The notes beneath the pieces were generated by a model, which made no database searches, was not told where the DNA came from, and was given only the letters and a program-made list of their open reading frames with translations. From Sphingomonas sp. (GTDB taxonomy: Bacteria; Pseudomonadota; Alphaproteobacteria; Sphingomonadales; Sphingomonadaceae), in the NCBI RefSeq assembly GCF_019746665.1, contig NZ_JAIERS010000001.1, forward strand, positions 1 to 64,000: a stretch of 64,000 nucleotides of DNA, read 5' to 3'. This document shows, one piece after another, positions 1-64,000 of this stretch. The position numbers and the translations under genes are program-made. How positions within the stretch are numbered: position 1 is the first letter of the stretch; the number at the start of each line of letters is the position of its first letter.

Positions 1-76
1 TAGTCGTATGCTCAGTCATATGGCTCACTCTTATCTAAGAGCGAGACCCTGTCAGGTCATTTCGGGGGCCAACTCA
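1..76. mobile_element. Possible terminal end of an insertion sequence (bulk lies left of the window)
   Basis: The primase gene to the right loses homology exactly here. Read on the minus strand, its coding sequence runs to the residues EPAN, where this helicase family normally continues into a hydrophobic strand (VLLLSAED-like), but instead meets TGAGTTGGCCCC. Starting with TG and placing a stop at the junction fits the 5'-TG...CA-3' ends of IS3-like elements. No transposase is inside the window, so this is an inference from the abrupt truncation; a simple deletion junction is the alternative. Confidence 0.35.
24..45. repeat. Short perfect-loop hairpin near the left edge
   Basis: CTCACTCTTA and TAAGAGCGAG form ten-base arms (one mismatch) around a 2-base loop. 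No T-tract follows on either strand, so it is not a convincing terminator. It may be a subterminal structure of the putative insertion element. Confidence 0.4.
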
Positions 77-1066
77 ATTCGCGGGCTCCATGCGATCGCC
101 GTTCGGCAGTAGATCGCCGCGACTGACGCGCGCGCATAGCCAGGTTGTGAACTGACTTTTGCCCTCTCCCGGGTTGCCATCGAGCAGCGCCAGCGTCCGA
201 AAGCTCAGAAACGGGAACCACAGCCATTCAAGCTTCTCATCGGGGATATCCGCGAAGCTCAACATCTCGGGGATCGGCTTTGCAGGATAGCGCGACATGC
301 TCCGCGCGATTTGGCGCACTTCGCGATCAGGCAGGGGCTTTTCGGACATGGTCCGGTTAAGCACCTTCAGCGTTTCAAGGAGCGCTTGGTGAGGCACGCC
401 CTTGGCGTGGAGATACCCCGCGAACCGGGTCAGGGTATCGTTGCGCAGCCCTACGGGAATTGGCCCGTCTGCCGCCTCTTGGGGTAGCTGGTCACGCCGC
501 TCGGTAATGTCGGCGATGCTCTCAGGCAGATCGGCGATCGGGACATCCTCCCAAACCGCATAGATCGCGCCTGAGGCGTGGCGTGAACCCGGCCCGACCA
601 CATACGCGTTGGCTCCACTTTTGATGTCCAGCTTGGCGCGCACGCCGTTCCGGGCGGGCATTTCGCCCCGATAATAGAAGTGGAAGCCACGCGCCGTTTT
701 CACGGTGAACGTTGGCGGCGGGTTGAACCCACGGCGAAAAGCGCGAATGGCATCCTTACTGTCGCAATCGATCACCGCCAGTCCCTCGGTCGCAACTGCA
801 TAGTTCATGTCCGGCTGCTTTCGGTGCCATCGCCTGATCGTTTTGATCTGGGTGGTTGCACCCTTCACACCGTGGACAACCAGCTCGCTTATCGGGTGCT
901 TACCGGGACTGCTGCATGGATTGTCCCCGCAAGTGCATCGGCCATCAACGACGCCGTGAATTGGCAGGACAGGAAAACCCTGCCCTGCGAACCACTCCAT
1001 CATCGCCAGCATGGTAGCGCCCCGATCGAGGCGGACGCGAATAGGGCCAGTTGCTGCCCGCCTCAT
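74..1066 (-). pseudogene. Bifunctional primase-polymerase / RepA-like helicase, C-terminally truncated
   Basis: The N-terminal ~180 residues look like a prim-pol domain of plasmid and phage replication proteins: a cysteine cluster CTCGDNPC, the GKHP segment, an acidic VIDCDS motif and GFHFYYRG. A primase C-terminal domain follows (about residues 205-270). The protein then starts a RecA-type helicase domain with Walker A GNPGEGKS near residue 295 and stops about 30 residues later at EPAN, so Walker B and the rest of the ATPase are missing. I start it at the ATG at 1066, which overlaps the stop of the upstream ORF (ATGA) and follows a strong GGAAGGAGA SD; a TTG at 1084 is also open. The normal job would be replication initiation or priming of the integrative element; this copy should have lost helicase activity. 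The family call is firm, the cause of truncation is inferred. Confidence 0.65.
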
Positions 1067-1239
1067 TGCTCGTCTCCTTCCCAATGCGGGCGCACCCGAT
1101 CGGGCAGCGGCGCGGCCTCGATTTCCTGCTTGGTGGCCGCCCCGATGCGTTTGCCGCTCCCTGCGTCGAACAGAAAGACCCGAACCCAGCTCTCACCGGT
1201 AAACAGGTCGGTATATTCGCATCTGACGAGGCGCTTCAT
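1063..1239 (-). CDS. Small hypothetical protein (58 aa) between alpA and the primase
   Basis: This 58-codon frame starts MKRLVRCEYTDLF and ends HWEGDEQ. It is linked by ATGA overlaps on both sides: its ATG overlaps the stop of the AlpA-like gene and its TGA overlaps the ATG of the primase. That double overlap, plus the primase SD lying inside its last codons, is the main argument that it is translated as the middle gene of a three-gene operon. The sequence is acidic near the C-terminus with no membrane segment or known motif. Similar small genes sit between alpA and repA-like primases in proteobacterial islands. Function unknown. Confidence 0.6.
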   Translation of the reverse strand: MKRLVRCEYTDLFTGESWVRVFLFDAGSGKRIGAATKQEIEAAPLPDRVRPHWEGDEQ

Positions 1240-1445
1240 GAAGCATCTCGCTCAGCTGCGAGCTTCGCGATGTGCTCATGGATTTCTGAAGCTAGCCAAG
1301 CGACCGAATGCGCGCCGATACGGACCCGCTTGGGAAACTGGCCAGCCGCTTCGAGGCGAAGCAACGTCGATGGGGATAGATTGAGGCCGAGGCGCGGAAG
1401 GTCCTGGCGCGTCAGCAATATCTTGTTGGGTGGTGGTGCCGTCAT
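1236..1445 (-). CDS. AlpA-family helix-turn-helix regulator / excisionase-like protein
   Basis: The 69-aa protein contains LLTRQDLPRLGLNLSPSTLLRLEAAGQFPKR across several segments, the typical short winged HTH of AlpA and MerR-like excisionases: a first helix that reads as recognition of a DNA site, then a basic turn around FPKRVRIG. In prophages and integrative elements AlpA proteins activate or direct excision together with the integrase. It heads the operon alpA - 58-aa ORF - primase, and the integrase lies about 800 bases upstream on the same strand. A clear inverted repeat lies 12-40 bases before its start codon, so autoregulation is plausible. Length is normal for the family. Confidence 0.75.
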   Translation of the reverse strand: MTAPPPNKILLTRQDLPRLGLNLSPSTLLRLEAAGQFPKRVRIGAHSVAWLASEIHEHIAKLAAERDAS

Positions 1446-1456
1446 CTCGAATGTCC

Positions 1457-1485
1457 TTTCGTTGTCGTGATCGACGGCAACGAAA
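1457..1485. promoter_or_regulatory. Inverted repeat upstream of alpA
   Basis: TTTCGTTGTCG (1457-1467) and CGGCAACGAAA (1475-1485) are complementary 11-base arms with one mismatch and a 7-base loop. The dyad is immediately upstream of the AlpA-like start at 1445, where an operator or a 5' mRNA hairpin would sit. Which of the two cannot be told from sequence. Confidence 0.45.
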
Positions 1486-1554
1486 TATTCCCAGACGACG
1501 AAGAGACTCCACGACTGCCGTGAAGCACAACAACGGGAAATCCGGTGGAATGTT

Positions 1555-2202
1555 TTAGAGGTGCCAGTCCGGGTCCTTGACGCACATCTGGATCAGTCGG
1601 ACCAACTGCTCGTCTATGCCGGTGATTTCCGCGTAGATGTGGCGAATAGCTTCGGGGAACGGATCGACCCGGCGCTTGGTGTTCTCGTCGTCGAGCTTGG
1701 CATAAACCCCTTGTTTGGGCGTCAGCCTGGGAAGGTGCTTTCGGACCGCGCCATAAATCTCCATGAAAATGTAGAAGCGGAGTTCCTGGTTGGTTGCAGC
1801 ATCCCCCTTCTGCTCACCCTTAAGATTGCGAACGAGGCGCGATGAAAAGGCGATCACCGCGTCCAGATCGGCACGCATCCGCTCGCGATCGGGGAACATG
1901 TCGAATTCATGCTCATACGGCCATGTCGAGAACCATGCCTTTTGATCATCCGCCAGCGCCGCCAGTAGCTTCTGGGCCGGATTGACCACATTAACCTGCA
2001 TCCACTCGGCGCGCTGCGTCAGCGTCTTGTTGAACGGGCTGCCCACCAAATCGGTCGGCGTCGTTTCGATGATGCGGCGATAGCGGGCGCCTATCTCCAG
2101 CAAGTCGGCGCGAAGCGCGGTTAGCGCCGCCTCGTCGGACACGCCCGATTTGTCGCGGAACGCCGCCATCCATGCGTCATCGAATTGCGCCAGCTTCTTC
2201 AA
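1555..2202 (-). CDS. Hypothetical protein of the integrative element (215 aa)
   Basis: I do not recognise this protein. It is soluble, strongly charged and predicted mostly helical, rich in Asp, Glu, Arg and Gln, with Trp-containing stretches (DDQKAWFSTWPYEHEFDMF near the middle) and no signal peptide, membrane segment or metal-binding cluster. It starts with ATG at 2202 after GGAGGCGGCC-type sequence and is encoded on the same strand as the integrase (43 bases downstream of its stop) and the alpA operon, so it belongs to the mobile element's cargo or maintenance genes. Confidence 0.7.
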   Translation of the reverse strand: MKKLAQFDDAWMAAFRDKSGVSDEAALTALRADLLEIGARYRRIIETTPTDLVGSPFNKTLTQRAEWMQVNVVNPAQKLLAALADDQKAWFSTWPYEHEFDMFPDRERMRADLDAVIAFSSRLVRNLKGEQKGDAATNQELRFYIFMEIYGAVRKHLPRLTPKQGVYAKLDDENTKRRVDPFPEAIRHIYAEITGIDEQLVRLIQMCVKDPDWHL

Positions 2203-2245
2203 GGCCGCCTCCCGAGGCTAGTTGAAACCTGCGATGTTCTGGACG

Positions 2246-3400
2246 TCAGCCTTGTTCGGCAAGCTGTTTCAAGCGCTCGCCCCATTGCTCTAGCGCCTCA
2301 ATTTTCTCATCATCATAGCCATAGCGATTATAGACCGCCGCGACCCCTGAGATGGTGCCGGAAATGTGATTGAGCACACGCTCGACCACGTGAGGCGGCA
2401 CCCGAAGCCGCGCCATGCCCGATGCCGCCGTTCGCCTCAGGTCGTGCAATCGCCAGCCGGACGTCTGCGAGCCTTCCGACAAGCGCCGCAACATCTTCGA
2501 AAAGCCGCTGACGGGCGAATTGCGGGTGGTGGTGAAAACATAATCGCAGTCGAGGAAGCGCGGCACCTCGTCCAATACCTGAAGCGCAAAGTCGCTAAGC
2601 GGCACGACGTGCGGCTTGCCGTTCTTTGATCGCTCGGCGGGGATGACCCACTGTTTGGCCTCTAGATCGACCTCGCTCCAGCGCATTTCAGCCAATTCGC
2701 CCCTGCGTTGGGCAGTCGCGAGAAGGATCGGCACGAATTGGCGAAAGGGATAGACATCGTTGCGACAGGCACGCAGCAGCCGGACGATCTCGTCATCCGT
2801 CAATACGCGGTCGCGCGACTCTTCCTTGGTAGGTGCCTTCAGGCCAGTAATCGGACTAGAGTCGACGATGCCGCGCTCGACACACCAGTTGAACAGCTTG
2901 CGGATGTTCGCAAGGATGCGATTGGCCTGATAGGCTGATCCGCGCGCGACAGCGGCGTCCATGATTTCGAGCACGTCGAACCGCTTGATCTCACGGATAT
3001 CGCGCTGCCCAAAGGTGCCGACGAACTCGCGTTCCAAGATACGTTCGGCTTCGCGCCAGCTCTTGTTGCGTGCCTGCGCATGAAGGCGGATGAATTCCCG
3101 GCACACGGGTTCAACCTTCATGTTGGGCGTGCGTCGGCGTTTGGTCGGGTCGATTCCTTCCTCAACCTGGCGCAGCCATTCATTGGTCTTCTCGCGCGCC
3201 GTAGCGAGTGACATGCGCGGATAGACACCAAGCTTCGGGTGCTTCTGCTTCAGGCCGTAGCGAAACTTTGCATAAAACGTCTTGCGACCGGAAGGCGATA
3301 CGCGAAGCTGCAAGCCCGGGCAGCGAAGATCATTTACATCGTACCGCTTCGGGCCGGGCTTCAATGCCTCGATGGTCTTGTCGGTAAGGGCTTTTTGCAT
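2246..3400 (-). CDS. Site-specific tyrosine recombinase (integrase), DUF4102 type
   Basis: Catalyses integration and excision of the surrounding element at a tRNA gene. The N-terminal ~90 residues are the arm-type DNA-binding domain (DUF4102 style: LTDKTIEALKPG, then the CPGLQLRVSPSGRK and YAKFRY strands). A SAM-like core-binding domain follows (about 100-190). The catalytic domain has the Arg of ATAQRRGELAEMRW, the HDLRRTAAS motif, an LNHI segment and the nucleophilic Tyr in YNRYGYDDEK. At 384 aa it is full length with all active-site residues visible. It lies 2.1 kb from the tRNA-Lys fragment at 5486-5530, the likely attachment site, with hipBA between. Weak SD just before the ATG at 3400. 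Confidence 0.93.
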   Translation of the reverse strand: MQKALTDKTIEALKPGPKRYDVNDLRCPGLQLRVSPSGRKTFYAKFRYGLKQKHPKLGVYPRMSLATAREKTNEWLRQVEEGIDPTKRRRTPNMKVEPVCREFIRLHAQARNKSWREAERILEREFVGTFGQRDIREIKRFDVLEIMDAAVARGSAYQANRILANIRKLFNWCVERGIVDSSPITGLKAPTKEESRDRVLTDDEIVRLLRACRNDVYPFRQFVPILLATAQRRGELAEMRWSEVDLEAKQWVIPAERSKNGKPHVVPLSDFALQVLDEVPRFLDCDYVFTTTRNSPVSGFSKMLRRLSEGSQTSGWRLHDLRRTAASGMARLRVPPHVVERVLNHISGTISGVAAVYNRYGYDDEKIEALEQWGERLKQLAEQG

Positions 3401-3625
3401 GGGTCATCCTTTCGAATGACACGTCAATAATCACGGAAATCGCCGAACCTCAAAGAAATTCCCATGATGTGAAGGACCTGCATCGGAAAGGTGCAGCACA
3501 ATGCAATCTGGCATGATGCCGATGACCGGGGGGTGCTTTAGACCGACGTCCTACGTCGATCCCCGCACCAGATCGCGCGGTACTGAGTCTGGATTTTTCG
3601 GTCTCACGCGAAGGCGTGTCGGGTA

Positions 3626-4900
3626 TTAGCCGCGAACGCTTGCCTTTAACGCAACCCGCCCGGCGCGGTCTTGGACGACGTTGATCAATGCCGCGACACG
3701 TTCGTAGTCATCCAATCCCGGAACGATTAGATCGCGCTCAACTGCATCGCGCACGGCTCCGGCCAATTGCGCCGCCCGCCTTTTGACGAACGGCGCTGCC
3801 ACGCCGGCATCCGCCGCGAAACGTTCGAAATGCCTCGCCTCCAGTTCCTCTAATGTCCTCGCGCCGCCGAAGGTCATCGCAAAGCGGGGGGACAATTCAG
3901 GCCACATCACCGTGCCGACCAGATCATAGAGCGGCGCGAGGACGATGGGATTGCCGCGCCCTTCCTGCCGCAACAGGCTGAAATTCTTCGCATGGGCGTC
4001 GGCATTGCCGATGATGACGTTGAAGATCGCCGCGTCGACGAGCTTCAGAACGTCGAGAGCGGGGCGCGTTGCCGCTTCGCGCAGCAGGGCGAAGCAGTCG
4101 CGAAACACCGGCCCACCTTCTGCCGCATATTTCCGGTTCGATGGAACGCCCAGCGCTTGCGCGAAATCCTCCTGGTGCAAGCGCTCAACCCGATCACCTC
4201 CAGATGTGCGATCGTAGCGGGTGACAAGCAGATAGGGCCGCCCATCGATTTGCCGCCAGGCCGCCTCCACCGCATCAAGGCCAACCGCTCGCGCCAGCGC
4301 CAGGCAATAGGCTTCGTTCGCGGCCAGGCCCGCAAAGCGATCCGGCTCAGGCTTGATCAGATGGGTGGAAGGTTGGCCGGGCAAGGGAACAGCGATCTTG
4401 CCACCGACCAGCACGACAGGCAGCTTGGATTGCGCACCGGCAAGGCTGAGACGTGCGCCCCCTTCCCCAGCGAGCATAGGGACGCGCGGCAACCGGTCGA
4501 GGAGTTCGGCTAGCGCCGCGTCGCCCAGCGCCTCCGGGTCGCTTGTTGCGCGCTGTGGCGGATGCTCACCTTCAGGCAGGAATGCCAGGGCACCAGCAAC
4601 ATCGCCGCCGAGCGCCGCCAGCAAACGGAACGGGTTATCTGGCGAAACGCCCAAGGCGCGAGCGATCGCTGTCCGCTGCCCTTCCTCAGGAAGCAGACCG
4701 CCAAAGACCGCTTTGCAGATCGCATCATCATAGTCGGCTTCGCGCTTGGGCATTGCTCGGGACAATGCCGGCGCGTCCGAGTCGGCCAGCCACGCTACCG
4801 CATAGGCGAAATGCATTGCGCCGCCGCGATCGATCGAAAGTATGCCCGCGAGCCGCTCTCCCCACCAGACGCCTAGGCTATCGAGGACCGGCTCGCTCAT
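3626..4900 (-). CDS. hipA: HipA-family serine/threonine kinase toxin
   Basis: Toxin of a type II HipBA module. HipA kinases phosphorylate targets such as glutamyl-tRNA synthetase and induce dormancy. The N-terminal subdomain is followed by the family landmarks SLAGAQSKLPV, HLIKPEPD, LVTRYDR, the HQEDFAQALG segment, the catalytic loop IIGNADAHAKNFSLL and the metal-binding LAPLYDLVGT. All kinase residues therefore look intact. I start at MSEPVLDSLG (ATG at 4900) because it overlaps the hipB stop as ATGA; a start nine codons upstream is open but would overlap hipB more. 424 aa is normal length. The pair sits between the integrase and the attachment scar, an addiction-module position that would stabilise the element. 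Confidence 0.88.
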   Translation of the reverse strand: MSEPVLDSLGVWWGERLAGILSIDRGGAMHFAYAVAWLADSDAPALSRAMPKREADYDDAICKAVFGGLLPEEGQRTAIARALGVSPDNPFRLLAALGGDVAGALAFLPEGEHPPQRATSDPEALGDAALAELLDRLPRVPMLAGEGGARLSLAGAQSKLPVVLVGGKIAVPLPGQPSTHLIKPEPDRFAGLAANEAYCLALARAVGLDAVEAAWRQIDGRPYLLVTRYDRTSGGDRVERLHQEDFAQALGVPSNRKYAAEGGPVFRDCFALLREAATRPALDVLKLVDAAIFNVIIGNADAHAKNFSLLRQEGRGNPIVLAPLYDLVGTVMWPELSPRFAMTFGGARTLEELEARHFERFAADAGVAAPFVKRRAAQLAGAVRDAVERDLIVPGLDDYERVAALINVVQDRAGRVALKASVRG

Positions 4901-5106
4901 TGCGGTCGGCTGATGTCGATTGAGCATCCGAGCGCCGACAGCACCGCGAGAACCCGGCCAATTTGAACCGTTGGCTTGCCACGCTCCAGTTCAACGATGA
5001 AGCGAACGCCGACCCCGCTTGCAGCGGCAAGCTCGGCCTGCCGCAGGCCCAGCGCCTTGCGCTCCTCGCGGACGATATTTCCGATGGCAGTCGCATCAAG
5101 CATCAT
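4897..5106 (-). CDS. hipB: HipB-like XRE-family antitoxin and repressor
   Basis: Antitoxin that binds HipA and represses its own operon. The 69-aa protein is essentially one HTH_3 domain: IGNIVREERKALGLRQAELAAASGVGVRFIVELERGK, where the QAELAAASGV and RFIVELERG helices form the helix-turn-helix. I choose the ATG at 5106 (or 5103) rather than a TTG at 5151, because the longer version would put an operator inside the coding region. The stop overlaps the hipA start. Three operator-like dyads lie at 5111-5223. Confidence 0.85.
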   Translation of the reverse strand: MMLDATAIGNIVREERKALGLRQAELAAASGVGVRFIVELERGKPTVQIGRVLAVLSALGCSIDISRPQ

Positions 5107-5110
5107 GATA

Positions 5111-5223
5111 TTCCCGAACGGGATATTACGCACAATTTTGCGGCGATACAACGATTATATTCCCGATCGGTAAATCCAACGCCATTGCCTATCAAAAAAG
5201 CAGAAGACGTTACCGATCGGGAA
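5111..5223. promoter_or_regulatory. Three regularly spaced HipB-type operators
   Basis: Three related 14-base dyads lie just upstream of hipB: TTCCCGAACGGGAT (5111-5124), TTCCCGATCGGTAA (5160-5173) and TTACCGATCGGGAA (5210-5223). The second and third are exact reverse complements of each other. Start-to-start spacings are 49 and 50 bases, close to five helical turns. This resembles the multi-operator arrangement of E. coli hipBA (TATCC-N8-GGATA) with a different core (CCGATCGG). The segment is AT-rich between the sites, as expected for the promoter. Confidence 0.7.
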
Positions 5224-5485
5224 TTTTCCTGACAGCTTCCGATCCGATCGTTATGCAGCTCGTGCTCGACCAGCGGGCACACCACGCCACTGCCGCCTCC
5301 CGGCTCTGATACCCAAAAAATCGACAATCTTCCCAGCGGGTATCGAGGGGGTCGCGGGCGCCTGAGATTGCACGACGGAGCGTGAGGCAGCCTGCGGGGC
5401 GCTGCACAATCAAAGAAACAATTATTCAAACGTCTATTGACAGTATGAAGCGACTTGGTTAGAAATAAAAAGACCTAATATCAAA
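5224..5485. other. Gene-free stretch between hipBA operators and the attachment scar
   Basis: I see no credible coding frame or RNA gene here. The last ~90 bases before 5486 are notably A+T rich compared with the chromosome to the right and lack the 5' half of a tRNA, which supports reading 5486 as the element boundary. Confidence 0.5.
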
Positions 5486-5530
5486 CTCTTAATCAGCGGG
5501 TCCTAGGTTCGAGCCCTAGTGCGTCCACCA
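5486..5530 (+). other. Displaced 3' segment of tRNA-Lys(CUU): probable att site of the integrative element
   Basis: From 5486 the sequence reads as the second half of a tRNA: anticodon loop CTCTTAA (anticodon CTT at 5488-5490), 3' anticodon strand TCAGC, a perfect T-arm CTAGG-TTCGAGC-CCTAG, acceptor 3' strand TGCGTCC and ACCA ending at 5530, then TTTTTT. The matching 5' half (GCTGA anticodon strand, GGACGCA-like acceptor strand) is absent upstream, so this is not a functional tRNA. Tyrosine integrases recombine within tRNA 3' ends and leave exactly such a duplicate. The intact gene should lie at the far left end of the element. The lysine identity rests on the anticodon loop. Confidence 0.75.
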
Positions 5531-5685
5531 TTTTTTAAAGGTTAAACGCGGTTTGGCGCCGTCGGTTCTCGGCGGGGACGCGATAGGGATCCAGAGATCA
5601 GCCGCGTTAGGGACAAAAGCCCATGCGACGGTGGCAGGCATCTTGTCCCGTCAGGCCATCGCATCTCGGGGAGAACGACCGGTCG

Positions 5686-6555
5686 TCAACCGGGTGCCTC
5701 CCGGTAACCTGCCAGGTAGAGGGCGCCGTCCAGGGGATCGCCGAGGGGCGGGCAGAGCCGGTCGACCGTTCGCGCACGTAGCCAGGGCCGCATCCGCGGC
5801 GCGAGACCGCCCGCCAGCGCGCAGCGGGAGGCGCCGCGATCGAAAATCGTCTCGATGAAGCGCTCGATATGCTGCGCCGCGTCTTCGACGATCGAGCGCG
5901 CGATCTCATCATTGGCTTCGGCATAATCCATCACCAAGGGCGCGAAGCTCGCATAATCGCGTGGCGTCGCCTGATCCATCCAAGCGACGGCACGCGCGGT
6001 TTCATGCCCGAAGCGCGCGGTTACCGCGCTGCTGAGCGGCGTCGGCTTGGTTCGTCCGTCGAGCGCACGCAGCGCGTGGCGCATCGCGCTCAGCCCCAGC
6101 GCGGCGCCACTGCCCTCGTCGGAAATCGGAAAGCCATAGCCGCCGATCGCGAAATTGCGCCCTTCATGCTGAATCTGGGCGATGGACCCGGTGCCGATGA
6201 TCAGGATCGCGCCATCCGCGCCGCGATGTGCGCCCAGATTGGCGATCACCGCATCGGTTTCGTAGCGGACACTGGCGAAGCCGAAATCGAGTTCGGCGAG
6301 TTGATCGATGATGCCGGGGCGGGATATACCCGCGATGCCCATTCCCGCGCGTATCCCGGCGAGGGCTGTCGCGTCGAGCCCTGCCGCGCGCACAGCTTGG
6401 TCGATCGCCTCGCCAAGCGTGGCGCGCAGGCTCGCCATGCCAACCCGCGCGTTGGCGGGGCCGGTAGTACCTGTTCCCACGATCTTGCCTTGCGCGTCGA
6501 TCAGGCGGCTGCGGCAATGGCTGCCCCCGGCATCGATCCCCAGGAAATATGCCAT
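5686..6555 (-). CDS. nagK: BadF/BadG-type N-acetylglucosamine kinase
   Basis: Phosphorylates free GlcNAc to GlcNAc-6-P in the cytoplasm, feeding NagA. The protein has the ASKHA-fold phosphate-1 motif YFLGIDAGGSHCRSRL at the N-terminus, the AGMGIAGISRPG segment, the phosphate-2 motif LIIGTGSIAQ, the GGYGFPISDEGSGA motif typical of BadF/NAGK kinases, and the adenosine motif CALAGGLAPRM near the C-terminus. 289 aa is normal. It is the last gene of the minus-strand amino-sugar operon, 57 bases after nagX. The activity on GlcNAc rather than GlcN is inferred from the neighbours (nagA, murQ, nagX). Confidence 0.85.
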   Translation of the reverse strand: MAYFLGIDAGGSHCRSRLIDAQGKIVGTGTTGPANARVGMASLRATLGEAIDQAVRAAGLDATALAGIRAGMGIAGISRPGIIDQLAELDFGFASVRYETDAVIANLGAHRGADGAILIIGTGSIAQIQHEGRNFAIGGYGFPISDEGSGAALGLSAMRHALRALDGRTKPTPLSSAVTARFGHETARAVAWMDQATPRDYASFAPLVMDYAEANDEIARSIVEDAAQHIERFIETIFDRGASRCALAGGLAPRMRPWLRARTVDRLCPPLGDPLDGALYLAGYREAPG

Positions 6556-6612
6556 GCGCGCCTCCCAATGGCTGGACTATAACTGGTAAGCTTGTGGTAT
6601 GTCGAGCATCGG

Positions 6613-7671
6613 CTAGGCGCGGATCAGCCAGCCGCGACGCTGGAGCAGACGGGTGAGCATGGTGGCGATGCCGCCCAACGCCAGCGCCGCCAGCAAGGCG
6701 GCGAGCGCCGGCGGCACCGGCAAGCGCAGCGCGGCGGCGAGCGCGTGATGCCACAGCGTGTCCCCGCCAATCGTGCGCAGCAACAGCGCGATCAGCAGCA
6801 TATGAACGACAAACAGCGTCAACGCGACGCGGCCGAGCCAGGCGAATGGCGCCAGCGCCCGAGGTGGCATCAGCTGCCCCGCGGCGAGCACCAGCAGGGT
6901 GATCCCTCCGGTCAGCAGCGCGAAACCGGGCGTCCAGAGCGGCTTGCCGAGCGGCGCGAGCGCGGCGGCGGGGATGTGCAGCGCGATCAACGCGAGGCCG
7001 GCCAGTGCCAGGCGCAAGGCACGGCTGCCCTGGCGGCTCCACCGATAGGCGGACAGGCCGATCAAGGCGCTGCCGGTCGCCGAAAGCGTCGAGAGCACCC
7101 CTTCCGGATCCCAGCCCGGGCGATGCAGCCGCCCGGGCAGCTGGCGGTCGAGCCAGCCGGCAAGGCCCTCCCCCGGCCCGATTCCGGTCACGCCCAGCGG
7201 ATCCGGCGCGAACAGCAAGAACTGGTGACCGACGAGCAACACCGCCGCCGCCACCGCCGGCGCAAGCGCGCCCGAGCTTTGCCGGCAGATCAGGAAGGCG
7301 AGCAGATAGACGATCCCGATGCGTTGCAGCACGCCCGGCAAGCGCAGCGCGTGCGGATCAAGGCTTGGCCGCAACAGCCAGCCAAGCACCACCCCGATGG
7401 CAATCAACACTAATGCTCGCCGCAGCGCCGGTCCGATCGACGCGTTCCGCCGGCCCGTGATCGCTAGCGTGCAGCCGACGATTACCAGGAACATCGGAAA
7501 CACCAGATCGGCGAAATGTACGCCCGTCCACCCGGCATGGACGAGCTGGCGATAGGCGATCTCCTCCTGTGGCTGGAGATTGACCAGGATCATGCCGGCC
7601 ACCGCGAACCCGCGCACCGCATCGAGCGCGACGTCGCGCCCGCTACCCGCCGCCCGGTGCCGCGCGATCAA
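6613..7671 (-). CDS. nagX: NagX-like inner-membrane protein (HGSNAT/DUF5009 family)
   Basis: A polytopic membrane protein with about ten hydrophobic helices and the N-terminal signature RDVALDAVRGFAVAGMILVN, characteristic of the family related to heparan-alpha-glucosaminide N-acetyltransferase and called NagX in bacterial GlcNAc loci. The next loop, HAGWTGVHFADLVFPMFLVIVG, carries the conserved His and FADLVFP motif. Its role is thought to be acetylation or uptake of amino sugars at the inner membrane; the bacterial activity is not settled. The start at 7671 overlaps the stop of the GntR-family regulator (ATGA), so the two are translationally coupled. Full length. Confidence 0.83.
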   Translation of the reverse strand: MIARHRAAGSGRDVALDAVRGFAVAGMILVNLQPQEEIAYRQLVHAGWTGVHFADLVFPMFLVIVGCTLAITGRRNASIGPALRRALVLIAIGVVLGWLLRPSLDPHALRLPGVLQRIGIVYLLAFLICRQSSGALAPAVAAAVLLVGHQFLLFAPDPLGVTGIGPGEGLAGWLDRQLPGRLHRPGWDPEGVLSTLSATGSALIGLSAYRWSRQGSRALRLALAGLALIALHIPAAALAPLGKPLWTPGFALLTGGITLLVLAAGQLMPPRALAPFAWLGRVALTLFVVHMLLIALLLRTIGGDTLWHHALAAALRLPVPPALAALLAALALGGIATMLTRLLQRRGWLIRA

Positions 7672-8402
7672 TGCCCGTCCGGCCCGTTGAGCTCGGAGAC
7701 GAAATCATAGCGGTCGCCACGATAGGCCGAGCGCGTGAATTCCACCGCGCGGCCATTGGCAAGGCGGGTAAGGCGTTCGATCCGCAGGATTTCGGCCTTT
7801 TCCTCGATGCACAATATCGCCGCCTCGGTTGGCGTCGCGAGCGAAGCGCGAATCTTCTGCCGGCCCGAAACCGGCCGCGCGCCATTTTCCTGGAGCGCGG
7901 CGTAAAGGGAGTCCCCCAGTCGATCGAGATCGGGCAGGAACTCCGCGGGCACGACGGCATGTTCGATCGCCAGCGGCTCCCCGCCCGACAGGCGGACGCG
8001 GCCCAGCCGCACGACCTGCGCGGAGGGCACGATGCCGAGCGCCCCCGCCTCCTCTTCGGTCGGGTTGGCATAGGCCTTGATCATCCAGATCACGCCCGGC
8101 TGCTCGCCGCGCCGGCGGGCATCGTCGCTGAACCCGCTCAGCGCCGAATTGGGCGCCTCGATCCGGCGCACGAAGGTGCCCGAGCCTTGCTTGCGGAACA
8201 GCAGGCCTTCCTCGATCAGCTGTTCGATGCCCTTGCGCACGGTGACGCGCGACATGCCGGTCATCTCGCTCAGATCCCGCTCCGATGGGAGCGCGCTGCC
8301 GGGATGAATTTCGCCCCGCGCGATGTGATCGCGCAGGTTTCGGGCGAATTGCAGGTAGAGCGGGGTCGCATCGTCCTTGCTGACGCTCAGCTTGTCACGC
8401 AT
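7668..8402 (-). CDS. GntR/HutC-family (UTRA) regulator of amino-sugar use
   Basis: Probable repressor of the locus, responding to an amino-sugar phosphate such as GlcN-6-P or GlcNAc-6-P, as for NagR/NagQ-type UTRA regulators. The winged HTH spans about residues 10-75: PLYLQFARNLRDHIARGEI, LPSERDLSEMTGMSRVTVRKGIEQL, then the GSGTFV wing. The UTRA effector domain fills the rest. I start at MRDKLSVSKDD (8402), which overlaps the murQ stop by eight bases; upstream in-frame codons lie inside murQ. Candidate binding sites with ATACCA half-sites are in front of the TonB receptor and in the anmK/nagB divergent region. Confidence 0.85.
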   Translation of the reverse strand: MRDKLSVSKDDATPLYLQFARNLRDHIARGEIHPGSALPSERDLSEMTGMSRVTVRKGIEQLIEEGLLFRKQGSGTFVRRIEAPNSALSGFSDDARRRGEQPGVIWMIKAYANPTEEEAGALGIVPSAQVVRLGRVRLSGGEPLAIEHAVVPAEFLPDLDRLGDSLYAALQENGARPVSGRQKIRASLATPTEAAILCIEEKAEILRIERLTRLANGRAVEFTRSAYRGDRYDFVSELNGPDGH

Positions 8403-9303
8403 CGCTCGCCTCCGATCGCCCCAGCATCGCGAGCGCGCGACCCAGATCGTCATCAGCCGCGCGCAGCAGCGCGGTGGCACGCTCGGGCGGGGCGCCAGCG
8501 GCGATGAGGATCGCGGGCGCGATCTGGCGCCCCGCCGCCTCCAGCGCTTGGGCGGCGCACGCCGCGTCCACGCCGGTCACGTCGCGCACGATCCGCCGCC
8601 CGCGATCGAGCAGCTTGTCGTTGGCGACGCGCATCCGCACCATCAGCCCGCGATAAACGAGCCCCGAGCGCAGCATGATCGCGGTCGACAGCAGGTTGAG
8701 CATCGCCTTTTGTGCGGTGCCCGCTTTCATCCGGGTCGATCCGGCGACGATTTCGCTACCGGTCGCCGCCAGCAGCGCGTGATCGGCGGCGGCGAGCAGC
8801 GGGGTGTCGGGGTTGTTGGCGATGGCGATGGTGAGCGCCCCGGCCGCGCGGGCCGCCTGAACCGCCGCCAGCGTATAGGGCGTGCGCCCGCTCGCCGCGA
8901 CCGCCACCAGCACGTCGCGCGCGCCAAGCCCGGCCGCTGCCACCGCGCTTTCAGCCGCCGCCGCGTCGTCCTCCGCCCCTTCCGCGCTGTGCAACAGCGC
9001 GTCGTTGCCGCCCGCGAGCATCAGCACCAGCCGCTCGGCGGGCCAGCCATAGGTCGGTCCAAGCTCGATCCCGTCCTGCACCGCGAGCCGTCCCGAGGTG
9101 CCGGCGCCGGCATAGACCAGTCGGCCATCGGGCCGCAGCCGAAGCGCCGCGACATCGGCGGCGGCGGCGATCGCGGGCACCGCGGGCTGCACGGCGGCGA
9201 TCGCGGCGAGCTGGCCTTCCAGCATCGCCTCGATCGCGGTTTCGGTCGGCCAGGCGTCGATCTCGACGAACCTTGGGTCAACGGCTTCGGTACGCATCAC
9301 CAA
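8395..9303 (-). CDS. murQ: N-acetylmuramic acid 6-phosphate etherase
   Basis: Splits MurNAc-6-P into GlcNAc-6-P and D-lactate. The N-terminal TEAVDPRFVEIDAWPT segment corresponds to the TE.RN....DD region of MurQ, and the SIS core has LVYAGAGTSGRLAVQDG, the GG loop before the AEGAEDD element, LVAVAASGRTPY, the ANNPDTPL segment and the signature TGSEIVAGSTRMKAGTAQKAMLN. All MurQ landmarks are present at the normal length. It stands between the sodium symporter and the regulator in the minus-strand operon; the D-lactate made would be oxidised by the FAD enzyme encoded just upstream at 13750-15123. Confidence 0.95.
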   Translation of the reverse strand: MVMRTEAVDPRFVEIDAWPTETAIEAMLEGQLAAIAAVQPAVPAIAAAADVAALRLRPDGRLVYAGAGTSGRLAVQDGIELGPTYGWPAERLVLMLAGGNDALLHSAEGAEDDAAAAESAVAAAGLGARDVLVAVAASGRTPYTLAAVQAARAAGALTIAIANNPDTPLLAAADHALLAATGSEIVAGSTRMKAGTAQKAMLNLLSTAIMLRSGLVYRGLMVRMRVANDKLLDRGRRIVRDVTGVDAACAAQALEAAGRQIAPAILIAAGAPPERATALLRAADDDLGRALAMLGRSEASDA

Positions 9304-9313
9304 CCTTTCAGGG

Positions 9314-10876
9314 CTATGCCCGGGCCATCGCCGGCTGCGCGCGCGCCGCCTTGCCAGAGGGCACGGCGCACACGATCATCGCGACAAGGGTGCCGAGACA
9401 GAGCTGATAGGGAAAGGAAAGGGCCGCCAGCACGGGCGGCAAGCCGATCGCGCGCGCGATCACCGGCTGCAACAGCAGCACCGCGACAAACCCGGCGAGC
9501 AGCGCCGCGACCACCGATCCGCTCGTGCCACGATCGGTGAACAGCGCCGTAAAATAGACGCCCAACAGCCCAGCATAAGCGAACACCATCACCTGCAGCG
9601 CGAATTCGAGCAGCGGCATATCACTCGTCTGCTGCCAATAATAAGACAGCACGGCCATCGCGAACATGGCGACACCCACCCCGCCCATGCCGAGCCGCCC
9701 GGCGATCACATAATGGTGCTCGCCCGCCCCGTCCCGCGCCTCGCGCCAGGGGCGGTAAAAGTCCTGGACCAGTACCGACGACATGGCGTTCAGTGCCGAA
9801 TTGGTCGTCGCGACCGCCGCCGCCGTCACCCCCACCGTCACCAGCCCGCGCAGGCCTGGTGGCACTTCGGTGAGGATGAAGTGCATGAAGATGTTGATCT
9901 TCTGCCCCGCGAATTGCTGCGCCACCTGCGGCACCTGCCCCCCCATCAGATCGGGCCGCTGGTAGAAGACATAGAGCAGCACCCCGATCGTCACGAAGAT
10001 CGTCACCACCGGCACCGTCGCCAGCACCGACAGATACAGCCCCCGCGCCCCGGTCTTGGCGTCGCGGCAGGCGAGCAGTCGCTGGGTGGTATCCTGGTCG
10101 AGCCCGGCATTGCCGATGTAAAGCAGCGCCACCCCGGTCATGATCGCGAGCAAGGTGAACGGCTTGGCGGGCTCGAGCGACAGATCGATCAGCCGCAGCT
10201 TGTCGACGCCGCCGGGCGCGTGGGAAAGCCCGGCGATCAGTTGGGCATCGCTCGCCGGGATCGACAGGCGCAGAAACACCAGCACGCCGATCGCCGCGCC
10301 CAGGTAGATCACGAACTGCACCAGATCGTTCCACAGCACCGATTTCAGGCCGCCGACGAAAGTGAACAGGAAGCTGACCAGCAGCAGCGCCCCCGAGGCG
10401 AAGACGATGCCCGCGGTATCGACCCGCCCGCTCACCACCATCGCCAGCGCGATCGCCGCAAGATAGACCCGCGCCCCGCCCGCCAGCACACGCCCGAGCA
10501 GGAACATGCCCCCCGCCCAGCGCGTCGCCCGCGCGCTGAAGCGCAGGGTCAGCAACTCGTAAACGGTCGTCGCTTCCAGCGCGTAGAAGCGCGGGATCAG
10601 CACCCGGGCGACGAACACCGCGCCGACGAGCCCGCCCAGATTGCTCGCGACATAGGTATAGTCGCCGCGATAGCCGTAATCCGGCCCACCCAGGAACGTC
10701 GCCGCCGATTGCGTCGCCGACAGCACCGATACCGCCGCGAGCCAGGCCGGCACCGTGCCGCCGGCCAGGAAGTAATCGCGCGATGTCTCGGTATGGCGCG
10801 GCATGAACCACCAGCCGCCGGCGATCACGACCAGCAGATAGGCCGCGATCACCATCCAGTCGGCGGCGGTGAACAT
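9314..10876 (-). CDS. Sodium:solute symporter (SSS family), probable amino-sugar or muropeptide importer
   Basis: A 520-aa polytopic protein with about 13-14 hydrophobic helices. SSS hallmarks are the DYFLAGGTVPAWLAAVSVLSA start, SATFLGGPDYGYRGD, YELLTLRFS, the FVGGLKSVLWNDLVQF motif and the ALNAMSSVLVQDFYRP segment. It would carry substrate across the inner membrane driven by Na+. Its ATG shares one base with the TonB-receptor stop (TGATG) and murQ follows ten bases downstream, so outer-membrane uptake, inner-membrane uptake and catabolism are co-translated. Substrate (anhydro-MurNAc, GlcNAc or a disaccharide) is inferred from context. Confidence 0.88.
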   Translation of the reverse strand: MFTAADWMVIAAYLLVVIAGGWWFMPRHTETSRDYFLAGGTVPAWLAAVSVLSATQSAATFLGGPDYGYRGDYTYVASNLGGLVGAVFVARVLIPRFYALEATTVYELLTLRFSARATRWAGGMFLLGRVLAGGARVYLAAIALAMVVSGRVDTAGIVFASGALLLVSFLFTFVGGLKSVLWNDLVQFVIYLGAAIGVLVFLRLSIPASDAQLIAGLSHAPGGVDKLRLIDLSLEPAKPFTLLAIMTGVALLYIGNAGLDQDTTQRLLACRDAKTGARGLYLSVLATVPVVTIFVTIGVLLYVFYQRPDLMGGQVPQVAQQFAGQKINIFMHFILTEVPPGLRGLVTVGVTAAAVATTNSALNAMSSVLVQDFYRPWREARDGAGEHHYVIAGRLGMGGVGVAMFAMAVLSYYWQQTSDMPLLEFALQVMVFAYAGLLGVYFTALFTDRGTSGSVVAALLAGFVAVLLLQPVIARAIGLPPVLAALSFPYQLCLGTLVAMIVCAVPSGKAARAQPAMARA

Positions 10877-13629
10877 CAGAAGCGCGTCGTCAGCGACAAG
10901 CCATAGGTGCGTCCCAGCACCTCATAGGTATCGGGGAAGGTGTTGAACACACCGCCGGCGACGAACGGCGGGCTCTTGTCGAACAGATTGTAGATGCCGC
11001 CGCTCATCGTCAGCCAGTTGGTGAGCTTGTACGATCCGCTTAGGTCGAAAATGTCTTGGGCGGGCAGGATGCCGATCTGGTTCGGGGCGCTGTTGCGCAC
11101 CTCGCCGATGCGCTGCCAGTTGAACTGCACCTGGCCCTTGGCGAAATCCCAGGTGACCGAGGCATCGTGACGATAATCAGGCTGCACCAGGGTCGTCGCG
11201 TCGCTCGAACAGGTCGCGCCATAGGTACCCTTGCACTGGATGGGCGCGACCGTGGGGTTCGACTGGATCACATAGCTGGTGACAATGTTGGCCTGGTAGG
11301 AGAAGCGCAACCCGCGGCCGGGCAGCCATGGCGCCTGGAGCGTATAGTTGGCGGCGATGTCGATGCCCTGCTGGTCGATCCGGCCGAGATTCTGGTTGTT
11401 GACGAACGCATCCTGGAAGCGCCCGTTGGCCGCGCGCGTCACCAGCCCGCACAAGGGGTTATCGGGGCGCGGATCGGTGATGTAGCAGCTGGTGATCGAA
11501 TTGATCGGCTGGATCACCCCGATCGCGCCGCGCAGGTCGAGCTCGTAAAAGTCGACCGTGATCGACAGTCGCGGCAGGAAGCGCGGCGTGAACACCACGC
11601 CCCCGGTATAGGTCATGCCATATTCGGGCTGAATATTGGGGTTGCCGCCGAAGAAATAGCCGCCTTGCAGGTAAGCGGGATCGAACGAATTGGCCGATCC
11701 CACTGCCGGGGCATTGAAGCGGCGGCACTGATCGGCATTGCCGGTGCCGAGCACGCACGGATCGCCGCCATAGCGCGGCGTCAACCGCGGCACGGTGATC
11801 AGGCTGCTGAACGGCAGCGACGAGGTAGCGGCGGCGAACTCGCCGAAATTGGGGGTGCGGATCACCCGCTGGATGGTCCCGCGCATCCGAAGATCGGAAT
11901 TGACCGCCCAGTTCGCCTCCGCCTTCCACGTGTCGCGCGTGCCGAAGCGGTCATAGCTGGAGGTGCGATAGGCGCCGCCAATGTCGAGCTGCTTGATCAG
12001 GAAGGTGTCGTGGATCACCGGAATCAGCAATTCGCCATAGAATTCGCGCACGTCGAAGCTGCTGTCGAACCCGGCCTGCGTCCCTTGGCGGAAGGTGTTG
12101 CCGGTGAGCAGCGCGGTATCCTGGATGATCCGCCCGGTCTCACGCCGATATTCGACACCGGCGGCGAAGCCGATCGGGCCGGCGGGCAGGCTGAAGAAGT
12201 CGGCGGTGGTACCGCTCACCGTGCCGAGCACCACCAGCTGGTCGCGCTGGCGGTTGAAGCCGTTGATGGTCGTGCCGAGCGCGGCCGCGAGCCCTGGCTG
12301 GTTCGGCCCGAAGATGTTCACCCGGTTGACGACCGAGGCGAAGTTATTCAGCCCCGCCGGGCTCGTGACCAAGCCGTCGCCGGTGATCGGCGACAATTCG
12401 GTCGAGCGGCCATATTGGCCATAGACGTTCCATTTGATGTTATCGGTCACGCCGCCGCGCAGGCCGAGCTGGAACTGGGCGGTGTTGCGTTCGGTGTTGT
12501 AGGTGATCAGCCCAAGCTCGGCGAGCGAGCGCACCACCCCCACCTGCGCGGCACCGTTGACGAAGGTCAGCTGGCCGCGAATTTGGTCGGTCAGGAACGC
12601 ATTGTTCTGGGCGATCGACACCGTCTGGTTGATCGCCGGCGGGTTCGGACCCGGCGTGCCCGATTCCTGGCTGCGGACATTGGTATACATCGCCCGGCCG
12701 TAGATCTCGATCGCGGGGGTGATCTCGTAACGCGCGATCGCCGCGAAGTTATAGCGCTCGAGCGGCACGATGATGGGATAGGTGCCGCTGATGTTCGAGG
12801 TCGCGGCCGGCGTGGTGGTGAACTGGCCGGCATCGGTGAAACCGAAGCGGCGGCCGCTCGCGATATCGGTGAACACGCCCCCGATGCTGGGGATGGTGAG
12901 GTTGGGCGTCGTCGCCCAGTCGCGATCGGCGACGCGCACCTGCTCGCGCTTGGTATAGTCGGCGGCGATCACCAGATGGCCGCGCTTGTCGGCGAAATCG
13001 GTGCCGAACATCACCGATCCGCCATATTGCTGCCCGCCCCGCTCCGAGAAACGGCCGGTGACCGAGGCGGTTAGACCCTTGAAGTCATCGTTGAGGATGA
13101 AATTGACGACGCCCGCCACCGCATCGGCGCCGTAGACCGCCGCCGCGCCACCCGTGAGCACATCCACCCGCTTCAAGAGCGAGGCGGGGATGGCGTTGAT
13201 GTCGACCGAATTGCGGAAGCTGAACGGCACCGCACGGCTGCCGTCGATCAGGACCAGCGAGCGGCTCTGGCCGAAGTTGCGCAGATCGAGCACCTGCGCG
13301 CCGAACGCGTCGCTTCCCTGCGACGCCTGGCGCACGCCGCCCGCGAGCTGCGGCAAGCGGATCGAGAAATCCTCGACCGTCAGTGCCGATTGCAGCTTGA
13401 TGTCTTCCTGCGTGGTGGAGGCGATCGCGCTGGTCGAGGTGAGGCCGGTGCGGGGGATGCGCGAGCCGGTGACGACGACATCGGGGGCCGCCGCGTCGCC
13501 CGCGGCGCTGCCAGCCGCCTGATCGGACGCGTTGCCCGGCGCCTGTGCCCAGGCCGGCGCCGCCGCGCAGCCCAGGATCATCGCCAACGCCTTGCCGGCC
13601 ACTCCGGCGCGAAGCCCGCCCAGTTTCAT
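10876..13629 (-). CDS. TonB-dependent outer-membrane receptor of the amino-sugar locus
   Basis: Active importer in the outer membrane. A signal peptide ends near APAWAQA; a TonB-box-like DVVVTGSR follows at about residue 50, then the plug domain with SRSLVLIDGSRAVPFS and the ADAVAGVVNFIL motif, and a 22-strand barrel ending in the C-terminal aromatic residue (SLTTRF). At 917 aa it is typical of sphingomonad catabolic receptors. It is the first gene of the run receptor - symporter - murQ - regulator - nagX - nagK. The cargo is probably chitin- or peptidoglycan-derived oligosaccharide, inferred from neighbours only. Confidence 0.9.
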   Translation of the reverse strand: MKLGGLRAGVAGKALAMILGCAAAPAWAQAPGNASDQAAGSAAGDAAAPDVVVTGSRIPRTGLTSTSAIASTTQEDIKLQSALTVEDFSIRLPQLAGGVRQASQGSDAFGAQVLDLRNFGQSRSLVLIDGSRAVPFSFRNSVDINAIPASLLKRVDVLTGGAAAVYGADAVAGVVNFILNDDFKGLTASVTGRFSERGGQQYGGSVMFGTDFADKRGHLVIAADYTKREQVRVADRDWATTPNLTIPSIGGVFTDIASGRRFGFTDAGQFTTTPAATSNISGTYPIIVPLERYNFAAIARYEITPAIEIYGRAMYTNVRSQESGTPGPNPPAINQTVSIAQNNAFLTDQIRGQLTFVNGAAQVGVVRSLAELGLITYNTERNTAQFQLGLRGGVTDNIKWNVYGQYGRSTELSPITGDGLVTSPAGLNNFASVVNRVNIFGPNQPGLAAALGTTINGFNRQRDQLVVLGTVSGTTADFFSLPAGPIGFAAGVEYRRETGRIIQDTALLTGNTFRQGTQAGFDSSFDVREFYGELLIPVIHDTFLIKQLDIGGAYRTSSYDRFGTRDTWKAEANWAVNSDLRMRGTIQRVIRTPNFGEFAAATSSLPFSSLITVPRLTPRYGGDPCVLGTGNADQCRRFNAPAVGSANSFDPAYLQGGYFFGGNPNIQPEYGMTYTGGVVFTPRFLPRLSITVDFYELDLRGAIGVIQPINSITSCYITDPRPDNPLCGLVTRAANGRFQDAFVNNQNLGRIDQQGIDIAANYTLQAPWLPGRGLRFSYQANIVTSYVIQSNPTVAPIQCKGTYGATCSSDATTLVQPDYRHDASVTWDFAKGQVQFNWQRIGEVRNSAPNQIGILPAQDIFDLSGSYKLTNWLTMSGGIYNLFDKSPPFVAGGVFNTFPDTYEVLGRTYGLSLTTRF

Positions 13630-13749
13630 CGTTCCCCTCCTTCACCGCGCAGCTTTTGCGCTACCTTTATAATACCAACATGCCATTTGAGCATACCGGT
13701 TGTAAAGCCGGTTTTGTTTCGGTGGGGGCAGGCCAACCGCTTCGCTGGT
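13630..13749 (-). promoter_or_regulatory. Promoter/operator region of the TonB-receptor operon
   Basis: This 120-base gap between the D-lactate dehydrogenase stop and the receptor start contains TATAATACCA at 13668-13677, a 10-mer repeated exactly in the anmK/nagB divergent promoter (16307-16316). An ACCGG...CCGGT inverted repeat lies around 13695-13715. A GAGGGGAACG sequence before the ATG at 13629 is the SD. The shared 10-mer is a candidate site for the local GntR/UTRA regulator. Confidence 0.4.
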
Positions 13750-15123
13750 TCAGATGAAGATCTTCCCCGGGTTCATCAGCGCATGCGGGTCGATCGCTTG
13801 CTTCAGGCGTCGCATCAGCGCGACCGCTTCGGGGCCATGCTCGCACAGCAACGCCGCGCGCTTGCCGAGTCCAATGCCGTGCTCCCCGGTGCAGGTGCCG
13901 CCAACCGAGAGCGCGAAATCGATCATCGCCTCGTTCACCGCCCGCGCCCGCGCCCAACCCTCGGCATCATCGGGCCGCAAAACGAAGAACACATGATAGT
14001 TGCCGTCCCCCACATGCCCCAGGATCGGCGCGAGCAGCCCCGCCGCGTCGATCGCCGCGCGCGCGTTCGCGATCGCCGGCGCGAGCTGCGAGATCGGCAC
14101 GCAGATGTCGGTCGACCAGACCACCGCCCCCGGCACCATCGCCCGCGCCGCCGGCAGCGCTGCGTGGCGGGCGCGCCACAGCCGGCGCTGAGCGTCGGCG
14201 TTGGCGGCCATGTCCAGCGCCCCACCGCCAAACCCTTCGCCAAGCGCCGCCAGCATCGCGCGCTGCTCGGCGACCCTGGCGGGCGAGCCGTGCAGTTCGA
14301 CGAACAGCGTCGGCTGTTCGGGCAGCGCGAGCCCGGCATAAGCGTTGCACGCCCGGATCGCGACGGGATCGAGCAGTTCGATCCGCGCCACCGGAATGCC
14401 CGATTGGATCGCGGCGATCACCGTCTCGACCGCGCCATCGAGCGTCGCGAACGGCCAGGCGCCGGCGAGCACGGCTTCGGGAATGCCGTGCAGCCGCAGC
14501 GTCGCCTCCACCACCAGCCCCAGCGTTCCTTCGGAGCCCGTGAACAGGTGCGTCAGATCATAGCCCGCGGCCGATTTGCGCGCGCGGCTGCCGGTGCGCA
14601 CCAGCGTGCCATCGGGCAATATCACTTTCAGCGCGAGCACATTCTCACGCATCGTGCCATAGCGCACCGCGTTGGTGCCCGAGGCGCGGGTCGCGATCAT
14701 CCCGCCAAGGGTCGCGTTCGCGCCCGGATCGATCGGGAAGAACAATCCGCTCGCTCGCAGCTCCACATTCAGCTGCTCGCGCGTCACGCCTGGCTCGACC
14801 ACGCAGAGCAGATCGGCGGACGCGATCTCGATCACGCGGTTCATCGCCGACAGATCGACGAGCACCGCCCCGGCGACCGCAGCCGCATTGCCTTCCAGCG
14901 AGGTGCCGACACCATGGGGCACGACCGGCACCCGCGCCGCGTTGGCCGCCGTCATCAGCGCCTGCACCTCGGCGGCGCTTTCAGGGCGGACCACCAGATC
15001 GGGGAGCACCGGCGCGTGATGCCCTTCCGCGGTCATGAACTGCGCGCGCTGCGCCTCCTTGGCGATCCAGCGAGGGCCGAAACGCTCGGCGAGCGCGTTG
15101 CTGAGGGTCTCGATCCCGGTCAT
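13750..15123 (-). CDS. dld: FAD-linked D-lactate dehydrogenase (GlcD/Dld family)
   Basis: Oxidises D-lactate to pyruvate, probably passing electrons to the respiratory chain. The N-terminal PCMH-type FAD domain has PVVPHGVGTSLEGN and the GTNAVRYGTMRENVL and ILPDGTLVRTG motifs. The C-terminal cap has the catalytic GHVGDGNYH and GTCTGEHGIGLGKR motifs. 457 aa matches bacterial and mitochondrial D-LDH; glycolate oxidase subunit GlcD is the main alternative, but no glcE/glcF is present. The ATG overlaps the anmK stop (ATGA). Given MurQ releases D-lactate, this coupling argues strongly for lactate as substrate. Confidence 0.82.
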   Translation of the reverse strand: MTGIETLSNALAERFGPRWIAKEAQRAQFMTAEGHHAPVLPDLVVRPESAAEVQALMTAANAARVPVVPHGVGTSLEGNAAAVAGAVLVDLSAMNRVIEIASADLLCVVEPGVTREQLNVELRASGLFFPIDPGANATLGGMIATRASGTNAVRYGTMRENVLALKVILPDGTLVRTGSRARKSAAGYDLTHLFTGSEGTLGLVVEATLRLHGIPEAVLAGAWPFATLDGAVETVIAAIQSGIPVARIELLDPVAIRACNAYAGLALPEQPTLFVELHGSPARVAEQRAMLAALGEGFGGGALDMAANADAQRRLWRARHAALPAARAMVPGAVVWSTDICVPISQLAPAIANARAAIDAAGLLAPILGHVGDGNYHVFFVLRPDDAEGWARARAVNEAMIDFALSVGGTCTGEHGIGLGKRAALLCEHGPEAVALMRRLKQAIDPHALMNPGKIFI

Positions 15124-16253
15124 GCCGCGTTCTCCAGCCGGGGAACCCAGCAGCGGCCGCCGCTCAGCGGCCCTGCCACGCCGGTCGTGCCCGGAAACGT
15201 GATTGGTAGCCCCTTTCGGGCACGCCGCGCCAGGAAAGCGAAGGCTTCCGCTTCGATGAAGTCGCCGCGCAGGCCAAGCGCGTCGCAGGCGACCACCCCG
15301 GGCAGGCGCGCGGCCAGCGCGGCCATCAGCACCGGATTATGTCGCCCGCCGCCGCACACGATCCAGCGCTGGGGCGGCGCCGGCAACAGCCGCGCAGCCT
15401 CGGCGACCGCATCGGCCGTGAAGGCGACGAGCGTCGCCGCCGCATCCTCGGTGGTGAGCGGCAGCACCGGATCGAGCGAAAAATCGTAACGATCGAGCGA
15501 TTTTGGCAGTGGCTTCGCGAAATAGGGCGCCGCCATCAGCGCGGCGAGCGCGGCCGGGTCCACCCGCCCCGCCGCCGCGATCCGGCCATCGGCGTCATAA
15601 CGGCCAGCCCCGCGCGCCTGCACGAGCAGATCGATCAGCCCGTTGGCGGGGCCGGTATCGAACGCGATCAACGCTCCGTCGGGGCCGATCCAGGTGAGAT
15701 TCGCGACACCGCCCAGGTTTAGAAAGACAAGCGGCGGCGCCAGCGCGAGGTGATCGGCGAGCGCCGCGTGATAGACGGGCACCAGCGGCGCCCCCTGCCC
15801 GCCCGCGCCAAGATCGGCCTGGCGCAGATCGGCGACCACCGGCACGCCAAGCGCATCGGCGAGGGCACCGGCATCCCCCAACTGAACCGACAGGCCCCGC
15901 TCGGGGCGATGAAGCACCGTTTGGCCATGCAGCCCGATCAGCTCGATCCGGCCGGCATCGGGCCGGGCGAGCAGGGCGCGTGCCGCGTCGAGATGCGCGG
16001 TGGTGACGACCCGCGCCGCCTCGGCGAGGTTTGGGAGCGGCGCGCCGGCGCGGCCTGCGGCCACCGCCGCCTCGGTCGCGGCGATCAGGCAGGCGCGCTC
16101 TTGATCGGCGAACGGGCGCAGCAGCGCGGGGCCGAAGCCCTGGATGGTTTCGCCGTCGGTCTCGATGATCGCGGCGTCCACCCCGTCGAGCGAGGTGCCG
16201 CTCATCAGCCCCATCACCCGCTGCGCGCCACTGTCCCCGGGTGCTTGTACCAT
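15120..16253 (-). CDS. anmK: Anhydro-N-acetylmuramic acid kinase
   Basis: Opens 1,6-anhydro-MurNAc and phosphorylates it to MurNAc-6-P, the substrate of MurQ. Diagnostic segments are VMGLMSGTSLDGVDAAI (phosphate 1), the IELIGLHGQTVLHRP strand, VADLRQADLGAGGQGAPLVP with the catalytic Asp, FLNLGGVANLTWI, the FDTGPANGLID motif and VCGGGRHN. The length of 377 aa is standard. It starts the minus-strand arm, divergent from nagB-II across a 118-base regulatory gap, and is translationally coupled to dld. AnmK implies the substrate includes products of lytic transglycosylases, that is, recycled or scavenged peptidoglycan. Confidence 0.95.
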   Translation of the reverse strand: MVQAPGDSGAQRVMGLMSGTSLDGVDAAIIETDGETIQGFGPALLRPFADQERACLIAATEAAVAAGRAGAPLPNLAEAARVVTTAHLDAARALLARPDAGRIELIGLHGQTVLHRPERGLSVQLGDAGALADALGVPVVADLRQADLGAGGQGAPLVPVYHAALADHLALAPPLVFLNLGGVANLTWIGPDGALIAFDTGPANGLIDLLVQARGAGRYDADGRIAAAGRVDPAALAALMAAPYFAKPLPKSLDRYDFSLDPVLPLTTEDAAATLVAFTADAVAEAARLLPAPPQRWIVCGGGRHNPVLMAALAARLPGVVACDALGLRGDFIEAEAFAFLARRARKGLPITFPGTTGVAGPLSGGRCWVPRLENAA

Positions 16254-16371
16254 CGCCCGATCCTCCCGCCGTGATTGTGCCGCGGCCGCTCATTCTTGGC
16301 AACCAATATAATACCATTGGCAAAGCGTGGGATATTGGTATGCATGGTCAAAACGGTGGGAGAAGCTCGGC
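16254..16371. promoter_or_regulatory. Divergent control region between anmK and nagB-II
   Basis: Contains ACCAATAT (16302-16309) inverted against ATATTGGT (16332-16339), and ATACCA (16311-16316) against TGGTAT (16336-16341). TATAATACCA at 16307-16316 is identical to the 10-mer in front of the receptor operon. Such ACCA/TGGT half-sites suit a GntR-superfamily repressor acting on both directions. The SD for nagB-II is GGGAG near 16361. Confidence 0.5.
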
Positions 16372-17412
16372 GTGCCCGGCGAAACCATGATGGCGGGGGA
16401 GGCCGCGGCCGCTGCCGCGCGCTCCGGTGCGCAGATAAGCTGCAACGGGGCGCTCATGCGCCAGCTCGGGGCAGTCTTGCGCGCTCTAAATGCGCCTTTT
16501 GCGGCCACGATCGCGCGCGGCAGCTCCGATCAGGCGGCGGCGTTCGCGAAGATGCTGTTCGAAACCCGCGTCGCCACCCCCACGCTCAGCCACGCGCCGT
16601 CGATCGGCGCGCTCTACCATGCAAGCTCCCCGCGCCTGCGTGGGGTGCCGCTGTTCGCCATCTCGCAATCGGGCCGCAGCCCCGATCTGCTGCGCGCGGC
16701 GGAGGATGCCCAGCGCCAGGGCGCGATCCTGATCGCGCTGGTGAACGATACCGATTCGCCGCTCGCCGCGCGCGCCGACATCGTCGTGCCGCTCCATGCT
16801 GGCGTCGAGGCCAGCGTCGCCGCGACCAAGAGCTTCATCGCGACGCTCGTCGCCCTCACCCATCTGTGCGCGGCTTGGGCGGAGGATACGGCGCTGCTCG
16901 CGGCGCTCGACCGGATCGAGCCGCTGCTTGCCGCGGCCGCGAGCCATGAATGGCACGCGGCCTTGCCGATCCTCGCCCCCGCGACGCGGTTGCTGGTGCT
17001 GGGGCGCGGCTTCACCTTGCCGATCGCGGGAGAGGCGGCGCTCAAGTTCAAGGAAGTGGCGGGCATCCATGCCGAGGCGTTCAGCCTCGCCGAAGTCGCG
17101 CATGGGCCGATGACGCTGATCACGGCGGGCGACCCGGTGCTGATCTTCGCCCCCGGCGACGCCGCGCGCGCCGGGCTCGAGGCGCGGCTGGCGGACTTCG
17201 GTGCCCGGGGGGCGCAAACGATCCTGGTCGATAGCGCCCCTTCGCCAACGGCGGCGACGGTGACGCTCCCTGCCCTTGGCGCACCCGATCCGGCGCTCGC
17301 CGCGATCGCGATGATCCAGCGTTTTTACCCGCTCGCCAATGCGCTCGCCCTTGCGCGCGGGCGCGATCCCGATCACCCTCCCTATCTCGCCAAGGTGACC
17401 AAGACGCTATGA
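16372..17412 (+). CDS. nagB-II: SIS-type glucosamine-6-phosphate deaminase (NagB-II)
   Basis: Converts GlcN-6-P to fructose-6-P and ammonia. It resembles the isomerase half of GlmS without the glutaminase domain: first SIS domain with TIARGSSDQAAAF and FAISQSGRSPDLL, ATKSF at the domain junction, second SIS domain with LVLGRGFTLPIAGEAALKF and the catalytic EVAHGPM motif. I take the GTG at 16372 as start because GGGAG lies nine bases before it; an upstream GTG at 16327 would run through the operator. Coupled to nagA by ATGA. It stands in for the unrelated NagB, absent here. Confidence 0.88.
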   Translation: MPGETMMAGEAAAAAARSGAQISCNGALMRQLGAVLRALNAPFAATIARGSSDQAAAFAKMLFETRVATPTLSHAPSIGALYHASSPRLRGVPLFAISQSGRSPDLLRAAEDAQRQGAILIALVNDTDSPLAARADIVVPLHAGVEASVAATKSFIATLVALTHLCAAWAEDTALLAALDRIEPLLAAAASHEWHAALPILAPATRLLVLGRGFTLPIAGEAALKFKEVAGIHAEAFSLAEVAHGPMTLITAGDPVLIFAPGDAARAGLEARLADFGARGAQTILVDSAPSPTAATVTLPALGAPDPALAAIAMIQRFYPLANALALARGRDPDHPPYLAKVTKTL

Positions 17413-18566
17413 CCGCGACCGCGCTGATCGGGGCCACGCTGTTGCTGCCATCGGGCCCGGCCCAGGGCCAGGCGGTGGTGATGGAGCATGGGCGGATCGC
17501 CGCCGTCATCGCCGCCGACGCGCTGCCCGCCAGCGCGATCGTGCAGGAGCTGGAAGGCGGCTGGCTCGTTCCCGGCTTCATCGACACGCAAGTGAATGGC
17601 GGCGGCGACCGGCTGTTCAACGATGCGCCGAGTGTCGAGACGATCCGCGCGATCGCCGCCGCTCATCGGCGCTTCGGCACCACCGGGCTGCTGCCGACGC
17701 TCATCAGCGACGATGTGGGGGTGATCGAGGCGGCGATCGCGGCGGTGGAGGCGGCGATCGCGGCGGGCGTGCCGGGCGTGCTCGGCATCCATATCGAAGG
17801 GCCGCACCTCAATCCCGCCAAGCGCGGCATCCACGACGCGACCAAGTTCACCCCGCTCGATCCGGCGATGATCGCGCGTCTGTGCGCGCCCTCGCGCGGG
17901 GTGCGACTGGTGACGCTGGCACCCGAACTCGCGCCGCCGGGGGCGATCCGGACGCTCAGCGATCACGGCGTGATCGTCGCCGCCGGGCACAGCATGGCGA
18001 GCTATGCCGAGACCCGGGCCGCGCTCGACCAGGGGCTGGCGGGCTTCACCCATTTGTTCAACGCGATGACCCAGCTCGGCAGTCGCGAGCCCGGGATGGT
18101 GGGCGCCGCGCTGGAGGATCGGCGCAGCCGCTTCGGGCTGATCGTCGATGGCTGGCACGTCCATCCCGCGAGCCTGCGGGTGGCGCTCGCCGCGCGGGGG
18201 CTGGGCGGCGCGATGCTCGTGACCGATGCGATGCCCGTGGTCGGCGGCGTGCGGCCGTCCTTCTCGCTGGGCGGGCGCGAGATCACCGTGGTCGATGGCG
18301 CCTGCCGCGACGCGCAGGGCACGCTCGCGGGGTCGGCGCTGAGCATGGCGCAGGCGGTGCGCAACGCGGTCGGCCTGCTCGGCTGCACGCTCGCCGAGGC
18401 GAGCCGGATGGCGAGCGCCAATCCCGCCGCGTTCCTTCGCCTCGACCGCCGCACGGGCGCGATCGAGGTCGGCTACCAGGCCGATCTCGTGCATCTCGAT
18501 CAGGACTTGCGCGTCACCCGCAGCTGGATCGCGGGCGATGCGCGTGACGAGGACGAGGGCGCATGA
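17409..18566 (+). CDS. nagA: N-acetylglucosamine-6-phosphate deacetylase
   Basis: Deacetylates GlcNAc-6-P to GlcN-6-P. The amidohydrolase fold is clear: WLVPGFIDTQVNGGG, GIHIEGPHLNPAKRG with the metal-binding Glu, the AGHSMA His, FTHLFNAM with the second His, and LVTDAMPVVG with the catalytic Asp. 385 aa is full length. The GFIDTQVNGG form (Q for the usual H in the first His-x-His) is the common variant of the one-metal NagA group. Starts with ATG overlapping the nagB-II stop and is itself overlapped by the GH84 gene. Central enzyme of both MurNAc and GlcNAc routes. Confidence 0.94.
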   Translation: MTATALIGATLLLPSGPAQGQAVVMEHGRIAAVIAADALPASAIVQELEGGWLVPGFIDTQVNGGGDRLFNDAPSVETIRAIAAAHRRFGTTGLLPTLISDDVGVIEAAIAAVEAAIAAGVPGVLGIHIEGPHLNPAKRGIHDATKFTPLDPAMIARLCAPSRGVRLVTLAPELAPPGAIRTLSDHGVIVAAGHSMASYAETRAALDQGLAGFTHLFNAMTQLGSREPGMVGAALEDRRSRFGLIVDGWHVHPASLRVALAARGLGGAMLVTDAMPVVGGVRPSFSLGGREITVVDGACRDAQGTLAGSALSMAQAVRNAVGLLGCTLAEASRMASANPAAFLRLDRRTGAIEVGYQADLVHLDQDLRVTRSWIAGDARDEDEGA

Positions 18567-19558
18567 CCCCCGATCTCGGGATGATCGAGGGCCGCTTCGG
18601 ACCGGTCTGGCGCTGGCCGGCGCGCACCCAGGTGATGACGACGCTCGCCGGCGCCGGCTATCGTTTCTACCATTATGGCCCCAAGGCCGATCGGCACTTG
18701 CGGCGAAGCTGGCGCGAGGCGCACCCGCCGGAGCAAGGCGCCGCGCTCGCCCGCTTCGGCGCCGCCGCGCGCGCCGACCTCGCCCGGCGCCTGGCCGATT
18801 TCGACGCGATCGGGATCGATGATCTCGCCATCCTGTTCGACGATCTGCGCGGCGATCTGCCCGAACTCGCGGAACAGCAAGCCGCGCTCGTCGATTTCTG
18901 CACCCAGCACAGCCGCGCCACGCGCTTCTATTTCTGCCCGACCTATTATTCGACCGATCCGGTACTCGACCGGGTGTTCGGCGCGCGCCCGCCGGCCTAT
19001 CTCGAAACGCTGGGGCGGCGGCTCGATCCCGCGATCCGCGTTTACTGGACCGGCGAGGAAGTCTGCGCGCGCGAGATCACGCCCGGGCATTTGCGCCGCG
19101 TCGCCGAACAACTCGGCCGCCCGCCCTGCCTGTGGGACAATTATCCGGTGAACGACGGCGCGCGCATGTCGCGCTTCCTGCATCTGCGCGCGTTCACCGG
19201 ACGCCCGGCGAGCCTCGCGCCGCTGCTGAGCGGCCACGCGATCAATCCCGCGCTGCAGCCGCTGCTCGGCTGCCTGCCCGCGCTCACCTTGCCGATGAGT
19301 TACGCGCAGGGCGACGATTATCGTTATGGCGACGCGCTCGCCGCCGCCGCGCGCGCGCTGTTCGGCGCGCCGCTGGCCGAGATGATCATCGACGATCTGT
19401 TGCTGCTCAACGATACCGGCCACGATCGGTTGGGGGCACATGCCGCCCGGCTTCGCGCGCGCTATGCCGCGCTCGACCATCCCGCCGCTGCCGAGATCGT
19501 GCGCTGGCTCGACGGCGCGGACATCATGGCAGAGGGCGCGGTGGAGACCGAGGCATAG
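18563..19558 (+). CDS. GH84-type beta-N-acetylglucosaminidase (O-GlcNAcase-like), cytoplasmic
   Basis: The 331-aa protein is little more than a GH84 catalytic TIM barrel: an N-terminal GMIEGRFGPVW (the G.IEGFYG motif), YRFYHYGPKADRHLRR, the catalytic Asp pair in LAILFDDLRGD, RFYFCPTYYS, VYWTGEEVC and CLWDNYPVND. There is no signal peptide and none of the flanking domains of hyaluronidases or O-GlcNAcases, so it should act inside the cell. It is translationally coupled to nagA (ATGA), suggesting it cleaves imported GlcNAc-containing oligosaccharides or GlcNAc-anhMurNAc. GH3 NagZ is missing here, so this enzyme may take its place; that is inference. Confidence 0.82.
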   Translation: MTPDLGMIEGRFGPVWRWPARTQVMTTLAGAGYRFYHYGPKADRHLRRSWREAHPPEQGAALARFGAAARADLARRLADFDAIGIDDLAILFDDLRGDLPELAEQQAALVDFCTQHSRATRFYFCPTYYSTDPVLDRVFGARPPAYLETLGRRLDPAIRVYWTGEEVCAREITPGHLRRVAEQLGRPPCLWDNYPVNDGARMSRFLHLRAFTGRPASLAPLLSGHAINPALQPLLGCLPALTLPMSYAQGDDYRYGDALAAAARALFGAPLAEMIIDDLLLLNDTGHDRLGAHAARLRARYAALDHPAAAEIVRWLDGADIMAEGAVETEA

Positions 19559-19611
19559 CCACGCGCCGCGCGGGCGGAGCGACGCCTCGTCCGCGCGCCC
19601 TGCATGGCGGA

Positions 19612-20457
19612 TCATCGGCGCGTGGGCGCGAGCGTCGCCATCAGCACCGCGACGGCCACCAGCACCGCGCCAGCCGCGTCCGCCAACGCCGGCCGATACC
19701 CATTGGCCGCCACGTCGATCACCGCCCCCACCACCGGCTGGATCAACAGGCCGGCCCCAACCGCGACCGGTGAAAGCCGCCCCACCGTCAGCACGAGCAG
19801 ACCCTGCCCAATCACCTGCGCCACGGCGGCGGACGCGATCAGGGGACCCCAGTCGCGGGCGATCAGCGGTTCGCCCGAAAGCACCGTGAAGACGAGCAGC
19901 GGCGGCGCGCTCGCCACCGTCATCCAGACGAACGCCGCCAGCGGCGCGACGCGTCCCGCGAGCCGTGCGGTGACGACGAAGAACGCGGTATAGACAATGC
20001 CCGCCACCAGGCAGAGCAGATCACCCAGCGAACGGGCCGCGTCCAGCTGCACCGAACGGCCGAGCAGCAGGGCCGCGCCCAGGCACGCCAGGACCAGCGC
20101 GGCGATCTGTGCCCGGCCCGGCCGCACCCGCTCGGCCAGCATGGCGTAAAGCGGAAAGAACAGCACCGCGCAGTTGCCGAGCAGGACGGCGTTGGTCACC
20201 GTCGTTCGCACGATTCCGGCGCAATAGATGGCAAGCGACGCGGCAAACACCTGCCCCGCGATCAGCAGCGGCCCGATCGCGCCGCGCGGCAGCCGTTGCT
20301 CGCGCGGTAACAGCAGCAGCGCCGGCAGCAGCAACGGGCTCGCGATCGCGACCCGCCAGAAGGCGCTCGCCAACGGCCCCGTTTCGGCGAGCTGGATGAA
20401 CCAGGGGCCAAGCGCGAGCGCGACATTGGCGCCGACCACGGCGACGATCCACGGCAC
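19612..20457 (-). CDS. EamA/DMT-family transporter
   Basis: About ten hydrophobic helices arranged as two EamA repeats, starting VPWIVAVVGANVALALGPWF and ending MATLAPTRR; RhaT/YdcZ-like drug/metabolite transporter. I start at GTG 20457, the first plausible codon after the upstream stop at 20490; no strong SD is visible, so translation may be coupled to the upstream enzyme. Likely an exporter of metabolites or amino acids for the adjoining catabolic cluster. Substrate unknown. Confidence 0.75.
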   Translation of the reverse strand: MPWIVAVVGANVALALGPWFIQLAETGPLASAFWRVAIASPLLLPALLLLPREQRLPRGAIGPLLIAGQVFAASLAIYCAGIVRTTVTNAVLLGNCAVLFFPLYAMLAERVRPGRAQIAALVLACLGAALLLGRSVQLDAARSLGDLLCLVAGIVYTAFFVVTARLAGRVAPLAAFVWMTVASAPPLLVFTVLSGEPLIARDWGPLIASAAVAQVIGQGLLVLTVGRLSPVAVGAGLLIQPVVGAVIDVAANGYRPALADAAGAVLVAVAVLMATLAPTRR

Positions 20458-20489
20458 GCCGTGGCGACGATGTGCCCCGGCCGCGTCGT

Positions 20490-22820
20490 TCAGAGGAACA
20501 GCTCGGCCATGGCGTCGCAGATCGCCGCCGTGTCGATCCGGTGCAGCGCATATTGGTCGGGCAGGTCGCCGGTCTGGCCGAAGCGTTCGACGCCGAGTGG
20601 GCTGACGCGCTGCCCCCGCACCCCGCCGAGCCATGACAGCGTCGCCGGATGCCCGTCGAGCACCGTCACCAGTCCGGCGGTTGGGCTGAGCGCACCGAGC
20701 AGTTGGCCGATATGCGCCGCCGCGCCACGTTCGCCCCGCCAGCGCGCCGCGCGCTGCGCGGTCCAGCCGGCATGAAGCAGATCGGGCGAGGTGACGGCGA
20801 GCAGGCCGAGACCGGGCAGATCGTCGCGCAGTGCCTCCCAGGCGGCGATCGCCTCGGGAGCGACCGCGCCGGTGAACACGATCGCGGCCTCGGCGCCCGG
20901 CGCGGGTTGCCGGAGCCAATAGCCGCCTTTCAACACGCCGTCTTGCCAGCGATCATCGCCGCGCGACGGCTGCGCGATGACGCGGGTGGTCAGCCGCAAA
21001 TAGGTCGAGCCACCGTCGGGCGCCTGCATCCGGCGGAAGGCCTGCTCCAGCAGCAGCGCCAGTTCATCCGCGAAGGCGGGTTCGTAATAGGTGACGCCGG
21101 GCTGGCCGATCCCGATCAGCGGCGTCGAAATTGACTGGTGCGCCCCGCCTTCCGGCCCCAGCGTGACGCCCGAGGGAGTCGCGACCAGCAGGAACCGCGC
21201 GTCCATATACGCGGCATAGTTCAGCGCATCGAGGCCGCGGGCGATGAACGGGTCGTACACCGTCCCCACCGGCAGCAGGCGGGTGCCGAACAGCGGTGCG
21301 GCGAGGCCCGCCGCGGCCAGCATCAGGAACAGGTTATGCTCGGCGATGCCCAGCTCGATATGCTGGCCCGCCCCGCCCGCCTGCCATTTCTGGGCGGAAG
21401 GGATGCGCGCCGCCGCGAACACGTCCGCCACTTCCTTGCGCCGGAACAGCCCGCGCCGGTTGACCCACGCGCCCAAATTGGTCGACACGGTGACGTCGGG
21501 CGAGGTCGTCAAGATCCGGTCCGCCAGGGGATGATCGGATCGGGCCAGCTCGAACAGCATCTTGCCGAACGCCGCCTGGGTCGATTGCTCGCGGTCCGTT
21601 GGCGGTTCGATCCGGGGGACGGGAACGCCTTCGTCCACCAAATCGCCACGCGGGTGCGCGATGGGGGCGGCTTGCACCAGCGCCTCGGCCGCGCGGCGGG
21701 CATTGTCGCCAAGCCCCGCCCACGGCGCCCACTCCTCACCCTGCCCGATGCCCAGCCGCTCGCGGAGACCGTCGATCTGCGCGGGGCTCATCAGCCCGGC
21801 ATGGTTGTCCTTATGCCCGGCAAGCGGCAGGCCATAGCCCTTGATCGTGTAGGCGATGAACAGCGTCGGGCGCTCGTCGCGGGCGCCGTCGAACGCGTCC
21901 GCCAGCGTCTCGGGGCAATGTCCGCCCAAATTGGTCATCAGCTCGGCCAGCGCGTCATCGCTGTAAGCGCCGAGCAGCGTCGCCACGCCGGGCCGGGCGC
22001 CGATATCGGCCTCTAGCCGCGCCCGCCACGCCGCCCCGCCCTGATAGGTGAGCGCCGCGTAATCGGCGTTGGGGCAGGTATCGATCCACTCGCGCAGCGA
22101 ACCGCCGCCGGGCTGGGCGAAGGCGGCGCGCTGGCGGGCGCCATGCTTCAGCGTGACGACACGCCAGCCGCAGGTCTCGAAGATATCGTCGAAGCGCCGG
22201 AACATCCGGTCGGCGGTGGTCGCGTCCAGGCTCTGCCGGTTGTAATCGACGATCCACCAACAGTTGCGAACTTCGTGCTTATAGGCCTCGATCAGGCACT
22301 CATAGATATTGCCCTCGTCGAGTTCGGCGTCGCCCATCAGCGCGATCATCCGCCCCGCATCGGCTTCAGCCAACTGGCCATGCGCGATCAGATAATCCTG
22401 GACGAGGCTGGCAAAGGCGGTGACCGCCACCCCCAGGCCGACCGAGCCGGTCGAGAAGTCGATCGGGATCGCGTCCTTGGTGCGGCTGGGATAGCTTTGC
22501 GCCCCGCCCAACGCGCGAAACCGTTCGAGCTGATCGCGCGACTGGTTGCCCGCGAGATAATGCGCGGCGTGGAGCAGCGGCCCGGCATGGGGTTTCACCG
22601 CGACCCGATCTTGCGGGCGCAGCGCGTGGAAATAGAGCACCGCCATGATCGTCGACATCGACGCGCACGACGCCTGGTGCCCGCCGACCTTCAGCCCGTC
22701 ACGGCTCTCGCGCCGATGATTGGCGTTATGGATCGTCCAGGCGCTCAGCCAGCGCAGGCGCTCATCCAGCAGCGCCAGGGTATCGGCATGGGACAAGCTT
22801 TGAGTCGTGGTATCAGGCAC
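20490..22820 (-). CDS. Pyruvate-dehydrogenase-E1 / MdeB-like thiamine-diphosphate enzyme
   Basis: A 776-aa homodimer-type 2-oxoacid dehydrogenase E1/transketolase-like enzyme. The N-terminal ThDP domain has KVGGHQASCASM, SYPSRTKDAIP, and the ThDP motif beginning GDAELDEGN and closing WWIVDYNRQSLD. The pyrimidine domain has GAGQHIELGIAEHNLFL with the catalytic Glu, then the PSGVTLGPEGGAHQS loop and a transketolase C-terminal domain. It is shorter than AceE (~890 aa) and most like MdeB, the 2-oxobutyrate dehydrogenase E1 of methionine breakdown. Start: GTG 22820 after AGGAG; a longer frame to 22913 is open but lacks an SD. No E2/E3 genes nearby. It would suit 2-oxobutyrate from the dehydratase at 51408. 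Confidence 0.8.
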   Translation of the reverse strand: MPDTTTQSLSHADTLALLDERLRWLSAWTIHNANHRRESRDGLKVGGHQASCASMSTIMAVLYFHALRPQDRVAVKPHAGPLLHAAHYLAGNQSRDQLERFRALGGAQSYPSRTKDAIPIDFSTGSVGLGVAVTAFASLVQDYLIAHGQLAEADAGRMIALMGDAELDEGNIYECLIEAYKHEVRNCWWIVDYNRQSLDATTADRMFRRFDDIFETCGWRVVTLKHGARQRAAFAQPGGGSLREWIDTCPNADYAALTYQGGAAWRARLEADIGARPGVATLLGAYSDDALAELMTNLGGHCPETLADAFDGARDERPTLFIAYTIKGYGLPLAGHKDNHAGLMSPAQIDGLRERLGIGQGEEWAPWAGLGDNARRAAEALVQAAPIAHPRGDLVDEGVPVPRIEPPTDREQSTQAAFGKMLFELARSDHPLADRILTTSPDVTVSTNLGAWVNRRGLFRRKEVADVFAAARIPSAQKWQAGGAGQHIELGIAEHNLFLMLAAAGLAAPLFGTRLLPVGTVYDPFIARGLDALNYAAYMDARFLLVATPSGVTLGPEGGAHQSISTPLIGIGQPGVTYYEPAFADELALLLEQAFRRMQAPDGGSTYLRLTTRVIAQPSRGDDRWQDGVLKGGYWLRQPAPGAEAAIVFTGAVAPEAIAAWEALRDDLPGLGLLAVTSPDLLHAGWTAQRAARWRGERGAAAHIGQLLGALSPTAGLVTVLDGHPATLSWLGGVRGQRVSPLGVERFGQTGDLPDQYALHRIDTAAICDAMAELFL

Positions 22821-22824
22821 GCGC

Positions 22825-23037
22825 CTACTCCTGGTGGCGACACGCGGTCGCGTCGTGTAGCGGCGAGGCACCGGCAACGGCCCCCGCGCCGATTGCCGTC
22901 CCGGGTAAAGCATGAAGGCCTAGCGCCGCCATGCGGTTGCCCAAGCCCATCCGACCGAAAACCGCAACCACCGCGCCGGTCGCCGCCGGCATAAGTGGTG
23001 CGCCGCCGCGCCCGATCGTCGGCTCGCCAGTCCTCAT
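22825..23037 (-). CDS. Small ORF (70 aa) between the operator and the MdeB-like gene
   Basis: Starts at an ATG 22 bases from the dyad at 23059-23074, has an SD-like GAGGAAGGG about ten bases upstream, and its TAG lies between the SD and the GTG of the MdeB-like gene, an arrangement suited to translational coupling. The protein has a Gly/Ala-rich hydrophobic middle (GAVVAVFGRMGLGNRMAALGL) that could be a membrane segment, and no recognised family. It could equally be a non-coding leader. Its position relative to the operator matches that of every other gene in the regulon, which is the best reason to list it. Confidence 0.35.
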   Translation of the reverse strand: MRTGEPTIGRGGAPLMPAATGAVVAVFGRMGLGNRMAALGLHALPGTAIGAGAVAGASPLHDATACRHQE

Positions 23038-23058
23038 CAGCGCCTGCCCTTCCTCAAC

Positions 23059-23074
23059 ATGACTGACCGGTCAT
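23059..23074. promoter_or_regulatory. TetR-type operator, copy 1: ATGAC-TGACCG-GTCAT
   Basis: Perfect five-base arms ATGAC/GTCAT around six bases. One of six copies in this window, all intergenic. It lies 22 bases before the 70-aa ORF and 239 before the MdeB-like gene. Confidence 0.75.
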
Positions 23075-23120
23075 ATTATGCCCGACATGATTGGTCCATC
23101 GCGATCGCGCGTGCGCCGCG

Positions 23121-23876
23121 TTAGGCCGGCAACAGCGGAGCGATGCGCGCGGCGCTCCCGCGAATGTCCGCTTCCAGAGCGGCGGCGGCCTGGTCCCCGT
23201 TGCCCGTGGCCAGGCCGTCGATGATGCGGGCGTGACGCGCAAAGTCTTCCTGCTGATCGAGCTCGGCTTCGATCAACGAGAAGAGCGGACCGATCCGCAG
23301 CCACGCGGCGAGGATGATTTCGCACACGTCGAGCATCCCCGATGCGCCGTAGATGGCGAAATGAAAATCGAAATTGGTCTTGAGCAGCGTGCCACGGGCC
23401 AAGTCGGCGGCGGAAGCCGCGCGATAATCGTCATTCAAGTCGCGCAGCCGCTCCACCAGCGCATCGTCGCGCCGCGCCGCCGCACGTGCCGCCACCAGGG
23501 TTTCCAGCCGCACGCGCGCCTCGATGATGTCGAGGAAGCGAGTCGCGCCGAGCGTGGCGATCACGAAGCCGCTCTGCGGTTGCGCCAGCACCACCCCTTC
23601 GGCGGCCAGCCGGCGAAGCGCGTCCTTCACCGGCATCGTGCTCGTTCCCAGACTCTCGGCGAGCGCGCGCGTGGAGAGCGCCTCGCCCGGCCGAAAGGCG
23701 CCGATCATCAACGCATCGCGGAGCTGATCGTAAACCGCGTCCTGCATGGTCCTGCCGGGGCGCGCGCTGAGCGGCCGCAGCAGAAGATGGTCGACGACCG
23801 GACGGCGGCGCCCCCGGCGCGGTGGGGGTGGCGCGGCCGCGTCACCTGGGCTGGCGGCGAGAATCTTGCTGTCCAT
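23121..23876 (-). CDS. GntR-family (FCD) transcriptional regulator, probable hydroxyproline regulator
   Basis: Winged-HTH domain at about residues 40-105: QDAVYDQLRDALMIGAFRPGEALS, RALAESLGTSTMPVKDALRRLAAEG, followed by an FCD effector domain with the helical metal-binding pattern (FLDIIEARVRLETL, NFDFHFAIYGASG, RHARIIDGLATG). FCD regulators respond to small carboxylates and amino acids. It is the third gene of the run D-hydroxyproline oxidase - epimerase - regulator, which parallels the GntR-type HypR of Sinorhizobium hydroxyproline loci. Its likely sites are the CTGGTATCYCAG boxes at 26231, 39000 and 52421. The first ~40 residues are low-complexity Pro/Arg-rich; the true start might be later. 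Confidence 0.85.
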   Translation of the reverse strand: MDSKILAASPGDAAAPPPPRRGRRRPVVDHLLLRPLSARPGRTMQDAVYDQLRDALMIGAFRPGEALSTRALAESLGTSTMPVKDALRRLAAEGVVLAQPQSGFVIATLGATRFLDIIEARVRLETLVAARAAARRDDALVERLRDLNDDYRAASAADLARGTLLKTNFDFHFAIYGASGMLDVCEIILAAWLRIGPLFSLIEAELDQQEDFARHARIIDGLATGNGDQAAAALEADIRGSAARIAPLLPA

Positions 23877-23885
23877 TCGGCCATG

Positions 23886-24884
23886 CTAGCGAACTTGGAA
23901 GCCCCGCGCGAATGGTGCGTCGTCATCGATCCAAAGCTGGTTATACCCCGTCGCGTGCGCCGTACCCTGGATCGAAGGCAGGATCGCGTCGTAATCGCCG
24001 ACCCGCGTCGTGCCCTCGATCCGGCCGACGAAGCACGAGCCGATATAGCTGCGATGCTCGAACGCGATGCCCGGCGTCAGGCGCCCTGTGGCGGCGAGTT
24101 GCGCGAGCCGGGCCGACGTGCCGGTTCCGCACGGGCTGCGGTCGATCGCCCGCTCGCCATAAAAAACGGCGCTGCGCCCGCTGGTCCCGTCGTCGGCAAG
24201 CGCATCGGCCCAGAGAACATGGCTGACGCCGCGGATCGAAGGGTCGAGAGGGTGGACGGCGTCGATCGCGGCATCCACCGCCGCCCGCACCGGAGGACTG
24301 AGCGCCAGAATACCGCCCGCCCCGACCGCCTCGACGCCGGCGAAACCCGGCTGCGGCTCGACGATCGCGTAGAAATTGCCGCCATAGGCGATGTCGACGC
24401 GTAGCGGCCCGAGCCCCGGCACCTCGACGGTAACGTCGCGGCTGTGGAGGAAGCTCGGCACGTTGACCAGCCGCACCCATTCCACGCGATCGGCGCGCCG
24501 CGCAAAGCTCACGTCCAGAATCCCCGCCGGCACCTCGATCCGCAGCCGGCCCTCCTCGCGCGGCCGGATCAGCCCATGTTCTAGCGCGAAGGTTATCATC
24601 CCGATCGATCCATGTCCGCACATCGGCAGCACGCCGCTTGTCTCGATGAACAGGATCGAGGCGTCGCAGTCCTGCCGCAGCGGCGGATAGACGAACCCAC
24701 CAGACATCACGTCGTGCCCGCGCGGCTCGAACATCAGGCCGTCCCTGATCCAGTCGAAGCGCCGGATGAAGTCCTGGCGGCGTTCGCTCATCGTCGCGCC
24801 TTCCAGAAACGGCGCGCCACCGACCACGAGTCGCACCGGGTTCCCGGCGGTATGGCCATCTATGCAGAAGAAGTGAGAACGCAT
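23886..24884 (-). CDS. lhpA: 4-hydroxyproline 2-epimerase (proline racemase family)
   Basis: Epimerises trans-4-hydroxy-L-proline to cis-4-hydroxy-D-proline. Both catalytic cysteines are present: Cys89 in MCGHGSIG and Cys252 in SPCGTGTSA. The Cys/Cys pair separates racemases/epimerases from the Thr-containing 3-hydroxyproline dehydratases. The N-terminal FFCIDGHTAGNPVRLV is the family signature. I start at ATG 24884 with AAGGA upstream, giving 332 aa, the usual size; longer frames overlap the upstream oxidase. The SD overlaps the stop of that oxidase. Hydroxyproline rather than proline specificity is inferred from the co-operonic D-amino-acid oxidase and the deaminase at 39034. Confidence 0.88.
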   Translation of the reverse strand: MRSHFFCIDGHTAGNPVRLVVGGAPFLEGATMSERRQDFIRRFDWIRDGLMFEPRGHDVMSGGFVYPPLRQDCDASILFIETSGVLPMCGHGSIGMITFALEHGLIRPREEGRLRIEVPAGILDVSFARRADRVEWVRLVNVPSFLHSRDVTVEVPGLGPLRVDIAYGGNFYAIVEPQPGFAGVEAVGAGGILALSPPVRAAVDAAIDAVHPLDPSIRGVSHVLWADALADDGTSGRSAVFYGERAIDRSPCGTGTSARLAQLAATGRLTPGIAFEHRSYIGSCFVGRIEGTTRVGDYDAILPSIQGTAHATGYNQLWIDDDAPFARGFQVR

Positions 24885-24895
24885 CGTCGCGGTCC

Positions 24896-26185
24896 TTATT
24901 GTTGAGAGTCGCCGGCCGGCAGCGGGTGTTCGGCGGCGGTATTGGATCGCCTGATCGCGCCGAACCTTGCGAGCGCGAACATGGGCGGCGGCGGGGCTTG
25001 CCCGGCGATCATATCGCGGACGATCTCCCCCGTCCGCGCGGCGAGCGTCAAACCAAGATGTGCATGGCCTACCGCATAATAGAGCCCCGCCACCTCGTTG
25101 CCGCCGATGCCGGGGAGATAATCCGGCAGCGTCGGCCGGCACCCCATCCAGCGCGTGACGCAACCGCCGTCGAGCAGGCCAACCTCGCGCAGATGGTGCT
25201 CCAGCCGATCCCATTTGCGCGGATCGGGCGGGGTTTGCGGACGGCCGAACTCGACGAAGCTGGTGGCCCGCATCCGGTCGCCAAAGCGCGTCACGACCAC
25301 GGCGCGATCGTCGAGGACGAGCGGTGGCAGGTCCATCGGCCAGCCCGGTCTGTCGAAACCGACATGATAACCGCGCTCGGCGATCAGCGGCGCGGGGATG
25401 CCGGCGGCGCGCAGCAACGGCGCGGACCAGACCCCCGCCGCCACCAGGACGGCGTCCGCCGCGATCCGCGTGCCGTCGTCCAGCACGACGCCAGGGCGCG
25501 CGCCGCCCTGGACGGATCGGGCATGGCGGGCGATCCGCTCGACCCCGGCTTCATCGGCGAACCGCCGCACGCGCCGCAGCAACAGGCCGGGGTCCGTAAC
25601 CTGGCCGGTGCCGGTAAATCGCGCCGCGCCGAACGCGGTCAGCCGTAGTTGCGTGGCGAGTGCCGCCCGGTCGCGGGCACCGGCGGGCGCATAAGTGGTC
25701 GCGCCGGTGGCGCTGCGCGCGAGCGCCGCCATCCCGCGCTGCTGCGCGTCGCGCCCCTCCCAGACCACCAGATGCCCCTGCTCGCGGATCAGCGCGTCGG
25801 CATCCGGGCCGAGCAGCCGTCGCCACGCCGGGATCGCGTCGGCGGTCAGTGTCGCGAGCGCGGCGGTGCCGGCGCGAAAGCGGCCCGGGGCCGAGGCGGT
25901 GAGCAGGCGCAGGGACCAGGGCAGCCATGCCGCCACATCGCGTGGCACGAACGCGACCGGCCCGCCTCGGCTGAACAGGCGTCGCGGCAGCGCGCGGACC
26001 AGCTTGAGCGAGGCAAGCGGCTCGACATGCTCGGTCGCGAGGTGGCCAGCATTGCCCCACGACGCCGGCTCGGGATCGTCAGGGGCCACATGCCGCACCC
26101 CCAGCCCGGCCCGCGCGATCGCCAGCGCCGCGCAAGAGCCGACAATCCCGCCCCCAACGACGATGACGGAACGTGGCTTGCTCAA
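24896..26185 (-). CDS. FAD-dependent D-hydroxyproline dehydrogenase (DadA/DAO family)
   Basis: Oxidises cis-4-hydroxy-D-proline to 1-pyrroline-4-hydroxy-2-carboxylate. N-terminal Rossmann motif VIVVGGGIVGSCAALAIARAG, the PEPASWGNAGHLATE segment that follows in DadA enzymes, VLVAAGVWSAPLLR, and the C-terminal FAD site YYAVGHAHLGLTLA. 429 aa is typical of single-subunit DadA-like enzymes; the multi-subunit LhpBEF form is absent. Starts at TTG 26185 after AAGGAAG. A CTGGTATCTCAG box lies 46 bases upstream. First gene of the three-gene hydroxyproline arm. Generic D-amino-acid dehydrogenase is the alternative. Confidence 0.83.
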   Translation of the reverse strand: MSKPRSVIVVGGGIVGSCAALAIARAGLGVRHVAPDDPEPASWGNAGHLATEHVEPLASLKLVRALPRRLFSRGGPVAFVPRDVAAWLPWSLRLLTASAPGRFRAGTAALATLTADAIPAWRRLLGPDADALIREQGHLVVWEGRDAQQRGMAALARSATGATTYAPAGARDRAALATQLRLTAFGAARFTGTGQVTDPGLLLRRVRRFADEAGVERIARHARSVQGGARPGVVLDDGTRIAADAVLVAAGVWSAPLLRAAGIPAPLIAERGYHVGFDRPGWPMDLPPLVLDDRAVVVTRFGDRMRATSFVEFGRPQTPPDPRKWDRLEHHLREVGLLDGGCVTRWMGCRPTLPDYLPGIGGNEVAGLYYAVGHAHLGLTLAARTGEIVRDMIAGQAPPPPMFALARFGAIRRSNTAAEHPLPAGDSQQ

Positions 26186-26230
26186 CGCCGCTTCCTTATG
26201 GAGGTTGGCGCCTCGACTTTGGACGCATAT

Positions 26231-26242
26231 CTGGTATCTCAG
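26231..26242. promoter_or_regulatory. GntR-type operator, copy 1: CTGGTATCTCAG
   Basis: One of three near-identical 12-mers in the cluster. It sits in the divergent gap between the D-hydroxyproline dehydrogenase (TTG 26185) and the serine hydrolase (TTG 26296). The flanks AT...AGAAAT are shared with the copy at 52421. Confidence 0.7.
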
Positions 26243-26295
26243 AAATGGCGTGCGAACGGCATCGCTGTCAAGACCTTCCGCGGCGGGAGAAGAGG

Positions 26296-27354
26296 TTGAC
26301 CATCGCGCTACGCCTGCAAGCGGCCCTGGAGGCGGCCACCTCGCCTTTGGCGCGCGCCGCGCTCGCGGTCGATGCGCCGGCGCTGGGCCTCGCGTGGCGC
26401 GGAGGCACCGCCGATCGCCCGTTTCGGATCGCCAGCATCACCAAGCCATTCGTGGCGGCGACGATCCATCGTCTCCGCGAGGAAGGCGTGTTGACCCTCG
26501 ACGATACGATCGCGCGCCACGCCACGGCGGAGACGCTGCTTGCGCTCACGCGGGGGGGCTATGATTGCGGCGCGATCACCTTGGCCCAGCTGCTGTCGCA
26601 CACGTCCGGCCTGACCGACCATAGCGTGGCGCCGGGCTTCGTGCGCGCCGTGGCCGCGGACCCGCGGCGGCGATGGACTCGTGCCGAGCAGATCGCGCTG
26701 GCGATGCGCGCCGGGCCGCCGATCGGCCCGCCCGGGGCGTGTTACGCCTATGCCGACACCGGCTATATCGTGCTTGGCGAGATCATCGAGCGCGTGACCG
26801 GCCTATCGCTGGCGCAGGCCGTCCGCCGCCTGGTCCGGCTCGATGCGCTCGGCATGGCGCAGACCTGGTGGGAGACGCTGGAGGAGCCGCCCGCTGGCGC
26901 GCCGGAACTTCAGCCGCAATGGCACGATGGCGCCTCGGCCAGCGACTGGCATCCATCGTTCGATCTATTCGGCGGCGGCGGGTTAATCTCGACCGTTGGC
27001 GATTTGAATCGCTTTCTGGCCGCCTTGCTGGCCGGCGAGATCCTGCGCCCGGCGACCGTTGCCGAAGCGCTAGCGACCCCCGCGGTGGCACCGGCGCAAG
27101 CCACGACGCCTGGCCGCAACCACTCGCTGCTCCTCGCGACGATGCGGATCGGCAAGCGTTGGTGCCTTGGCCATACCGGCTTTTGGGGAAGCGCGACGGT
27201 GCGATTGCCTGGAACGGGCGCGACTGTGTCGCTGTCGATCAACGCGTCGGGCGATCGCGCCTGGCGAGCGATGCTCGACCTGCTGGAGTTGATCGACACG
27301 ATGCTGGTGGCGGAGTGGTGCTCGCGGTCGGCTGGGGCTAAGCTGTCGCCATGA
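26296..27354 (+). CDS. Beta-lactamase-fold serine hydrolase (class C-like), probable peptidase or esterase
   Basis: A 352-aa cytoplasmic protein with the SxxK motif ASITKPF (Ser47, Lys50), a YAD in place of YxN (YAYADTGY), and a C-terminal HTG (CLGHTGFWG). These match the MEROPS S12 / DD-peptidase group that includes D-aminopeptidases, D-Ala carboxypeptidases and esterases. No signal peptide. I start at TTG 26296 since GGGAGAAGAGG precedes it at good spacing; upstream codons would cross the operator. The TetR gene overlaps its stop (ATGA). YAD rather than YxN is mildly unusual. Confidence 0.78.
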   Translation: MTIALRLQAALEAATSPLARAALAVDAPALGLAWRGGTADRPFRIASITKPFVAATIHRLREEGVLTLDDTIARHATAETLLALTRGGYDCGAITLAQLLSHTSGLTDHSVAPGFVRAVAADPRRRWTRAEQIALAMRAGPPIGPPGACYAYADTGYIVLGEIIERVTGLSLAQAVRRLVRLDALGMAQTWWETLEEPPAGAPELQPQWHDGASASDWHPSFDLFGGGGLISTVGDLNRFLAALLAGEILRPATVAEALATPAVAPAQATTPGRNHSLLLATMRIGKRWCLGHTGFWGSATVRLPGTGATVSLSINASGDRAWRAMLDLLELIDTMLVAEWCSRSAGAKLSP

Positions 27355-28148
27355 CCAAACCCATCGCCCGGCAAGGCGCTCCCCGCGCCGCCCGGCCCGC
27401 GCCCGCCCCCCGCGCGCGCGCCGCCATCCGCCCCGATCCCGTCCCGGCCCATGTCGCCGATCGCATGGATTTCGCGGGCCATCTGGCCGGGTGTGTCGAC
27501 GGCGCCGGCCGTGGGGAAAAGACGCGACTGAAGCTGCTGGGCTGCGGCTTGCGCCTGCTCGCCGACACGGGCTTTCGCAGCCTCAACGTCGATGACGTCG
27601 TCGGGCTGGCCGAAATCGCCAAGGGCACCTTCTATATCCATTTCACCAGCAAGGATGCCTTTCTGCTGGAGCTGGCGGACCGCTATGTCGCGTTCGAGGC
27701 CGCCGCCGCCCCGGAGCGCGATCCGGATGCCACGACTTTCGCGCAGGTGCGCGACTGGCTCGCCTGGTATGAAGAGATGTTCGCGCGCAATATCGGGGTG
27801 GTGCGCTGCCTCGTTCAGGCGGCGGAGACGAGCGAGGCGATGCGGGCGCTTTGGCATCGCCGCAACGCGGTGCTGATCGATCGCCTGCTCGGCAGCTACT
27901 TCCCTCCCAGCGGCGCCATCGATCCGGCGCTCGCGCGAACGGTGTTGCGGGTCGCCGGCGGGATGATCGACCAGAGCCTGTTCGAACGTCACCGCGTGCA
28001 GGTTGGGCCGGGCCGGCGCGAGCCCGACGATCGCGCGCTGCGGCTCGAGCTGCACGCCCTGCTCTGCTACCGCGCGATCTATGGCACCAATCCCCCGGCG
28101 GACGAGCTGAACGGAACCCGCGAGCTGCTGGCATGGCCGGGTCGGTGA
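27351..28148 (+). CDS. TetR-family regulator of the peptide-catabolic cluster
   Basis: A Pro/Ala/Arg-rich N-terminal tail (~55 residues) precedes a clear TetR HTH: KTRLKLLGCGLRLLADTGF, LNVDDVVGLAEIAKGTFYIHFTSKDAFLLEL, roughly residues 60-110, then a helical ligand domain. Translationally coupled on both sides. I propose it binds the six ATGAC-N6-GTCAY dyads between 23059 and 47636, since 16-base interrupted palindromes near start codons are typical of TetR operators and this is the only TetR gene in the cluster. The pairing is inference; the GntR-FCD regulator is the alternative binder. Confidence 0.85.
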   Translation: MTKPIARQGAPRAARPAPAPRARAAIRPDPVPAHVADRMDFAGHLAGCVDGAGRGEKTRLKLLGCGLRLLADTGFRSLNVDDVVGLAEIAKGTFYIHFTSKDAFLLELADRYVAFEAAAAPERDPDATTFAQVRDWLAWYEEMFARNIGVVRCLVQAAETSEAMRALWHRRNAVLIDRLLGSYFPPSGAIDPALARTVLRVAGGMIDQSLFERHRVQVGPGRREPDDRALRLELHALLCYRAIYGTNPPADELNGTRELLAWPGR

Positions 28149-29014
28149 GCGGCGGCGTCGCGATCCTCGGCACCGGCCTGATGGGGCTGCCGATGGCGGC
28201 CAACCTGGCACGCGCCGGGCTGCGCGTTTCGGCCTGGAACCGAACCATCGCCAAGGCCGAGCCGCTCGCGCGCCTGGGGGTGCGGCTTTGCGCGACCGCG
28301 GCAGAGGCGGTGACAGGCGCCGAGGTCGTGCTGATCATGCTGTCCAACGGTGCCGTGGTGGACGCGGCCCTGGCCGACATCGCCGATGCGCTTTCCCCCG
28401 GCACGACCGTGGTCGTGATGAGTTCGATCCCGGTCGAGGCGGCGCGCGCGCAAGCGGCGGCGCTCGCCGCGCGCGGCATTGGTTATGTCGACGCGCCGGT
28501 GTCTGGCGGCACCCGCGGCGCCGAGGCGGGCACGCTCGTCATCTTGGCCGGCGGCGGCGCGGCGGAGATTGACCGTCTCGCGCCGATATTCGCGCCGCTG
28601 GGGCGGGTGACCCGGGTGGGCCCGGTGGGATCGGGCCAGCTCGCCAAGCTTGCCAATCAGCTGATCGTCGGGGTCACGATCGGGGCAGTCGCCGAGGCGC
28701 TTATCCTCGCCGAGGCGGGGGGTGCCGATCCGGCGGCGGTGCGCGCCGCGCTGCTCGGCGGCTTCGCGGACTCGACGATCCTGCGCCAGCACGGCGCGCG
28801 GATGGTGGAGCGCGACTTCGCGCCGGGCGCGCATGCGACCACGCAGCTCAAGGATTTAACGACCGTCGCGTCGCTGGCGCGGAGCTTGAAGCTCGACCTT
28901 CCGTTCGCCACCCTCGCGCAACACGAATTCGCGGCGATGTGCGAGACGGCGCGCGGCGCGTTGGACCATAGCGCCCTCTACCTCGCGATCGGCGAGCGGC
29001 GCCGCGCGGACTGA
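28133..29014 (+). CDS. NAD(P)-dependent 3-hydroxyisobutyrate dehydrogenase-family oxidoreductase
   Basis: Beta-hydroxyacid dehydrogenase fold: GVAILGTGLMGLPMAANLARAG (nucleotide site; GxGxMG then MA), VVLIMLSNGAVVD, substrate loop YVDAPVSGGTRGAEAGTL, and the catalytic Lys in GSGQLAKLANQLIVG. 293 aa with the ATG at 28133, overlapping the TetR gene by 16 bases; a GTG at 28145 is an alternative. Family members reduce tartronate semialdehyde or oxidise 3-hydroxyisobutyrate. With the hydroxypyruvate-isomerase-like enzyme at 31436, a tartronate-semialdehyde reductase role is attractive but unproven. Confidence 0.85.
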   Translation: MAGSVSGGVAILGTGLMGLPMAANLARAGLRVSAWNRTIAKAEPLARLGVRLCATAAEAVTGAEVVLIMLSNGAVVDAALADIADALSPGTTVVVMSSIPVEAARAQAAALAARGIGYVDAPVSGGTRGAEAGTLVILAGGGAAEIDRLAPIFAPLGRVTRVGPVGSGQLAKLANQLIVGVTIGAVAEALILAEAGGADPAAVRAALLGGFADSTILRQHGARMVERDFAPGAHATTQLKDLTTVASLARSLKLDLPFATLAQHEFAAMCETARGALDHSALYLAIGERRRAD

Positions 29015-29087
29015 CGCTGGCCGATCGACCTTGCCAGCGCTTCGGCCCGGTCCCCCGGGCGCGCCATCGCTTGCATAGCCACCCAAC

Positions 29088-29103
29088 ATGACTTAGCAGT
29101 CAT
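29088..29103. promoter_or_regulatory. TetR-type operator, copy 2: ATGAC-TTAGCA-GTCAT
   Basis: Perfect arms, 28 bases before the BKACE start codon at 29131. Confidence 0.75.
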
Positions 29104-29130
29104 ATATGCGGGCGGAAGGACTGGCGTGAC

Positions 29131-30090
29131 ATGAAACAGCTCGACAAGGTCATCATCACCAGTGCGACGACGGGTGCCGGGCATATGCCGTGGATGTCGC
29201 CGCACCTGCCCTTGACCATCGAGCAGATTGTCGAAGACTCGGTCGCCGCGGCCGAGGCCGGTGCCTCGATCATCCACCTGCACGCGCGCGACCCGGAAAC
29301 TGGCGAACCGTCGTGCGATCCAAGGCTCTACGAGCAGTATCTGCGGCGCATCAAGCAGCGCACCAACGCCATCCTCAACCTGACGACCGGGCAGCCGCAG
29401 CGCAACGTTACCCCCGAACAGGCGATCGAGAACCGGCTTGCCGCCCCCCTCGCCTTCTCGCCCGAGATCACCTCGTTCAACATGGGACCGATGAGCTTCG
29501 CGACCTTTACCCTTGCCGAGCGCGCCCGGACCTCCGGCCAGCCGCTGCGCGAGTGGGAGGAGGCCTATCTCGAACTGTCGCGCCATCTGACGATGGCCAA
29601 CCCCTGGTCGCTGATGGAGCGGATCGCGCGCGAGCTGGGTGAAGATCGCGGGGTCCGGTTCGAATTCGAATGTTTCGACACCGGCCACCTCTACGCGCTG
29701 AAGGTGATCGCCGATGAAGGCTGGGTGAAACCGCCCTTCTTCATCCAATCGGTGTTCGGGCCGCTGGGGGGGATCGGCACCGATCCCAAGCATGTCCTGC
29801 ACTTCAAGGAAACGGCGGACATGCTGTTCGGCGAGGACTATATCTGGTCGCTGCTGGCGGCCGGCAAGGCGCAGATGAAGCTTACCACGATGGCGGCGTG
29901 CATGGGCGGCAATGTGCGCGTCGGCATGGAAGACAGCCTATGGGCCGGCCCCGGTGAACTCGCCACGTCGAGCGCCGACCAGGTGCGCCGCATACGCACG
30001 ATCTTGGAGGCACTCGGCCTTGAGGTGGCGACGCCGGACGAAGCCCGCGCCTATCTTGGCACCAAGGGCGCCGACCGGGTGGGATTCTGA
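29131..30090 (+). CDS. Beta-keto acid cleavage enzyme (BKACE, DUF849)
   Basis: Zinc-dependent TIM-barrel enzyme that condenses a beta-keto acid with acetyl-CoA and releases acetoacetate plus a new CoA ester, as in Kce of lysine fermentation. Family marks are KVIITSATTGAG, the zinc ligands in SIIHLHARDPETG, ILNLTTGQ, FEFECFDTGHL and the FFIQSVFGPLGGIG and GGNVRVGMEDSLW motifs. 319 aa, full length, all ligands visible. It is first in an operon with a class III aminotransferase and a TIM-barrel isomerase, behind operator copy 2. BKACE subfamilies have very different substrates; which keto acid is used here cannot be told. Confidence 0.87.
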   Translation: MKQLDKVIITSATTGAGHMPWMSPHLPLTIEQIVEDSVAAAEAGASIIHLHARDPETGEPSCDPRLYEQYLRRIKQRTNAILNLTTGQPQRNVTPEQAIENRLAAPLAFSPEITSFNMGPMSFATFTLAERARTSGQPLREWEEAYLELSRHLTMANPWSLMERIARELGEDRGVRFEFECFDTGHLYALKVIADEGWVKPPFFIQSVFGPLGGIGTDPKHVLHFKETADMLFGEDYIWSLLAAGKAQMKLTTMAACMGGNVRVGMEDSLWAGPGELATSSADQVRRIRTILEALGLEVATPDEARAYLGTKGADRVGF

Positions 30091-31439
30091 TGGCGTCGCT
30101 GTCCGACGCGCCGGCCGCCGCGCGCGGCTTCGCGACCGAGCGATCGGCAGAGCTGTTCGCCCGGGCCGAACGGGTGATGCCATCCGGCTATACCCGCGAC
30201 CTCGTCGCCCAGCTCCCTCACCCGCAATATGCCAGTCACGCCCAGGGCTGCTGGCTGACCGACATTGACGGCAACCGGCGGATCGATTGGGTGAACAACT
30301 TCACCTCGATGATCCACGGTCATGCCCCGCCCGCCGTGGTGCGCGTGATCGCCGAACAGGCCGGGCGGCTGATGAACGCGGTGCTGCCGACCGAATGGGA
30401 AGTCGGCCTGGCAGAACATCTGGTCGATCGGGTGCCGGGGATCGACCGCATCCGGTTCACCAATTCGGGCACCGAGGCCAATGCGATCGCCGTTAAGGCC
30501 GCGCGCGCCTTCACCGGCCGTTCCAAGGTCGCGAAGATCGAGGGGGGCTATCACGGCCAGTTCGACCTGCTGGAGGCGAGCCACCAGCCAACGGCGCCGC
30601 TCTGGGGGCCGGCGGAGCGGCCCGTCCCCGTGCCGCACAATCCCGCCACGCCCCAGAGCCTGCTCGACGAACTGGTGATCCTGCCGCTCAACGATATCGC
30701 CAACAGCCGCGCCATCCTGGCCGAACGGGCAGCCGAGCTGGCCGCCGTGATCATCGACCCATGGCGCCTCCAGGCGGGCATGGTCAGCCCCCGGCGGGAC
30801 TATCTGGAGATGCTGCGCGAGGAGACCGCGCGGCTGGACATCGTGCTGATCTTCGACGAGGTCGTTTCGCTGCGTGCGAGCCATGGCGGCGCGCAGGGGC
30901 TGCACGGCATCCTTCCCGATCTCACCACGCTCGGCAAGATCATCGGCGGCGGCCTCCCGATCGGCGGTGTTGGCGGCAGCGCGGCGGTGATGTCGGTGTT
31001 CGAGATGGGTCGTCCCGACGGCAAGGTGAAGCATTCGGGCACCTTCACCGCCAATCCGTTGTCGATGGCGACCGGGCTCACCTCGATGCGCCTGCTGACC
31101 CGCGCGGCGCTGGAGGACCTGAGCGCGAAGAGCGAGCGGCTGCGCGAGGGGCTCCGCCGCGCCATCCGCGATACCGGCCTGCCGGGCGACGTGACCGGCG
31201 ACGGTTCGGTGAGCGCGTTGATGCTGACCGATCAACCCACCGAGAATTTCCGCCAGTTCGCGCACGCGCTGCAAAACGGCCTGATGGCCCGATTGCTGGC
31301 GCTGCAGGCGCTGCTGACCGAGGAGGGCATCTTCACGCTGCGCGGCAACTTCATCGGCTCGACCCCGATGACGGACGATGACGTGGATTTCACGATCGCT
31401 GGCGCGACACGGGCGATGCGCCGCTTGGCCGAGGCGTGA
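30090..31439 (+). CDS. Class III aminotransferase / glutamate-1-semialdehyde aminomutase-like PLP enzyme
   Basis: PLP fold-type I enzyme with MPSGYTRDLVAQLPHP at the N-terminus (GSAM-like), FTNSGTEANAIAVKAAR, KIEGGYHGQFD, IFDEVVSLR and the PLP Lys in TTLGKIIGGGLPIGG. 449 aa. The real hemL would be a housekeeping gene; this copy is coupled to BKACE (TGATG) and to the next gene (GTGA), so it is a catabolic aminotransferase or 1,2-aminomutase. IDPWR before the cofactor Asp, where most members have EPV, may mark a distinct subgroup. It probably makes or consumes the beta-keto acid split by BKACE. Confidence 0.85.
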   Translation: MASLSDAPAAARGFATERSAELFARAERVMPSGYTRDLVAQLPHPQYASHAQGCWLTDIDGNRRIDWVNNFTSMIHGHAPPAVVRVIAEQAGRLMNAVLPTEWEVGLAEHLVDRVPGIDRIRFTNSGTEANAIAVKAARAFTGRSKVAKIEGGYHGQFDLLEASHQPTAPLWGPAERPVPVPHNPATPQSLLDELVILPLNDIANSRAILAERAAELAAVIIDPWRLQAGMVSPRRDYLEMLREETARLDIVLIFDEVVSLRASHGGAQGLHGILPDLTTLGKIIGGGLPIGGVGGSAAVMSVFEMGRPDGKVKHSGTFTANPLSMATGLTSMRLLTRAALEDLSAKSERLREGLRRAIRDTGLPGDVTGDGSVSALMLTDQPTENFRQFAHALQNGLMARLLALQALLTEEGIFTLRGNFIGSTPMTDDDVDFTIAGATRAMRRLAEA

Positions 31440-32245
31440 CGGCGGCAGCGCGGATCAGCGCGAGCGTTTCGATGATGTTTGGCGAATTGCCGTTCGCGGC
31501 GCGCTTCGCCGCGGCGGCCGCCGCCGGGTTCGACGGCGTGGAAATCCAGCGTATCGATGAAGCGACGCCACACGCGATCGCCGCCGCCGCCACTCAGGCC
31601 GGCGTTCAGGTGGCGCTGATCAATGTGCCGATGGGCGATCTGCTGTCGGGCGGCCCCGGGCTATCGGGCGTTCCGGGGCGCGAACAGGCCTATGTTCGCG
31701 CGCTGCACCAGGCGTTCGAGACCGCCACGTTGATCGGCGCGCATCGCGTCCATCTCGGCCCGTCGCGGGTGCCGCCGGGCCTATCGCGCGACGATTGCCT
31801 GCCAACTTATCTCGCCAATATCGCCACCGCCGCCGAGCTGAGCGCGGCCGCGGGCATTCCGGCGGTGGTGGAGGGCATGAACCGTGTCGACGCACCGGAC
31901 GCATTGATCGCATCGGTCGATCTCGCGGCGGAAATGGTGCACCGGGTCCCCGGCATCGGGCTGTTGTTCGACGCCTATCATGTCGCCAAGGGGGGGCATG
32001 ACCCCGCCGCCGCCTTTGCCCGGCACCGCGCGATCGCGCGCCATGTGCAGATCGCCGACGCGCCCGCGCGCACCGCGCCCGGCACCGGCACCATCGCCTG
32101 GGATCGCTTCTTCGCGGCATTGGCGGACGCCGAATATGCAGGCTGGATAGGCGCGGAGTACCCGTGCGCTGGCGATACCCCCGCCACGCTTGGCTGGCTC
32201 AAACCGGCGCGGCGAAGCGCGCGCGCGGCCCCACCGCGAAGCTGA
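31436..32245 (+). CDS. Hydroxypyruvate isomerase-like sugar isomerase (AP endonuclease 2 fold)
   Basis: Xylose-isomerase-type TIM barrel: ISASVSMMFGELPFAARFAAAAAAGF style start, DGVEIQ, VEGMNRVD with the metal Glu, LLFDAYHVAKGG with the Asp/His, VQIADAPART, and the second metal Glu in IGAEYPC. Resembles Hyi/OtnI enzymes, which interconvert hydroxypyruvate and tartronate semialdehyde. GTG start overlaps the aminotransferase stop. The last 15 or so residues (Arg/Ala-rich) lie in a 47-base tail-to-tail overlap with the esterase gene on the other strand. Substrate not certain. Confidence 0.78.
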   Translation: MTAAARISASVSMMFGELPFAARFAAAAAAGFDGVEIQRIDEATPHAIAAAATQAGVQVALINVPMGDLLSGGPGLSGVPGREQAYVRALHQAFETATLIGAHRVHLGPSRVPPGLSRDDCLPTYLANIATAAELSAAAGIPAVVEGMNRVDAPDALIASVDLAAEMVHRVPGIGLLFDAYHVAKGGHDPAAAFARHRAIARHVQIADAPARTAPGTGTIAWDRFFAALADAEYAGWIGAEYPCAGDTPATLGWLKPARRSARAAPPRS

Positions 32246-33113
32246 GTGCCTTGGAAAGGGCCGCCGGCACGACGCCGATATGACCTTCATCGGCAATAAC
32301 GCGTAGCGCCACATTCGCGGGCGGCAACACCGTGGCGAGCGCCGCCGCCATCTCGCGGGCATTCTCCACCATCCGCCCCCGCGCGAACATCGCGTCCATC
32401 TGCTGGGCGACGTCCTCGGGAATCCCCTCGGGCAGTTCGGCGTGGGTTTCGCGCGCGCCGACGGTGATCAGCACGCGCGGCGGCGCGCCGATGCCACCCA
32501 TCTGCGCACGAAACCCCGGAAGCGCGTCGAACATCATCCGATCACCCCACCAGAGCGACGGGCTGCTCGCGACATAGGTGGAAAAGACGTCGGGTTGCTG
32601 GAACAGGCTATGCAGCGCGAACAATCCGCCCAACGAGTGGCCGAACAACGTTCGGCGGGCCGGGTCGACGGGGTGGATCGCGGCGATCGCCGGCAACACC
32701 GCGTCCGTCACGAAGCGGCGAAAGACATCGGCGCCGCCGAGCGCCAGGCCCGGCTCCGGCACGATGAATTGGGGCAGCTTGTCGCGGTCTGTCGGCGGCG
32801 TCAGATCAGTGTTGCGCAGCGAAAGGGTTCGCTCGATCCCGGCGTCCGGATAGCCGATCGCCACCACCAGCGCGGCCGCGCAATCGCCGAGCGCCCGGAC
32901 GGCGGCATGCGCGGCGAGCGTCGCGAAATTGGCCGGGCCGTCGGTCGCGAGGAACAGCGGCCATCCCGCGGGCGGGGGCGCTTGCGCGGGCCGGGCGATC
33001 CAGAGGCGATAGGTTCTGCCGTTCGCGTAGCAAGGCAGGTCGAAGGTCTCGCTGTGATCGATCACGGCCGGCCCCAGCGGGATCAGGCCGTTCGTGGTAG
33101 CGGCCTCAGTCAT
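32199..33113 (-). CDS. Esterase D/IroE-type alpha/beta hydrolase
   Basis: Putative serine esterase of the siderophore-esterase (Fes/IroE/BesA) fold: LFLATDGPANF, VVAIGYPDAG, the nucleophile elbow TLFGHSLGGLFALH, SPSLWWGDRMM following it, and the late GHIGVVPAALSKAL with the catalytic His. No signal peptide is visible. I start at MTEAATTNG (33113), overlapping the stop of the upstream hydrolase gene by eight bases. Siderophore-type hydrolysis is the family norm, but its operon partners are peptidases and beta-lactamase-fold hydrolases, so a peptide- or depsipeptide-ester substrate is possible. Confidence 0.8.
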   Translation of the reverse strand: MTEAATTNGLIPLGPAVIDHSETFDLPCYANGRTYRLWIARPAQAPPPAGWPLFLATDGPANFATLAAHAAVRALGDCAAALVVAIGYPDAGIERTLSLRNTDLTPPTDRDKLPQFIVPEPGLALGGADVFRRFVTDAVLPAIAAIHPVDPARRTLFGHSLGGLFALHSLFQQPDVFSTYVASSPSLWWGDRMMFDALPGFRAQMGGIGAPPRVLITVGARETHAELPEGIPEDVAQQMDAMFARGRMVENAREMAAALATVLPPANVALRVIADEGHIGVVPAALSKALSFAVGPRARFAAPV

Positions 33114-35034
33114 GCGGCGCCTCTCCATCGCGGACGAAGCGATACTCTTGCTGCGCTTCGCGCAACACCAGGGCGACGACGCTGCCCTGGGCGTCGGTTT
33201 CGGCGGCGAAGGTCAAGCCCCGGAGCAGCGGGTCGATCGTGACGAAGGCGAGCATGTCCCCCACCCGCTGCACGCCGACCGCCAGATCAAGCCCGTTGAC
33301 GCGGAAGGCGACGCCGTCGCTCCCCCGCGACACGCTGAGCGTTCCAATCTCGGCGGACCGATAGCGCACGGCGAGCCGCGCGGCGTCCGACGGGGGTGGC
33401 GGCAACCGCACCACCCGCGCCCAATGGCGGCGCTCGGCGGCGACGCGCGCCACCATGCCCTCTATCTGCGCCTCGGCTTTCGGTTCCGCGCCATAGATCA
33501 GCTCGATCAGCCGGCGCCGAAACGCGGGCAGCAGGAACTGGCCATTATCGGCATTGGTCAGCACGACCGCGGCGATGCCGGCTTCGGGCAGGATCGCGAA
33601 ATCGCTCATCGCACCGGGCAGGCTGCCGCCATGCGCGATGACGGTGACATCGCCACTGCGATCGATGTTCAGCCCCATGCCGTAAGCGCCGCATTCGCCG
33701 ATGGTGACGAAGGGTTCGCGCCGTTCGAGCAGCGCGTCGCGCCCGATCAGTCGCTTGCCGTCCAGCATCCCTTCGCCAAGCTCGAGCCGGACATAGCGCA
33801 GCATGTCGGAGACGCTCGACCAGGCCGCGCCCGAAGGCCGCAGCGCGTGGACCGCGCCATCCAGGTCGCGATCGCTGGCGACCGGGCGACCGGCCAAATC
33901 GGTGCCATGCGCCGCCGCGAACGCCCCGCCACGCACGCGGCGTGGGTCGAAGCAGGTATCGGCCATGCCCAGCGGGTCCAGAACGCGCTCCTGTATCGCC
34001 CGATCATAGCCGACGCCCGGATCGAGCTCGGGATGGGCGATGCGGCCGGCCACGAAACCGGCCGCGGCCGCGAGCAGGTTGCTGTACTGATACACCTCGC
34101 CGAAACCGCTGGTCGGCACGGTGCGCGCGAGCAGATCGAAGGTGCGCGACGCCGGCGTCGCCCGATCGAAGACAAGGCTCCACGCCAGGTCCGCGCGCGG
34201 CAACCCGGTCGATGCGCTGACGAGATGGCGGATTTGCGCCAGCTCGGTCGCATCGGGCGAGCCGAGGCGGAAAGCGGGGTAAACGTCGCGGACGCGGTCC
34301 GTCCATCGCACCCGCCCCTCGTCCACCAGCATCGCGAGCAGCAACGTCGTCAGCGGCTTGGTGTTGGAGGCGATGCGGAAACGCGTATCGGCGGTCACCG
34401 GGTCGGCGCGCCGTACGTCCCGCACGCCGATGCCGCCGGCGAAGAGCACGCGGTCTCGGGTCGCGACGCCAAGGCCGATGCCGGGCACTGCCAGCCGCCG
34501 CGCGGCGTGCGCGAGGAAGCCGCGGAGCGCCTCAACCTCGGCCGCGCCAAATTCACGCGGCGGCGTGCCGGCAAAGCTTTCGCGCGCGAAGCCGGGCGCG
34601 CGGAGCGATTGCATGACCAGCACCGCCGCCGCCATGCGTCGTTCGAAGGTCGCGCTCGCGCCGTCGAGCAGGGCGAGCGTCCAACCGGCCGCGCCGCGAT
34701 AGCCCACCGCCGAAGCCCAGCCCCGCGCGGCCGGCGGCGGATCGAAAGCGATGACGCGAATCGCGCCCCAGCCGTCGCGCGTCGGTTCGTCTCCCGCCAC
34801 GCGTATTGGCGGCGGCGGGCCGATCAAGCGCTCCCAGGCCGCGGTCGCCGCCGCCTCGGCGGTGTCGCCGGCTTCGTTCTCGATCAGGCGGATCGCGAAA
34901 TCGCCCTCGGGCGCCGTCACCGTGATGCCACCGAGGCCCGGCTCGATCCGCCAGCCGCGCGGCAGCGTCACGCTGGCGCCGGTCGCGAGCCTGACGGCTG
35001 TATCGCCGGTGAGGACGCGGGCAGCCTCGGTCAT
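33106..35034 (-). CDS. Large serine hydrolase: unknown N-terminal domain plus beta-lactamase (S12) domain
   Basis: Residues 1-150 form a domain (WRIEPGLGGITVTAPEGDF...) of the type that precedes S12 domains in some bacterial serine hydrolases. From about residue 175 a class-C beta-lactamase/D-aminopeptidase domain follows with SxxK ASNTKPL (Ser223, Lys226), YxN in YQYSNLL and HGGSLPG. A C-terminal beta domain after ~560 resembles lipocalin-like DUF3471 tails. No signal peptide. Start at ATG 35034, overlapping the S9 peptidase stop (ATGA); a longer frame to 35157 lies inside that gene. 642 aa. Likely cleaves D-residue peptides or amides. Confidence 0.78.
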   Translation of the reverse strand: MTEAARVLTGDTAVRLATGASVTLPRGWRIEPGLGGITVTAPEGDFAIRLIENEAGDTAEAAATAAWERLIGPPPPIRVAGDEPTRDGWGAIRVIAFDPPPAARGWASAVGYRGAAGWTLALLDGASATFERRMAAAVLVMQSLRAPGFARESFAGTPPREFGAAEVEALRGFLAHAARRLAVPGIGLGVATRDRVLFAGGIGVRDVRRADPVTADTRFRIASNTKPLTTLLLAMLVDEGRVRWTDRVRDVYPAFRLGSPDATELAQIRHLVSASTGLPRADLAWSLVFDRATPASRTFDLLARTVPTSGFGEVYQYSNLLAAAAGFVAGRIAHPELDPGVGYDRAIQERVLDPLGMADTCFDPRRVRGGAFAAAHGTDLAGRPVASDRDLDGAVHALRPSGAAWSSVSDMLRYVRLELGEGMLDGKRLIGRDALLERREPFVTIGECGAYGMGLNIDRSGDVTVIAHGGSLPGAMSDFAILPEAGIAAVVLTNADNGQFLLPAFRRRLIELIYGAEPKAEAQIEGMVARVAAERRHWARVVRLPPPPSDAARLAVRYRSAEIGTLSVSRGSDGVAFRVNGLDLAVGVQRVGDMLAFVTIDPLLRGLTFAAETDAQGSVVALVLREAQQEYRFVRDGEAPHD

Positions 35035-37349
35035 TGCCAGGCGGCCTCGTGCGCGGCGGCACGAGCCATCGCCGCGACATCCTCGGCTCGATAGCGCGGG
35101 GCGTGATCGTCCCCCGGCGGCTCCTCGCCGCGCAGATGGCGCAGGAAAAAGTCCCACATGCGGCGTTGAACATCGGCGCTCGTGGCCTGGAGCAGATGCC
35201 CTTCATTGGGGACGATCACCAGATCGAAGCTTTTGCCGGCATCGGTCAGCCGCCGCGCGAGGCTGATGGCGTGCGCCGGGTGTACATTTTCGTCCATGTC
35301 GCCATGGACGATCATCAACGCGCCGCGCAGCCCGGCGGCCTCGCGACCCGTCACCTGGCGCGCCCAGCGGTCGTCGCCGTCGGGGCCGACATATTTCTCC
35401 AGCCAGCCCGCGAAGTAATGCGCGGGATCGTCGGTGCCGCAGATCGCCACGCCCGCGGTGAAGATATCCGGATAACGGAACAGCGCGGTCGCGCTCGCAT
35501 AACCTCCGGCCGAGGAACCGACGATACCGGCGCGAGCGCGGTCGATGAAGGCGAACCGCGCGCGCAACTGCGCGACGATCGCGACATGATCAGCAAGTTG
35601 CGGCTCCAGCAGATCGCCATAGCCCGCCTGATGAAGGGCGCGCGGCCGCATCGGCAGGCCGCGTGTGTCGGCCACGACCACGGCGAAGCCAAGCGCGGCG
35701 AGCGCCTGCGCCTGGCACTGCATCCGACCCCAGAAACTGCGGGCGAGAACAACCGATTGTGGGCCGGGATAGATGCAGTCGATCAGCGGCAGCGTCGCTT
35801 CGCCGTCATGGTCGGCGGGCAAGTACAAGGCGGCGCGCAGTGGCGTGGCGCCATCGGCGGCCACCAGATCGAGCCAGACCGGCTCGGACATCGTGATCGC
35901 GGCGCGATCGAGCGTGGCGAGCGTTGTTTCCCGCCCGGTGGCAAGATCGGCGACTATGGTCGTCACACCGTTCGCCGGCGACGCGCGACGCACCACCGCC
36001 CAGTGGCCGCCGGGTGAGACCGAACCAGGCCCCCGCGGCAAAGCATAGGGTCGATCAGCCGCGAATGGCCCGTCGAGCGCCGCCCGCACGCCAAGGTCCG
36101 CGCCACATGGCCGCACCAATATATCTAGTCCGTCGCGATCGAGATGCGCGCGAACGATCGTCCGCAGCAGATAGTCGGTCGGGTCAAGCCCCGTTACGGC
36201 GAGCAGCAACGTCCGGGCCGCCTCTTCCACATGCAGAATATCGCGCACCTGAAAATCGCCGCGCGTGATTTGGCGCCGAGTGCCGCCCGTCGCCGCATCC
36301 AGCAAATAGAGATGGCCCCGCCCATCGCGTTCCGACCACCAGATCAGTTCGCCCGTCGCGGGCAGGACGCGGACGTTCGGCGGCGCGCCGACAAGCGGAT
36401 GCGCCTCCAGATAGCCGCCTTCAACCCGTTCTTCGGCGACGATGCGTTCGCGACCGTCGCACAGGCGAACTTCGGCAAGTTCCAGGTGCCGGTGCCACCG
36501 ATCGGTGCGCAGCGCGTAGAAGGCGTCGCCCGCGAACCAGGCATGGCGCGTCGCGACCGGCGGGAACATATGCACCGGGCGCGGCGCCGCCTCGATCCGT
36601 CGGCCGGTGGCCAGTTCGATCGCCGCGGTGGTCGCGATCGGCAACGCGACATCGGCGGCGGTCGCGAAACGGTGGACGTGAAAGCGCGGCGGCCCGCCGT
36701 CCGCGGGCGCGTTTTCGACCAAGGTGCGCAACGGCAGGTGGCGTTCATCGATCCGGTCGGCGAGCAGCCAGCGCCCGTCCGCGGAGAATTGCACCACCGG
36801 AAATGGCTGGCGACGATAGCTGATTGTCGCGGCGTAAGTCTGCGGTGCCTGCCCCCAGGGGCAGTCCGCGATACCATCCGCGGTCAACCGTCGCTCAACC
36901 CCATCGACCAGGTCGATCAGCGCGAGATCGTGCCCGGCGACGCGCACGGCATGGCGTCCACCCGGGGCATAAGCGAGCGGTGCATCGTCATGGCGATCCG
37001 CGACGACCGTGTCGCGCGCGAGGTCGATCAAATGCGACCGCCCGGCCAACCGCACCGCCAAACGGCCAGGCTCTGGCAGGTCGAAATCGGCTGCCGCGAC
37101 CGTCGCCGCCGGCGCATCGGGAAACCAGCGCCGTAGATCGTCGTCCGATGCTAGCGCGCGCGTTTCGCCGGCTTGCGCATCGTGCATCATCGGTACGCGC
37201 CGGACCGCGCCGGCGACCATCGCCTCAGACAGGAAGAAATAGCGCCTATCGTCGATCCAATAGCCATGCACGGCATTGTTAACGAGCGCCGCGGCCATGT
37301 TCGCCGGCAGCAAGCGGGCGGCACGCGTGTAGCGATCGGCGGCGTTCAC
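35031..37349 (-). CDS. S9-family prolyl dipeptidyl peptidase (DPP-IV-like)
   Basis: Beta-propeller N-terminal half (~residues 90-500; repeated strand motifs and a WSERDGRGHLYLLDA blade) and an alpha/beta hydrolase C-terminal half with the nucleophile GIVGSSAGGY, Asp in HGDMDENVHP and His in VPNEGHLL. These are the DPP-IV/prolyl-oligopeptidase triad; the elbow is GSSAGGY instead of the usual GWSYGG. The CIYPGPQSV oxyanion-loop segment is typical. No signal peptide, so a cytoplasmic processing enzyme for imported Xaa-Pro or Xaa-Hyp peptides. Coupled to D-aminopeptidase-like gene upstream (ATGA) and to the hydrolase downstream. Confidence 0.86.
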   Translation of the reverse strand: MNAADRYTRAARLLPANMAAALVNNAVHGYWIDDRRYFFLSEAMVAGAVRRVPMMHDAQAGETRALASDDDLRRWFPDAPAATVAAADFDLPEPGRLAVRLAGRSHLIDLARDTVVADRHDDAPLAYAPGGRHAVRVAGHDLALIDLVDGVERRLTADGIADCPWGQAPQTYAATISYRRQPFPVVQFSADGRWLLADRIDERHLPLRTLVENAPADGGPPRFHVHRFATAADVALPIATTAAIELATGRRIEAAPRPVHMFPPVATRHAWFAGDAFYALRTDRWHRHLELAEVRLCDGRERIVAEERVEGGYLEAHPLVGAPPNVRVLPATGELIWWSERDGRGHLYLLDAATGGTRRQITRGDFQVRDILHVEEAARTLLLAVTGLDPTDYLLRTIVRAHLDRDGLDILVRPCGADLGVRAALDGPFAADRPYALPRGPGSVSPGGHWAVVRRASPANGVTTIVADLATGRETTLATLDRAAITMSEPVWLDLVAADGATPLRAALYLPADHDGEATLPLIDCIYPGPQSVVLARSFWGRMQCQAQALAALGFAVVVADTRGLPMRPRALHQAGYGDLLEPQLADHVAIVAQLRARFAFIDRARAGIVGSSAGGYASATALFRYPDIFTAGVAICGTDDPAHYFAGWLEKYVGPDGDDRWARQVTGREAAGLRGALMIVHGDMDENVHPAHAISLARRLTDAGKSFDLVIVPNEGHLLQATSADVQRRMWDFFLRHLRGEEPPGDDHAPRYRAEDVAAMARAAAHEAAWQ

Positions 37350-38902
37350 GCCACCTCCCGTTCAAAGCGGAGCCGGCGTGTCGATATCGAGGACAAGAGC
37401 AGCGCGTCGCCGCGGTGTTCGATCCGACCCGCCGGCCCCTTGGGACCGAGCAACGACCAGAGTCCTCGCGCCTTCGGCACCAGCCGGTAGGCGAAGCGGC
37501 CATGTTCACCAACGATCGTCATGGTCTCGCCATCGGCGGTGTCCACGCGCGCCATCGCGCCCAGCTCCTCGGCGCGCCAGCGACCCGCGATCGCCAGGGT
37601 CGCGTCGGGGGCGGCGGCCGGCACCCGCTCCAGCCGGTCGGTCCGTTCATATTCGTGCCATAGCAGCACGTCGGCACCGGCCGGAGCCATCACCGCGCCG
37701 GCATCGAAATTAGCTTGTAGCCACAGCGATCCATCCGCACGCCGGACCAGCGGCACTATCGTCCCGTCGATATCGGCGGCGGGCTTGCCCTCCTGCTCGA
37801 TCAGCCGGGCGTGGCGGCCGGTCAGCGGCGACACGAAATCGCCGACGGGAAAAGGCCCCGGCACCGTTTCGGGCAACGGATGGAGGTCGGCGACGCAGGC
37901 GTCGAGGATCTGGTTGGCGATCGGCGCCGCATAAGCGTCCCAACTATTGGTGATCACGATGATGTCGAGCCCTTGGTCGGGCGCCTTCAGCATTTGGCAG
38001 GTGCCACCGATCACGCCGCCGGTATGGAAGACGACCGGCAGGCCGCGATAGCGGGTCGATACCAGCCCCAGGCCATAACCGGTCGACCCACCGGGCGTTA
38101 CCGACGCGGGCAAGTACATCCGCGCCCAGGTCTCGGCGCGCCCGACGATTGGCCTGTCCATGTGCCGCAGCCAGCGCAGCATGTCGTCGATGGTCGAGAC
38201 GACATTGCCTTCGCCACCGATCGCCGGCCCGAAAACACCACGATCCCAGCCGCCTGCCGCGTTGCGGACATGCAGCGCCGCGCTGTTGGGCAAGAAATCC
38301 AAATCGAGCGGGCGCGCCAGCGTGTCGTGCATCCCAAGCGGCGCGAAAATCCGGTCGCGCAGAAAGTCGCCGAACGCCATACCCGACACGCGCTGGACGA
38401 CCTCGGTCAGCAGCACATAGCCGCCATTGCAATACATCCAATCGGTTCCCGCGGCGAAGTTGACGCTGCCGAACCCCGCCTGGATGGCGAGCTGATCCGC
38501 CGCCGCGAGCGGGCGACCGATGATGTCGTTGGTGAGCGTCAGAACGTCCAAACTGTCCCGAATGCCGGAAACATGGCTCATCAGCTGCGCCAGTGTCGCA
38601 CGGTCGCCCCACGCCCCCACCTCGGCGATATGGCGCCGTACCGGGTCGTCGATCGACAACCTGCCCGCTTCCTGCAGCAGCATCACCGCAAGGCAGGTCA
38701 TGTGCTTGGTGGTGGACCCGATCCGCATTCGGGTGGCCGGCGACAGCGCCAACGGCTGATCGACGCTCGCGAGACCGAGCCACCGCCGATAAACGGGAAC
38801 GCCATGCCGCGCGATGCCCACCGCCACGCCCGGCCGGTCACAGCGATTATGCGGCGCCAGCAGCGCGTCGAGCGTGGCCGGGTCTATCGTGGTGCGGTCC
38901 AT
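37346..38902 (-). CDS. D-aminopeptidase-like serine hydrolase (S12)
   Basis: 518 aa, matching the ~520-aa D-aminopeptidase DAP of Ochrobactrum in length and layout: catalytic beta-lactamase-type domain with SxxK GSTTKHM (Ser63, Lys66; DAP has Ser62, Lys65), YCN in WMYCNGGY (Tyr157), HTGG in VVFHTGGVIGG, then two C-terminal beta-barrel domains (after ~340). DAP removes N-terminal D-Ala, D-Ser or Gly. Start at MDRTTIDPA (38902) with GGGGAAGGCG upstream. Operator copy 3 lies 39 bases upstream. First gene of the operon 38902-32199. Confidence 0.75.
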   Translation of the reverse strand: MDRTTIDPATLDALLAPHNRCDRPGVAVGIARHGVPVYRRWLGLASVDQPLALSPATRMRIGSTTKHMTCLAVMLLQEAGRLSIDDPVRRHIAEVGAWGDRATLAQLMSHVSGIRDSLDVLTLTNDIIGRPLAAADQLAIQAGFGSVNFAAGTDWMYCNGGYVLLTEVVQRVSGMAFGDFLRDRIFAPLGMHDTLARPLDLDFLPNSAALHVRNAAGGWDRGVFGPAIGGEGNVVSTIDDMLRWLRHMDRPIVGRAETWARMYLPASVTPGGSTGYGLGLVSTRYRGLPVVFHTGGVIGGTCQMLKAPDQGLDIIVITNSWDAYAAPIANQILDACVADLHPLPETVPGPFPVGDFVSPLTGRHARLIEQEGKPAADIDGTIVPLVRRADGSLWLQANFDAGAVMAPAGADVLLWHEYERTDRLERVPAAAPDATLAIAGRWRAEELGAMARVDTADGETMTIVGEHGRFAYRLVPKARGLWSLLGPKGPAGRIEHRGDALLLSSISTRRLRFEREVA

Positions 38903-38940
38903 CGCCTTCCCCTCGCCAAGGCAGGTTAGGCAAGGCGAAT

Positions 38941-38956
38941 ATGACCCGCAAGTCAC
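38941..38956. promoter_or_regulatory. TetR-type operator, copy 3: ATGAC-CCGCAA-GTCAC
   Basis: Lies 39 bases before the D-aminopeptidase-like gene and 45 bases from a GntR-type box on the other side of the divergent gap. Confidence 0.65.
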
Positions 38957-38999
38957 ATTTCGGGGTTGCCTCGAAAGGAGGACGGTATAGAGATATTAA

Positions 39000-39011
39000 C
39001 TGGGATACCAG
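39000..39011. promoter_or_regulatory. GntR-type operator, copy 2: CTGGGATACCAG
   Basis: Exact reverse complement of the copy at 52421-52432. It is 23 bases before the ATG of the deaminase gene at 39034. Confidence 0.72.
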
Positions 39012-39033
39012 TCATCAGCTTGGAGCGCCGGCT

Positions 39034-39921
39034 ATGTTCGAAGGCATTTTCACGGCGGTGGTTTCGCCGATGGAGCAAGACGGCGCGCTGCGATGGGATT
39101 TGTGGGAAGCACAGCTCGACCGGCAGGTCGCGGCCGGTATCCACGGGATCATCGTGGGTGGCACCACTGGCGAATTCTACGCGCTGACGATCGAGGAACG
39201 GCTGGAGCAATTCCGCCGCGCCGGCACCCGCTTGGCCGGCACCCCCTGGCTCGCCGGCGTCAACGCGATCACGACCCGCGATGTTCTGATCCTGGCACGC
39301 GAGGTAAAGGCGGCGGGCGCGCACGGCATCTTGCTCGGCGCGCCGCCCTATGTCTCCCCGACCGAGGACGAACTCGCCGACCATTGCATCGCCGTGGCCG
39401 AAGCGGCAGCGGTGCCGGTCGTGCTCTACAACTATCCCGCGCGTACCAACGCCGACATGGGCGCCCGATTCTTCGATCGCATCGCCGGCAACGGCGCGTT
39501 CGTCGCGTTGAAGGAGTCGACCGGCAATATGAAGCGCGCTCAAGAGTTGCTGCGCGACCGGCCGGACATCGCGCTGTGCTGCGGTTCGGAAGACCTCGCG
39601 CTCGATTTTTTCGCGCTTGGCGCGCGGATGTGGATCTGCGCCACGTCGAACTTCGCGCCCGGCCTGATCCTCGATCTGTTCCGCGCCTGTGTCGAGCAGG
39701 GCGACTTTGCGCGCGGTCGCGCGCTTTCCGCCGAGCTGGCCCAGCTGACCCACGCGCTTGAGGAGGGCGGCAAGTTCATCGGCGCGGTGAAACATGCCTG
39801 CGCGCGCCATGGCTATTGCCCGCCGTGGCTGCGCGGCCCGCTCCAGCCGCTGACCGCGGCGGAGGGCGCCGCGCTCGATGCCCTTCTCGATCGGCTGTTG
39901 GCCGGCGGAGCCGCCGCATGA
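39034..39921 (+). CDS. 1-Pyrroline-4-hydroxy-2-carboxylate deaminase (DHDPS/NAL family)
   Basis: Converts the pyrroline product of the D-hydroxyproline oxidase to 2-oxoglutarate semialdehyde and ammonia. The class I aldolase fold is clear: GGTTGEFYAL (42-51), the catalytic Tyr in LYNYPAR (Tyr134) and the Schiff-base Lys160 in VALKEST. 295 aa is standard. A housekeeping dapA would not be coupled to an aldehyde dehydrogenase behind a catabolic operator; the epimerase and oxidase at 23886-26185 complete the pathway. ATG at 39034, SD GGAG ten bases upstream; stop overlaps the next start. Confidence 0.85.
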   Translation: MFEGIFTAVVSPMEQDGALRWDLWEAQLDRQVAAGIHGIIVGGTTGEFYALTIEERLEQFRRAGTRLAGTPWLAGVNAITTRDVLILAREVKAAGAHGILLGAPPYVSPTEDELADHCIAVAEAAAVPVVLYNYPARTNADMGARFFDRIAGNGAFVALKESTGNMKRAQELLRDRPDIALCCGSEDLALDFFALGARMWICATSNFAPGLILDLFRACVEQGDFARGRALSAELAQLTHALEEGGKFIGAVKHACARHGYCPPWLRGPLQPLTAAEGAALDALLDRLLAGGAAA

Positions 39922-41405
39922 CGCTCGAGCAGGTGGCGGCGCTTGCCGCGACGGTGGCGCGGCCCGCGCGCGCCTTCATCGGTGGCCGCGCCGTCGCGGC
40001 TTTATCCGGCAAGACCTTCGCGACGCTCAACCCGGCGACAGGCGAAACGCTGGCCGAGATCGCCGCCTGCGACGCGCCCGACATCGACGCCGCCGTCACC
40101 AGCGCCCGCGCCGCTTACGACAGCGGCACGTGGAGCGGGCTCGGCGCGGGCGACCGCAAGGCGATCCTGAAGCGCCTCGCCAACCTGATCGACCAGCACC
40201 GCGAGGAACTGGCGGTGCTCGAAAGTCTGGAGAGCGGCAAGCCGATCCGCGACTGCCTGGGAATCGACGTGCCCGATACCGCGCGCACGATCGAATGGTT
40301 CGCGGAAGGCGCTGACAAGCTTTACGACCATCTCTCCCCACCCAGCGCCAGCGGCCAGGGATTCATTGTGCGCGAGCCGATCGGCGTCGTCGCGGCGGTG
40401 CTGCCCTGGAACTTCCCGCTGATGATGCTGGCGTGGAAGCTCGGCCCCGCGCTCGCCACCGGTAACAGCCTGATCGTCAAGCCCGCCGAACAGACGAGCA
40501 TGACCGCGCTGAGAGTGGCAGAGCTGGCGATCGCGGCGGGGCTGCCGCCGGGCGTGCTCAACGTGGTGCCGGGCATGGGCGAGACGGCGGGCGCCGCGAT
40601 CGGCCGGCATCCCGCCATCGGCGCGGTGTCGTTCACCGGCTCGACCGAGGTTGGACGACTGTTCTTGCGTTACGCGGCGGAAACGAACCTGAAGCGGATC
40701 TCGCTGGAGTGCGGGGGCAAGAACCCCGCCGTCATCCTGTCCGACGCCGATGCCGAACAGGCCGCGCGTGCGAGCGTCAGTGCCGCTTTTTGGAACATGG
40801 GCCAGAACTGCACCGCCAATTCGCGCATCATCGTCCACCGCGCGCTGAAGGACCGGGTGATCGAGGCGATGATCGACGAAACGCGGGCGTGGACCACGGG
40901 CGATCCCCTCGATCCGGCCAACCTTCTCGGCAGCCTGGTCTCCACCGAACAGCGCGACCGGGTGCGGCGCTATATCGAGGTCGGCCGCGCCGAAGGCGGG
41001 CGGATCGCGTTCGAGGGAGCGATCGGCAGCAATGCCGGCGGCGCCTTCGTGGCGCCGACCATCTTCGACGATGTCACCAATGACCGCACGATCGCGCGCG
41101 ACGAGATTTTCGGCCCGGTAACCGCGGTGATCGCCGCCGATGATGACGAACACGCGCTCACGCTCGCCAACGATACCGATTATGGCCTGCAAGCGTCGCT
41201 CTACACGCGCGACATCGGCCGTGCGCAGCGCTGGGCACGGCGCCTGCGCGCGGGCACGGTATCGATCAATGGCTATAGCGAAGGCGATATCACCACACCC
41301 TTTGGCGGTTTCGGGCTGTCCGGATTTTCCGGGCGTGATAAGTCGGTCTGGGCCTATGATCAGTATCTCGAGAAAAAGACCGTCTGGCTGACATTCGACG
41401 GATGA
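39918..41405 (+). CDS. Aldehyde dehydrogenase, probable 2-oxoglutarate semialdehyde dehydrogenase
   Basis: Oxidises the semialdehyde from the previous enzyme to 2-oxoglutarate. NAD(P)+-dependent ALDH superfamily: VLPWNFPLMMLAWKLGPALATGN across the Rossmann region, VKPAEQTS, FTGSTEVGR, the general-base Glu in SLECGGKNP (usually ELGGK) and the catalytic Cys in NMGQNCTANSR, and the EIFGPV motif near the end. 495 aa. The sequence type is closest to the PuuC/AldA amino-aldehyde group, so the substrate assignment rests on the ATGA coupling to the deaminase. Confidence 0.85.
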   Translation: MTLEQVAALAATVARPARAFIGGRAVAALSGKTFATLNPATGETLAEIAACDAPDIDAAVTSARAAYDSGTWSGLGAGDRKAILKRLANLIDQHREELAVLESLESGKPIRDCLGIDVPDTARTIEWFAEGADKLYDHLSPPSASGQGFIVREPIGVVAAVLPWNFPLMMLAWKLGPALATGNSLIVKPAEQTSMTALRVAELAIAAGLPPGVLNVVPGMGETAGAAIGRHPAIGAVSFTGSTEVGRLFLRYAAETNLKRISLECGGKNPAVILSDADAEQAARASVSAAFWNMGQNCTANSRIIVHRALKDRVIEAMIDETRAWTTGDPLDPANLLGSLVSTEQRDRVRRYIEVGRAEGGRIAFEGAIGSNAGGAFVAPTIFDDVTNDRTIARDEIFGPVTAVIAADDDEHALTLANDTDYGLQASLYTRDIGRAQRWARRLRAGTVSINGYSEGDITTPFGGFGLSGFSGRDKSVWAYDQYLEKKTVWLTFDG

Positions 41406-41409
41406 CCGC

Positions 41410-43194
41410 GTGACCGACCATGGCCGACGATTGGACTTGCTGCGCACTGCCATCGCGGCGGCGGGGGGCCAGGCCTATGTCGTGCCGCTCACCGATGAAC
41501 ATGGCAGTGAATATGTGATCGGCTATGCCCGGCGGCTGGAGTGGCTGACGGGCTTTACGGGCTCCCAGGGTTGGGCCGCGGTTACTGGCGAACGGGCCGC
41601 GATATTCGTCGACGGGCGCTACATCGTTCAGGCGGAGCGCGAGGTCGATCGCGGCCGGATCGAAGTGATACCAGGCGGCGGCGACGCGGTCGCGCCGTGG
41701 CTGGCGGCGAATGCCGTAGGACAGCAGCCGGTGCTGTTCGATCCCTGGCTCCACGACTGCGGGTGGGTGGACCGCGCGACGAACGCCCTGGCGGCGGCCG
41801 GGATCGCGCTGGTGCCCGCGCCCAACTTGATCGACACGATCTGGACCGACCGCCCCGCCCCGCCCGCGGCACCCGCGGTCCCCCATCCGCTTCGCTTCGC
41901 CGGACGCGAAGCCTCGGCCAAGCGCGCGCAAATGGCGGCGGAGGTCGCCAGCGCGGGCGCCGACGCGCTGGTCCTCACCGCGCTCGATTCGATCGCCTGG
42001 TTGCTGAACATTCGCGGCACCGATCTTGGCGAAACGCCGGTCGTGCGATCGTTCCTGCTGCTGCGGTCCAATGCCAGCGCCATGCTGTTCGTCGATCCGG
42101 GCAAGATCAATGATGCGATGCGCGATCATCTTGGCTCCGATGTCGAATGTGCTCCCTATGGCACGTTGGCCACGCGCCTCGGCGAGATGGGCACGACGCG
42201 CGTGATGATCGATCCCGATCGCTGCCCCGCCGCCGTGCGCGCCGCGCTGGGGACGGCGAGGATCATTGCCGCTGTCGATCCGTGCCTGACGCCCCGCGCG
42301 ATCAAGAACCCGGTCGAGATCGCGGGTATGCGCCGCGCGCACCAAGCGGATGGAATCGCGGTTGTGCGTTTCCTTATCTGGCTCGAAAGCGCGGCGCGAA
42401 GCGGCGACCTCGACGAGATCGCCGCCGCCGACCGCCTGGATGCCTTGCGCCGGAAGGATGGCTTGTGCCGCGGCCTCAGCGCCGCGACCATCTCGGCTGC
42501 CGGCGCGAACGCGGCCTTGCCGCATTATCTGGCGAAGCCAGGGGCGGCGGCGTTGCTCCGCCCGGGTTCGGTCTATTTGTTCGATGGCGGCGGCCAATAT
42601 TTGGACGGCACGACCGACATCACGCGCACCGTGGCGATCGGCGACCCGGGACCCGCCCTGCGACGCGACTTCACGCTGGCGTTGAAAGCGCACCTCGCCA
42701 TCGCGACGCTGCGCTTCCCGGCGGGAACGACGGGAGGCCAGCTCGATCCCCTCGCGCGGCAACCTTTGTGGCGCGCGGGCCTCGATTATCCCACCGGGAC
42801 CGGGCACGGCCTGGGCAGCTACCTCGCCATTCACGAGGGGCCCGCCTTTTTCGGCAAGCCTGGCGGAACCCGCGCGGTCGACGCCCCGCTCAGGACCGAC
42901 ATGGTGATGACGATCGAGCCGGGCATCTACCGCGTCGGCCAGCATGGCGTCAGGACCGAGAACGCTTATCGGGTGGTGCCAGCGACCGGCGAGGGTGGCG
43001 CGGCGGGCTGGCATGCGTTCGAGCCGCTGACCATGGCGCCAATCGATCGGCGGCTGATCGATACCGCCTTGCTCGATGCCGAGGAGCGGGCCTGGATCGA
43101 CCGATACCATGCCGCCGTGGTCGCGGCGCTCGCGGACGCGTTGAACCCACCCGAGCGGGCATGGCTCGAAAAGACCTGCGCGCCGCTCGATTAA
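41410..43194 (+). CDS. Three-domain aminopeptidase P (Xaa-Pro aminopeptidase, M24B)
   Basis: Removes an N-terminal residue ahead of Pro or hydroxyproline. Two creatinase N-terminal domains (about 10-150 and 160-310) and a pita-bread catalytic domain whose metal ligands are visible: Asp in LFDGGGQYLDGTTDITRT (two Asp), His in TGTGHGLGSYL with a following HEGP, Glu in TIEPGIYR and Glu in VRTENAYRV. 594 aa agrees with cytosolic APP1-type enzymes. GTG start four bases after the ALDH stop. Its place in the hydroxyproline operon argues that Xaa-Hyp or Xaa-Pro peptides are the source of the imino acid. Confidence 0.9.
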   Translation: MTDHGRRLDLLRTAIAAAGGQAYVVPLTDEHGSEYVIGYARRLEWLTGFTGSQGWAAVTGERAAIFVDGRYIVQAEREVDRGRIEVIPGGGDAVAPWLAANAVGQQPVLFDPWLHDCGWVDRATNALAAAGIALVPAPNLIDTIWTDRPAPPAAPAVPHPLRFAGREASAKRAQMAAEVASAGADALVLTALDSIAWLLNIRGTDLGETPVVRSFLLLRSNASAMLFVDPGKINDAMRDHLGSDVECAPYGTLATRLGEMGTTRVMIDPDRCPAAVRAALGTARIIAAVDPCLTPRAIKNPVEIAGMRRAHQADGIAVVRFLIWLESAARSGDLDEIAAADRLDALRRKDGLCRGLSAATISAAGANAALPHYLAKPGAAALLRPGSVYLFDGGGQYLDGTTDITRTVAIGDPGPALRRDFTLALKAHLAIATLRFPAGTTGGQLDPLARQPLWRAGLDYPTGTGHGLGSYLAIHEGPAFFGKPGGTRAVDAPLRTDMVMTIEPGIYRVGQHGVRTENAYRVVPATGEGGAAGWHAFEPLTMAPIDRRLIDTALLDAEERAWIDRYHAAVVAALADALNPPERAWLEKTCAPLD

Positions 43195-43213
43195 GGATCC
43201 GGTGCGGTGCCGA

Positions 43214-44602
43214 TCACGCCTCCATCACTTCGGCGATTTCGGCGCAGGTCTTGGGGATGGGCGGTCCGAGGACGCGTCCACCCGCCGCCGTCACCAGTAC
43301 TTCATCCTCGATGCGCAGCCCGCCTGCGCCGATCAGCGCGCGCAAGCGCGGATAATCGATCAGCCCGGCATGGCGCCGATCGGCCGCCCATTGTTCGATA
43401 AGTGGCTCGATGAAGTATAGCCCAGGTTCGATCGTCACCACCATATCGGCGGCGAGCGGCTTGGCGAGCCGCAGCCGGTTCAGGCCGAACAAGGTGGAAC
43501 GTGTAAAACCCTCGCCATAACCAACATGATCCTCACCAAGGCTCTCCATGTCGTGGACGTCGAGGCCGATTTGGTGCCCCAGCCCGCCTGGACAGACCAC
43601 CGCATAGGCCCCTGTCTCGACCGCTTCCGCTGGATCGCCCCGAAACACCCCGAAATCCGCCATCCCCTCGACCAGCACGCGCATCGCGGCTTTGTGGATG
43701 TCGACAAAGGGAACGCCTGGCCGCACCGCCGCGATGCCCGCAGCCTCGGCGGCGAACACGGTCTCGTAAAGCGCGTGAGCGCGCCCCCGGAAACGACCGC
43801 CGACCGGGATGGTTCGGGTGATGTCGCTGGCATAGCCCATCACGCTCGACGCGCCCGAATCGTTGATCACCACGTCCCCCGTTGCCAGGCGCTGGCTATG
43901 GTCGTGATTGTGGAGAATCTCGCCGCGCCGGGAAAGAATCGCGGGATAGGCCAGTTGCAGGCCATCGCGGTGCGCTTCCGCGGTCAAGGCGGCGACGACG
44001 GCGAATTCTGCCACGCCCGGGCGCGCCGCGCGCATCGCGGCGCGGTGCATCCGGTCGGTCGTCGCCAGCGCCCGTTCCATCTCGGCGATCTCGCCCGTGT
44101 CCTTGATCTCGCGCAGCGCGATCAGCGCGCGAACGAGGTCAATCGACGCGCCCGCCTCGACCGCTGCCGGCGCCATGCCGGTCAAGGCGGCAAGTCGCAG
44201 CACCGTACGGCCGCGATAAGGCGGTGGGAAATGCAGCCGCCGCCCCTGCGCGGTTGCTCGCGCTATCCATGTCTCGACCTCGGCGCGCGGCGCCGTGCGC
44301 GCTACCCCGGCCCATTGGCCGCGCTCGGCAAGCGACGGCAGATCGCCCATCCACACCCGGGTTTCCAGATCAGGATCGGCTCCGAACAGCACCTCCTCGC
44401 CGCTGTCGAGATCGATCAGGCCGATCAGATCGGGCTGCTGCAAGCCGAACAGATAAGCGAAACTGCCATCTTGGACGAAGGGATAGGGATTATCGCGATA
44501 ATTGATCGCCGCCTCGCTAGCGCCGACAAGGATCACGAGGCCCGCGCCCATGCGGCGGCGCAAGGCGTCCCGGCGATGGCAATAAATCGCGGCTTCGAAC
44601 AT
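43214..44602 (-). CDS. M24-family Xaa-Pro peptidase / prolidase-like
   Basis: AMP_N-type N-terminal domain (AIYCHRRDALRRRM, FLFGLQQPDL-like YLFGLQQP) and M24 catalytic domain with Asp ligands in VINDSGASSVMGYASDITRT, His in GGLGHQIGLDVHD, Glu in TIEPGLYF and Glu in LRIEDEVLV. 462 aa, similar to PepP/PepQ. It is convergent with the other aminopeptidase P gene, 19 bases away. Start at MFEAAIYCH (44602); operator copy 4 is 15 bases before it. Together the two M24 enzymes could process both Xaa-Pro oligopeptides and dipeptides. Confidence 0.87.
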   Translation of the reverse strand: MFEAAIYCHRRDALRRRMGAGLVILVGASEAAINYRDNPYPFVQDGSFAYLFGLQQPDLIGLIDLDSGEEVLFGADPDLETRVWMGDLPSLAERGQWAGVARTAPRAEVETWIARATAQGRRLHFPPPYRGRTVLRLAALTGMAPAAVEAGASIDLVRALIALREIKDTGEIAEMERALATTDRMHRAAMRAARPGVAEFAVVAALTAEAHRDGLQLAYPAILSRRGEILHNHDHSQRLATGDVVINDSGASSVMGYASDITRTIPVGGRFRGRAHALYETVFAAEAAGIAAVRPGVPFVDIHKAAMRVLVEGMADFGVFRGDPAEAVETGAYAVVCPGGLGHQIGLDVHDMESLGEDHVGYGEGFTRSTLFGLNRLRLAKPLAADMVVTIEPGLYFIEPLIEQWAADRRHAGLIDYPRLRALIGAGGLRIEDEVLVTAAGGRVLGPPIPKTCAEIAEVMEA

Positions 44603-44616
44603 GGCGCCCCTCAAAT

Positions 44617-44632
44617 ATGACTGGTGCGTCAC
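44617..44632. promoter_or_regulatory. TetR-type operator, copy 4: ATGAC-TGGTGC-GTCAC
   Basis: Sits in the divergent gap between the M24 peptidase (15 bases) and the M81 gene (44 bases), so it could control both. Confidence 0.7.
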
Positions 44633-44675
44633 CTAACAGGTCGCCTCGCCGCGCGCGAGGGTGTAAGCTACCGCC

Positions 44676-46199
44676 ATGAGCCAGCCGCGAACCTTCATCG
44701 CCGCGCTCGCGGCCGAGACGAACAGCTTCGCTCCCTTCCCGACCGGGCGCTCGGCGTTCGAGGAGGAGGGCATCCGCCGCGACGCCTCTCGCCAAGCCAA
44801 TGGCATGTGCGCGGAGGCGCTCGGCGTGTTCCGCCGCCGCGCCGAAGCCGCCGGTCATGCGGTGATCGAAAGCATCAGCGCCTATGCCCAGCCGGGCGGC
44901 CCGGTCGTTCGGCAGGTGTTCGAGGCGCTGCGCGACACGATCCTCGCCGATTTGCGCGCCGCGATGCCGGTCGATGCGGTGCTGCTCCTGCTCCACGGCG
45001 CGATGATCGCCGATGGCTATGACGATTGCGAGGGCGATCTGCTGGCGGCGGTGCGCAGCATCGCACCGCAGGCTGTGATCGGCGCGAGCCTCGACCCGCA
45101 CTGTCACCTGACGACCCCGATGGTCGCCGCCGCCGACATGATCACGATCTTCAAGGAGTATCCGCATGACGATGTTGCGCCGACCGCATCGGCGCTGTTC
45201 GACGGGTGCGAGGCGAAGCGGACCGGGCGCGCGCACCCGGTCCCGGCGCTGATCGACACCGCGATGATCGGCTTTTACCCAACCTATGCCCAGCCGATGC
45301 GCGGCATTGTCGACGGGGTACGCGCGCGCGAAGCCACGGGCGCGATTCTCTCGGGCAGCATCGCTCATGGTTTCCCCTGGGGCGATGTCTCCGACACCGG
45401 AACGCGCGTGCTCGTCTATGCCGATGGCGACGCCGAGACGGCCGAGCGCGAGGCGCGCGCCATCGGCCAGGCGCTGTATGACGCGCGTGAAGCGCTGCTG
45501 CCGCGCTATCCGGGCATCGAGGAGTCGCTCGATTGGGCGGCAGCGCTGGGCGGTAGGGTCGTAATTGGCGATCATAGCGACAATCCCGGTGGCGGGGCGC
45601 CCTCGGACAGCAGCTTCTTCCTCGCCGCGATTCGCGCCCGCGGGCTGCGCGACGTCGCGATTGGCGGCTTTTGGGACCCGGTGCTCGCGCGGCTATGCGC
45701 CGATGCGGGCGTCGGCGCGCGGCTGCCGGTGCGCCTGGGCGGCAAGATGGGGCCCAGCTCGGGGATGCCGGTCGATTTGCTGGTGGAGGTGGCTGGGATC
45801 GCCGAGGATCACGGCCAGGATGCGTTTGGGGTGCGCGACCTGCTAGGGCTCAGCGTTTGGCTGCGCAGCGCGGGCATCGACATGGTCGTCACCAGCGTGC
45901 GCTCGCAGGTCTATGGGCTCGATTTCTTCACCGGACTGGGCATCGTGCTGTCAGACAAGCGGCTCGTGGTGGTGAAATCGAGCCGGCATTTCGAACATAG
46001 CTTCGCCCCCTTCGCCGATCACCTGTGGACGGCGAGTTCGCCGGGCGCGCTCAGCCTCGACTTCGCGGCGATGCCATATGCCAAACGCGCGCGTGATTAT
46101 CACCCTGCGATGGCGGACCCCTGGGCGCCGTTCGGCTCGGCCAGGCTGCTGCCGCTGCCCAGCTCGGCTTCACGCACTTCCTCGACCAGCGCGACATAA
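44676..46199 (+). CDS. M81-family metallopeptidase (MlrC-like)
   Basis: The family is named for MlrC, which hydrolyses linear peptides of microcystin breakdown in sphingomonads. Likely zinc ligands are in place: Glu14 (AAETNSF), His107 (LLLHGAM), Asp140 and His142/144 (SLDPHCHLT) and His164 (KEYPHDD). A C-terminal MlrC_C domain follows (GDHSDNPGGGAPSD onward). 507 aa. Most M81 proteins have no known substrate, and mlrA is absent, so microcystin should not be assumed; an amide with D- or unusual residues is a fair guess. Its last ~33 codons overlap the MFS gene tail-to-tail. Confidence 0.85.
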   Translation: MSQPRTFIAALAAETNSFAPFPTGRSAFEEEGIRRDASRQANGMCAEALGVFRRRAEAAGHAVIESISAYAQPGGPVVRQVFEALRDTILADLRAAMPVDAVLLLLHGAMIADGYDDCEGDLLAAVRSIAPQAVIGASLDPHCHLTTPMVAAADMITIFKEYPHDDVAPTASALFDGCEAKRTGRAHPVPALIDTAMIGFYPTYAQPMRGIVDGVRAREATGAILSGSIAHGFPWGDVSDTGTRVLVYADGDAETAEREARAIGQALYDAREALLPRYPGIEESLDWAAALGGRVVIGDHSDNPGGGAPSDSSFFLAAIRARGLRDVAIGGFWDPVLARLCADAGVGARLPVRLGGKMGPSSGMPVDLLVEVAGIAEDHGQDAFGVRDLLGLSVWLRSAGIDMVVTSVRSQVYGLDFFTGLGIVLSDKRLVVVKSSRHFEHSFAPFADHLWTASSPGALSLDFAAMPYAKRARDYHPAMADPWAPFGSARLLPLPSSASRTSSTSAT

Positions 46200-47536
46200 C
46201 CGCGCGACGTGCGCCAGAAGATGATGCCGCTCAGTACCAGGAAGACGATCGCGACCGAGACCGCGGCATAGAGCAGCCCGCGTTCCACCCCTCGCAGCGC
46301 ATCGGACAACGCGCCAACGACGACATAGCCGAGCGCCGCCGAAATCTGCGAAAAGATGTAGAGCGCGAATACCCTTGCCCGCATTGGAACGGGGGTCATG
46401 TTCTGAAGCATCGTCGGCAGGATCATGGTGCCGACGGTCAGCACGATCGCCTGCAGTCCCCACAGGATATAGAGTTGGGCGACACTTTGCGCGAAGGCGA
46501 TAAAGGCGGAAGTGAGCGCCGCGAGGAACATCACCCAGGCGAGCGCCAAAACGTCGCTCCAGCGTTGGCTGCGCGCCCGGAACCAGGGCAGCAGCGCCGT
46601 GCCGATGGCGAAGCCCAGCCCGGCCGTCACCAACGCCATCGACGCCAGCCACTCGCCGCTTTGCTGTGGCGTCTGGCCAAAATAGCGCTGGGCGATGATC
46701 GGAATCCAGCCGGCGGTCGCGATCAGGCCGAACTGGTTGCACAGCGTCGCGCCCACCACGCCGGCGAACGGGCCGCGATGGGCCGCGACGTAGCGCCAGA
46801 ATTGGGGGGCGGGCGCCGCGGCGCCGAGGCTCCCCGGCCTTTTGGCGGCGAGCCTGAGCCCGGCGGTGCGACGGGGCAACATGAGAATGAGCGCCACGGC
46901 GACCGGCGAAAATGCGATCGCCGCGAAGAAACACAGTCGCCATTCGGGCATCCGCGCGATGGCGAGCGGGAGCGACGGGCGCATCCATTCGACGAGAACG
47001 ATCAGCATTCCCGCAAGCCACACTCCGATCGACTGCGACAGCCGCGATGCGATGACGAAGATCGAGTTGGCGAGTTGCCGCGCGGATGCCGGAAAAAGAT
47101 CGGGCAGCATCGCAAGCGCCGCCGGGCCGGTTCCCGCCTCTCCCACGCCGACCAGCGCCGCGAAGGTCAGCAAGGGGACGAAGCTCGGCGCCAAGCCGCA
47201 ACCCGCCACGGCAACGCTCCACAGCAACACACAGATGGCGATCACCCAGCGGCGATCATAGCGATCGGCGAGCGCCGAGATCGGATAGACCGTCAGCAAG
47301 CCGATCAGCGACAGCCCCAGCCCTTGTAGCATCCCGAGCTGGGTGTCGCTCAGCCCCATGTCCCGCCGGATCGCCTCCGCGAACAAAATGAAGATCTGGC
47401 GATCGACGATCGCGTAGATCGACACGATGATCATGACCGCGAGCCCGAACCACGCCGATGCCGGAATTCGTTCGTTGGCTGTCCGTTGAACCCCAACGGG
47501 CTCGGCGGTGCGATCTGCGGCGGCATTGGAAACGAT
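46100..47536 (-). CDS. Major facilitator superfamily transporter
   Basis: Twelve hydrophobic helices with MFS motifs: VYPISALADRYDRRWVIA (motif A, D-R-x-x-R-R), GVGEAGTGPAALAMLPDLFP in TM5 (typical of the spinster/ACS-like group). 478 aa starting at MIVSNAAAD (47536). Operator copy 5 lies 24 bases upstream. The C-terminal hydrophilic tail (VEEVREAELGSGSSLAEPNG) overlaps the M81 gene for 100 bases on the opposite strand. Probable importer of the peptide, amino acid or acid handled by the cluster; substrate unknown. Confidence 0.87.
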   Translation of the reverse strand: MVSNAAADRTAEPVGVQRTANERIPASAWFGLAVMIIVSIYAIVDRQIFILFAEAIRRDMGLSDTQLGMLQGLGLSLIGLLTVYPISALADRYDRRWVIAICVLLWSVAVAGCGLAPSFVPLLTFAALVGVGEAGTGPAALAMLPDLFPASARQLANSIFVIASRLSQSIGVWLAGMLIVLVEWMRPSLPLAIARMPEWRLCFFAAIAFSPVAVALILMLPRRTAGLRLAAKRPGSLGAAAPAPQFWRYVAAHRGPFAGVVGATLCNQFGLIATAGWIPIIAQRYFGQTPQQSGEWLASMALVTAGLGFAIGTALLPWFRARSQRWSDVLALAWVMFLAALTSAFIAFAQSVAQLYILWGLQAIVLTVGTMILPTMLQNMTPVPMRARVFALYIFSQISAALGYVVVGALSDALRGVERGLLYAAVSVAIVFLVLSGIIFWRTSRGYVALVEEVREAELGSGSSLAEPNGAQGSAIAG

Positions 47537-47559
47537 CATCACACGCCCCTCCCGTCTGT

Positions 47560-47575
47560 ATGACTTGTTGGTCAT
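47560..47575. promoter_or_regulatory. TetR-type operator, copy 5: ATGAC-TTGTTG-GTCAT
   Basis: Perfect arms, 24 bases before the MFS start codon and 61 bases from copy 6. Confidence 0.75.
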
Positions 47576-47620
47576 ATTGGCCGAGTTACTTGACATCGGC
47601 AAGCGCCCCGCCGCATGAAC

Positions 47621-47636
47621 ATGACTGATAAGTCAG
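47621..47636. promoter_or_regulatory. TetR-type operator, copy 6: ATGAC-TGATAA-GTCAG
   Basis: One arm deviates in the last base. It ends nine bases before the CocE-family ATG and abuts the SD AGGTGAGGG, so binding could also block ribosome access on a short leader. Confidence 0.65.
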
Positions 47637-47645
47637 GTGAGGGTA

Positions 47646-49433
47646 ATGGCGGAAGCAACGTCGAGCACGAGCCGGGCCACGAGTTCGATCGACCTGATCG
47701 AGCGCGCAGCCGCCGGCCGGCCACCGCCGATCGACCGGATGCCGCGACCAAGCTTCAAGCGCATGGTGGAGATGCGGGACAATGCCCGGCTGGCGACCTG
47801 GGGTTGGCTGCCGGTCGATCGGCGTGGGCCCTACCCGGCCATCCTGTTCCGCACGCCGTATCGCGAGGATCTGCTCGGGTGGATGCGGATGGACCCGCTG
47901 CGCTACCGCGATGCCGGCTATGCGGTCGTCTTCCAGCTAATCCGCGGCATCGGCGAATCTGAAGGCGCGTTCGAGTTCGCCAACCCGCTCGATCGGTCCG
48001 ACGGGTTCGACACGATCGAATGGGTCGCCGCCCAGCCCTGGTGCACGGGCGCCGTGGGCATGGACGGATCGTCATATGTCGGCATGACGCAGATCGCCGC
48101 CGCGATCGAGCAACCGCCGTCGCTACGCTGCATCGTGCCTGCGGTGGTGTCGTCGGACTTTTTCAATGATGTTCCCCGCTACGGGGGTATCGTATCGCGC
48201 CAGCACACGCTCGGCTGGACGCAGTTCACCTATAAGGACAGCCTCGCCGATCTCACGCCCGGGCTATGGGGTGCGCAGGCCTTCCTCGCCAACCCCGCCG
48301 CCTGGCCGTTGCTGCTGAGCCGCCCGGCCCTCGCCGCCGCCGACGGCGTGCTGGAGCATGACGCGCTCGCCCATTATCGCGAAGTGTTGACGCGCGAGAC
48401 GTTCGACGATTGGTGGGCGGCGCGCACGTTCTCCCCCAGCGACTATGCGCGCGTCGCGGTGCCGACGATGGTCGTCACCGGTCTGTTCGATGGATCAATG
48501 GGCAGCCAGATCCTGTGGCGAATGCTGGAGGAACACGCGCCTGCCGAGGTCGAGCGCCGGCTCGTAATCGGCCCCTGGGACCATGGCCAGGCCTATGTCG
48601 GCGGCGCAGCCTATGGCCCCTATCGCTTCGAGGGCCTCGACGGTTTCGACCTACAGTCAGCCCGCCTCGCCTTCTTCGATCGCCACCTACGCGGCGAGGG
48701 AGCCGGGCCAAGGCTGGCGGGCCGTGTCTCGAGCTATTTGTTGGGGGCTGATCGTTGGCTGGGAATGGCGGCCTATCCCGATCCGGCCGTCTCGCTCTGT
48801 CCGCTGTATCTGGCGTCCGATGGGCCGGCGAACCTGAGGGGCAATGGCCGGCTGGTCGAGCTGCCGCGCGCCAGCGACGCGGCGGACGCGTTCGAAGTCG
48901 ATCCCGAACTACCGTTCGTCCCCGTTGGCCGCAGCCTTGATCCAAAGCTCGCGCTCGATCTGCGCGAGACCGAGCGCCAGGAGGATGTGCTGGTCTACAC
49001 CGGCGAGCCGCTTGCCGCGCCGCTGACGCTGCACGGCGAGTTCGCGGTCGAGCTTCACCTGTCGGCCGATGTGCCGGACTGCGACATCGTCTGCTGGCTG
49101 GCGCGGGTACCACCGGACGGCCGCACCACGCAGCTTTCGGTAGGGATGCTGCGTGCCCGCTACCGCCATGGCTTTGATCGCACGGTGCTCTTGACGCCGG
49201 GCGAGCCGGTGGCGGTTCGCGTCGCGATGGCGCATGTCGGCATCACCCTCGCGCCGGGCGATCGCCTGCGACTGCTTATCGGCGGCACGCTGTTTCCCCT
49301 GCTTGATCCCAATCCGCATGACGGCGGCCCGACCGCGACGGCCGCCGCGGTCCGGCGGGCACGACAAGTCATCCACCACGGTGTCGCGCACCCTTCGCGC
49401 GTGCTGCTGCCTGCGCGGGAGGAGGAGTCGTGA
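47646..49433 (+). CDS. CocE/NonD-family hydrolase (X-Pro dipeptidyl-peptidase S15-like)
   Basis: Alpha/beta hydrolase domain with TPYREDLLGW, the cap helices, nucleophile GMDGSSYVGMTQ, Asp region LFDGSMGSQ and His in GPWDHGQ, followed by the C-terminal jelly-roll domain (from ~400) of S15 peptidases, cocaine esterase and alpha-amino-acid ester hydrolases. 595 aa from ATG 47646; SD AGGTGAGGG. S15 members release Xaa-Pro dipeptides, which fits the proline/hydroxyproline theme; ester hydrolysis is the alternative. It leads the operon cocE - dgcN - dgcA - dehydratase with overlapping stops and starts. No signal peptide. Confidence 0.84.
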   Translation: MAEATSSTSRATSSIDLIERAAAGRPPPIDRMPRPSFKRMVEMRDNARLATWGWLPVDRRGPYPAILFRTPYREDLLGWMRMDPLRYRDAGYAVVFQLIRGIGESEGAFEFANPLDRSDGFDTIEWVAAQPWCTGAVGMDGSSYVGMTQIAAAIEQPPSLRCIVPAVVSSDFFNDVPRYGGIVSRQHTLGWTQFTYKDSLADLTPGLWGAQAFLANPAAWPLLLSRPALAAADGVLEHDALAHYREVLTRETFDDWWAARTFSPSDYARVAVPTMVVTGLFDGSMGSQILWRMLEEHAPAEVERRLVIGPWDHGQAYVGGAAYGPYRFEGLDGFDLQSARLAFFDRHLRGEGAGPRLAGRVSSYLLGADRWLGMAAYPDPAVSLCPLYLASDGPANLRGNGRLVELPRASDAADAFEVDPELPFVPVGRSLDPKLALDLRETERQEDVLVYTGEPLAAPLTLHGEFAVELHLSADVPDCDIVCWLARVPPDGRTTQLSVGMLRARYRHGFDRTVLLTPGEPVAVRVAMAHVGITLAPGDRLRLLIGGTLFPLLDPNPHDGGPTATAAAVRRARQVIHHGVAHPSRVLLPAREEES

Positions 49434-50428
49434 TCCCGAAGCCCTATCTTGTCTTTGTCGGCGATGCGCCGCCATCGGTCACCACCAAGACCGCGCAAGG
49501 CGTGCGCCAATGGGCGCCCCGGAATTGCGCCGGACAATGGCGACTGGCGCCGGATGCGATCGATCTGGACCTGCCGGATCTCGACCCCGCCGCCGCCGTC
49601 GCGGCGGGCGCGCGTTCGCTGCTGATCGGCATCGCGCCCGCGGGCGGCGTGCTTCCGGCCGCCTGGGTGCCGGCGCTAGTCCAGGCGCTCGACGCGGGGC
49701 TCGATATTGTGAGCGGCCTGCACCAGCGCCTTGCCGACGTCCCTGAACTCGCGGCCGCCGCGCGGCGGGCGGGCCGCGCGCTGCATGACGTGCGGCACAA
49801 CGACACCCGCTTCCCGGTCGCGAGCGGGCGCCGCCGCACCGGGCGCCGGCTGTTGACGGTCGGCACCGATTGCGCGCTGGGCAAGAAGTACACCGCGCTG
49901 GCGATAACCCAGGCGCTGCGCGCGCGCGGCATCGACGCCGATTTCCGCGCGACCGGTCAGACCGGAATCATGATCGCGGGCGACGGCATTCCGCTCGATG
50001 CCGTGGTCGCCGATTTCGTGGCCGGCGCCGCTGAAACCTTGTCGCCCGATGCCGCGCCAGACCATTGGGACGTGATCGAGGGCCAGGGCGCCATCCTCCA
50101 TCCCGCTTATGGCGCGGTAACGCTGGGCCTGCTTTATGGATCGCAGCCCGATGTGCTGGTGCTGTGCCACGATCCGCAGCGCACCGCGTTCGCCGGCTGG
50201 CCCGATAGCGCCCTGCGGCCACTTCGCGAGACGATGGACCTTTATCTCACGCTCGCGCGCGCGACCAACCCGGCGCCCCGCTTCGCGGCGATCGCCCTCA
50301 ACACGTCGAGCCTTGCCGAGGCGGAAGCAAGCAACCTGTCCGCAACGCTCGCGGACGAGCACGGTCTGCCCGTCTTCGACCCGCTGCGGTTCGGCATCGA
50401 CCGCGCCATCGAGGAGATACTGACGTGA
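49430..50428 (+). CDS. dgcN: DUF1611 protein, probable D-glutamate N-acetyltransferase DgcN
   Basis: Two-domain DUF1611 protein: an N-terminal domain (~1-130) ending in the VASGRRRTGRRLLTVGTDCALGKKYTA segment, whose GTDCALGKKYTA is a P-loop-like motif, and a C-terminal domain with TGIMIAGDGIPLDAVVADFVAGAAE, WDVIEGQGAILHPAY and ALNTSSL. DgcN-DgcA pairs were described as a D-glutamate pathway in marine bacteria and archaea: DgcN acetylates D-Glu, DgcA epimerises N-acetyl-D-Glu. GTG start overlaps the cocE stop; dgcA overlaps its own stop (GTGA). The assignment depends on the pairing, which is present here. Confidence 0.75.
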   Translation: MIPKPYLVFVGDAPPSVTTKTAQGVRQWAPRNCAGQWRLAPDAIDLDLPDLDPAAAVAAGARSLLIGIAPAGGVLPAAWVPALVQALDAGLDIVSGLHQRLADVPELAAAARRAGRALHDVRHNDTRFPVASGRRRTGRRLLTVGTDCALGKKYTALAITQALRARGIDADFRATGQTGIMIAGDGIPLDAVVADFVAGAAETLSPDAAPDHWDVIEGQGAILHPAYGAVTLGLLYGSQPDVLVLCHDPQRTAFAGWPDSALRPLRETMDLYLTLARATNPAPRFAAIALNTSSLAEAEASNLSATLADEHGLPVFDPLRFGIDRAIEEILT

Positions 50429-51417
50429 CCCTGCGGCTGGAACATTGGGAGCGCAGCTGGCCACTCGCCGAACCGTTCACCATCTCGCGCGGGACCGACT
50501 ATGAGGTCGCGACGCTGCAGGTGCGTCTGACCGACGCGCGCGGCAATGTCGGTCGCGCGGAAGCGATCGGCATTCCTTATCATGGCGATACCCCGGCCAC
50601 GATCGCCGCCGAGATCGAGGCGGTGCGCGCCGAGATCGAACGCGGGATCGATCGCGAGGCGTTGCTTGACCTGCTGCCCGCAGGCGGCGCGCGCCACGGC
50701 ATCGATGCGGCGCTGTGGGACCTTGAGGCGAAGCGCGACGGCATCTCGCCCTTCGTCCGCGCCGGTGTGTCGCCCGCGCCGCTCGATTGCGACCGCACCA
50801 TCGGTATGCGCTCGCTCGACGGCTATGAGACGATGGCGCGCCAATTGGCGCGCCACCGCGTGATCAAGGTGAAGGTCGGCTTGGGGGATGAGCGCGACCT
50901 GGCGGCGATCGACGCGGTGCGTCGCGGCGCGCCGACGTCCGAACTCATCATCGATCCGAACCAGGCATGGTCGCCCGAGCAGGTGCGCGAATGGTCGCAG
51001 CGCCTCGCCGCGATCGGAGTCGTGCTGCTCGAACAACCCATCGCGGTCGGAGCCGAGGCAGCGCTTGATGGCTGGCAAGGGCCGGTGCCGATCGCGGCGG
51101 ACGAGCTGATCGATGACATCGCCGATCTCGACAAGGCCGAAAATCGTTTCCAGTTCATCAACATCAAACTCGACAAATCGGGCGGGCTGACCGCCGGACT
51201 CAAGCTCGCGGACGAAGCCCAGCGGCGAGGGTTCGGTTTGATGATTGGCTGTATGAACGGCTCAAGCCTGTCGATGGCGCCCGGCATGGTGCTGGCGCAA
51301 CGCTGCCGCTTCGTCGATCTCGACGGCCCGCCCGCCCAAACCGAGGACTGGCAGCACGGCTTCGTCTATATCGATGGGCGGGTCGAGCGACCACATGTTC
51401 CGGCATTGTGGGGCTGA
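50425..51417 (+). CDS. dgcA: Enolase-superfamily epimerase, probable N-acetyl-D-glutamate racemase DgcA
   Basis: Muconate-lactonising subgroup member annotated generally as dipeptide (L-Ala-D/L-Glu) epimerase. Catalytic and metal residues are visible: KxK in RVIKVKVGLG, Asp in LIIDPNQAW, Glu in LLEQPI, Asp in IAADELIDD, and the second catalytic Lys in FINIKLDKSGG. 330 aa, full length. Coupled to dgcN by GTGA and followed by the dehydratase. Either product route, muropeptide-derived L-Ala-D-Glu or N-acetyl-D-Glu, turns a D-glutamate unit into the L form. The DUF1611 partner favours the DgcA role. Confidence 0.8.
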   Translation: MTLRLEHWERSWPLAEPFTISRGTDYEVATLQVRLTDARGNVGRAEAIGIPYHGDTPATIAAEIEAVRAEIERGIDREALLDLLPAGGARHGIDAALWDLEAKRDGISPFVRAGVSPAPLDCDRTIGMRSLDGYETMARQLARHRVIKVKVGLGDERDLAAIDAVRRGAPTSELIIDPNQAWSPEQVREWSQRLAAIGVVLLEQPIAVGAEAALDGWQGPVPIAADELIDDIADLDKAENRFQFINIKLDKSGGLTAGLKLADEAQRRGFGLMIGCMNGSSLSMAPGMVLAQRCRFVDLDGPPAQTEDWQHGFVYIDGRVERPHVPALWG

Positions 51418-52397
51418 CGGTGGCGCCGGCGCTCGTCTCGCTTGGCGCCGTCGAAGCCGCGGCAGACCGCATCGCTGGCCAGGTGGTACGAACACCGATG
51501 ATTGCCGCGCCCGCGCTCTCCGAACGCGCCGGCTGCGAGTTGCTCCTCAAGGCGGAGAACCTGCAAGTAACCGGCAGCTTCAAGCCGCGGGGGGCGATCA
51601 ACACGCTCGCTCAGCTGACGCCCGAAGAGCGTGCGCGCGGCGTCGTGGCGGTATCGGCGGGCAACCACGCGCAAGGCGTCGCCTATGCCGCGCGGCGCCT
51701 AGGCGTGCCGGCGCTGGTGCTGATGCCCGAAAGCGCACCGGCGGTGAAAGTCGACCGGACGCGCGCCCTGGGCGCCGACGTCATGATCGTCGGCGCGACT
51801 TTCGACGACGCCGCCGCCGCGCTGCCCGCAGTGCTCGCCAAAAGCGGCGCGACGCTGATCCACCCGTTCGATGACGACCGCGTGATCGCCGGACAGGGCA
51901 CGGTCGCCTTGGAAATGATCGCCGATGTCGGCGGGCTCGACGTGGTTGTCGTCGCGATCGGCGGGGGCGGATTGCTGTCGGGCATGGCGGTCGTGCTGCG
52001 CGCGCTATCGCCGCGAACCGAAGTCATCGGCGTCCAGGGCGACCATTATCCTGCGATGGCCAAGGCCGTTGGGCGTTGGCCGGGGCACGTACCGGGCGGC
52101 GCGACGATCGCGGAGGGGATGGCGTCACGCACGGTCAGCGCCCGAACCGCCGCGCACGTCGCGGCGCTTGTCGATGATATCCTCATCGTTTCCGAGTCGC
52201 AGATCGCCGCAGCGCTGGCGTGCCTGGTGCGGGAGACGCGCTTGGTGGTGGAAGGCGCGGCCGCGGCGACGCTGGCCGCCATGTTCGCGCACTCGGCAAG
52301 ATTTGCCGGCCGTCGCGTCGGTCTCGTCTTGTGCGGCGGCAATATCGACGATGCCCGGCTGTGCGCGCTGCTCGCCGCGCCGGGAGGTACGTATTGA
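51408..52397 (+). CDS. Threonine/serine dehydratase-like PLP enzyme (no ACT domain)
   Basis: Fold-type II PLP enzyme: the PLP Lys in GSFKPRGA, SAGNHAQGVAYAA, IGGGGLLSGMAV and the C-terminal VLCGGNID. 329 aa and no ACT regulatory domain, so catabolic threonine/serine ammonia-lyase, 3-hydroxyaspartate ammonia-lyase or serine racemase are the choices. The frame opens at GTG 51408, ten bases inside dgcA; a second GTG at 51420 is just as likely. If it makes 2-oxobutyrate, the MdeB-like E1 at 20490 would be the natural next enzyme. Last gene before the GntR-type box at 52421. Confidence 0.84.
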   Translation: MGLTVAPALVSLGAVEAAADRIAGQVVRTPMIAAPALSERAGCELLLKAENLQVTGSFKPRGAINTLAQLTPEERARGVVAVSAGNHAQGVAYAARRLGVPALVLMPESAPAVKVDRTRALGADVMIVGATFDDAAAALPAVLAKSGATLIHPFDDDRVIAGQGTVALEMIADVGGLDVVVVAIGGGGLLSGMAVVLRALSPRTEVIGVQGDHYPAMAKAVGRWPGHVPGGATIAEGMASRTVSARTAAHVAALVDDILIVSESQIAAALACLVRETRLVVEGAAAATLAAMFAHSARFAGRRVGLVLCGGNIDDARLCALLAAPGGTY

Positions 52398-52420
52398 CAA
52401 TCGGCGATGGTCGTGGATCA

Positions 52421-52432
52421 CTGGTATCCCAG
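52421..52432. promoter_or_regulatory. GntR-type operator, copy 3: CTGGTATCCCAG
   Basis: Lies 48 bases before the TonB-receptor ATG and downstream of a TTGACA (52394-52399) that could be a -35 element. Shares the flank AGAAAT with copy 1. Confidence 0.72.
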
Positions 52433-52480
52433 AAATAAGATGCCTCGATGGTTGGTGGGGCAAAGCGAGAGGAAACAGGG

Positions 52481-54847
52481 ATGATTGCTTGCAAAGCGCG
52501 GCAAGTCCGCAATTCGTCGGCCGACAGGCTGACGCGCGCCCGTCGCGGAGCGAGCGCGGCCGGTGTGCTGGCTCTCCTGATCGCGTCGCCCGCTTGGGCG
52601 CAGGATGCCCGGCCAGCGCCAACCCCGACCAAGAACGCGACATCGACCGCCGAGGATGGCCAAATCGACGACGTCGTGGTCACCGCGAACAAGCGAGAGG
52701 AACGGATCCAGGATGTCGCCGCGGCGGTCTCTGCGGTCAGCGGCGCGGAACTGGCGCGGACGCAAACGCTCGATTTGCAAGACCTTCAAGTTCGCGTCCC
52801 GGGCCTGCGACTTTTCTCCAGCGGCGGCCCGCAGGCGCGCATCATCATTCGCGGCCAGAATTCGGGCGGCGACGGCGCAACGGTCGTTTCCATCCTCGAT
52901 GATGTGCCACTCGGTTTCTCTTCCGCCAACAATGGCGGCGGCTTCGTCGTGACGGATTTCGACACCTACGACCTGCAGCGCGTTGAGGTGCTGCGCGGGC
53001 CGCAAGGCACGCTATACGGCGCGACGGCCGAGGCGGGCCTTATCAAATATGTGACGAACGCGCCCAAACTAGGCCAAATCCAAAGCGGCTTCGACGTCAG
53101 CATCTTCGGCGTGGAGCGCGCGGGCGATGTGGGGGGCACGGCGCGGGCTTTCGTCAACGTGCCGCTGAGTTCGACGCTCGCTTTCCGGGCGAACGGGTTC
53201 CTCGAGCAGCAGCCCGGCTTCATCGACAACTCCTTCACCCGTGAAAATGGGGTCAACAGCGTCCGGCGCTATGGCGGGCGGGCGCAACTGCTGTGGAAGC
53301 CGACCGACAACTTCACAGCTCGCGCCACCGCCTATATCCAGCAGCGCGACGGCCGGGGCGTGGACCAGATCGCGGTTCAAGGCGGCGCCGGTGCCAATGC
53401 GCTGCAACCCGTAAACGGTTATGACGCACCGGCCTATTTCAACCCAGCTTACAACAGTCGCTACGAGCTTTATTATCTGAACCTTGATTACGATGCGGGC
53501 GGCCTGCGGCTGCAATCCATCACCAGCTACGGCACGGCGGCAACGACGTTGACGGCGGACCGGCCGAGCCTGACGCCGATCATCTCATTGATCGCGGGCC
53601 AACAGGCGACCGCACGCTTCACCAATACGATCCCGGTCGACAAGTTCAGCCAGGAGTTGCGGATCGCCTCGCCCATGGCGCGCAACGGCGAGAGTAAGAC
53701 CTTCGAATGGCAGCTGGGCGTGTTCTACACGAGCGAGAAAATCCGCTACGCCATCGCGACCGACGCGGTCACCATTCCCGGCTTGGTCCGGATCAGTGGT
53801 GCGGCGCCCCAAGGCCCGTTCGGACTGCCCGGCGATCTGATCGGAACGGTGATCGACGCGCGCATCGCCGCCCGGTATGAAAGCTTAGCTGGCTATGCCG
53901 ATGCGATTGTCCGCCTGACGCGCTGGTTCGATATCGAGCTGGGCGGCCGTGTCGAGGCCAACTGGCAGCGGTCGCAAACCACGGCGAACGGCCTGCAGTT
54001 CGTGCTGGGCGGCCAGCCGGCGACGAACATCGCGCCCACGCTGCGGACGAGCGAAACCGTCTTCACTTATTCGGTGGCGCCGCGCATCCATTTCAGCGCC
54101 GACATCATTGCTTATGGGCGCATCGCCAAGGGCTATCGACCGGGCGGCCCGCAGGTGCCGCTTCCGGGCGAGCCCGCTTCGCTGCCGACCTCATTCCGTT
54201 CGGACTCGACCGTGAATTATGAGATCGGATTGAAAGGCTCTGCATTCGGGCGCCTGTTATCGTTCGATCTCGCGGCATTCCGCATCGACTGGACCGATAT
54301 CCAGCTCTCGCAGATCGTGGTCGTCGCGGGGCAGCCTTACAGCCGCACGGGCAATGGCGGCCGCGCGCGCAGCGAGGGCATTGAATGGAGTTTCGAGCTA
54401 CGGCCGATGCGCGGGCTCTCATTGACCTGGCTCGGCGCCTACACCAACGCGCGCTTGACCCAGGACGCGCCGGGTGTGGGCGGGCTCGCGGGCGACAAGC
54501 TGAATTTCGTTCCCGATTACACCTCGACGCTTGGCGGCCTCTATGAAACCCCGATCGGGCGCGATTTCACGATGTTCGTGGGTGGCGACTGGGCGCGCGT
54601 GAGCCAGCGGCGGGTGGGAGTCAGCGGCACCAGCGTGCTCGATCTCCCCTCTTTCGACCAGTTCAACGCCCAGATCGGGATGCGCAAGGGACCGTTCACC
54701 GCCCAGATCTTCGCCAAGAACCTGAGTAATGAGCGCGGCTTTTCCAGCTACACCCCGACATCGTTCGGCGCGCCTGTGGGAGCGCTCGGCGCGGCGGCGA
54801 TCATTCGCCCGCGCACCGTGGGCCTGCGTGTGGCGGCGGCCTTCTAA
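52481..54847 (+). CDS. TonB-dependent outer-membrane receptor of the peptide cluster
   Basis: 788 aa beginning MIACKARQVRN at ATG 52481, after GAGGAAACAGGG. Signal peptide with a hydrophobic core (AGVLALLIASPAWAQ), a TonB-box region DDVVVTANKREERIQDV, plug domain with VRVPGLRLFSSGG, IIIRGQNSGGDG, DVPLGF, YDLQRVEVLRGPQGTLYGATAEAGLIKYVT (in pieces), then a barrel ending in Phe (RVAAAF). FpvA/iron-piracy-like plug features are shared by many sphingomonad receptors of unknown cargo. The GntR-type box ties it to hydroxyproline genes; collagen-, extensin- or other Hyp-containing peptides are plausible cargo. Confidence 0.9.
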   Translation: MIACKARQVRNSSADRLTRARRGASAAGVLALLIASPAWAQDARPAPTPTKNATSTAEDGQIDDVVVTANKREERIQDVAAAVSAVSGAELARTQTLDLQDLQVRVPGLRLFSSGGPQARIIIRGQNSGGDGATVVSILDDVPLGFSSANNGGGFVVTDFDTYDLQRVEVLRGPQGTLYGATAEAGLIKYVTNAPKLGQIQSGFDVSIFGVERAGDVGGTARAFVNVPLSSTLAFRANGFLEQQPGFIDNSFTRENGVNSVRRYGGRAQLLWKPTDNFTARATAYIQQRDGRGVDQIAVQGGAGANALQPVNGYDAPAYFNPAYNSRYELYYLNLDYDAGGLRLQSITSYGTAATTLTADRPSLTPIISLIAGQQATARFTNTIPVDKFSQELRIASPMARNGESKTFEWQLGVFYTSEKIRYAIATDAVTIPGLVRISGAAPQGPFGLPGDLIGTVIDARIAARYESLAGYADAIVRLTRWFDIELGGRVEANWQRSQTTANGLQFVLGGQPATNIAPTLRTSETVFTYSVAPRIHFSADIIAYGRIAKGYRPGGPQVPLPGEPASLPTSFRSDSTVNYEIGLKGSAFGRLLSFDLAAFRIDWTDIQLSQIVVVAGQPYSRTGNGGRARSEGIEWSFELRPMRGLSLTWLGAYTNARLTQDAPGVGGLAGDKLNFVPDYTSTLGGLYETPIGRDFTMFVGGDWARVSQRRVGVSGTSVLDLPSFDQFNAQIGMRKGPFTAQIFAKNLSNERGFSSYTPTSFGAPVGALGAAAIIRPRTVGLRVAAAF

Positions 54848-54932
54848 TGGGTGCGAGCGGGGCGGTTGCGGAGACCGGCGACCGCCCCGCCACCAGCAAG
54901 GCTGATGCTGGCGCGGCGCGGCGATCGTACCG

Positions 54933-56449
54933 TTGCCAACCCCGCTGACCTGGCTGCTGGAGGCGGCCGCGATCCTGTGTGTCTCCGCGCTGATCGTCGG
55001 CGCGCCCCGCGCGCTTGTCGCGGGCCGAGCCCTGCGCTGGCTGCCGACCATAACGGCCGCCCTGCTTGCCTTGACCCTAGTGTTCGATCCGTGGCGGTGG
55101 CAATTGGTCCCGCTGTTCGCGCTCGCGATCGTGGCGTTCGGCTTGGGCTATCGGCGGCTGCGGCGAGGCGGACCGTCGCGGCGCTGGTGGCGGCGCGGGG
55201 TAGCGATCGCCCTGGGGTCGCTCGGCCTATTGGTCGTCGCGCTGCCGCTCGCCTTGTTTCCGCTGTTCGATCTGCCATCACCGCGCGGCCCCGGCCGGAT
55301 CGGCGTCGCCGACCTCCACCTGATCGATCGCGCGCGCGCCGATCCGCTGTTCGGCAGCGCGCGCAAGATCATGGTTCGCGCCTGGTATCCGGCTACGCCA
55401 CACGGCGACGGCGCACCGGCGCGCTACGTATCGCGCCGCTTCGCGGCGGCGTTGCTCGATCCCGACGCGCCATTGGTGGTGCTGCACCATCTGCCACGGA
55501 TCGGGACAGCGGGCCGTACCGGGCTGGCGATCACGCCCGGCGTGCATCCGGTGGTCATCTTTTTACCCGGCTATCAGGCATTTGTCGCCCAGAGCACGAC
55601 GCTCGCACGGGATCTGGCGAGCGCGGGCTATGTCGTCCTGTCGGTAGCGTCGCCGGGTGATGCGAGCGTGGTGGATTCCCCGGACGGGCGCGTCCGCACC
55701 TTCCGCCGCCATCGCCTGCTCGATCATTTAGCGGGGATCACTCGCTTCGCCGACGCCTTCGAGTGCGATCTTCCCTCGGAGCAGGGCTTACGCTTCGCGC
55801 GCGAGGTGAACCGATTGACGCCAGATCCAGGCCGCGAGCTCGATCTGATCGCCGGCGACGCGGCATCGGTACCCGATCGCGTCGCCGGCGGCGGTTTGGG
55901 TGCCCTCGACGGTCACGTCGATCCCAACCGCGTCGCGATCGTCGGCATGTCGTTCGGCGGGGCGGCGGCTGCACGGCTCTGCAGCCGCGACCGGCGATGT
56001 CGCGCGGGCGTGAACCTCGACGGTTTCATGTTCGGCGACCTTCAGGGGCGCGAGATCGGTCGCCCGTTCATGGTTGTCGCGAACGGTGCATCGGGACGTA
56101 CCTATTACGACGATACCATCGGACGCGGATCCGCCGACCGGCCGACGCGCCCTTACGGCTGGACCTGCAAGTGCGCGGCTGCCGCCATGCGGACTTCACC
56201 GATATGACTTTGCTCTCCCCGCTGTTGAAGCGGTTTGTGCCCAACAAGGTGCTGGGGCCGATCGACGGACACCGGATGACGGGCCTGACATCCGACATCG
56301 TCCGCGGCTTTCTCGACACGGAGATGCTGGGACGCAGCGGCGCGCTCGCCGCCGCTATCCGGGCATGGCCCGAAATCGTGGTTCGGCGGCCGTCACTGCC
56401 GGCACGGTGGGGCGATCAACTTCACCCCGGGCACGATGCCCTCCCTTGA
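54933..56449 (+). pseudogene. Membrane-anchored PAF-acetylhydrolase-like alpha/beta hydrolase, frameshifted
   Basis: The first frame (54933-56207) encodes three or four N-terminal hydrophobic helices (to ~120), then a hydrolase domain with VVIFLPGYQAF, the nucleophile elbow VAIVGMSFGGAAAARLC and NLDGFMFGD. It then loses sense at about 56135-56165 and stops at 56207. The -1 frame carries the expected continuation, VRGCRHADFTDMTLLSPLL, which contains the catalytic His (HxDFTD), up to a stop at 56449. A single missing base explains this. It is either a recent pseudogene or a sequencing error in a GC-rich run; the rest of the gene shows no decay. Confidence 0.7.
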
Positions 56450-56507
56450 AGCCCGCCACTGATTGAACAACCATGCGGCTGCTCCATAATCGGCGGGTTG
56501 GGCGCCG

Positions 56508-57161
56508 CTAGACGCCTGGCCCCTTCAGCGGCTGATACCCTTCGGAATAAATCCAATCGGTCTTGCGCGCGGGCTGGTGGCACCCCTGGCAGTCCGCCTT
56601 GTAATCGGTGGAGGCCGTCTTGGTCGGGCTCGCCGTGTCGAACCACGCCCAGCCCCAGCCGTCGCCCCATAATTTGTTGCCGGCGGCGTGGCGGTTCGTA
56701 CTGTCCTTCACCATCACGAACCAGCCCTTCAACTTGGCGGGGCGGCTGACGATACCCGTCGTCATCGGCGCGGTGCCGGCTTCATAGACTTCCTTCACCA
56801 GCGTGGTGCCATCGGCGAACCTGCCGGCGCGGCGATACGCCGCGATCGCGCCCGGCGAGGCATAGACGATATGCATTTCCTTGGCGCCGACGCCGGGATC
56901 ATTGGCGGGAGCCCAGGTGCCCAGATATTGATAAGCGTCGCGATACGCCTTGGGCACGTGGAGCGTGCCGTTCGTATCGGCGCCAAGGTCCGCGCCGGAG
57001 GCCGCGACGGGAGTGCCGACGGCCGCGGGATTTTCCGCCCCACCCAGGCCGCGATCGACTTTGCCGCATCCGGCCAGGGCGATCACGACGCCCAGACCGA
57101 CCCCTCGCCACGCCGCCTTGGGCCAGCGCCGCGCGGCGCGCGTGGCTCGTTCCCCCGCCAT
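56508..57161 (-). CDS. Cytochrome P460-family haem lipoprotein
   Basis: 217 aa from ATG 57161, which shares one base with the upstream stop (TGATG). The N-terminus has an Arg-rich stretch, a hydrophobic helix and a lipobox-like LAGCGKV, so a periplasm-facing lipoprotein is predicted. The P460/DUF domain includes YQYLGTWAPANDPG, MHIVYASPGAIAAYRRAG, FADGTTLVKEVYEAG and a C-terminal haem-binding CQGCH. P460 proteins bind haem c with an extra Lys or Tyr link and act on hydroxylamine or NO; whether this member does so is not known. Paired with a paralogue upstream. Confidence 0.8.
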   Translation of the reverse strand: MAGERATRAARRWPKAAWRGVGLGVVIALAGCGKVDRGLGGAENPAAVGTPVAASGADLGADTNGTLHVPKAYRDAYQYLGTWAPANDPGVGAKEMHIVYASPGAIAAYRRAGRFADGTTLVKEVYEAGTAPMTTGIVSRPAKLKGWFVMVKDSTNRHAAGNKLWGDGWGWAWFDTASPTKTASTDYKADCQGCHQPARKTDWIYSEGYQPLKGPGV

Positions 57162-57778
57162 CAGCGATCGAGCCGGGGGTAGAATTGGGTCCACACCATG
57201 TCCTTCTTGGCCCCGGCGGTATGGCAGGCGGCGCATTCCTCGTTCGACCGCAACTTCGCGGTCGGCGCCTTGGGTTCGCCGTGCTTGAAGTTGTAATAGC
57301 CCCAGCCGCCGGTCGCGGCATAACGCTTGGTATCCTTCACCGCGACGTCCGCGCCATTCAGCTTGCCGGGAAAATAACCGCGACCCGAGGCTTGCGTCGT
57401 CGATCCATCCGCCGCCGCGCCGTCGGTCTGCGTCAGTTGCAGCTCCTTGAACAGGATCGTGCCTTCAGGAAAAGTGCCGGTACGCCGGTAGATGTCGTAC
57501 GAGCCGGGTTCGATATAAACGTTGTGAAATTCGGGGAACCCTGCCTTGCCGTCGTTCAGTGCATTGGGTGTGAGCGGCGAGCCCACATAGACCCAGCGCT
57601 CGAAATTCTTGGGCAGGATCAGCTCGCCCGTCGCGGTGTATTCAGGAAGATAGCGCCCGGAGCCGGGCGCGGCGGCGGCCCGTCCGGACGCTTCGCCGCG
57701 CGTCGATAGCGCGAGGTCGGCGACACCCGCGACGATGATCGCGCCGGCGAAGGAGGCGCTCAGCAGGATGCGACTCAT
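57161..57778 (-). CDS. Cytochrome P460-family protein
   Basis: 205 aa with an N-terminal signal/anchor (LLSASFAGAIIVAGVADLAL), the P460 pattern FERWVYVGSPLTPNALNDG, HNVYIEPGSYDIYRRTG, FPEGTILFKELQL, and CAACH near the C-terminus. It shares the same motif order as the downstream gene (W..G, then the E/I-Y-R-x-G strand, G-T-x-L-x-K-E, WG, CxxCH), so the two arose by duplication. Strong SD AAGGAAGAG before ATG 57778. Possible role in nitrogen-oxide or hydroxylamine detoxification, by family only. Confidence 0.82.
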   Translation of the reverse strand: MSRILLSASFAGAIIVAGVADLALSTRGEASGRAAAAPGSGRYLPEYTATGELILPKNFERWVYVGSPLTPNALNDGKAGFPEFHNVYIEPGSYDIYRRTGTFPEGTILFKELQLTQTDGAAADGSTTQASGRGYFPGKLNGADVAVKDTKRYAATGGWGYYNFKHGEPKAPTAKLRSNEECAACHTAGAKKDMVWTQFYPRLDR

Positions 57779-58205
57779 AACTCTTCCTTTTCGTTTTGTT
57801 GCAAAAACTGCATATTAGAGTTGCCGACTTGGTTCTTGTCGAAATGGTGCAACAAGCATCGGCATCGGGCCGGCCGAATCAAAATGGCGGCATTTTCGTG
57901 CTTATCGCTTTGTTTTTCTGGTAAATTACTCACGACTATCCCTGGCAGGCAATGGATGCCGGCCACACCTGGCGTGCCTTAACCGCCCGAAACCGCATGG
58001 ATGCGGCTGATAATTCTACAAGACGCCCTCGAGATCGCCGGCGGCCCACGGCGGCGCTCTTCCGCCAGGCTTGAAGTCGCCACGATGTTCGCGGCCGACC
58101 ATGAACGAAAGCGCGACCGGCCGGCGGCGCTACGTCGGCGGATGATCGCCTAGCCCCGTCACCCTCACGGAACCCGCTGGCTCGCGACAAGCGGCGATGC
58201 CGCGA
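57779..58205. other. Gene-poor gap of 427 bases upstream of the P460 pair
   Basis: The 57779-57935 part is clearly A+T richer than its surroundings and probably carries the P460 promoter (a TAATAT lies on the minus strand around 57813). A 63-codon frame overlaps it but looks like chance. From 57936 to 58205 I see only short GC-rich frames and no recognisable RNA or repeat. Confidence 0.5.
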
Positions 58206-58595
58206 TCAGCTGAGTTCGGCGAACAGATCGACGCGGTTGCCATCGGGATCGGTGAGCATCGCGTAACGCTGTCCCCAAGGCGAATCCCACGGCGCCTGCC
58301 GCCCCTGATACCCCGCCGCGACCACGGCCACGTACACCGCATCCACCTCCGCCGCGTTGTCGCAGCGACAGGCGAAGGTGACGCGCTGACCCACTGGTTG
58401 CACCCAATCGGGATAGACCTGACGCATCATCGCCTCTGTCAGGAACCCCAGCGTCGCGCCACCGGGCGTATCGATCTGCACCTGCGGCGCCTCCCCTGCC
58501 CCATCAGGTACCGCCAGCCCCAAAGCGCGATAAAAGCCGAGCGCACGCGCCATGTCGGCGACGACGATATCGATGCTATGCGGAACGACGGCCAT
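58206..58595 (-). CDS. VOC-superfamily (glyoxalase/bleomycin-resistance-like) protein
   Basis: 129 aa, start at MAVVPHSIDIVVADMARALGF (in part) with GGAGAAC upstream at 58595. Two beta-alpha-beta-beta-beta modules: DMARALGFYRALGL in the first; YVAVVAAGYQGRQ, YAMLTDPDGNRVDLFAEL in the second, ending with the usual metal-site Asp/Glu region. Such single-domain VOC proteins are dioxygenase-like or drug-binding proteins. Divergent from a TetR gene across a 69-base gap holding a small dyad, so TetR control is likely. Substrate unknown. Confidence 0.85.
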   Translation of the reverse strand: MAVVPHSIDIVVADMARALGFYRALGLAVPDGAGEAPQVQIDTPGGATLGFLTEAMMRQVYPDWVQPVGQRVTFACRCDNAAEVDAVYVAVVAAGYQGRQAPWDSPWGQRYAMLTDPDGNRVDLFAELS

Positions 58596-58627
58596 GGTAG
58601 TTCTCCAAAAGTTGAGTCGGGATTTAG

Positions 58628-58640
58628 CGATACGGTAGCG
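58628..58640. promoter_or_regulatory. Small dyad between the VOC and TetR genes
   Basis: CGATACGGTAGCG reads as CG-x-TAC-g-GTA-x-CG, a 13-base palindrome with one mismatch pair, in the middle of the divergent gap. A candidate operator for the adjacent TetR protein. Confidence 0.4.
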
Positions 58641-58664
58641 TCTCACATGTCAGGGTCAAGAGTT

Positions 58665-59231
58665 ATGGGACGCCCACGTAGCGAAACCTCGCGTCAGGCG
58701 ATCCTCAATGCGGCGTTCGCGCTGCTCGCCGAGCGCGGTTATGCGGGCTTCGCGATCGAAGCAGTCGCAGCCGCCGCCGGGGTCGGGAAAACGACCGTCT
58801 ATCGATGGTGGGAAAGCAAGGCCGCGCTGGCGGTCGACGCCTTTTTCCATGCGACCGAGGCCGAACTGCGCTTTCCCGAGACGGGTCGGGCCGAGAGCGA
58901 CTTTCGCGCCCAGATCGGCGAGCTCGCGACACTGCTACGGGGTGCGCGCGGCCAGGCATTTGCGGCGATGCTCGGCGGCGCGCGCACCGATCCGGAGCTT
59001 GCCCACGCGCTCGGCGAGCGCTGGCTCGAGCCGCGCCGCCAATGGGGCATCGCACGGATGACGGCGGCCGCCGCGGCGGGCGAGCTGCTGCCTGAAACCG
59101 ACATCGGCGCCGCGCTCGCCCTGCTTTACGGACCACTCTACACACCGCTGCTGTTCGGCGCTTCGGTGCCGGAGGCGGCGGCGGTGACGGCTTATCTCGA
59201 CCTTGCCTGCCGGGCGATCTTCAAGGGATAG
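58665..59231 (+). CDS. TetR/AcrR-family regulator
   Basis: 188 aa. The N-terminal HTH is textbook: ETSRQAILNAAFALLAERGYAGFAIEAVAAAAGVGKTTVYRWWESKAAL in pieces over residues 7-55, followed by a TetR_C-like ligand domain ending YLDLACRAIFKG. I prefer ATG 58665 (MGRPRSE, the common TetR opening) to the in-frame ATG at 58647. It is divergent from the VOC gene and probably represses it. Unrelated in sequence to the cluster TetR at 27351. Confidence 0.85.
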   Translation: MGRPRSETSRQAILNAAFALLAERGYAGFAIEAVAAAAGVGKTTVYRWWESKAALAVDAFFHATEAELRFPETGRAESDFRAQIGELATLLRGARGQAFAAMLGGARTDPELAHALGERWLEPRRQWGIARMTAAAAAGELLPETDIGAALALLYGPLYTPLLFGASVPEAAAVTAYLDLACRAIFKG

Positions 59232-59239
59232 CGCCCCAC

Positions 59240-60496
59240 TCAACCACCCGACGCCGCCGCATCGGGGTCGCGGCCCTGGCGGCGGTCGATCGATCGCATC
59301 ACTGGCGTCACCGTCAGCCCGTGAAGCAGGATCGAGAGCAGCGCGACCAGCCCGACGATCGCCCAAAGCCGCCCGCCCTCGGCCAAGGGCAGGTGGTTCA
59401 ATCCATAGGCCAGATAGTAGAATGACCCGACGCCCCGGATGCCGAAAAAGGCCAGCGTCAGCTTCTCGGTCCAATCGGCGCGCAGGCCGATCATCGCGAT
59501 CAGGCCGCTGGCCGGGCGCACGAACAGGATGATCGCCAGCGCCGCCAGCCAGTCCATCAGCGTAAGCGGCGCGAGCAGCCCCGACACCAAAGCGCCGCCG
59601 AACAGCAGCAGCACCAGCATCATCGCCAGCCGTTCGATCTGTTCGGCGACATTGTGCAGCTGATGGTTGAAATCATGGTCGCGATGCGCGTGGCGCAGCG
59701 TAAGGGCGGCGACGAACACCGCGAGAAATCCATAGCCCTCGATCATCTCGGTCACGGCATAGGTGATCAGCGTCACCGCGAGCGCGATCAACCCATCACC
59801 CGTCTGAGCGAGCTTGGTTTCGGCGGGCATGTGAAAGGTGAGCCAACCGAACGCCCAACCGATGACCCCGCCCGCGGCGATGCCCGCAACCCCTTCCCAC
59901 AGGACGTGATGGAGCAGCCACGGCCCAAACCACGCCGCGCCCGGCTGCGCCACCCCAAGCGCCAGCGCGAGGTTGACGAAGGGAAAGGCGAGACCATCGT
60001 TCAACCCCGCCTCCGACGTCAGGCCGAAGCGAACTTCATCCTCCTCGCCGGTCTTGGGTGGGCCTACCTGCACATCGGCGGCGAGCACGGGATCGGTCGG
60101 GGCGAGCGCCGCGCCGAGCAGCAGCGCGGCGACCAGGCTGAGCCCCAGCCCCGCCCAGCCGACCAAGGCGATGCCGGCAATACTCAGCGGCATGGTGATC
60201 GCGAGCAAGCGCCAGGTAACCCCCCAATGCCGCCAGTTGAACGGCCGGTCGATCTTCAGTCCCGCGCCCATCAACGCGATGATGACGACGAACTCCGTCA
60301 GCCGCTCGGTGATGAGCGGATAGGCAAGCGGCATCGGGCGCAGCGGCGTGGCAGGGCTCGCGAACAAGACGCCGCCAATCGCGATGCAGATGATCGGCAC
60401 CGACAGCGGCAGGCGGCGCAGCGCGAGCGGCAGCCAGGCGACGAGCGCGACCAGCAGGCCGGCGCCGGTAAGCCACAATAAATAGGGAGCAGGCAT
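59240..60496 (-). CDS. Cation:proton antiporter (CPA1 / NhaP-like)
   Basis: 418 aa with about 12 hydrophobic helices. Na+/H+ exchanger landmarks: LTEFVVIIALMGAGLKIDRPF (end of the first bundle), LLLGAALAPTDPVLAADVQVG with the APTDP motif, and SEAGLNDGLAFPFV with the ND pair of the ion site; then a conserved FFGIRGVGSFYYL near the end. Expected to exchange Na+ or K+ for H+ at the inner membrane. Convergent with the TetR gene, eight bases apart. It occupies the position upstream of rplJ where rplKA stand in many bacteria. Confidence 0.88.
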   Translation of the reverse strand: MPAPYLLWLTGAGLLVALVAWLPLALRRLPLSVPIICIAIGGVLFASPATPLRPMPLAYPLITERLTEFVVIIALMGAGLKIDRPFNWRHWGVTWRLLAITMPLSIAGIALVGWAGLGLSLVAALLLGAALAPTDPVLAADVQVGPPKTGEEDEVRFGLTSEAGLNDGLAFPFVNLALALGVAQPGAAWFGPWLLHHVLWEGVAGIAAGGVIGWAFGWLTFHMPAETKLAQTGDGLIALAVTLITYAVTEMIEGYGFLAVFVAALTLRHAHRDHDFNHQLHNVAEQIERLAMMLVLLLFGGALVSGLLAPLTLMDWLAALAIILFVRPASGLIAMIGLRADWTEKLTLAFFGIRGVGSFYYLAYGLNHLPLAEGGRLWAIVGLVALLSILLHGLTVTPVMRSIDRRQGRDPDAAASGG

Positions 60497-60554
60497 CGGA
60501 TACCAACCGCCGCCGCGCCGATCCGTTCATCACCCTTTTGCGCCGCGCGAGCGC

Positions 60555-60582
60555 TTGACTTGAGCCGGCTTTCCGCTATGTG
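60555..60582 (+). promoter_or_regulatory. Sigma-70-type promoter of rplJ-rplL
   Basis: TTGACT (60555-60560) and TATGTG (60577-60582) with a 16-base spacer, about 260 bases before rplJ. The long untranslated leader that results is expected for the L10 autoregulated operon. Confidence 0.6.
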
Positions 60583-60843
60583 CCGCGCCCTGACTTCGCC
60601 CCCCGGGCGAAGCCGCCGTCCGAGACGACAGGTGCGGGCTTCCCGCTTAATTTCCTGTCTAGACGGGGAATGGAACTCACCGTCCGCCGGGCCTTTGGTC
60701 CCGCGCTCGGTTTGCCGTGGCCGCGCCACTCCCATGCCCCTTTGACGGACAAACGCCGGTGTCGGCGGGTCCGCCCGCTCGCGCCGGTTCATCCGGTTCC
60801 GCCTCGGTTCACCGAGACGGGGCTTGTTTACGTGGAGAATGGC
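60583..60843 (+). promoter_or_regulatory. Ribosomal protein L10 leader region
   Basis: This ~260-base leader before rplJ is GC-rich, has no convincing small gene, and contains several potential hairpins, the clearest being CTCGGT-TC-ACCGAG at 60803-60816 shortly before the SD (GGAG near 60835). In many bacteria the L10-L7/L12 complex binds such a leader to shut off translation. The assignment rests on position and structure, not on a covariance-model match. Confidence 0.55.
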
Positions 60844-61365
60844 ATGGATCGTGCTCAAAAGGCCGAACTCGTTGCCGAGCTGAACCAGACTTTTGCCGAG
60901 GTCGGCGTGGTGGTCGTCACCCGCAATCTCGGCATGACCGTGGCGCAATCGACGGCGCTGCGGAACAAGATGCGGGAAGCCGGCGCGAGCTATAAGGTCT
61001 CGAAGAACAAGCTTGCCAAGATCGCGCTGGGTGGCACCGACTATCTCTCGCTGGGCGACATGCTCACCGGGCCGGTCGGCCTCGCCACTTCGGTCGACCC
61101 CGTTGCCGCGGCGAAGGTAGCGGTGGATTTCGCCAAGACGACCGACAAGTTCGTGATCGTCGGCGGCGCGATGGGGGCGACCGTCCTGAACGAAGACGGC
61201 GTGAAGGCGCTGGCGACGATGCCGTCGCTGGACGAACTCCGCGCCAAGATCGTCGGCCTGCTGCAGGCGCCCGCCGCCAAGCTCGCCTCGATCACGCAGG
61301 CGCCGGCCGCGCAACTCGCGCGCGTCTTCAACGCCTATGCGGAAAAGGACAAGGAAGCGGCCTGA
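60844..61365 (+). CDS. rplJ: 50S ribosomal protein L10
   Basis: Builds the ribosomal stalk base and anchors L7/L12 dimers. 173 aa starting [10 protein letters not shown] at ATG 60844 after GGAGAATGGC. Family marks: [39 protein letters not shown], and the Ala-rich C-terminal helix ([29 protein letters not shown]) that binds L7/L12. rplL follows 48 bases later. Expected to be autoregulated through the leader. The operon has no rplKA upstream or rpoBC downstream. Confidence 0.97.
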
Positions 61366-61413
61366 TCGTCAGGCGTTTTATCGACAGCAATTTGATTTCA
61401 TTGGAGATTTGAC

Positions 61414-61797
61414 ATGGCAGACCTGAATGCGCTGGTTGACCAGCTGAGCCAGCTGACCGTCCTCGAGGCGGCCGAACTTTCGAAGCTGCTCGAAGAGAAG
61501 TGGGGCGTTTCGGCCGCGGCCCCGGTCGCGGTGGCGGCGGTTGCCGGCGGCGCCGGCGGCGCGGCGGCGCCTGCGGTTGAAGAGAAGACCGAGTTCGACG
61601 TGATCCTCACCGGCGACGGTGGCAAGAAGATCAACGTCATCAAGGAAGTCCGCGCGATCACCTCGCTCGGCCTGACCGAAGCCAAGGCGCTCGTCGAAGG
61701 CGCGCCGAAGGCCGTGAAGGAAGGCGTTTCGAAGGACGAGGCCGAGAAGATCAAGGCCCAGCTCGAAGCCGCCGGCGCGACCGTCGAGATCAAGTAA
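61414..61797 (+). CDS. rplL: 50S ribosomal protein L7/L12
   Basis: 127 aa. N-terminal dimerisation helices ([29 protein letters not shown]), an Ala/Gly-rich hinge ([18 protein letters not shown]), and the factor-binding C-terminal domain with [28 protein letters not shown] in pieces and the final GATVEIK. SD GGAG seven bases before the ATG. Followed by a strong intrinsic terminator, so it ends the transcription unit. Confidence 0.98.
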
Positions 61798-61821
61798 GCC
61801 TTTTCGGCTTGCCGATTTGGG

Positions 61822-61858
61822 AAAGGCCGCTCCTTCGGGGGCGGCCTTTTCTTTTTGG
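61822..61858 (+). terminator. Rho-independent terminator of rplJL
   Basis: AAAGGCCGCTCC, a TTCG tetraloop, GGGGCGGCCTTT (12-base-pair stem with one G-T pair), then TTCTTTTT. The C(UUCG)G loop makes this hairpin unusually stable. Confidence 0.92.
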
Positions 61859-61895
61859 GTTCTGGCGATGGCGCGGAGTCAGCTGGCCGGCGTAG

Positions 61896-61928
61896 ATCCT
61901 CCCCAAGCCTGCTTGGGGAGGATTTTTG
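61896..61928. repeat. Palindromic hairpin between rplL and rmuC
   Basis: ATCCTCCCCAAGC and GCTTGGGGAGGAT form perfect 13-base arms round CT (61896-61923), followed on the plus strand by TTTTT. It could be a second terminator, or one of the CTCCCC/GGGGAG palindromes common between sphingomonad genes; it has no second copy in this window. It lies just past the stop of rmuC on the minus strand. Confidence 0.6.
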
Positions 61929-61954
61929 GGAGGCCTCGATAGGCTTGCCGGCGC

Positions 61955-63367
61955 CTACTCTGCCGCCCGCTCCTCGATCAGCGCCTCGTCCCCATAGCGT
62001 GCCAGCGCTTCGACCGGCGGCGCCTCCTCGATCTCGCGCGCGCCGGTATCGACGTTCAGATCGCGGAATTTGCGCGCCGTCACCAACGCGCGGCTTTCGA
62101 AGCTCGACACGAACGTGTTGTAATTATTCACCGCGCTCGTCAGCCCCGCCCCCACCTTGCGCAGATCGCCGGCGGCCTTCGCCAGCCGTTCATACAATTC
62201 CTTGCCCAACCGCCCGATCTCGGCGGCGTCGCGCGCGAGCTTTTCCTGGCGCCAGATCGAGGCGATCGTCTTCGCGATCGCGACCAGATTGGTCGGCGTC
62301 GCGATCAGGACGCGGCGCTCGAACGCGTCGTCCCAAAGCTTCGCGTCCTGCTCCAGCGCGGCCGAGACGAAATGCTCGCCGGGCACGAACATCACCACGA
62401 AATCGAGCGTGTCCTTGAATTGTGCCTGATAGGCCTTGTCGCCGAGCGCCTTCATGTGCGCGCGGATCGCCGCCGCGTGCGCCGCGAGCCCCGCCGCGCG
62501 GCCGCCCTCGTCCTCAGCCTCGAATGCGTCCTGATAGGCGTTGAGCGAGACCTTGGCGTCGACGATCAGCGTGCGCCCGCCGGGGATGCGGATGATGACA
62601 TCGGGGCGCAGCCGCCCGTCCTCGGTGCCGACGCTCACCTCGGTCTCGAAGTCGCAATGCTCGGCGAGACCACAGCTTTCGAGCACGTTGCGCAGCTGCT
62701 GCTCGCCCCAGCGACCGCGTGCCTTTGGGGCATTGCGCAAGGCGTTGACCAGCCGCGCCGCCTCGCTGCTCACCTTTTCCTGGCCCTGGCGGAGTTCGGC
62801 GAGCTGGCCCTTCAATTGATCGAACGCGCTCGCCCGCTCGGCCTCGACCGCTTTCACCGAGGCTTCGTAGAGCGACAGCCGCTCGCCGACCGGCTGGAGC
62901 ACCGCGTTCAGGTTGCGCCGCGCCAGCTCCTCGGACTCGCGAAACCGTTCATCGGCGCGCTGCAAGAATTTTTGCTGCGCGTCGTTGAGCAGCTTGCCGG
63001 CGACATCACTGAACTGATGCGCCATCGCTTCCTTGGCATCGCGGAACTCGGCGAGCCGCGCCTCGAACGCCTCGGCCTGGGCGGTGAGCTTGGCGAGCTG
63101 GGTACGCGCCGCCTCGCGCTCGTCGCGCACCGCGTCGAGCGTCTCCTGCGTTTCGGCGAGCGCCACCGCGCGCTCCTCGGCGAGCGCGGCGGCGGCCTCA
63201 GCGCGTGCCTCGGCGCCCGCCAGATCGCGGATCGCGGCGCGGAACTCCTCGGTCCGTGCATCGCGCTCGGCGGCGAGATTGGCGATATCGCGCCCGCGCA
63301 GCAGCCACCCGGCGGCAAGCCCCAGCATCACCCCCAACAGCGCCAGGCCGATCGCGATTGCGTCCAC
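61955..63367 (-). CDS. rmuC: DNA recombination protein RmuC homologue
   Basis: Limits DNA inversions/rearrangements in E. coli; predicted nuclease-fold protein. 470 aa: an N-terminal membrane helix (AIGLALLGVMLGLAAGWLLRG), a long Ala/Glu/Arg-rich coiled coil (about 30-200), and the RmuC domain with GRWGEQQLRNVLESCGL, RLRPDVIIRIPGG, LIVDAKVSLNAYQDAFEAEDE and FVPGEHFVSAALEQD. The PDVIIR...VDAKVS pattern is the restriction-endonuclease-like core. Standalone gene on the minus strand, with the ccdA-like terminator upstream of it. Confidence 0.93.
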   Translation of the reverse strand: MDAIAIGLALLGVMLGLAAGWLLRGRDIANLAAERDARTEEFRAAIRDLAGAEARAEAAAALAEERAVALAETQETLDAVRDEREAARTQLAKLTAQAEAFEARLAEFRDAKEAMAHQFSDVAGKLLNDAQQKFLQRADERFRESEELARRNLNAVLQPVGERLSLYEASVKAVEAERASAFDQLKGQLAELRQGQEKVSSEAARLVNALRNAPKARGRWGEQQLRNVLESCGLAEHCDFETEVSVGTEDGRLRPDVIIRIPGGRTLIVDAKVSLNAYQDAFEAEDEGGRAAGLAAHAAAIRAHMKALGDKAYQAQFKDTLDFVVMFVPGEHFVSAALEQDAKLWDDAFERRVLIATPTNLVAIAKTIASIWRQEKLARDAAEIGRLGKELYERLAKAAGDLRKVGAGLTSAVNNYNTFVSSFESRALVTARKFRDLNVDTGAREIEEAPPVEALARYGDEALIEERAAE

Positions 63368-63451
63368 TATGCTTGCCCCCGAACAGAACGAAGCGGGAAT
63401 CTACGCGCCGCATCGTTGAAGGGCAACCACGGGGTTTGCACGGGCGAACGC

Positions 63452-63484
63452 AAAAGCCCCCCGGCTGAGCCAGCCGAGGGGCCA
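63452..63484 (-). terminator. Rho-independent terminator of the CcdA-like gene
   Basis: On the minus strand GCCCCTCGGCTG-GCT-CAGCCGGGGGGC forms a stem with a small internal mismatch, followed by TTTTG. It is 23 bases past the stop at 63507. Confidence 0.75.
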
Positions 63485-63506
63485 TTGTGACATATGGACG
63501 CGGCGA

Positions 63507-64000
63507 TCAGATCGACGTCGTCAGGTCGGTCAGCCATTGCGGCGAGTTGGTGACGATCACGCCTTCGACGATGTGGTCGCCCCCGGTCAGGATGAGCACG
63601 CCGACCACCGCCAGCAACGTGCCGAGCACACGCTTGCCGCCCTGCCCCGCGCTTAGCAGCTTGCCGCGCATCCGGGTGAAGACGGTGCGGGTCGCAAAGG
63701 CGAGGCCCACCAGCACGGTCGCGATGCCCAGCCCGAAAAAGGCCATCACCAGCGCGACGCCGGCAAGGTTCTGCCCCTGGGCCGCGAGAACGGTCGCCGC
63801 GCCCAGGGTCGGGCCGACACACGGGCTCCACACGAGCCCGAGCAGCGCCCCGATGCCGAACTGGCCGGCAAGCCCAAACCGCTCGAGCCCCGCCTGCCGC
63901 CGCGACGCCCAATCCGCGAGCGGCGCGGCGGCATTTTGGAGCATGTACTGGATGCGCGGCAGCAGCAGCGCGACGCCGGCGAGCAGCAGCAGGACCGCCC
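63507..64000 (-). CDS. CcdA/DsbD-like cytochrome c biogenesis membrane protein (5' end outside the window)
   Basis: The reading frame is open from the right window edge (AVLLLLAGVALLLPRIQYML) to the stop at 63507, so at least 164 residues of the C-terminal part are seen; an internal ATG at 63944 is not the start. Hydrophobic helices include LGLVWSPCVGPTLGAATVLAAQ with the conserved CxGP Cys-Pro feature of the CcdA family, a second pair around GLGIATVLVGLAF, and a final helix. CcdA proteins carry reducing power from thioredoxin across the inner membrane. The second redox Cys would be in the missing part. A terminator follows. Confidence 0.8.
   Translation of the reverse strand, partial: AVLLLLAGVALLLPRIQYMLQNAAAPLADWASRRQAGLERFGLAGQFGIGALLGLVWSPCVGPTLGAATVLAAQGQNLAGVALVMAFFGLGIATVLVGLAFATRTVFTRMRGKLLSAGQGGKRVLGTLLAVVGVLILTGGDHIVEGVIVTNSPQWLTDLTTSI

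Follow-up and report, generated by a model that had tools for sequence, protein, structure and literature searches.

The mechanism of the BKACE (DUF849) enzymes has been described (PMC11961710), and their catalytic tyrosine corresponds to Tyr173 of PdKce and Tyr145 of CcaKce (PMC12871164). BsfD, which has phenylalanine in place of this tyrosine, acetylates and decarboxylates, and no cleavage takes place (PMC12871164). In Kce of lysine fermentation, Glu14 binds the 5-amino group (PMC10470551), and the HemL-like aminotransferase Kat is linked to Kce in this fermentation (PMC3149608). Bacterial consumption of β-amino acids is little studied; β-phenylalanine is transaminated, and the β-keto acid then decarboxylates spontaneously (PMC6150868). 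No description of a BKACE-aminotransferase operon for β-amino acids was found among the literature matches listed, which covered titles and the starts of abstracts, most subscription papers being out of scope. The locus described here lies in a 64,000-nucleotide stretch of Sphingomonas sp. DNA, called the window below, and presents a testable gene set for β-amino-acid consumption. Judged from its sequence, it probably forms part of a TetR-controlled peptide-scavenging regulon, whose module would transaminate a β-amino acid to a β-keto acid.

Layout and distribution of the module genes

Four intact genes, all on the plus strand, occupy positions 28133-32245. They encode an HIBADH-family dehydrogenase nearest to the 2-hydroxy-3-oxopropionate (tartronate semialdehyde) reductases (28133..29014; Pfam NAD_binding_2, 146 bits, and NAD_binding_11, 96 bits), a BKACE/DUF849 enzyme (29131..30090; PF05853 at 305 bits, cut-off 24.8), a GSAM-like class III aminotransferase (30090..31439; Aminotran_3, PF00202, 196 bits) and a TIM-barrel enzyme of the hydroxypyruvate isomerase (Hyi) or 2-oxo-tetronate isomerase (OtnI) type (31436..32245; AP_endonuc_2, 122 bits). 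The initial annotation had named these families, with the dehydrogenase upstream, and Pfam confirmed them at the coordinates it gave. Its view that the BKACE, the aminotransferase and the TIM barrel are coupled is borne out by the overlaps between their genes, which are 1 and 4 nt as read from the gene coordinates, and by retention of the BKACE-aminotransferase pair in 5/5 genomes of the order. Since the genes overlap, a single transcript is favored, and these three look like one operon. The start of the dehydrogenase gene overlaps the upstream TetR gene by 16 nt, and a gap of 116 nt containing a palindrome separates it from the BKACE gene; the dehydrogenase may therefore sit on the TetR transcript and not on that of the BKACE. 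A scan around the BKACE start for a sigma-70-like promoter and a terminator found neither. The BKACE gene is the sole PF05853 match found in its own 3.1 Mb genome, the assembly of which is 95% complete. The window also carries other catabolic islands, for MurNAc/GlcNAc and hydroxyproline.

The aminotransferase clade (>50% identity) was found in five genomes of the order, including this one, with the BKACE gene adjacent in each. When 27 loci were retrieved via the BKACE, 26 were without a clade aminotransferase in the flanks examined; the exception, L033, is one of the five. The dehydrogenase homologue in genome G412 lies about 3 kb beyond the rest of the cluster, and the G477 contig showed no such homologue. 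The four related clusters come with genes for an SGL lactonase and an enzyme of the MR_MLE family, at a distance of a few kb in G207, and the model nearest to the L033 MR_MLE copy is galactonate dehydratase, below cut-off. In the same four clusters, a gene for an Rce1/CAAX-type protease lies beside the aminotransferase gene.

In Paraburkholderia caribensis, the aminotransferase and TIM-barrel genes are adjacent, with an HIBADH-type gene further on and an IlvD/EDD dehydratase gene as well. Neither a BKACE homologue nor TGAC-N6-GTCA was found within 29 kb of this locus. The BKACE is thus not obligatory. The search of plasmids with the aminotransferase gave 100 records; among the 15 best listed, one belongs to the clade (P. 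caribensis, 54%). With the BKACE, 156 records were obtained, and the best identity, among the 15 best listed, was 56%, so that these records probably include no member of its clade. Viral contigs searched with the aminotransferase gave no match.

Active sites of the module enzymes

The BKACE keeps the zinc ligands His49, His51 and Glu267 and the catalytic residues Glu180 and Arg263, whereas the catalytic tyrosine is replaced by Phe182. In the alignment (35 rows; stretches shorter than 120 residues left out), the position of the tyrosine is Phe in 5/5 clade members and Tyr in 17/17 long-form sisters; in the 13 short-form or distant rows it is Phe in 11, Tyr in one and Trp in one. The clade is distinct in the tree, with support of 100/99 (33 rows; stretches shorter than 200 residues or with a stop left out). 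Phe182 was not accepted as proof of altered chemistry, since most short-form DUF849 proteins have Phe as well. The change relative to the nearest relatives suggests that this BKACE may perform altered chemistry. Standard cleavage, the split with acetyl-CoA put forward in the initial annotation, is not assured with Phe182 in place of the catalytic tyrosine. The score for NF053538 (3,5-dioxohexanoate:acetyl-CoA) was 417.2 bits, below the equivalog cut-off of 430, which 3/3 Tyr-bearing sisters tested passed (476-531 bits). Phe182 and this score make the BKACE step less certain than the transamination.

At the position of Kce Glu14, the window enzyme has Gly17 and the four relatives have Met. Here Glu14 is taken, in our own reading, as the Glu after TGA in 2y7d, a chain numbered 6 higher. 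The NCBIfam Kce model gave 186 bits, its cut-off being 382, and the NCBIfam matches included no carnitine-specific model. A lysine (Kce) role is thus disfavored by the sequence, in agreement with the earlier opinion that this neighborhood is not of the lysine type.

The aminotransferase has the class III fold (PF00202) and retains Asp256 and the PLP lysine, Lys283, in the alignment. A five-row aminotransferase profile scored 490 bits with 6k8h, 363 with ForI, 328 with GSAM, 285 with 4ao9 and 279 with 2yku. A β-amino acid is proposed as substrate because the closest solved relative is 6k8h, which we take to be a β-active transaminase. On the other hand, ForI and GSAM outscore the named β-transaminases 4ao9 and 2yku, so that the substrate could be another compound. 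Transamination to a β-keto acid had already been suggested; the enzyme could make such a product, but the amino acid, left general in that suggestion, should be of the β-type as judged from 6k8h. Arg36 and Arg418 are conserved in 6/6 clade members in the aminotransferase alignment.

Glu146, Asp179, Gln205 and Glu241 of the TIM barrel and Lys172 and Asn175 of the dehydrogenase are invariant in the respective alignments and presumably have catalytic roles. The nearest NCBIfam models of the TIM barrel are Hyi (188 bits) and OtnI (174 bits), both below cut-off, and that of the dehydrogenase is 2-hydroxy-3-oxopropionate reductase, 220 bits and likewise below cut-off.

The TetR gene, the palindromes and the candidate regulon

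A TetR-family regulator, the proposed repressor of the regulon, is encoded at 27351..28148 (plus strand; PF00440, 37.7 bits). A gene for a beta-lactamase-fold serine hydrolase (26173..27354, plus strand; PF00144, 158 bits) overlaps its start by 4 nt and is probably in the same transcript; a weak homologue (28-30% identity) is found at the cluster in 3/4 other genomes. The initial annotation was silent on this regulator, on the palindromes described below and on the regulon that probably goes with them.

An operator-like palindrome, ATGACTTAGCAGTCAT, lies at 29088..29103, 27 nt before the BKACE start. The same palindrome is seen at 23059..23074, 145 nt before the gene of a thiamine-diphosphate enzyme resembling AceE or transketolase (20490..22913, minus strand); at 38941..38956, between an operon for a serine hydrolase and an S9 peptidase (minus strand) and the DHDPS-ALDH-M24 genes (plus strand); at 47560..47575, before an MFS gene (minus strand); and at 47621..47636, before the S15-DgcN-DgcA-PALP-TonB genes (plus strand). 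A looser form, absent from the stricter scans, lies at 44617..44632 between an M24 gene (minus strand) and an MlrC-like gene (plus strand). The palindrome reads ATGACY-N4-RGTCAT, in its looser form TGAC-N6-GTCA. The window has six sites of the latter form, where 0.37 would be expected, and six were reached in 0/100 shuffles. The palindromes at 38941, 44617 and 47560 are intergenic with the chosen start codons only, since longer frames would cover them.

The sites precede genes for peptidases, the MlrC-like protein, D-glutamate enzymes (DgcN/DgcA-like) and transporters. Besides the thiamine-diphosphate enzyme, the proposed members include, on the minus strand, an esterase-like alpha/beta hydrolase (32199..33128), a beta-lactamase-fold serine hydrolase (33106..35157), an S9 or DPP-IV-type peptidase (35031..37349) and a beta-lactamase-fold hydrolase that is D-aminopeptidase-like, below cut-off (37346..38902, start codon chosen). 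They are followed on the plus strand by a DHDPS-family lyase (39034..39921, start codon chosen), an aldehyde dehydrogenase (39816..41405, true start probably later) and an M24 peptidase with a creatinase/prolidase-type N-terminus (41410..43194), and then by an M24 peptidase of the aminopeptidase P type (43214..44602, minus strand). The M81 metallopeptidase at 44676..46199 (plus strand) is MlrC-like, its best PDB match being Microcystinase C (7ylq, 309 bits). An MFS transporter (46100..47539, minus strand) and an S15/CocE-NonD hydrolase (47646..49433, plus strand) are also proposed members. Further on the plus strand are a DgcN-like N-acyltransferase of D-glutamate catabolism (49430..50428; NCBIfam 456 bits, cut-off 480), a DgcA-like N-acyl-D-Glu racemase (50425..51417; 341 bits, cut-off 400), a PLP lyase of the threonine ammonia-lyase type (51408..52397) and a TonB-dependent receptor (52448..54847).

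In the genome-wide scan, five of six distinct places matching ATGACYNNNNRGTCA fall in the window, the sixth being within a coding frame. In the four other genomes, 16 of the 17 distinct TATGACYNNNNRGTCA places are in the homologous cluster, and the seventeenth is again within a coding frame. A TetR homologue is present at all four of these clusters. The palindrome is thus confined to the cluster and common to clusters that bear the TetR gene; 25/27 of the loci retrieved via the BKACE are without TGAC-N6-GTCA. The segment AKGTFYI in the region of the recognition helix is invariant in the four cluster TetRs aligned (that of the window included, that of G477 left out). The scan of the window found no palindrome before the TetR transcript itself. 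The window TetR is the putative binder of the palindrome sites; as the annotation covered part of the cluster genes, another regulator may lie among them. Together with the TetR gene and the palindromes, the probable regulon would link the module with the catabolism of peptides and D-glutamate.

Candidate pathway, alternatives and comparison with known systems

In our estimate, there is an even chance that the module is the β-amino-acid branch of a TetR-controlled regulon for uptake and dismantling of an unusual oligopeptide. As its sites suggest, TetR would occupy the palindromes until a metabolite releases it, and the transport genes and peptidases would then be expressed together with the BKACE, aminotransferase and TIM-barrel genes. 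By analogy with its relatives, the aminotransferase would strip the 3-amino group from the released β-amino acid to give a 3-oxo (β-keto) acid, which would be handled on the spot. Such trapping would matter because β-keto acids can decarboxylate spontaneously. The BKACE might condense the 3-oxo acid with acetyl-CoA at the zinc site, giving acyl-CoA and acetoacetate by standard cleavage or, given Phe182, an acetylated and decarboxylated product. If the substrate has a 2-hydroxyl group, the TIM barrel might instead move the oxo group from C3 to C2, where the HIBADH-type enzyme might reduce it. All substrates and the order of reactions in this scheme are deduced. The order proposed initially, with the BKACE first and the remaining piece then isomerized or reduced, is doubtful: the P. 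caribensis pair is adjacent without a BKACE homologue, so that the product of the aminotransferase is the likelier substrate of the TIM barrel.

In a rather unlikely but substantial alternative, the substrate is a 3-amino-2-hydroxy acid (of the isoserine type, or a 3-amino-3-deoxyaldonate). It would be converted to a 2-hydroxy-3-oxo acid, isomerized by the TIM barrel as by Hyi or OtnI and reduced by the dehydrogenase; a dehydratase would then open the resulting 2,3-dihydroxy acid, and the BKACE would be a side branch. The nearest models of both enzymes agree with such a route, as do the dehydratase and HIBADH-type genes of P. caribensis and the MR_MLE and lactonase genes of the related clusters, L033 with its galactonate-dehydratase-like copy among them. 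However, no NCBIfam cut-off is reached, the window module is without a sugar-acid dehydratase or lactonase, and the peptidase context suits peptides better. The peptide itself was sought early among microcystins and nodularins, the most attractive idea at that stage: the MlrC-like enzyme would free the C20 β-amino acid Adda, the aminotransferase and BKACE would degrade it, and the DgcN/DgcA-like pair would take D-glutamate. The Microcystinase C match and the DgcN/DgcA-like genes, all behind the same palindromes, speak for this, and MlrA is itself of the broad Rce1/CAAX type found beside the aminotransferase in the other clusters. Moreover, homologues of MlrC are encoded at other places of the G376 genome (best 41% identity), and PaaA/PaaC-type genes occur in G376, G412 and G477. 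The idea lost weight because neither an MlrA-type gene nor PaaA/PaaC turned up and because the MlrC model scored 319 bits, far under its cut-off of 999. The genome of the window, 95% complete, has neither a PF02517 match nor a homologue of the clusters' Rce1-like protein (a query that is not a true MlrA); PaaA/PaaC were not found in it or in the complete G207, and no MlrC homologue was found in G207 or the genome of L033 (G477 was outside this search). The L033 Rce1-like protein matches the general CAAX model alone, with 43.6 bits against 425. Searched with this protein, plasmids gave 17 records, 0 of which covered 80% of the query; CAAX or CPBP protease is the annotation of 15, and two carry none. 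A published mlrA primer, with at most one mismatch, hit nothing in 199 genomes of the family, which shows little because no sampled genome is known to be mlrA-positive. Full microcystin degradation by the window genes is not supported, and microcystin use of this kind is very unlikely.

Scarcely probable is an order in which the BKACE acts first and the HemL-like aminotransferase then works on a β-aminoacyl-CoA, as in variant lysine fermentation. The Kce-Kat linkage is its precedent, but the BKACE lacks a counterpart of Glu14 that would suit a keto acid with an amino group, the Kce score is far under cut-off, and no lysine-fermentation genes are among the annotated window genes. That unrelated catabolic genes merely lie together, as the other catabolic islands might suggest, is extremely improbable; it is already contradicted by the pair kept in 5/5 genomes and by a shared palindrome confined to the cluster in this and the other genomes, besides the gene overlaps.

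Returning to the β-amino-acid branch, a speculative and improbable extension is that the Phe clade arose within the long-form BKACEs by loss of the tyrosine and performs BsfD-like acetylation and decarboxylation in TetR-controlled degradation of β-amino-acid peptides. If so, the products would be β-diketones, or another product, from β-amino-acid-derived β-keto acids. Since this residue and the gene context set the clade with Phe apart from the sisters with Tyr, the two groups offer a natural test of whether the BKACE tyrosine decides between cleavage and acetyl transfer. The predicted operator, with its small and confined regulon, narrows the search for an inducer.

Among known systems, the mlr pathway (PMC6563193, PMC9144602) shares the MlrC-like peptidase with the window and differs in the points given above. 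The deoxyribonate operon of Pseudomonas simiae likewise combines a BKACE with a dehydrogenase, and the larger related clusters here have a lactonase; the operon described has no aminotransferase (PMC6365646), and here the context is one of peptidases. Kce and Kat (PMC3149608) also pair a BKACE-family enzyme with a HemL-like class III aminotransferase, and differ in Glu14 and in the lysine-fermentation genes. As for the β-transaminases, Arg36 aligns with the Arg of the NTR motif of 6K8H, the best solved relative; in contrast to 6K8H, 4AO9 and 2YKU, the window clade has its own PSGYTR and C-terminal Arg418 motif, which is missing from three aligned relatives at 42-44% identity.

BKACE15/PdKce (8RIO, 8RIP, 9HNF) is of the long form, as is the window BKACE, which scores 299 bits to 8RIO. 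The zinc ligands are kept, and Glu180 and Arg263 align with Glu171 and Arg254; the differences are Tyr173 at the place of Phe182 and an insertion of 5 residues by which the loop following TTG is longer in the window enzyme. BsfD of flavophos biosynthesis (9ZSC, 9ZSH, 9ZSN, 9ZSV) shares the DUF849 fold, Phe for Tyr and an insertion in the same loop, and differs in its phosphonate substrate and antibiotic pathway (PMC12871164). At the place of BsfD Arg91, in the loop after strand 3, the window has Arg (TTGQPQR); the Arg comes one residue later in G376 and two residues later in G207, and L033 and G477 have none there. The window BKACE and BsfD score 116 bits, and a far closer match to BsfD is the second BKACE that the other clusters encode (L033 copy, 362 bits).

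The four-gene module and its relatives

The four genes that the initial annotation had claimed at 28133-32245 are all present and intact, with Pfam families assigned: a HIBADH-family dehydrogenase (28133-29014), a BKACE (29131-30090), a class III aminotransferase (30090-31439) and a xylose-isomerase-like TIM barrel (31436-32245). The BKACE and aminotransferase genes overlap by 1 base, and the aminotransferase and TIM genes by 4. The BKACE, the sole PF05853 match found in its own genome, is of the long form; its top solved relatives are 3e02, 3e49 and 8rio (338, 323 and 299 bits). The aminotransferase is GSAM-like. Its nearest solved structure is 6k8h (364 bits by sequence, 490 bits with a five-row profile), which we take to be a beta-active transaminase; ForI and GSAM follow, and the beta-transaminases 4ao9 and 2yku score lower. 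The TIM protein is nearest to the solved structures 3ngf and YgbM (1k77) and among NCBIfam models, to those of hydroxypyruvate isomerase and 2-oxo-tetronate isomerase, without reaching the cut-off of either. The dehydrogenase is closest to 2-hydroxy-3-oxopropionate reductases, also below cut-off.

Some BKACE match occurs in 29 of 101 genomes of the genus, the best apart from the own genome having 55% identity. Aminotransferase relatives above 50% identity were found, in overlapping samples, in 3 of 298 family genomes (own, G207 and G376), 4 of 396 order genomes (own, G207, G412 and G477) and 1 of 385 class genomes (own only). The BKACE adjoins the aminotransferase in all four relatives, and TetR, TIM and TonB receptor genes are at the cluster in each. 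The HIBADH gene is at the cluster in three, lying about 3 kb past the remaining cluster genes in G412; none was seen on the short G477 contig. The contig of locus L033, a metagenome-assembled record (QEVO01000004.1), belongs to G412, the two being identical in sequence where compared.

These clusters hold more genes than the window. All four have a second BKACE, an MR_MLE enzyme, an SGL lactonase (a few kb away in G207), a Rce1/CAAX-type protease and a C45-type hydrolase. A second aminotransferase is of one kind in three clusters and of another in G376; there are two SDR genes in three and one in G477, and an M20 amidohydrolase in two. The Rce1/CAAX-type membrane protease (L033:10306-11337, L041:2663-3724, L042:17018-18106, L051:8917-9923, the last match split across two frames) directly adjoins the aminotransferase in the related clusters, but is missing from that place in the window.

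No such aminotransferase was seen at 26 of the 27 loci fetched via BKACE (flanks 1.5-8 kb), the 27th being L033; nor was any BKACE seen in the 1.5 kb flanks of seven aminotransferase relatives with about 42-44% identity. The clade of the window BKACE and that of the aminotransferase, P. caribensis included, are each separate in their trees (support 100/99 in both).

Palindromes and the predicted regulon

The gap upstream of the BKACE contains ATGACTTAGCAGTCAT. In a script scan of the window and clusters, TGAC-N6-GTCA was located in the window at 23060, 29089, 38942, 44618, 47561 and 47622, six sites against a mean of 0.37 and a maximum of 2 in shuffles; a stricter form with one mismatch allowed gave 5 against 0.16 expected. 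All six are intergenic under the chosen start codons (intergenic share 6.1%), a count that leans on start choice, since longer frames would cover 38941, 44617 and 47560. Across the whole own genome, ATGACYNNNNRGTCA gave 9 rows at 6 distinct places, five of them inside the window and the sixth within a coding frame resembling a TonB plug by eye; the reversed control gave 0 matches. The scan of the four relatives for TATGACYNNNNRGTCA returned 23 rows at 17 distinct places, 16 within clusters and the other within a frame resembling TolC by eye; the reversed control gave 2 rows. Among the 27 BKACE loci, the looser form, TGAC-N6-GTCA, occurs three times in L033 and once in L004, where over 1 kb separates it from the BKACE, and is absent from the other 25.

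TetR (27351-28148), the proposed repressor, is the one regulator seen at every cluster, the cluster genes being only partly annotated. AKGTFYI is invariant in the four TetRs aligned, those of the window, G207, G376 and G412. No palindrome was found upstream of the TetR transcript in the window scan. We consider the catabolic module to be real, and its genes to be probably co-regulated.

Downstream of palindromes lie genes for an S9 peptidase, two M24 peptidases, an S15/CocE-type hydrolase, an esterase, two beta-lactamase-fold hydrolases (one D-aminopeptidase-like, below cut-off), MFS and TonB transporters, a DHDPS-family lyase, an aldehyde dehydrogenase and a thiamine-diphosphate enzyme. An MlrC-like M81 peptidase (44676-46199; best solved relative Microcystinase C, 7ylq, 309 bits) is also downstream of one, and DgcN-DgcA-PLP lyase genes (49430-52397) stand behind another, the DgcN- and DgcA-like genes scoring just under NCBIfam cut-offs. 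The predicted regulon looks like a gene set for scavenging peptides, with D-glutamate catabolism included.

Two other islands were observed. The region 6613-19558 reads as MurNAc/GlcNAc catabolism (HGSNAT-like acyltransferase, GntR-UTRA, MurQ-like SIS, SSF transporter, TonB receptor, FAD-linked oxidase, AnmK, second SIS protein, NagA-type amidohydrolase, NAGidase) and contains none of the six window palindromes. At 23121-26185, GntR, 4-hydroxyproline epimerase (NF010578, 521 bits; cut-off 376) and a DAO-type D-amino acid dehydrogenase constitute a hydroxyproline route.

Order of steps and candidate substrates

In Paraburkholderia caribensis (L094, an unannotated record, NZ_CP013104.1), the aminotransferase (54%) is followed by the TIM (32%) and a second aminotransferase; genes of the IlvD/EDD dehydratase and HIBADH types lie further on, and neither a BKACE homologue nor the palindrome was found within 29 kb. 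This aminotransferase-TIM-aminotransferase tract (L094:13980-17478), which lacks a BKACE, has LysR and MFS genes beside it. Because P. caribensis pairs aminotransferase and TIM without a BKACE, the TIM probably takes the aminotransferase product. The main rival reading is that this product is a 2-hydroxy-3-oxo acid handled by the TIM and HIBADH-type enzymes, which would fit the likeness of the first to Hyi/OtnI and of the second to tartronate-semialdehyde reductase. The beta-amino-acid reading of the module is the best supported.

The MlrC-like and D-glutamate genes, together with a beta-amino-acid module, suggested use of microcystin. For the own genome the tests are mostly against it: the MlrC-like protein is far under the MlrC model cut-off, and neither an MlrA-type gene nor PaaA/PaaC was found there. 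PaaA/PaaC were not found in G207 either, whereas G376, G412 and G477 have them; an MlrC homologue was not found in G207 or the L033 genome, whereas G376 has some.

The BKACE active site

The window BKACE retains its zinc ligands and the residues that correspond to Glu171 and Arg254 of BKACE15; the roles of all these are described in PMC11961710. Phe182 occupies the place of PdKce Tyr173, which a preprint (PMC12871164) describes as common to BKACEs. Among 35 aligned rows, all 5 clade members have Phe and all 17 long-form sisters have Tyr; the 13 short-form or distant rows have Phe (11), Tyr (1) or Trp (1). The NF053538 cut-off of 430 bits was passed by all three Tyr-bearing sisters tested (476-531) and missed by both clade members tested (417 and 412).

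BsfD likewise has Phe for the catalytic Tyr, and the preprint (PMC12871164) links this Phe to acetylation followed by decarboxylation. By analogy, Phe182 might indicate altered chemistry of the window BKACE, which falls short of proof because Phe is usual in short-form rows. All four copies of the second BKACE of the related clusters (L033:3883-4755, L041:14357-15232, L042:7971-8846, L051:1187-2053) keep the BsfD Phe and have Arg at the position of Arg91 (TTGPGGR or TTGPGQR); the copy in L033 is nearest to BsfD, with 362 bits. This second BKACE looks like a BsfD-like enzyme within an apparently catabolic cluster.

Glu14 of Kce contacts the 5-amino group, according to PMC10470551. It aligns with Gly17 of the window BKACE, which speaks against a lysine intermediate as substrate; in this respect the module looks unlike the standard lysine case, as the initial annotation had proposed.
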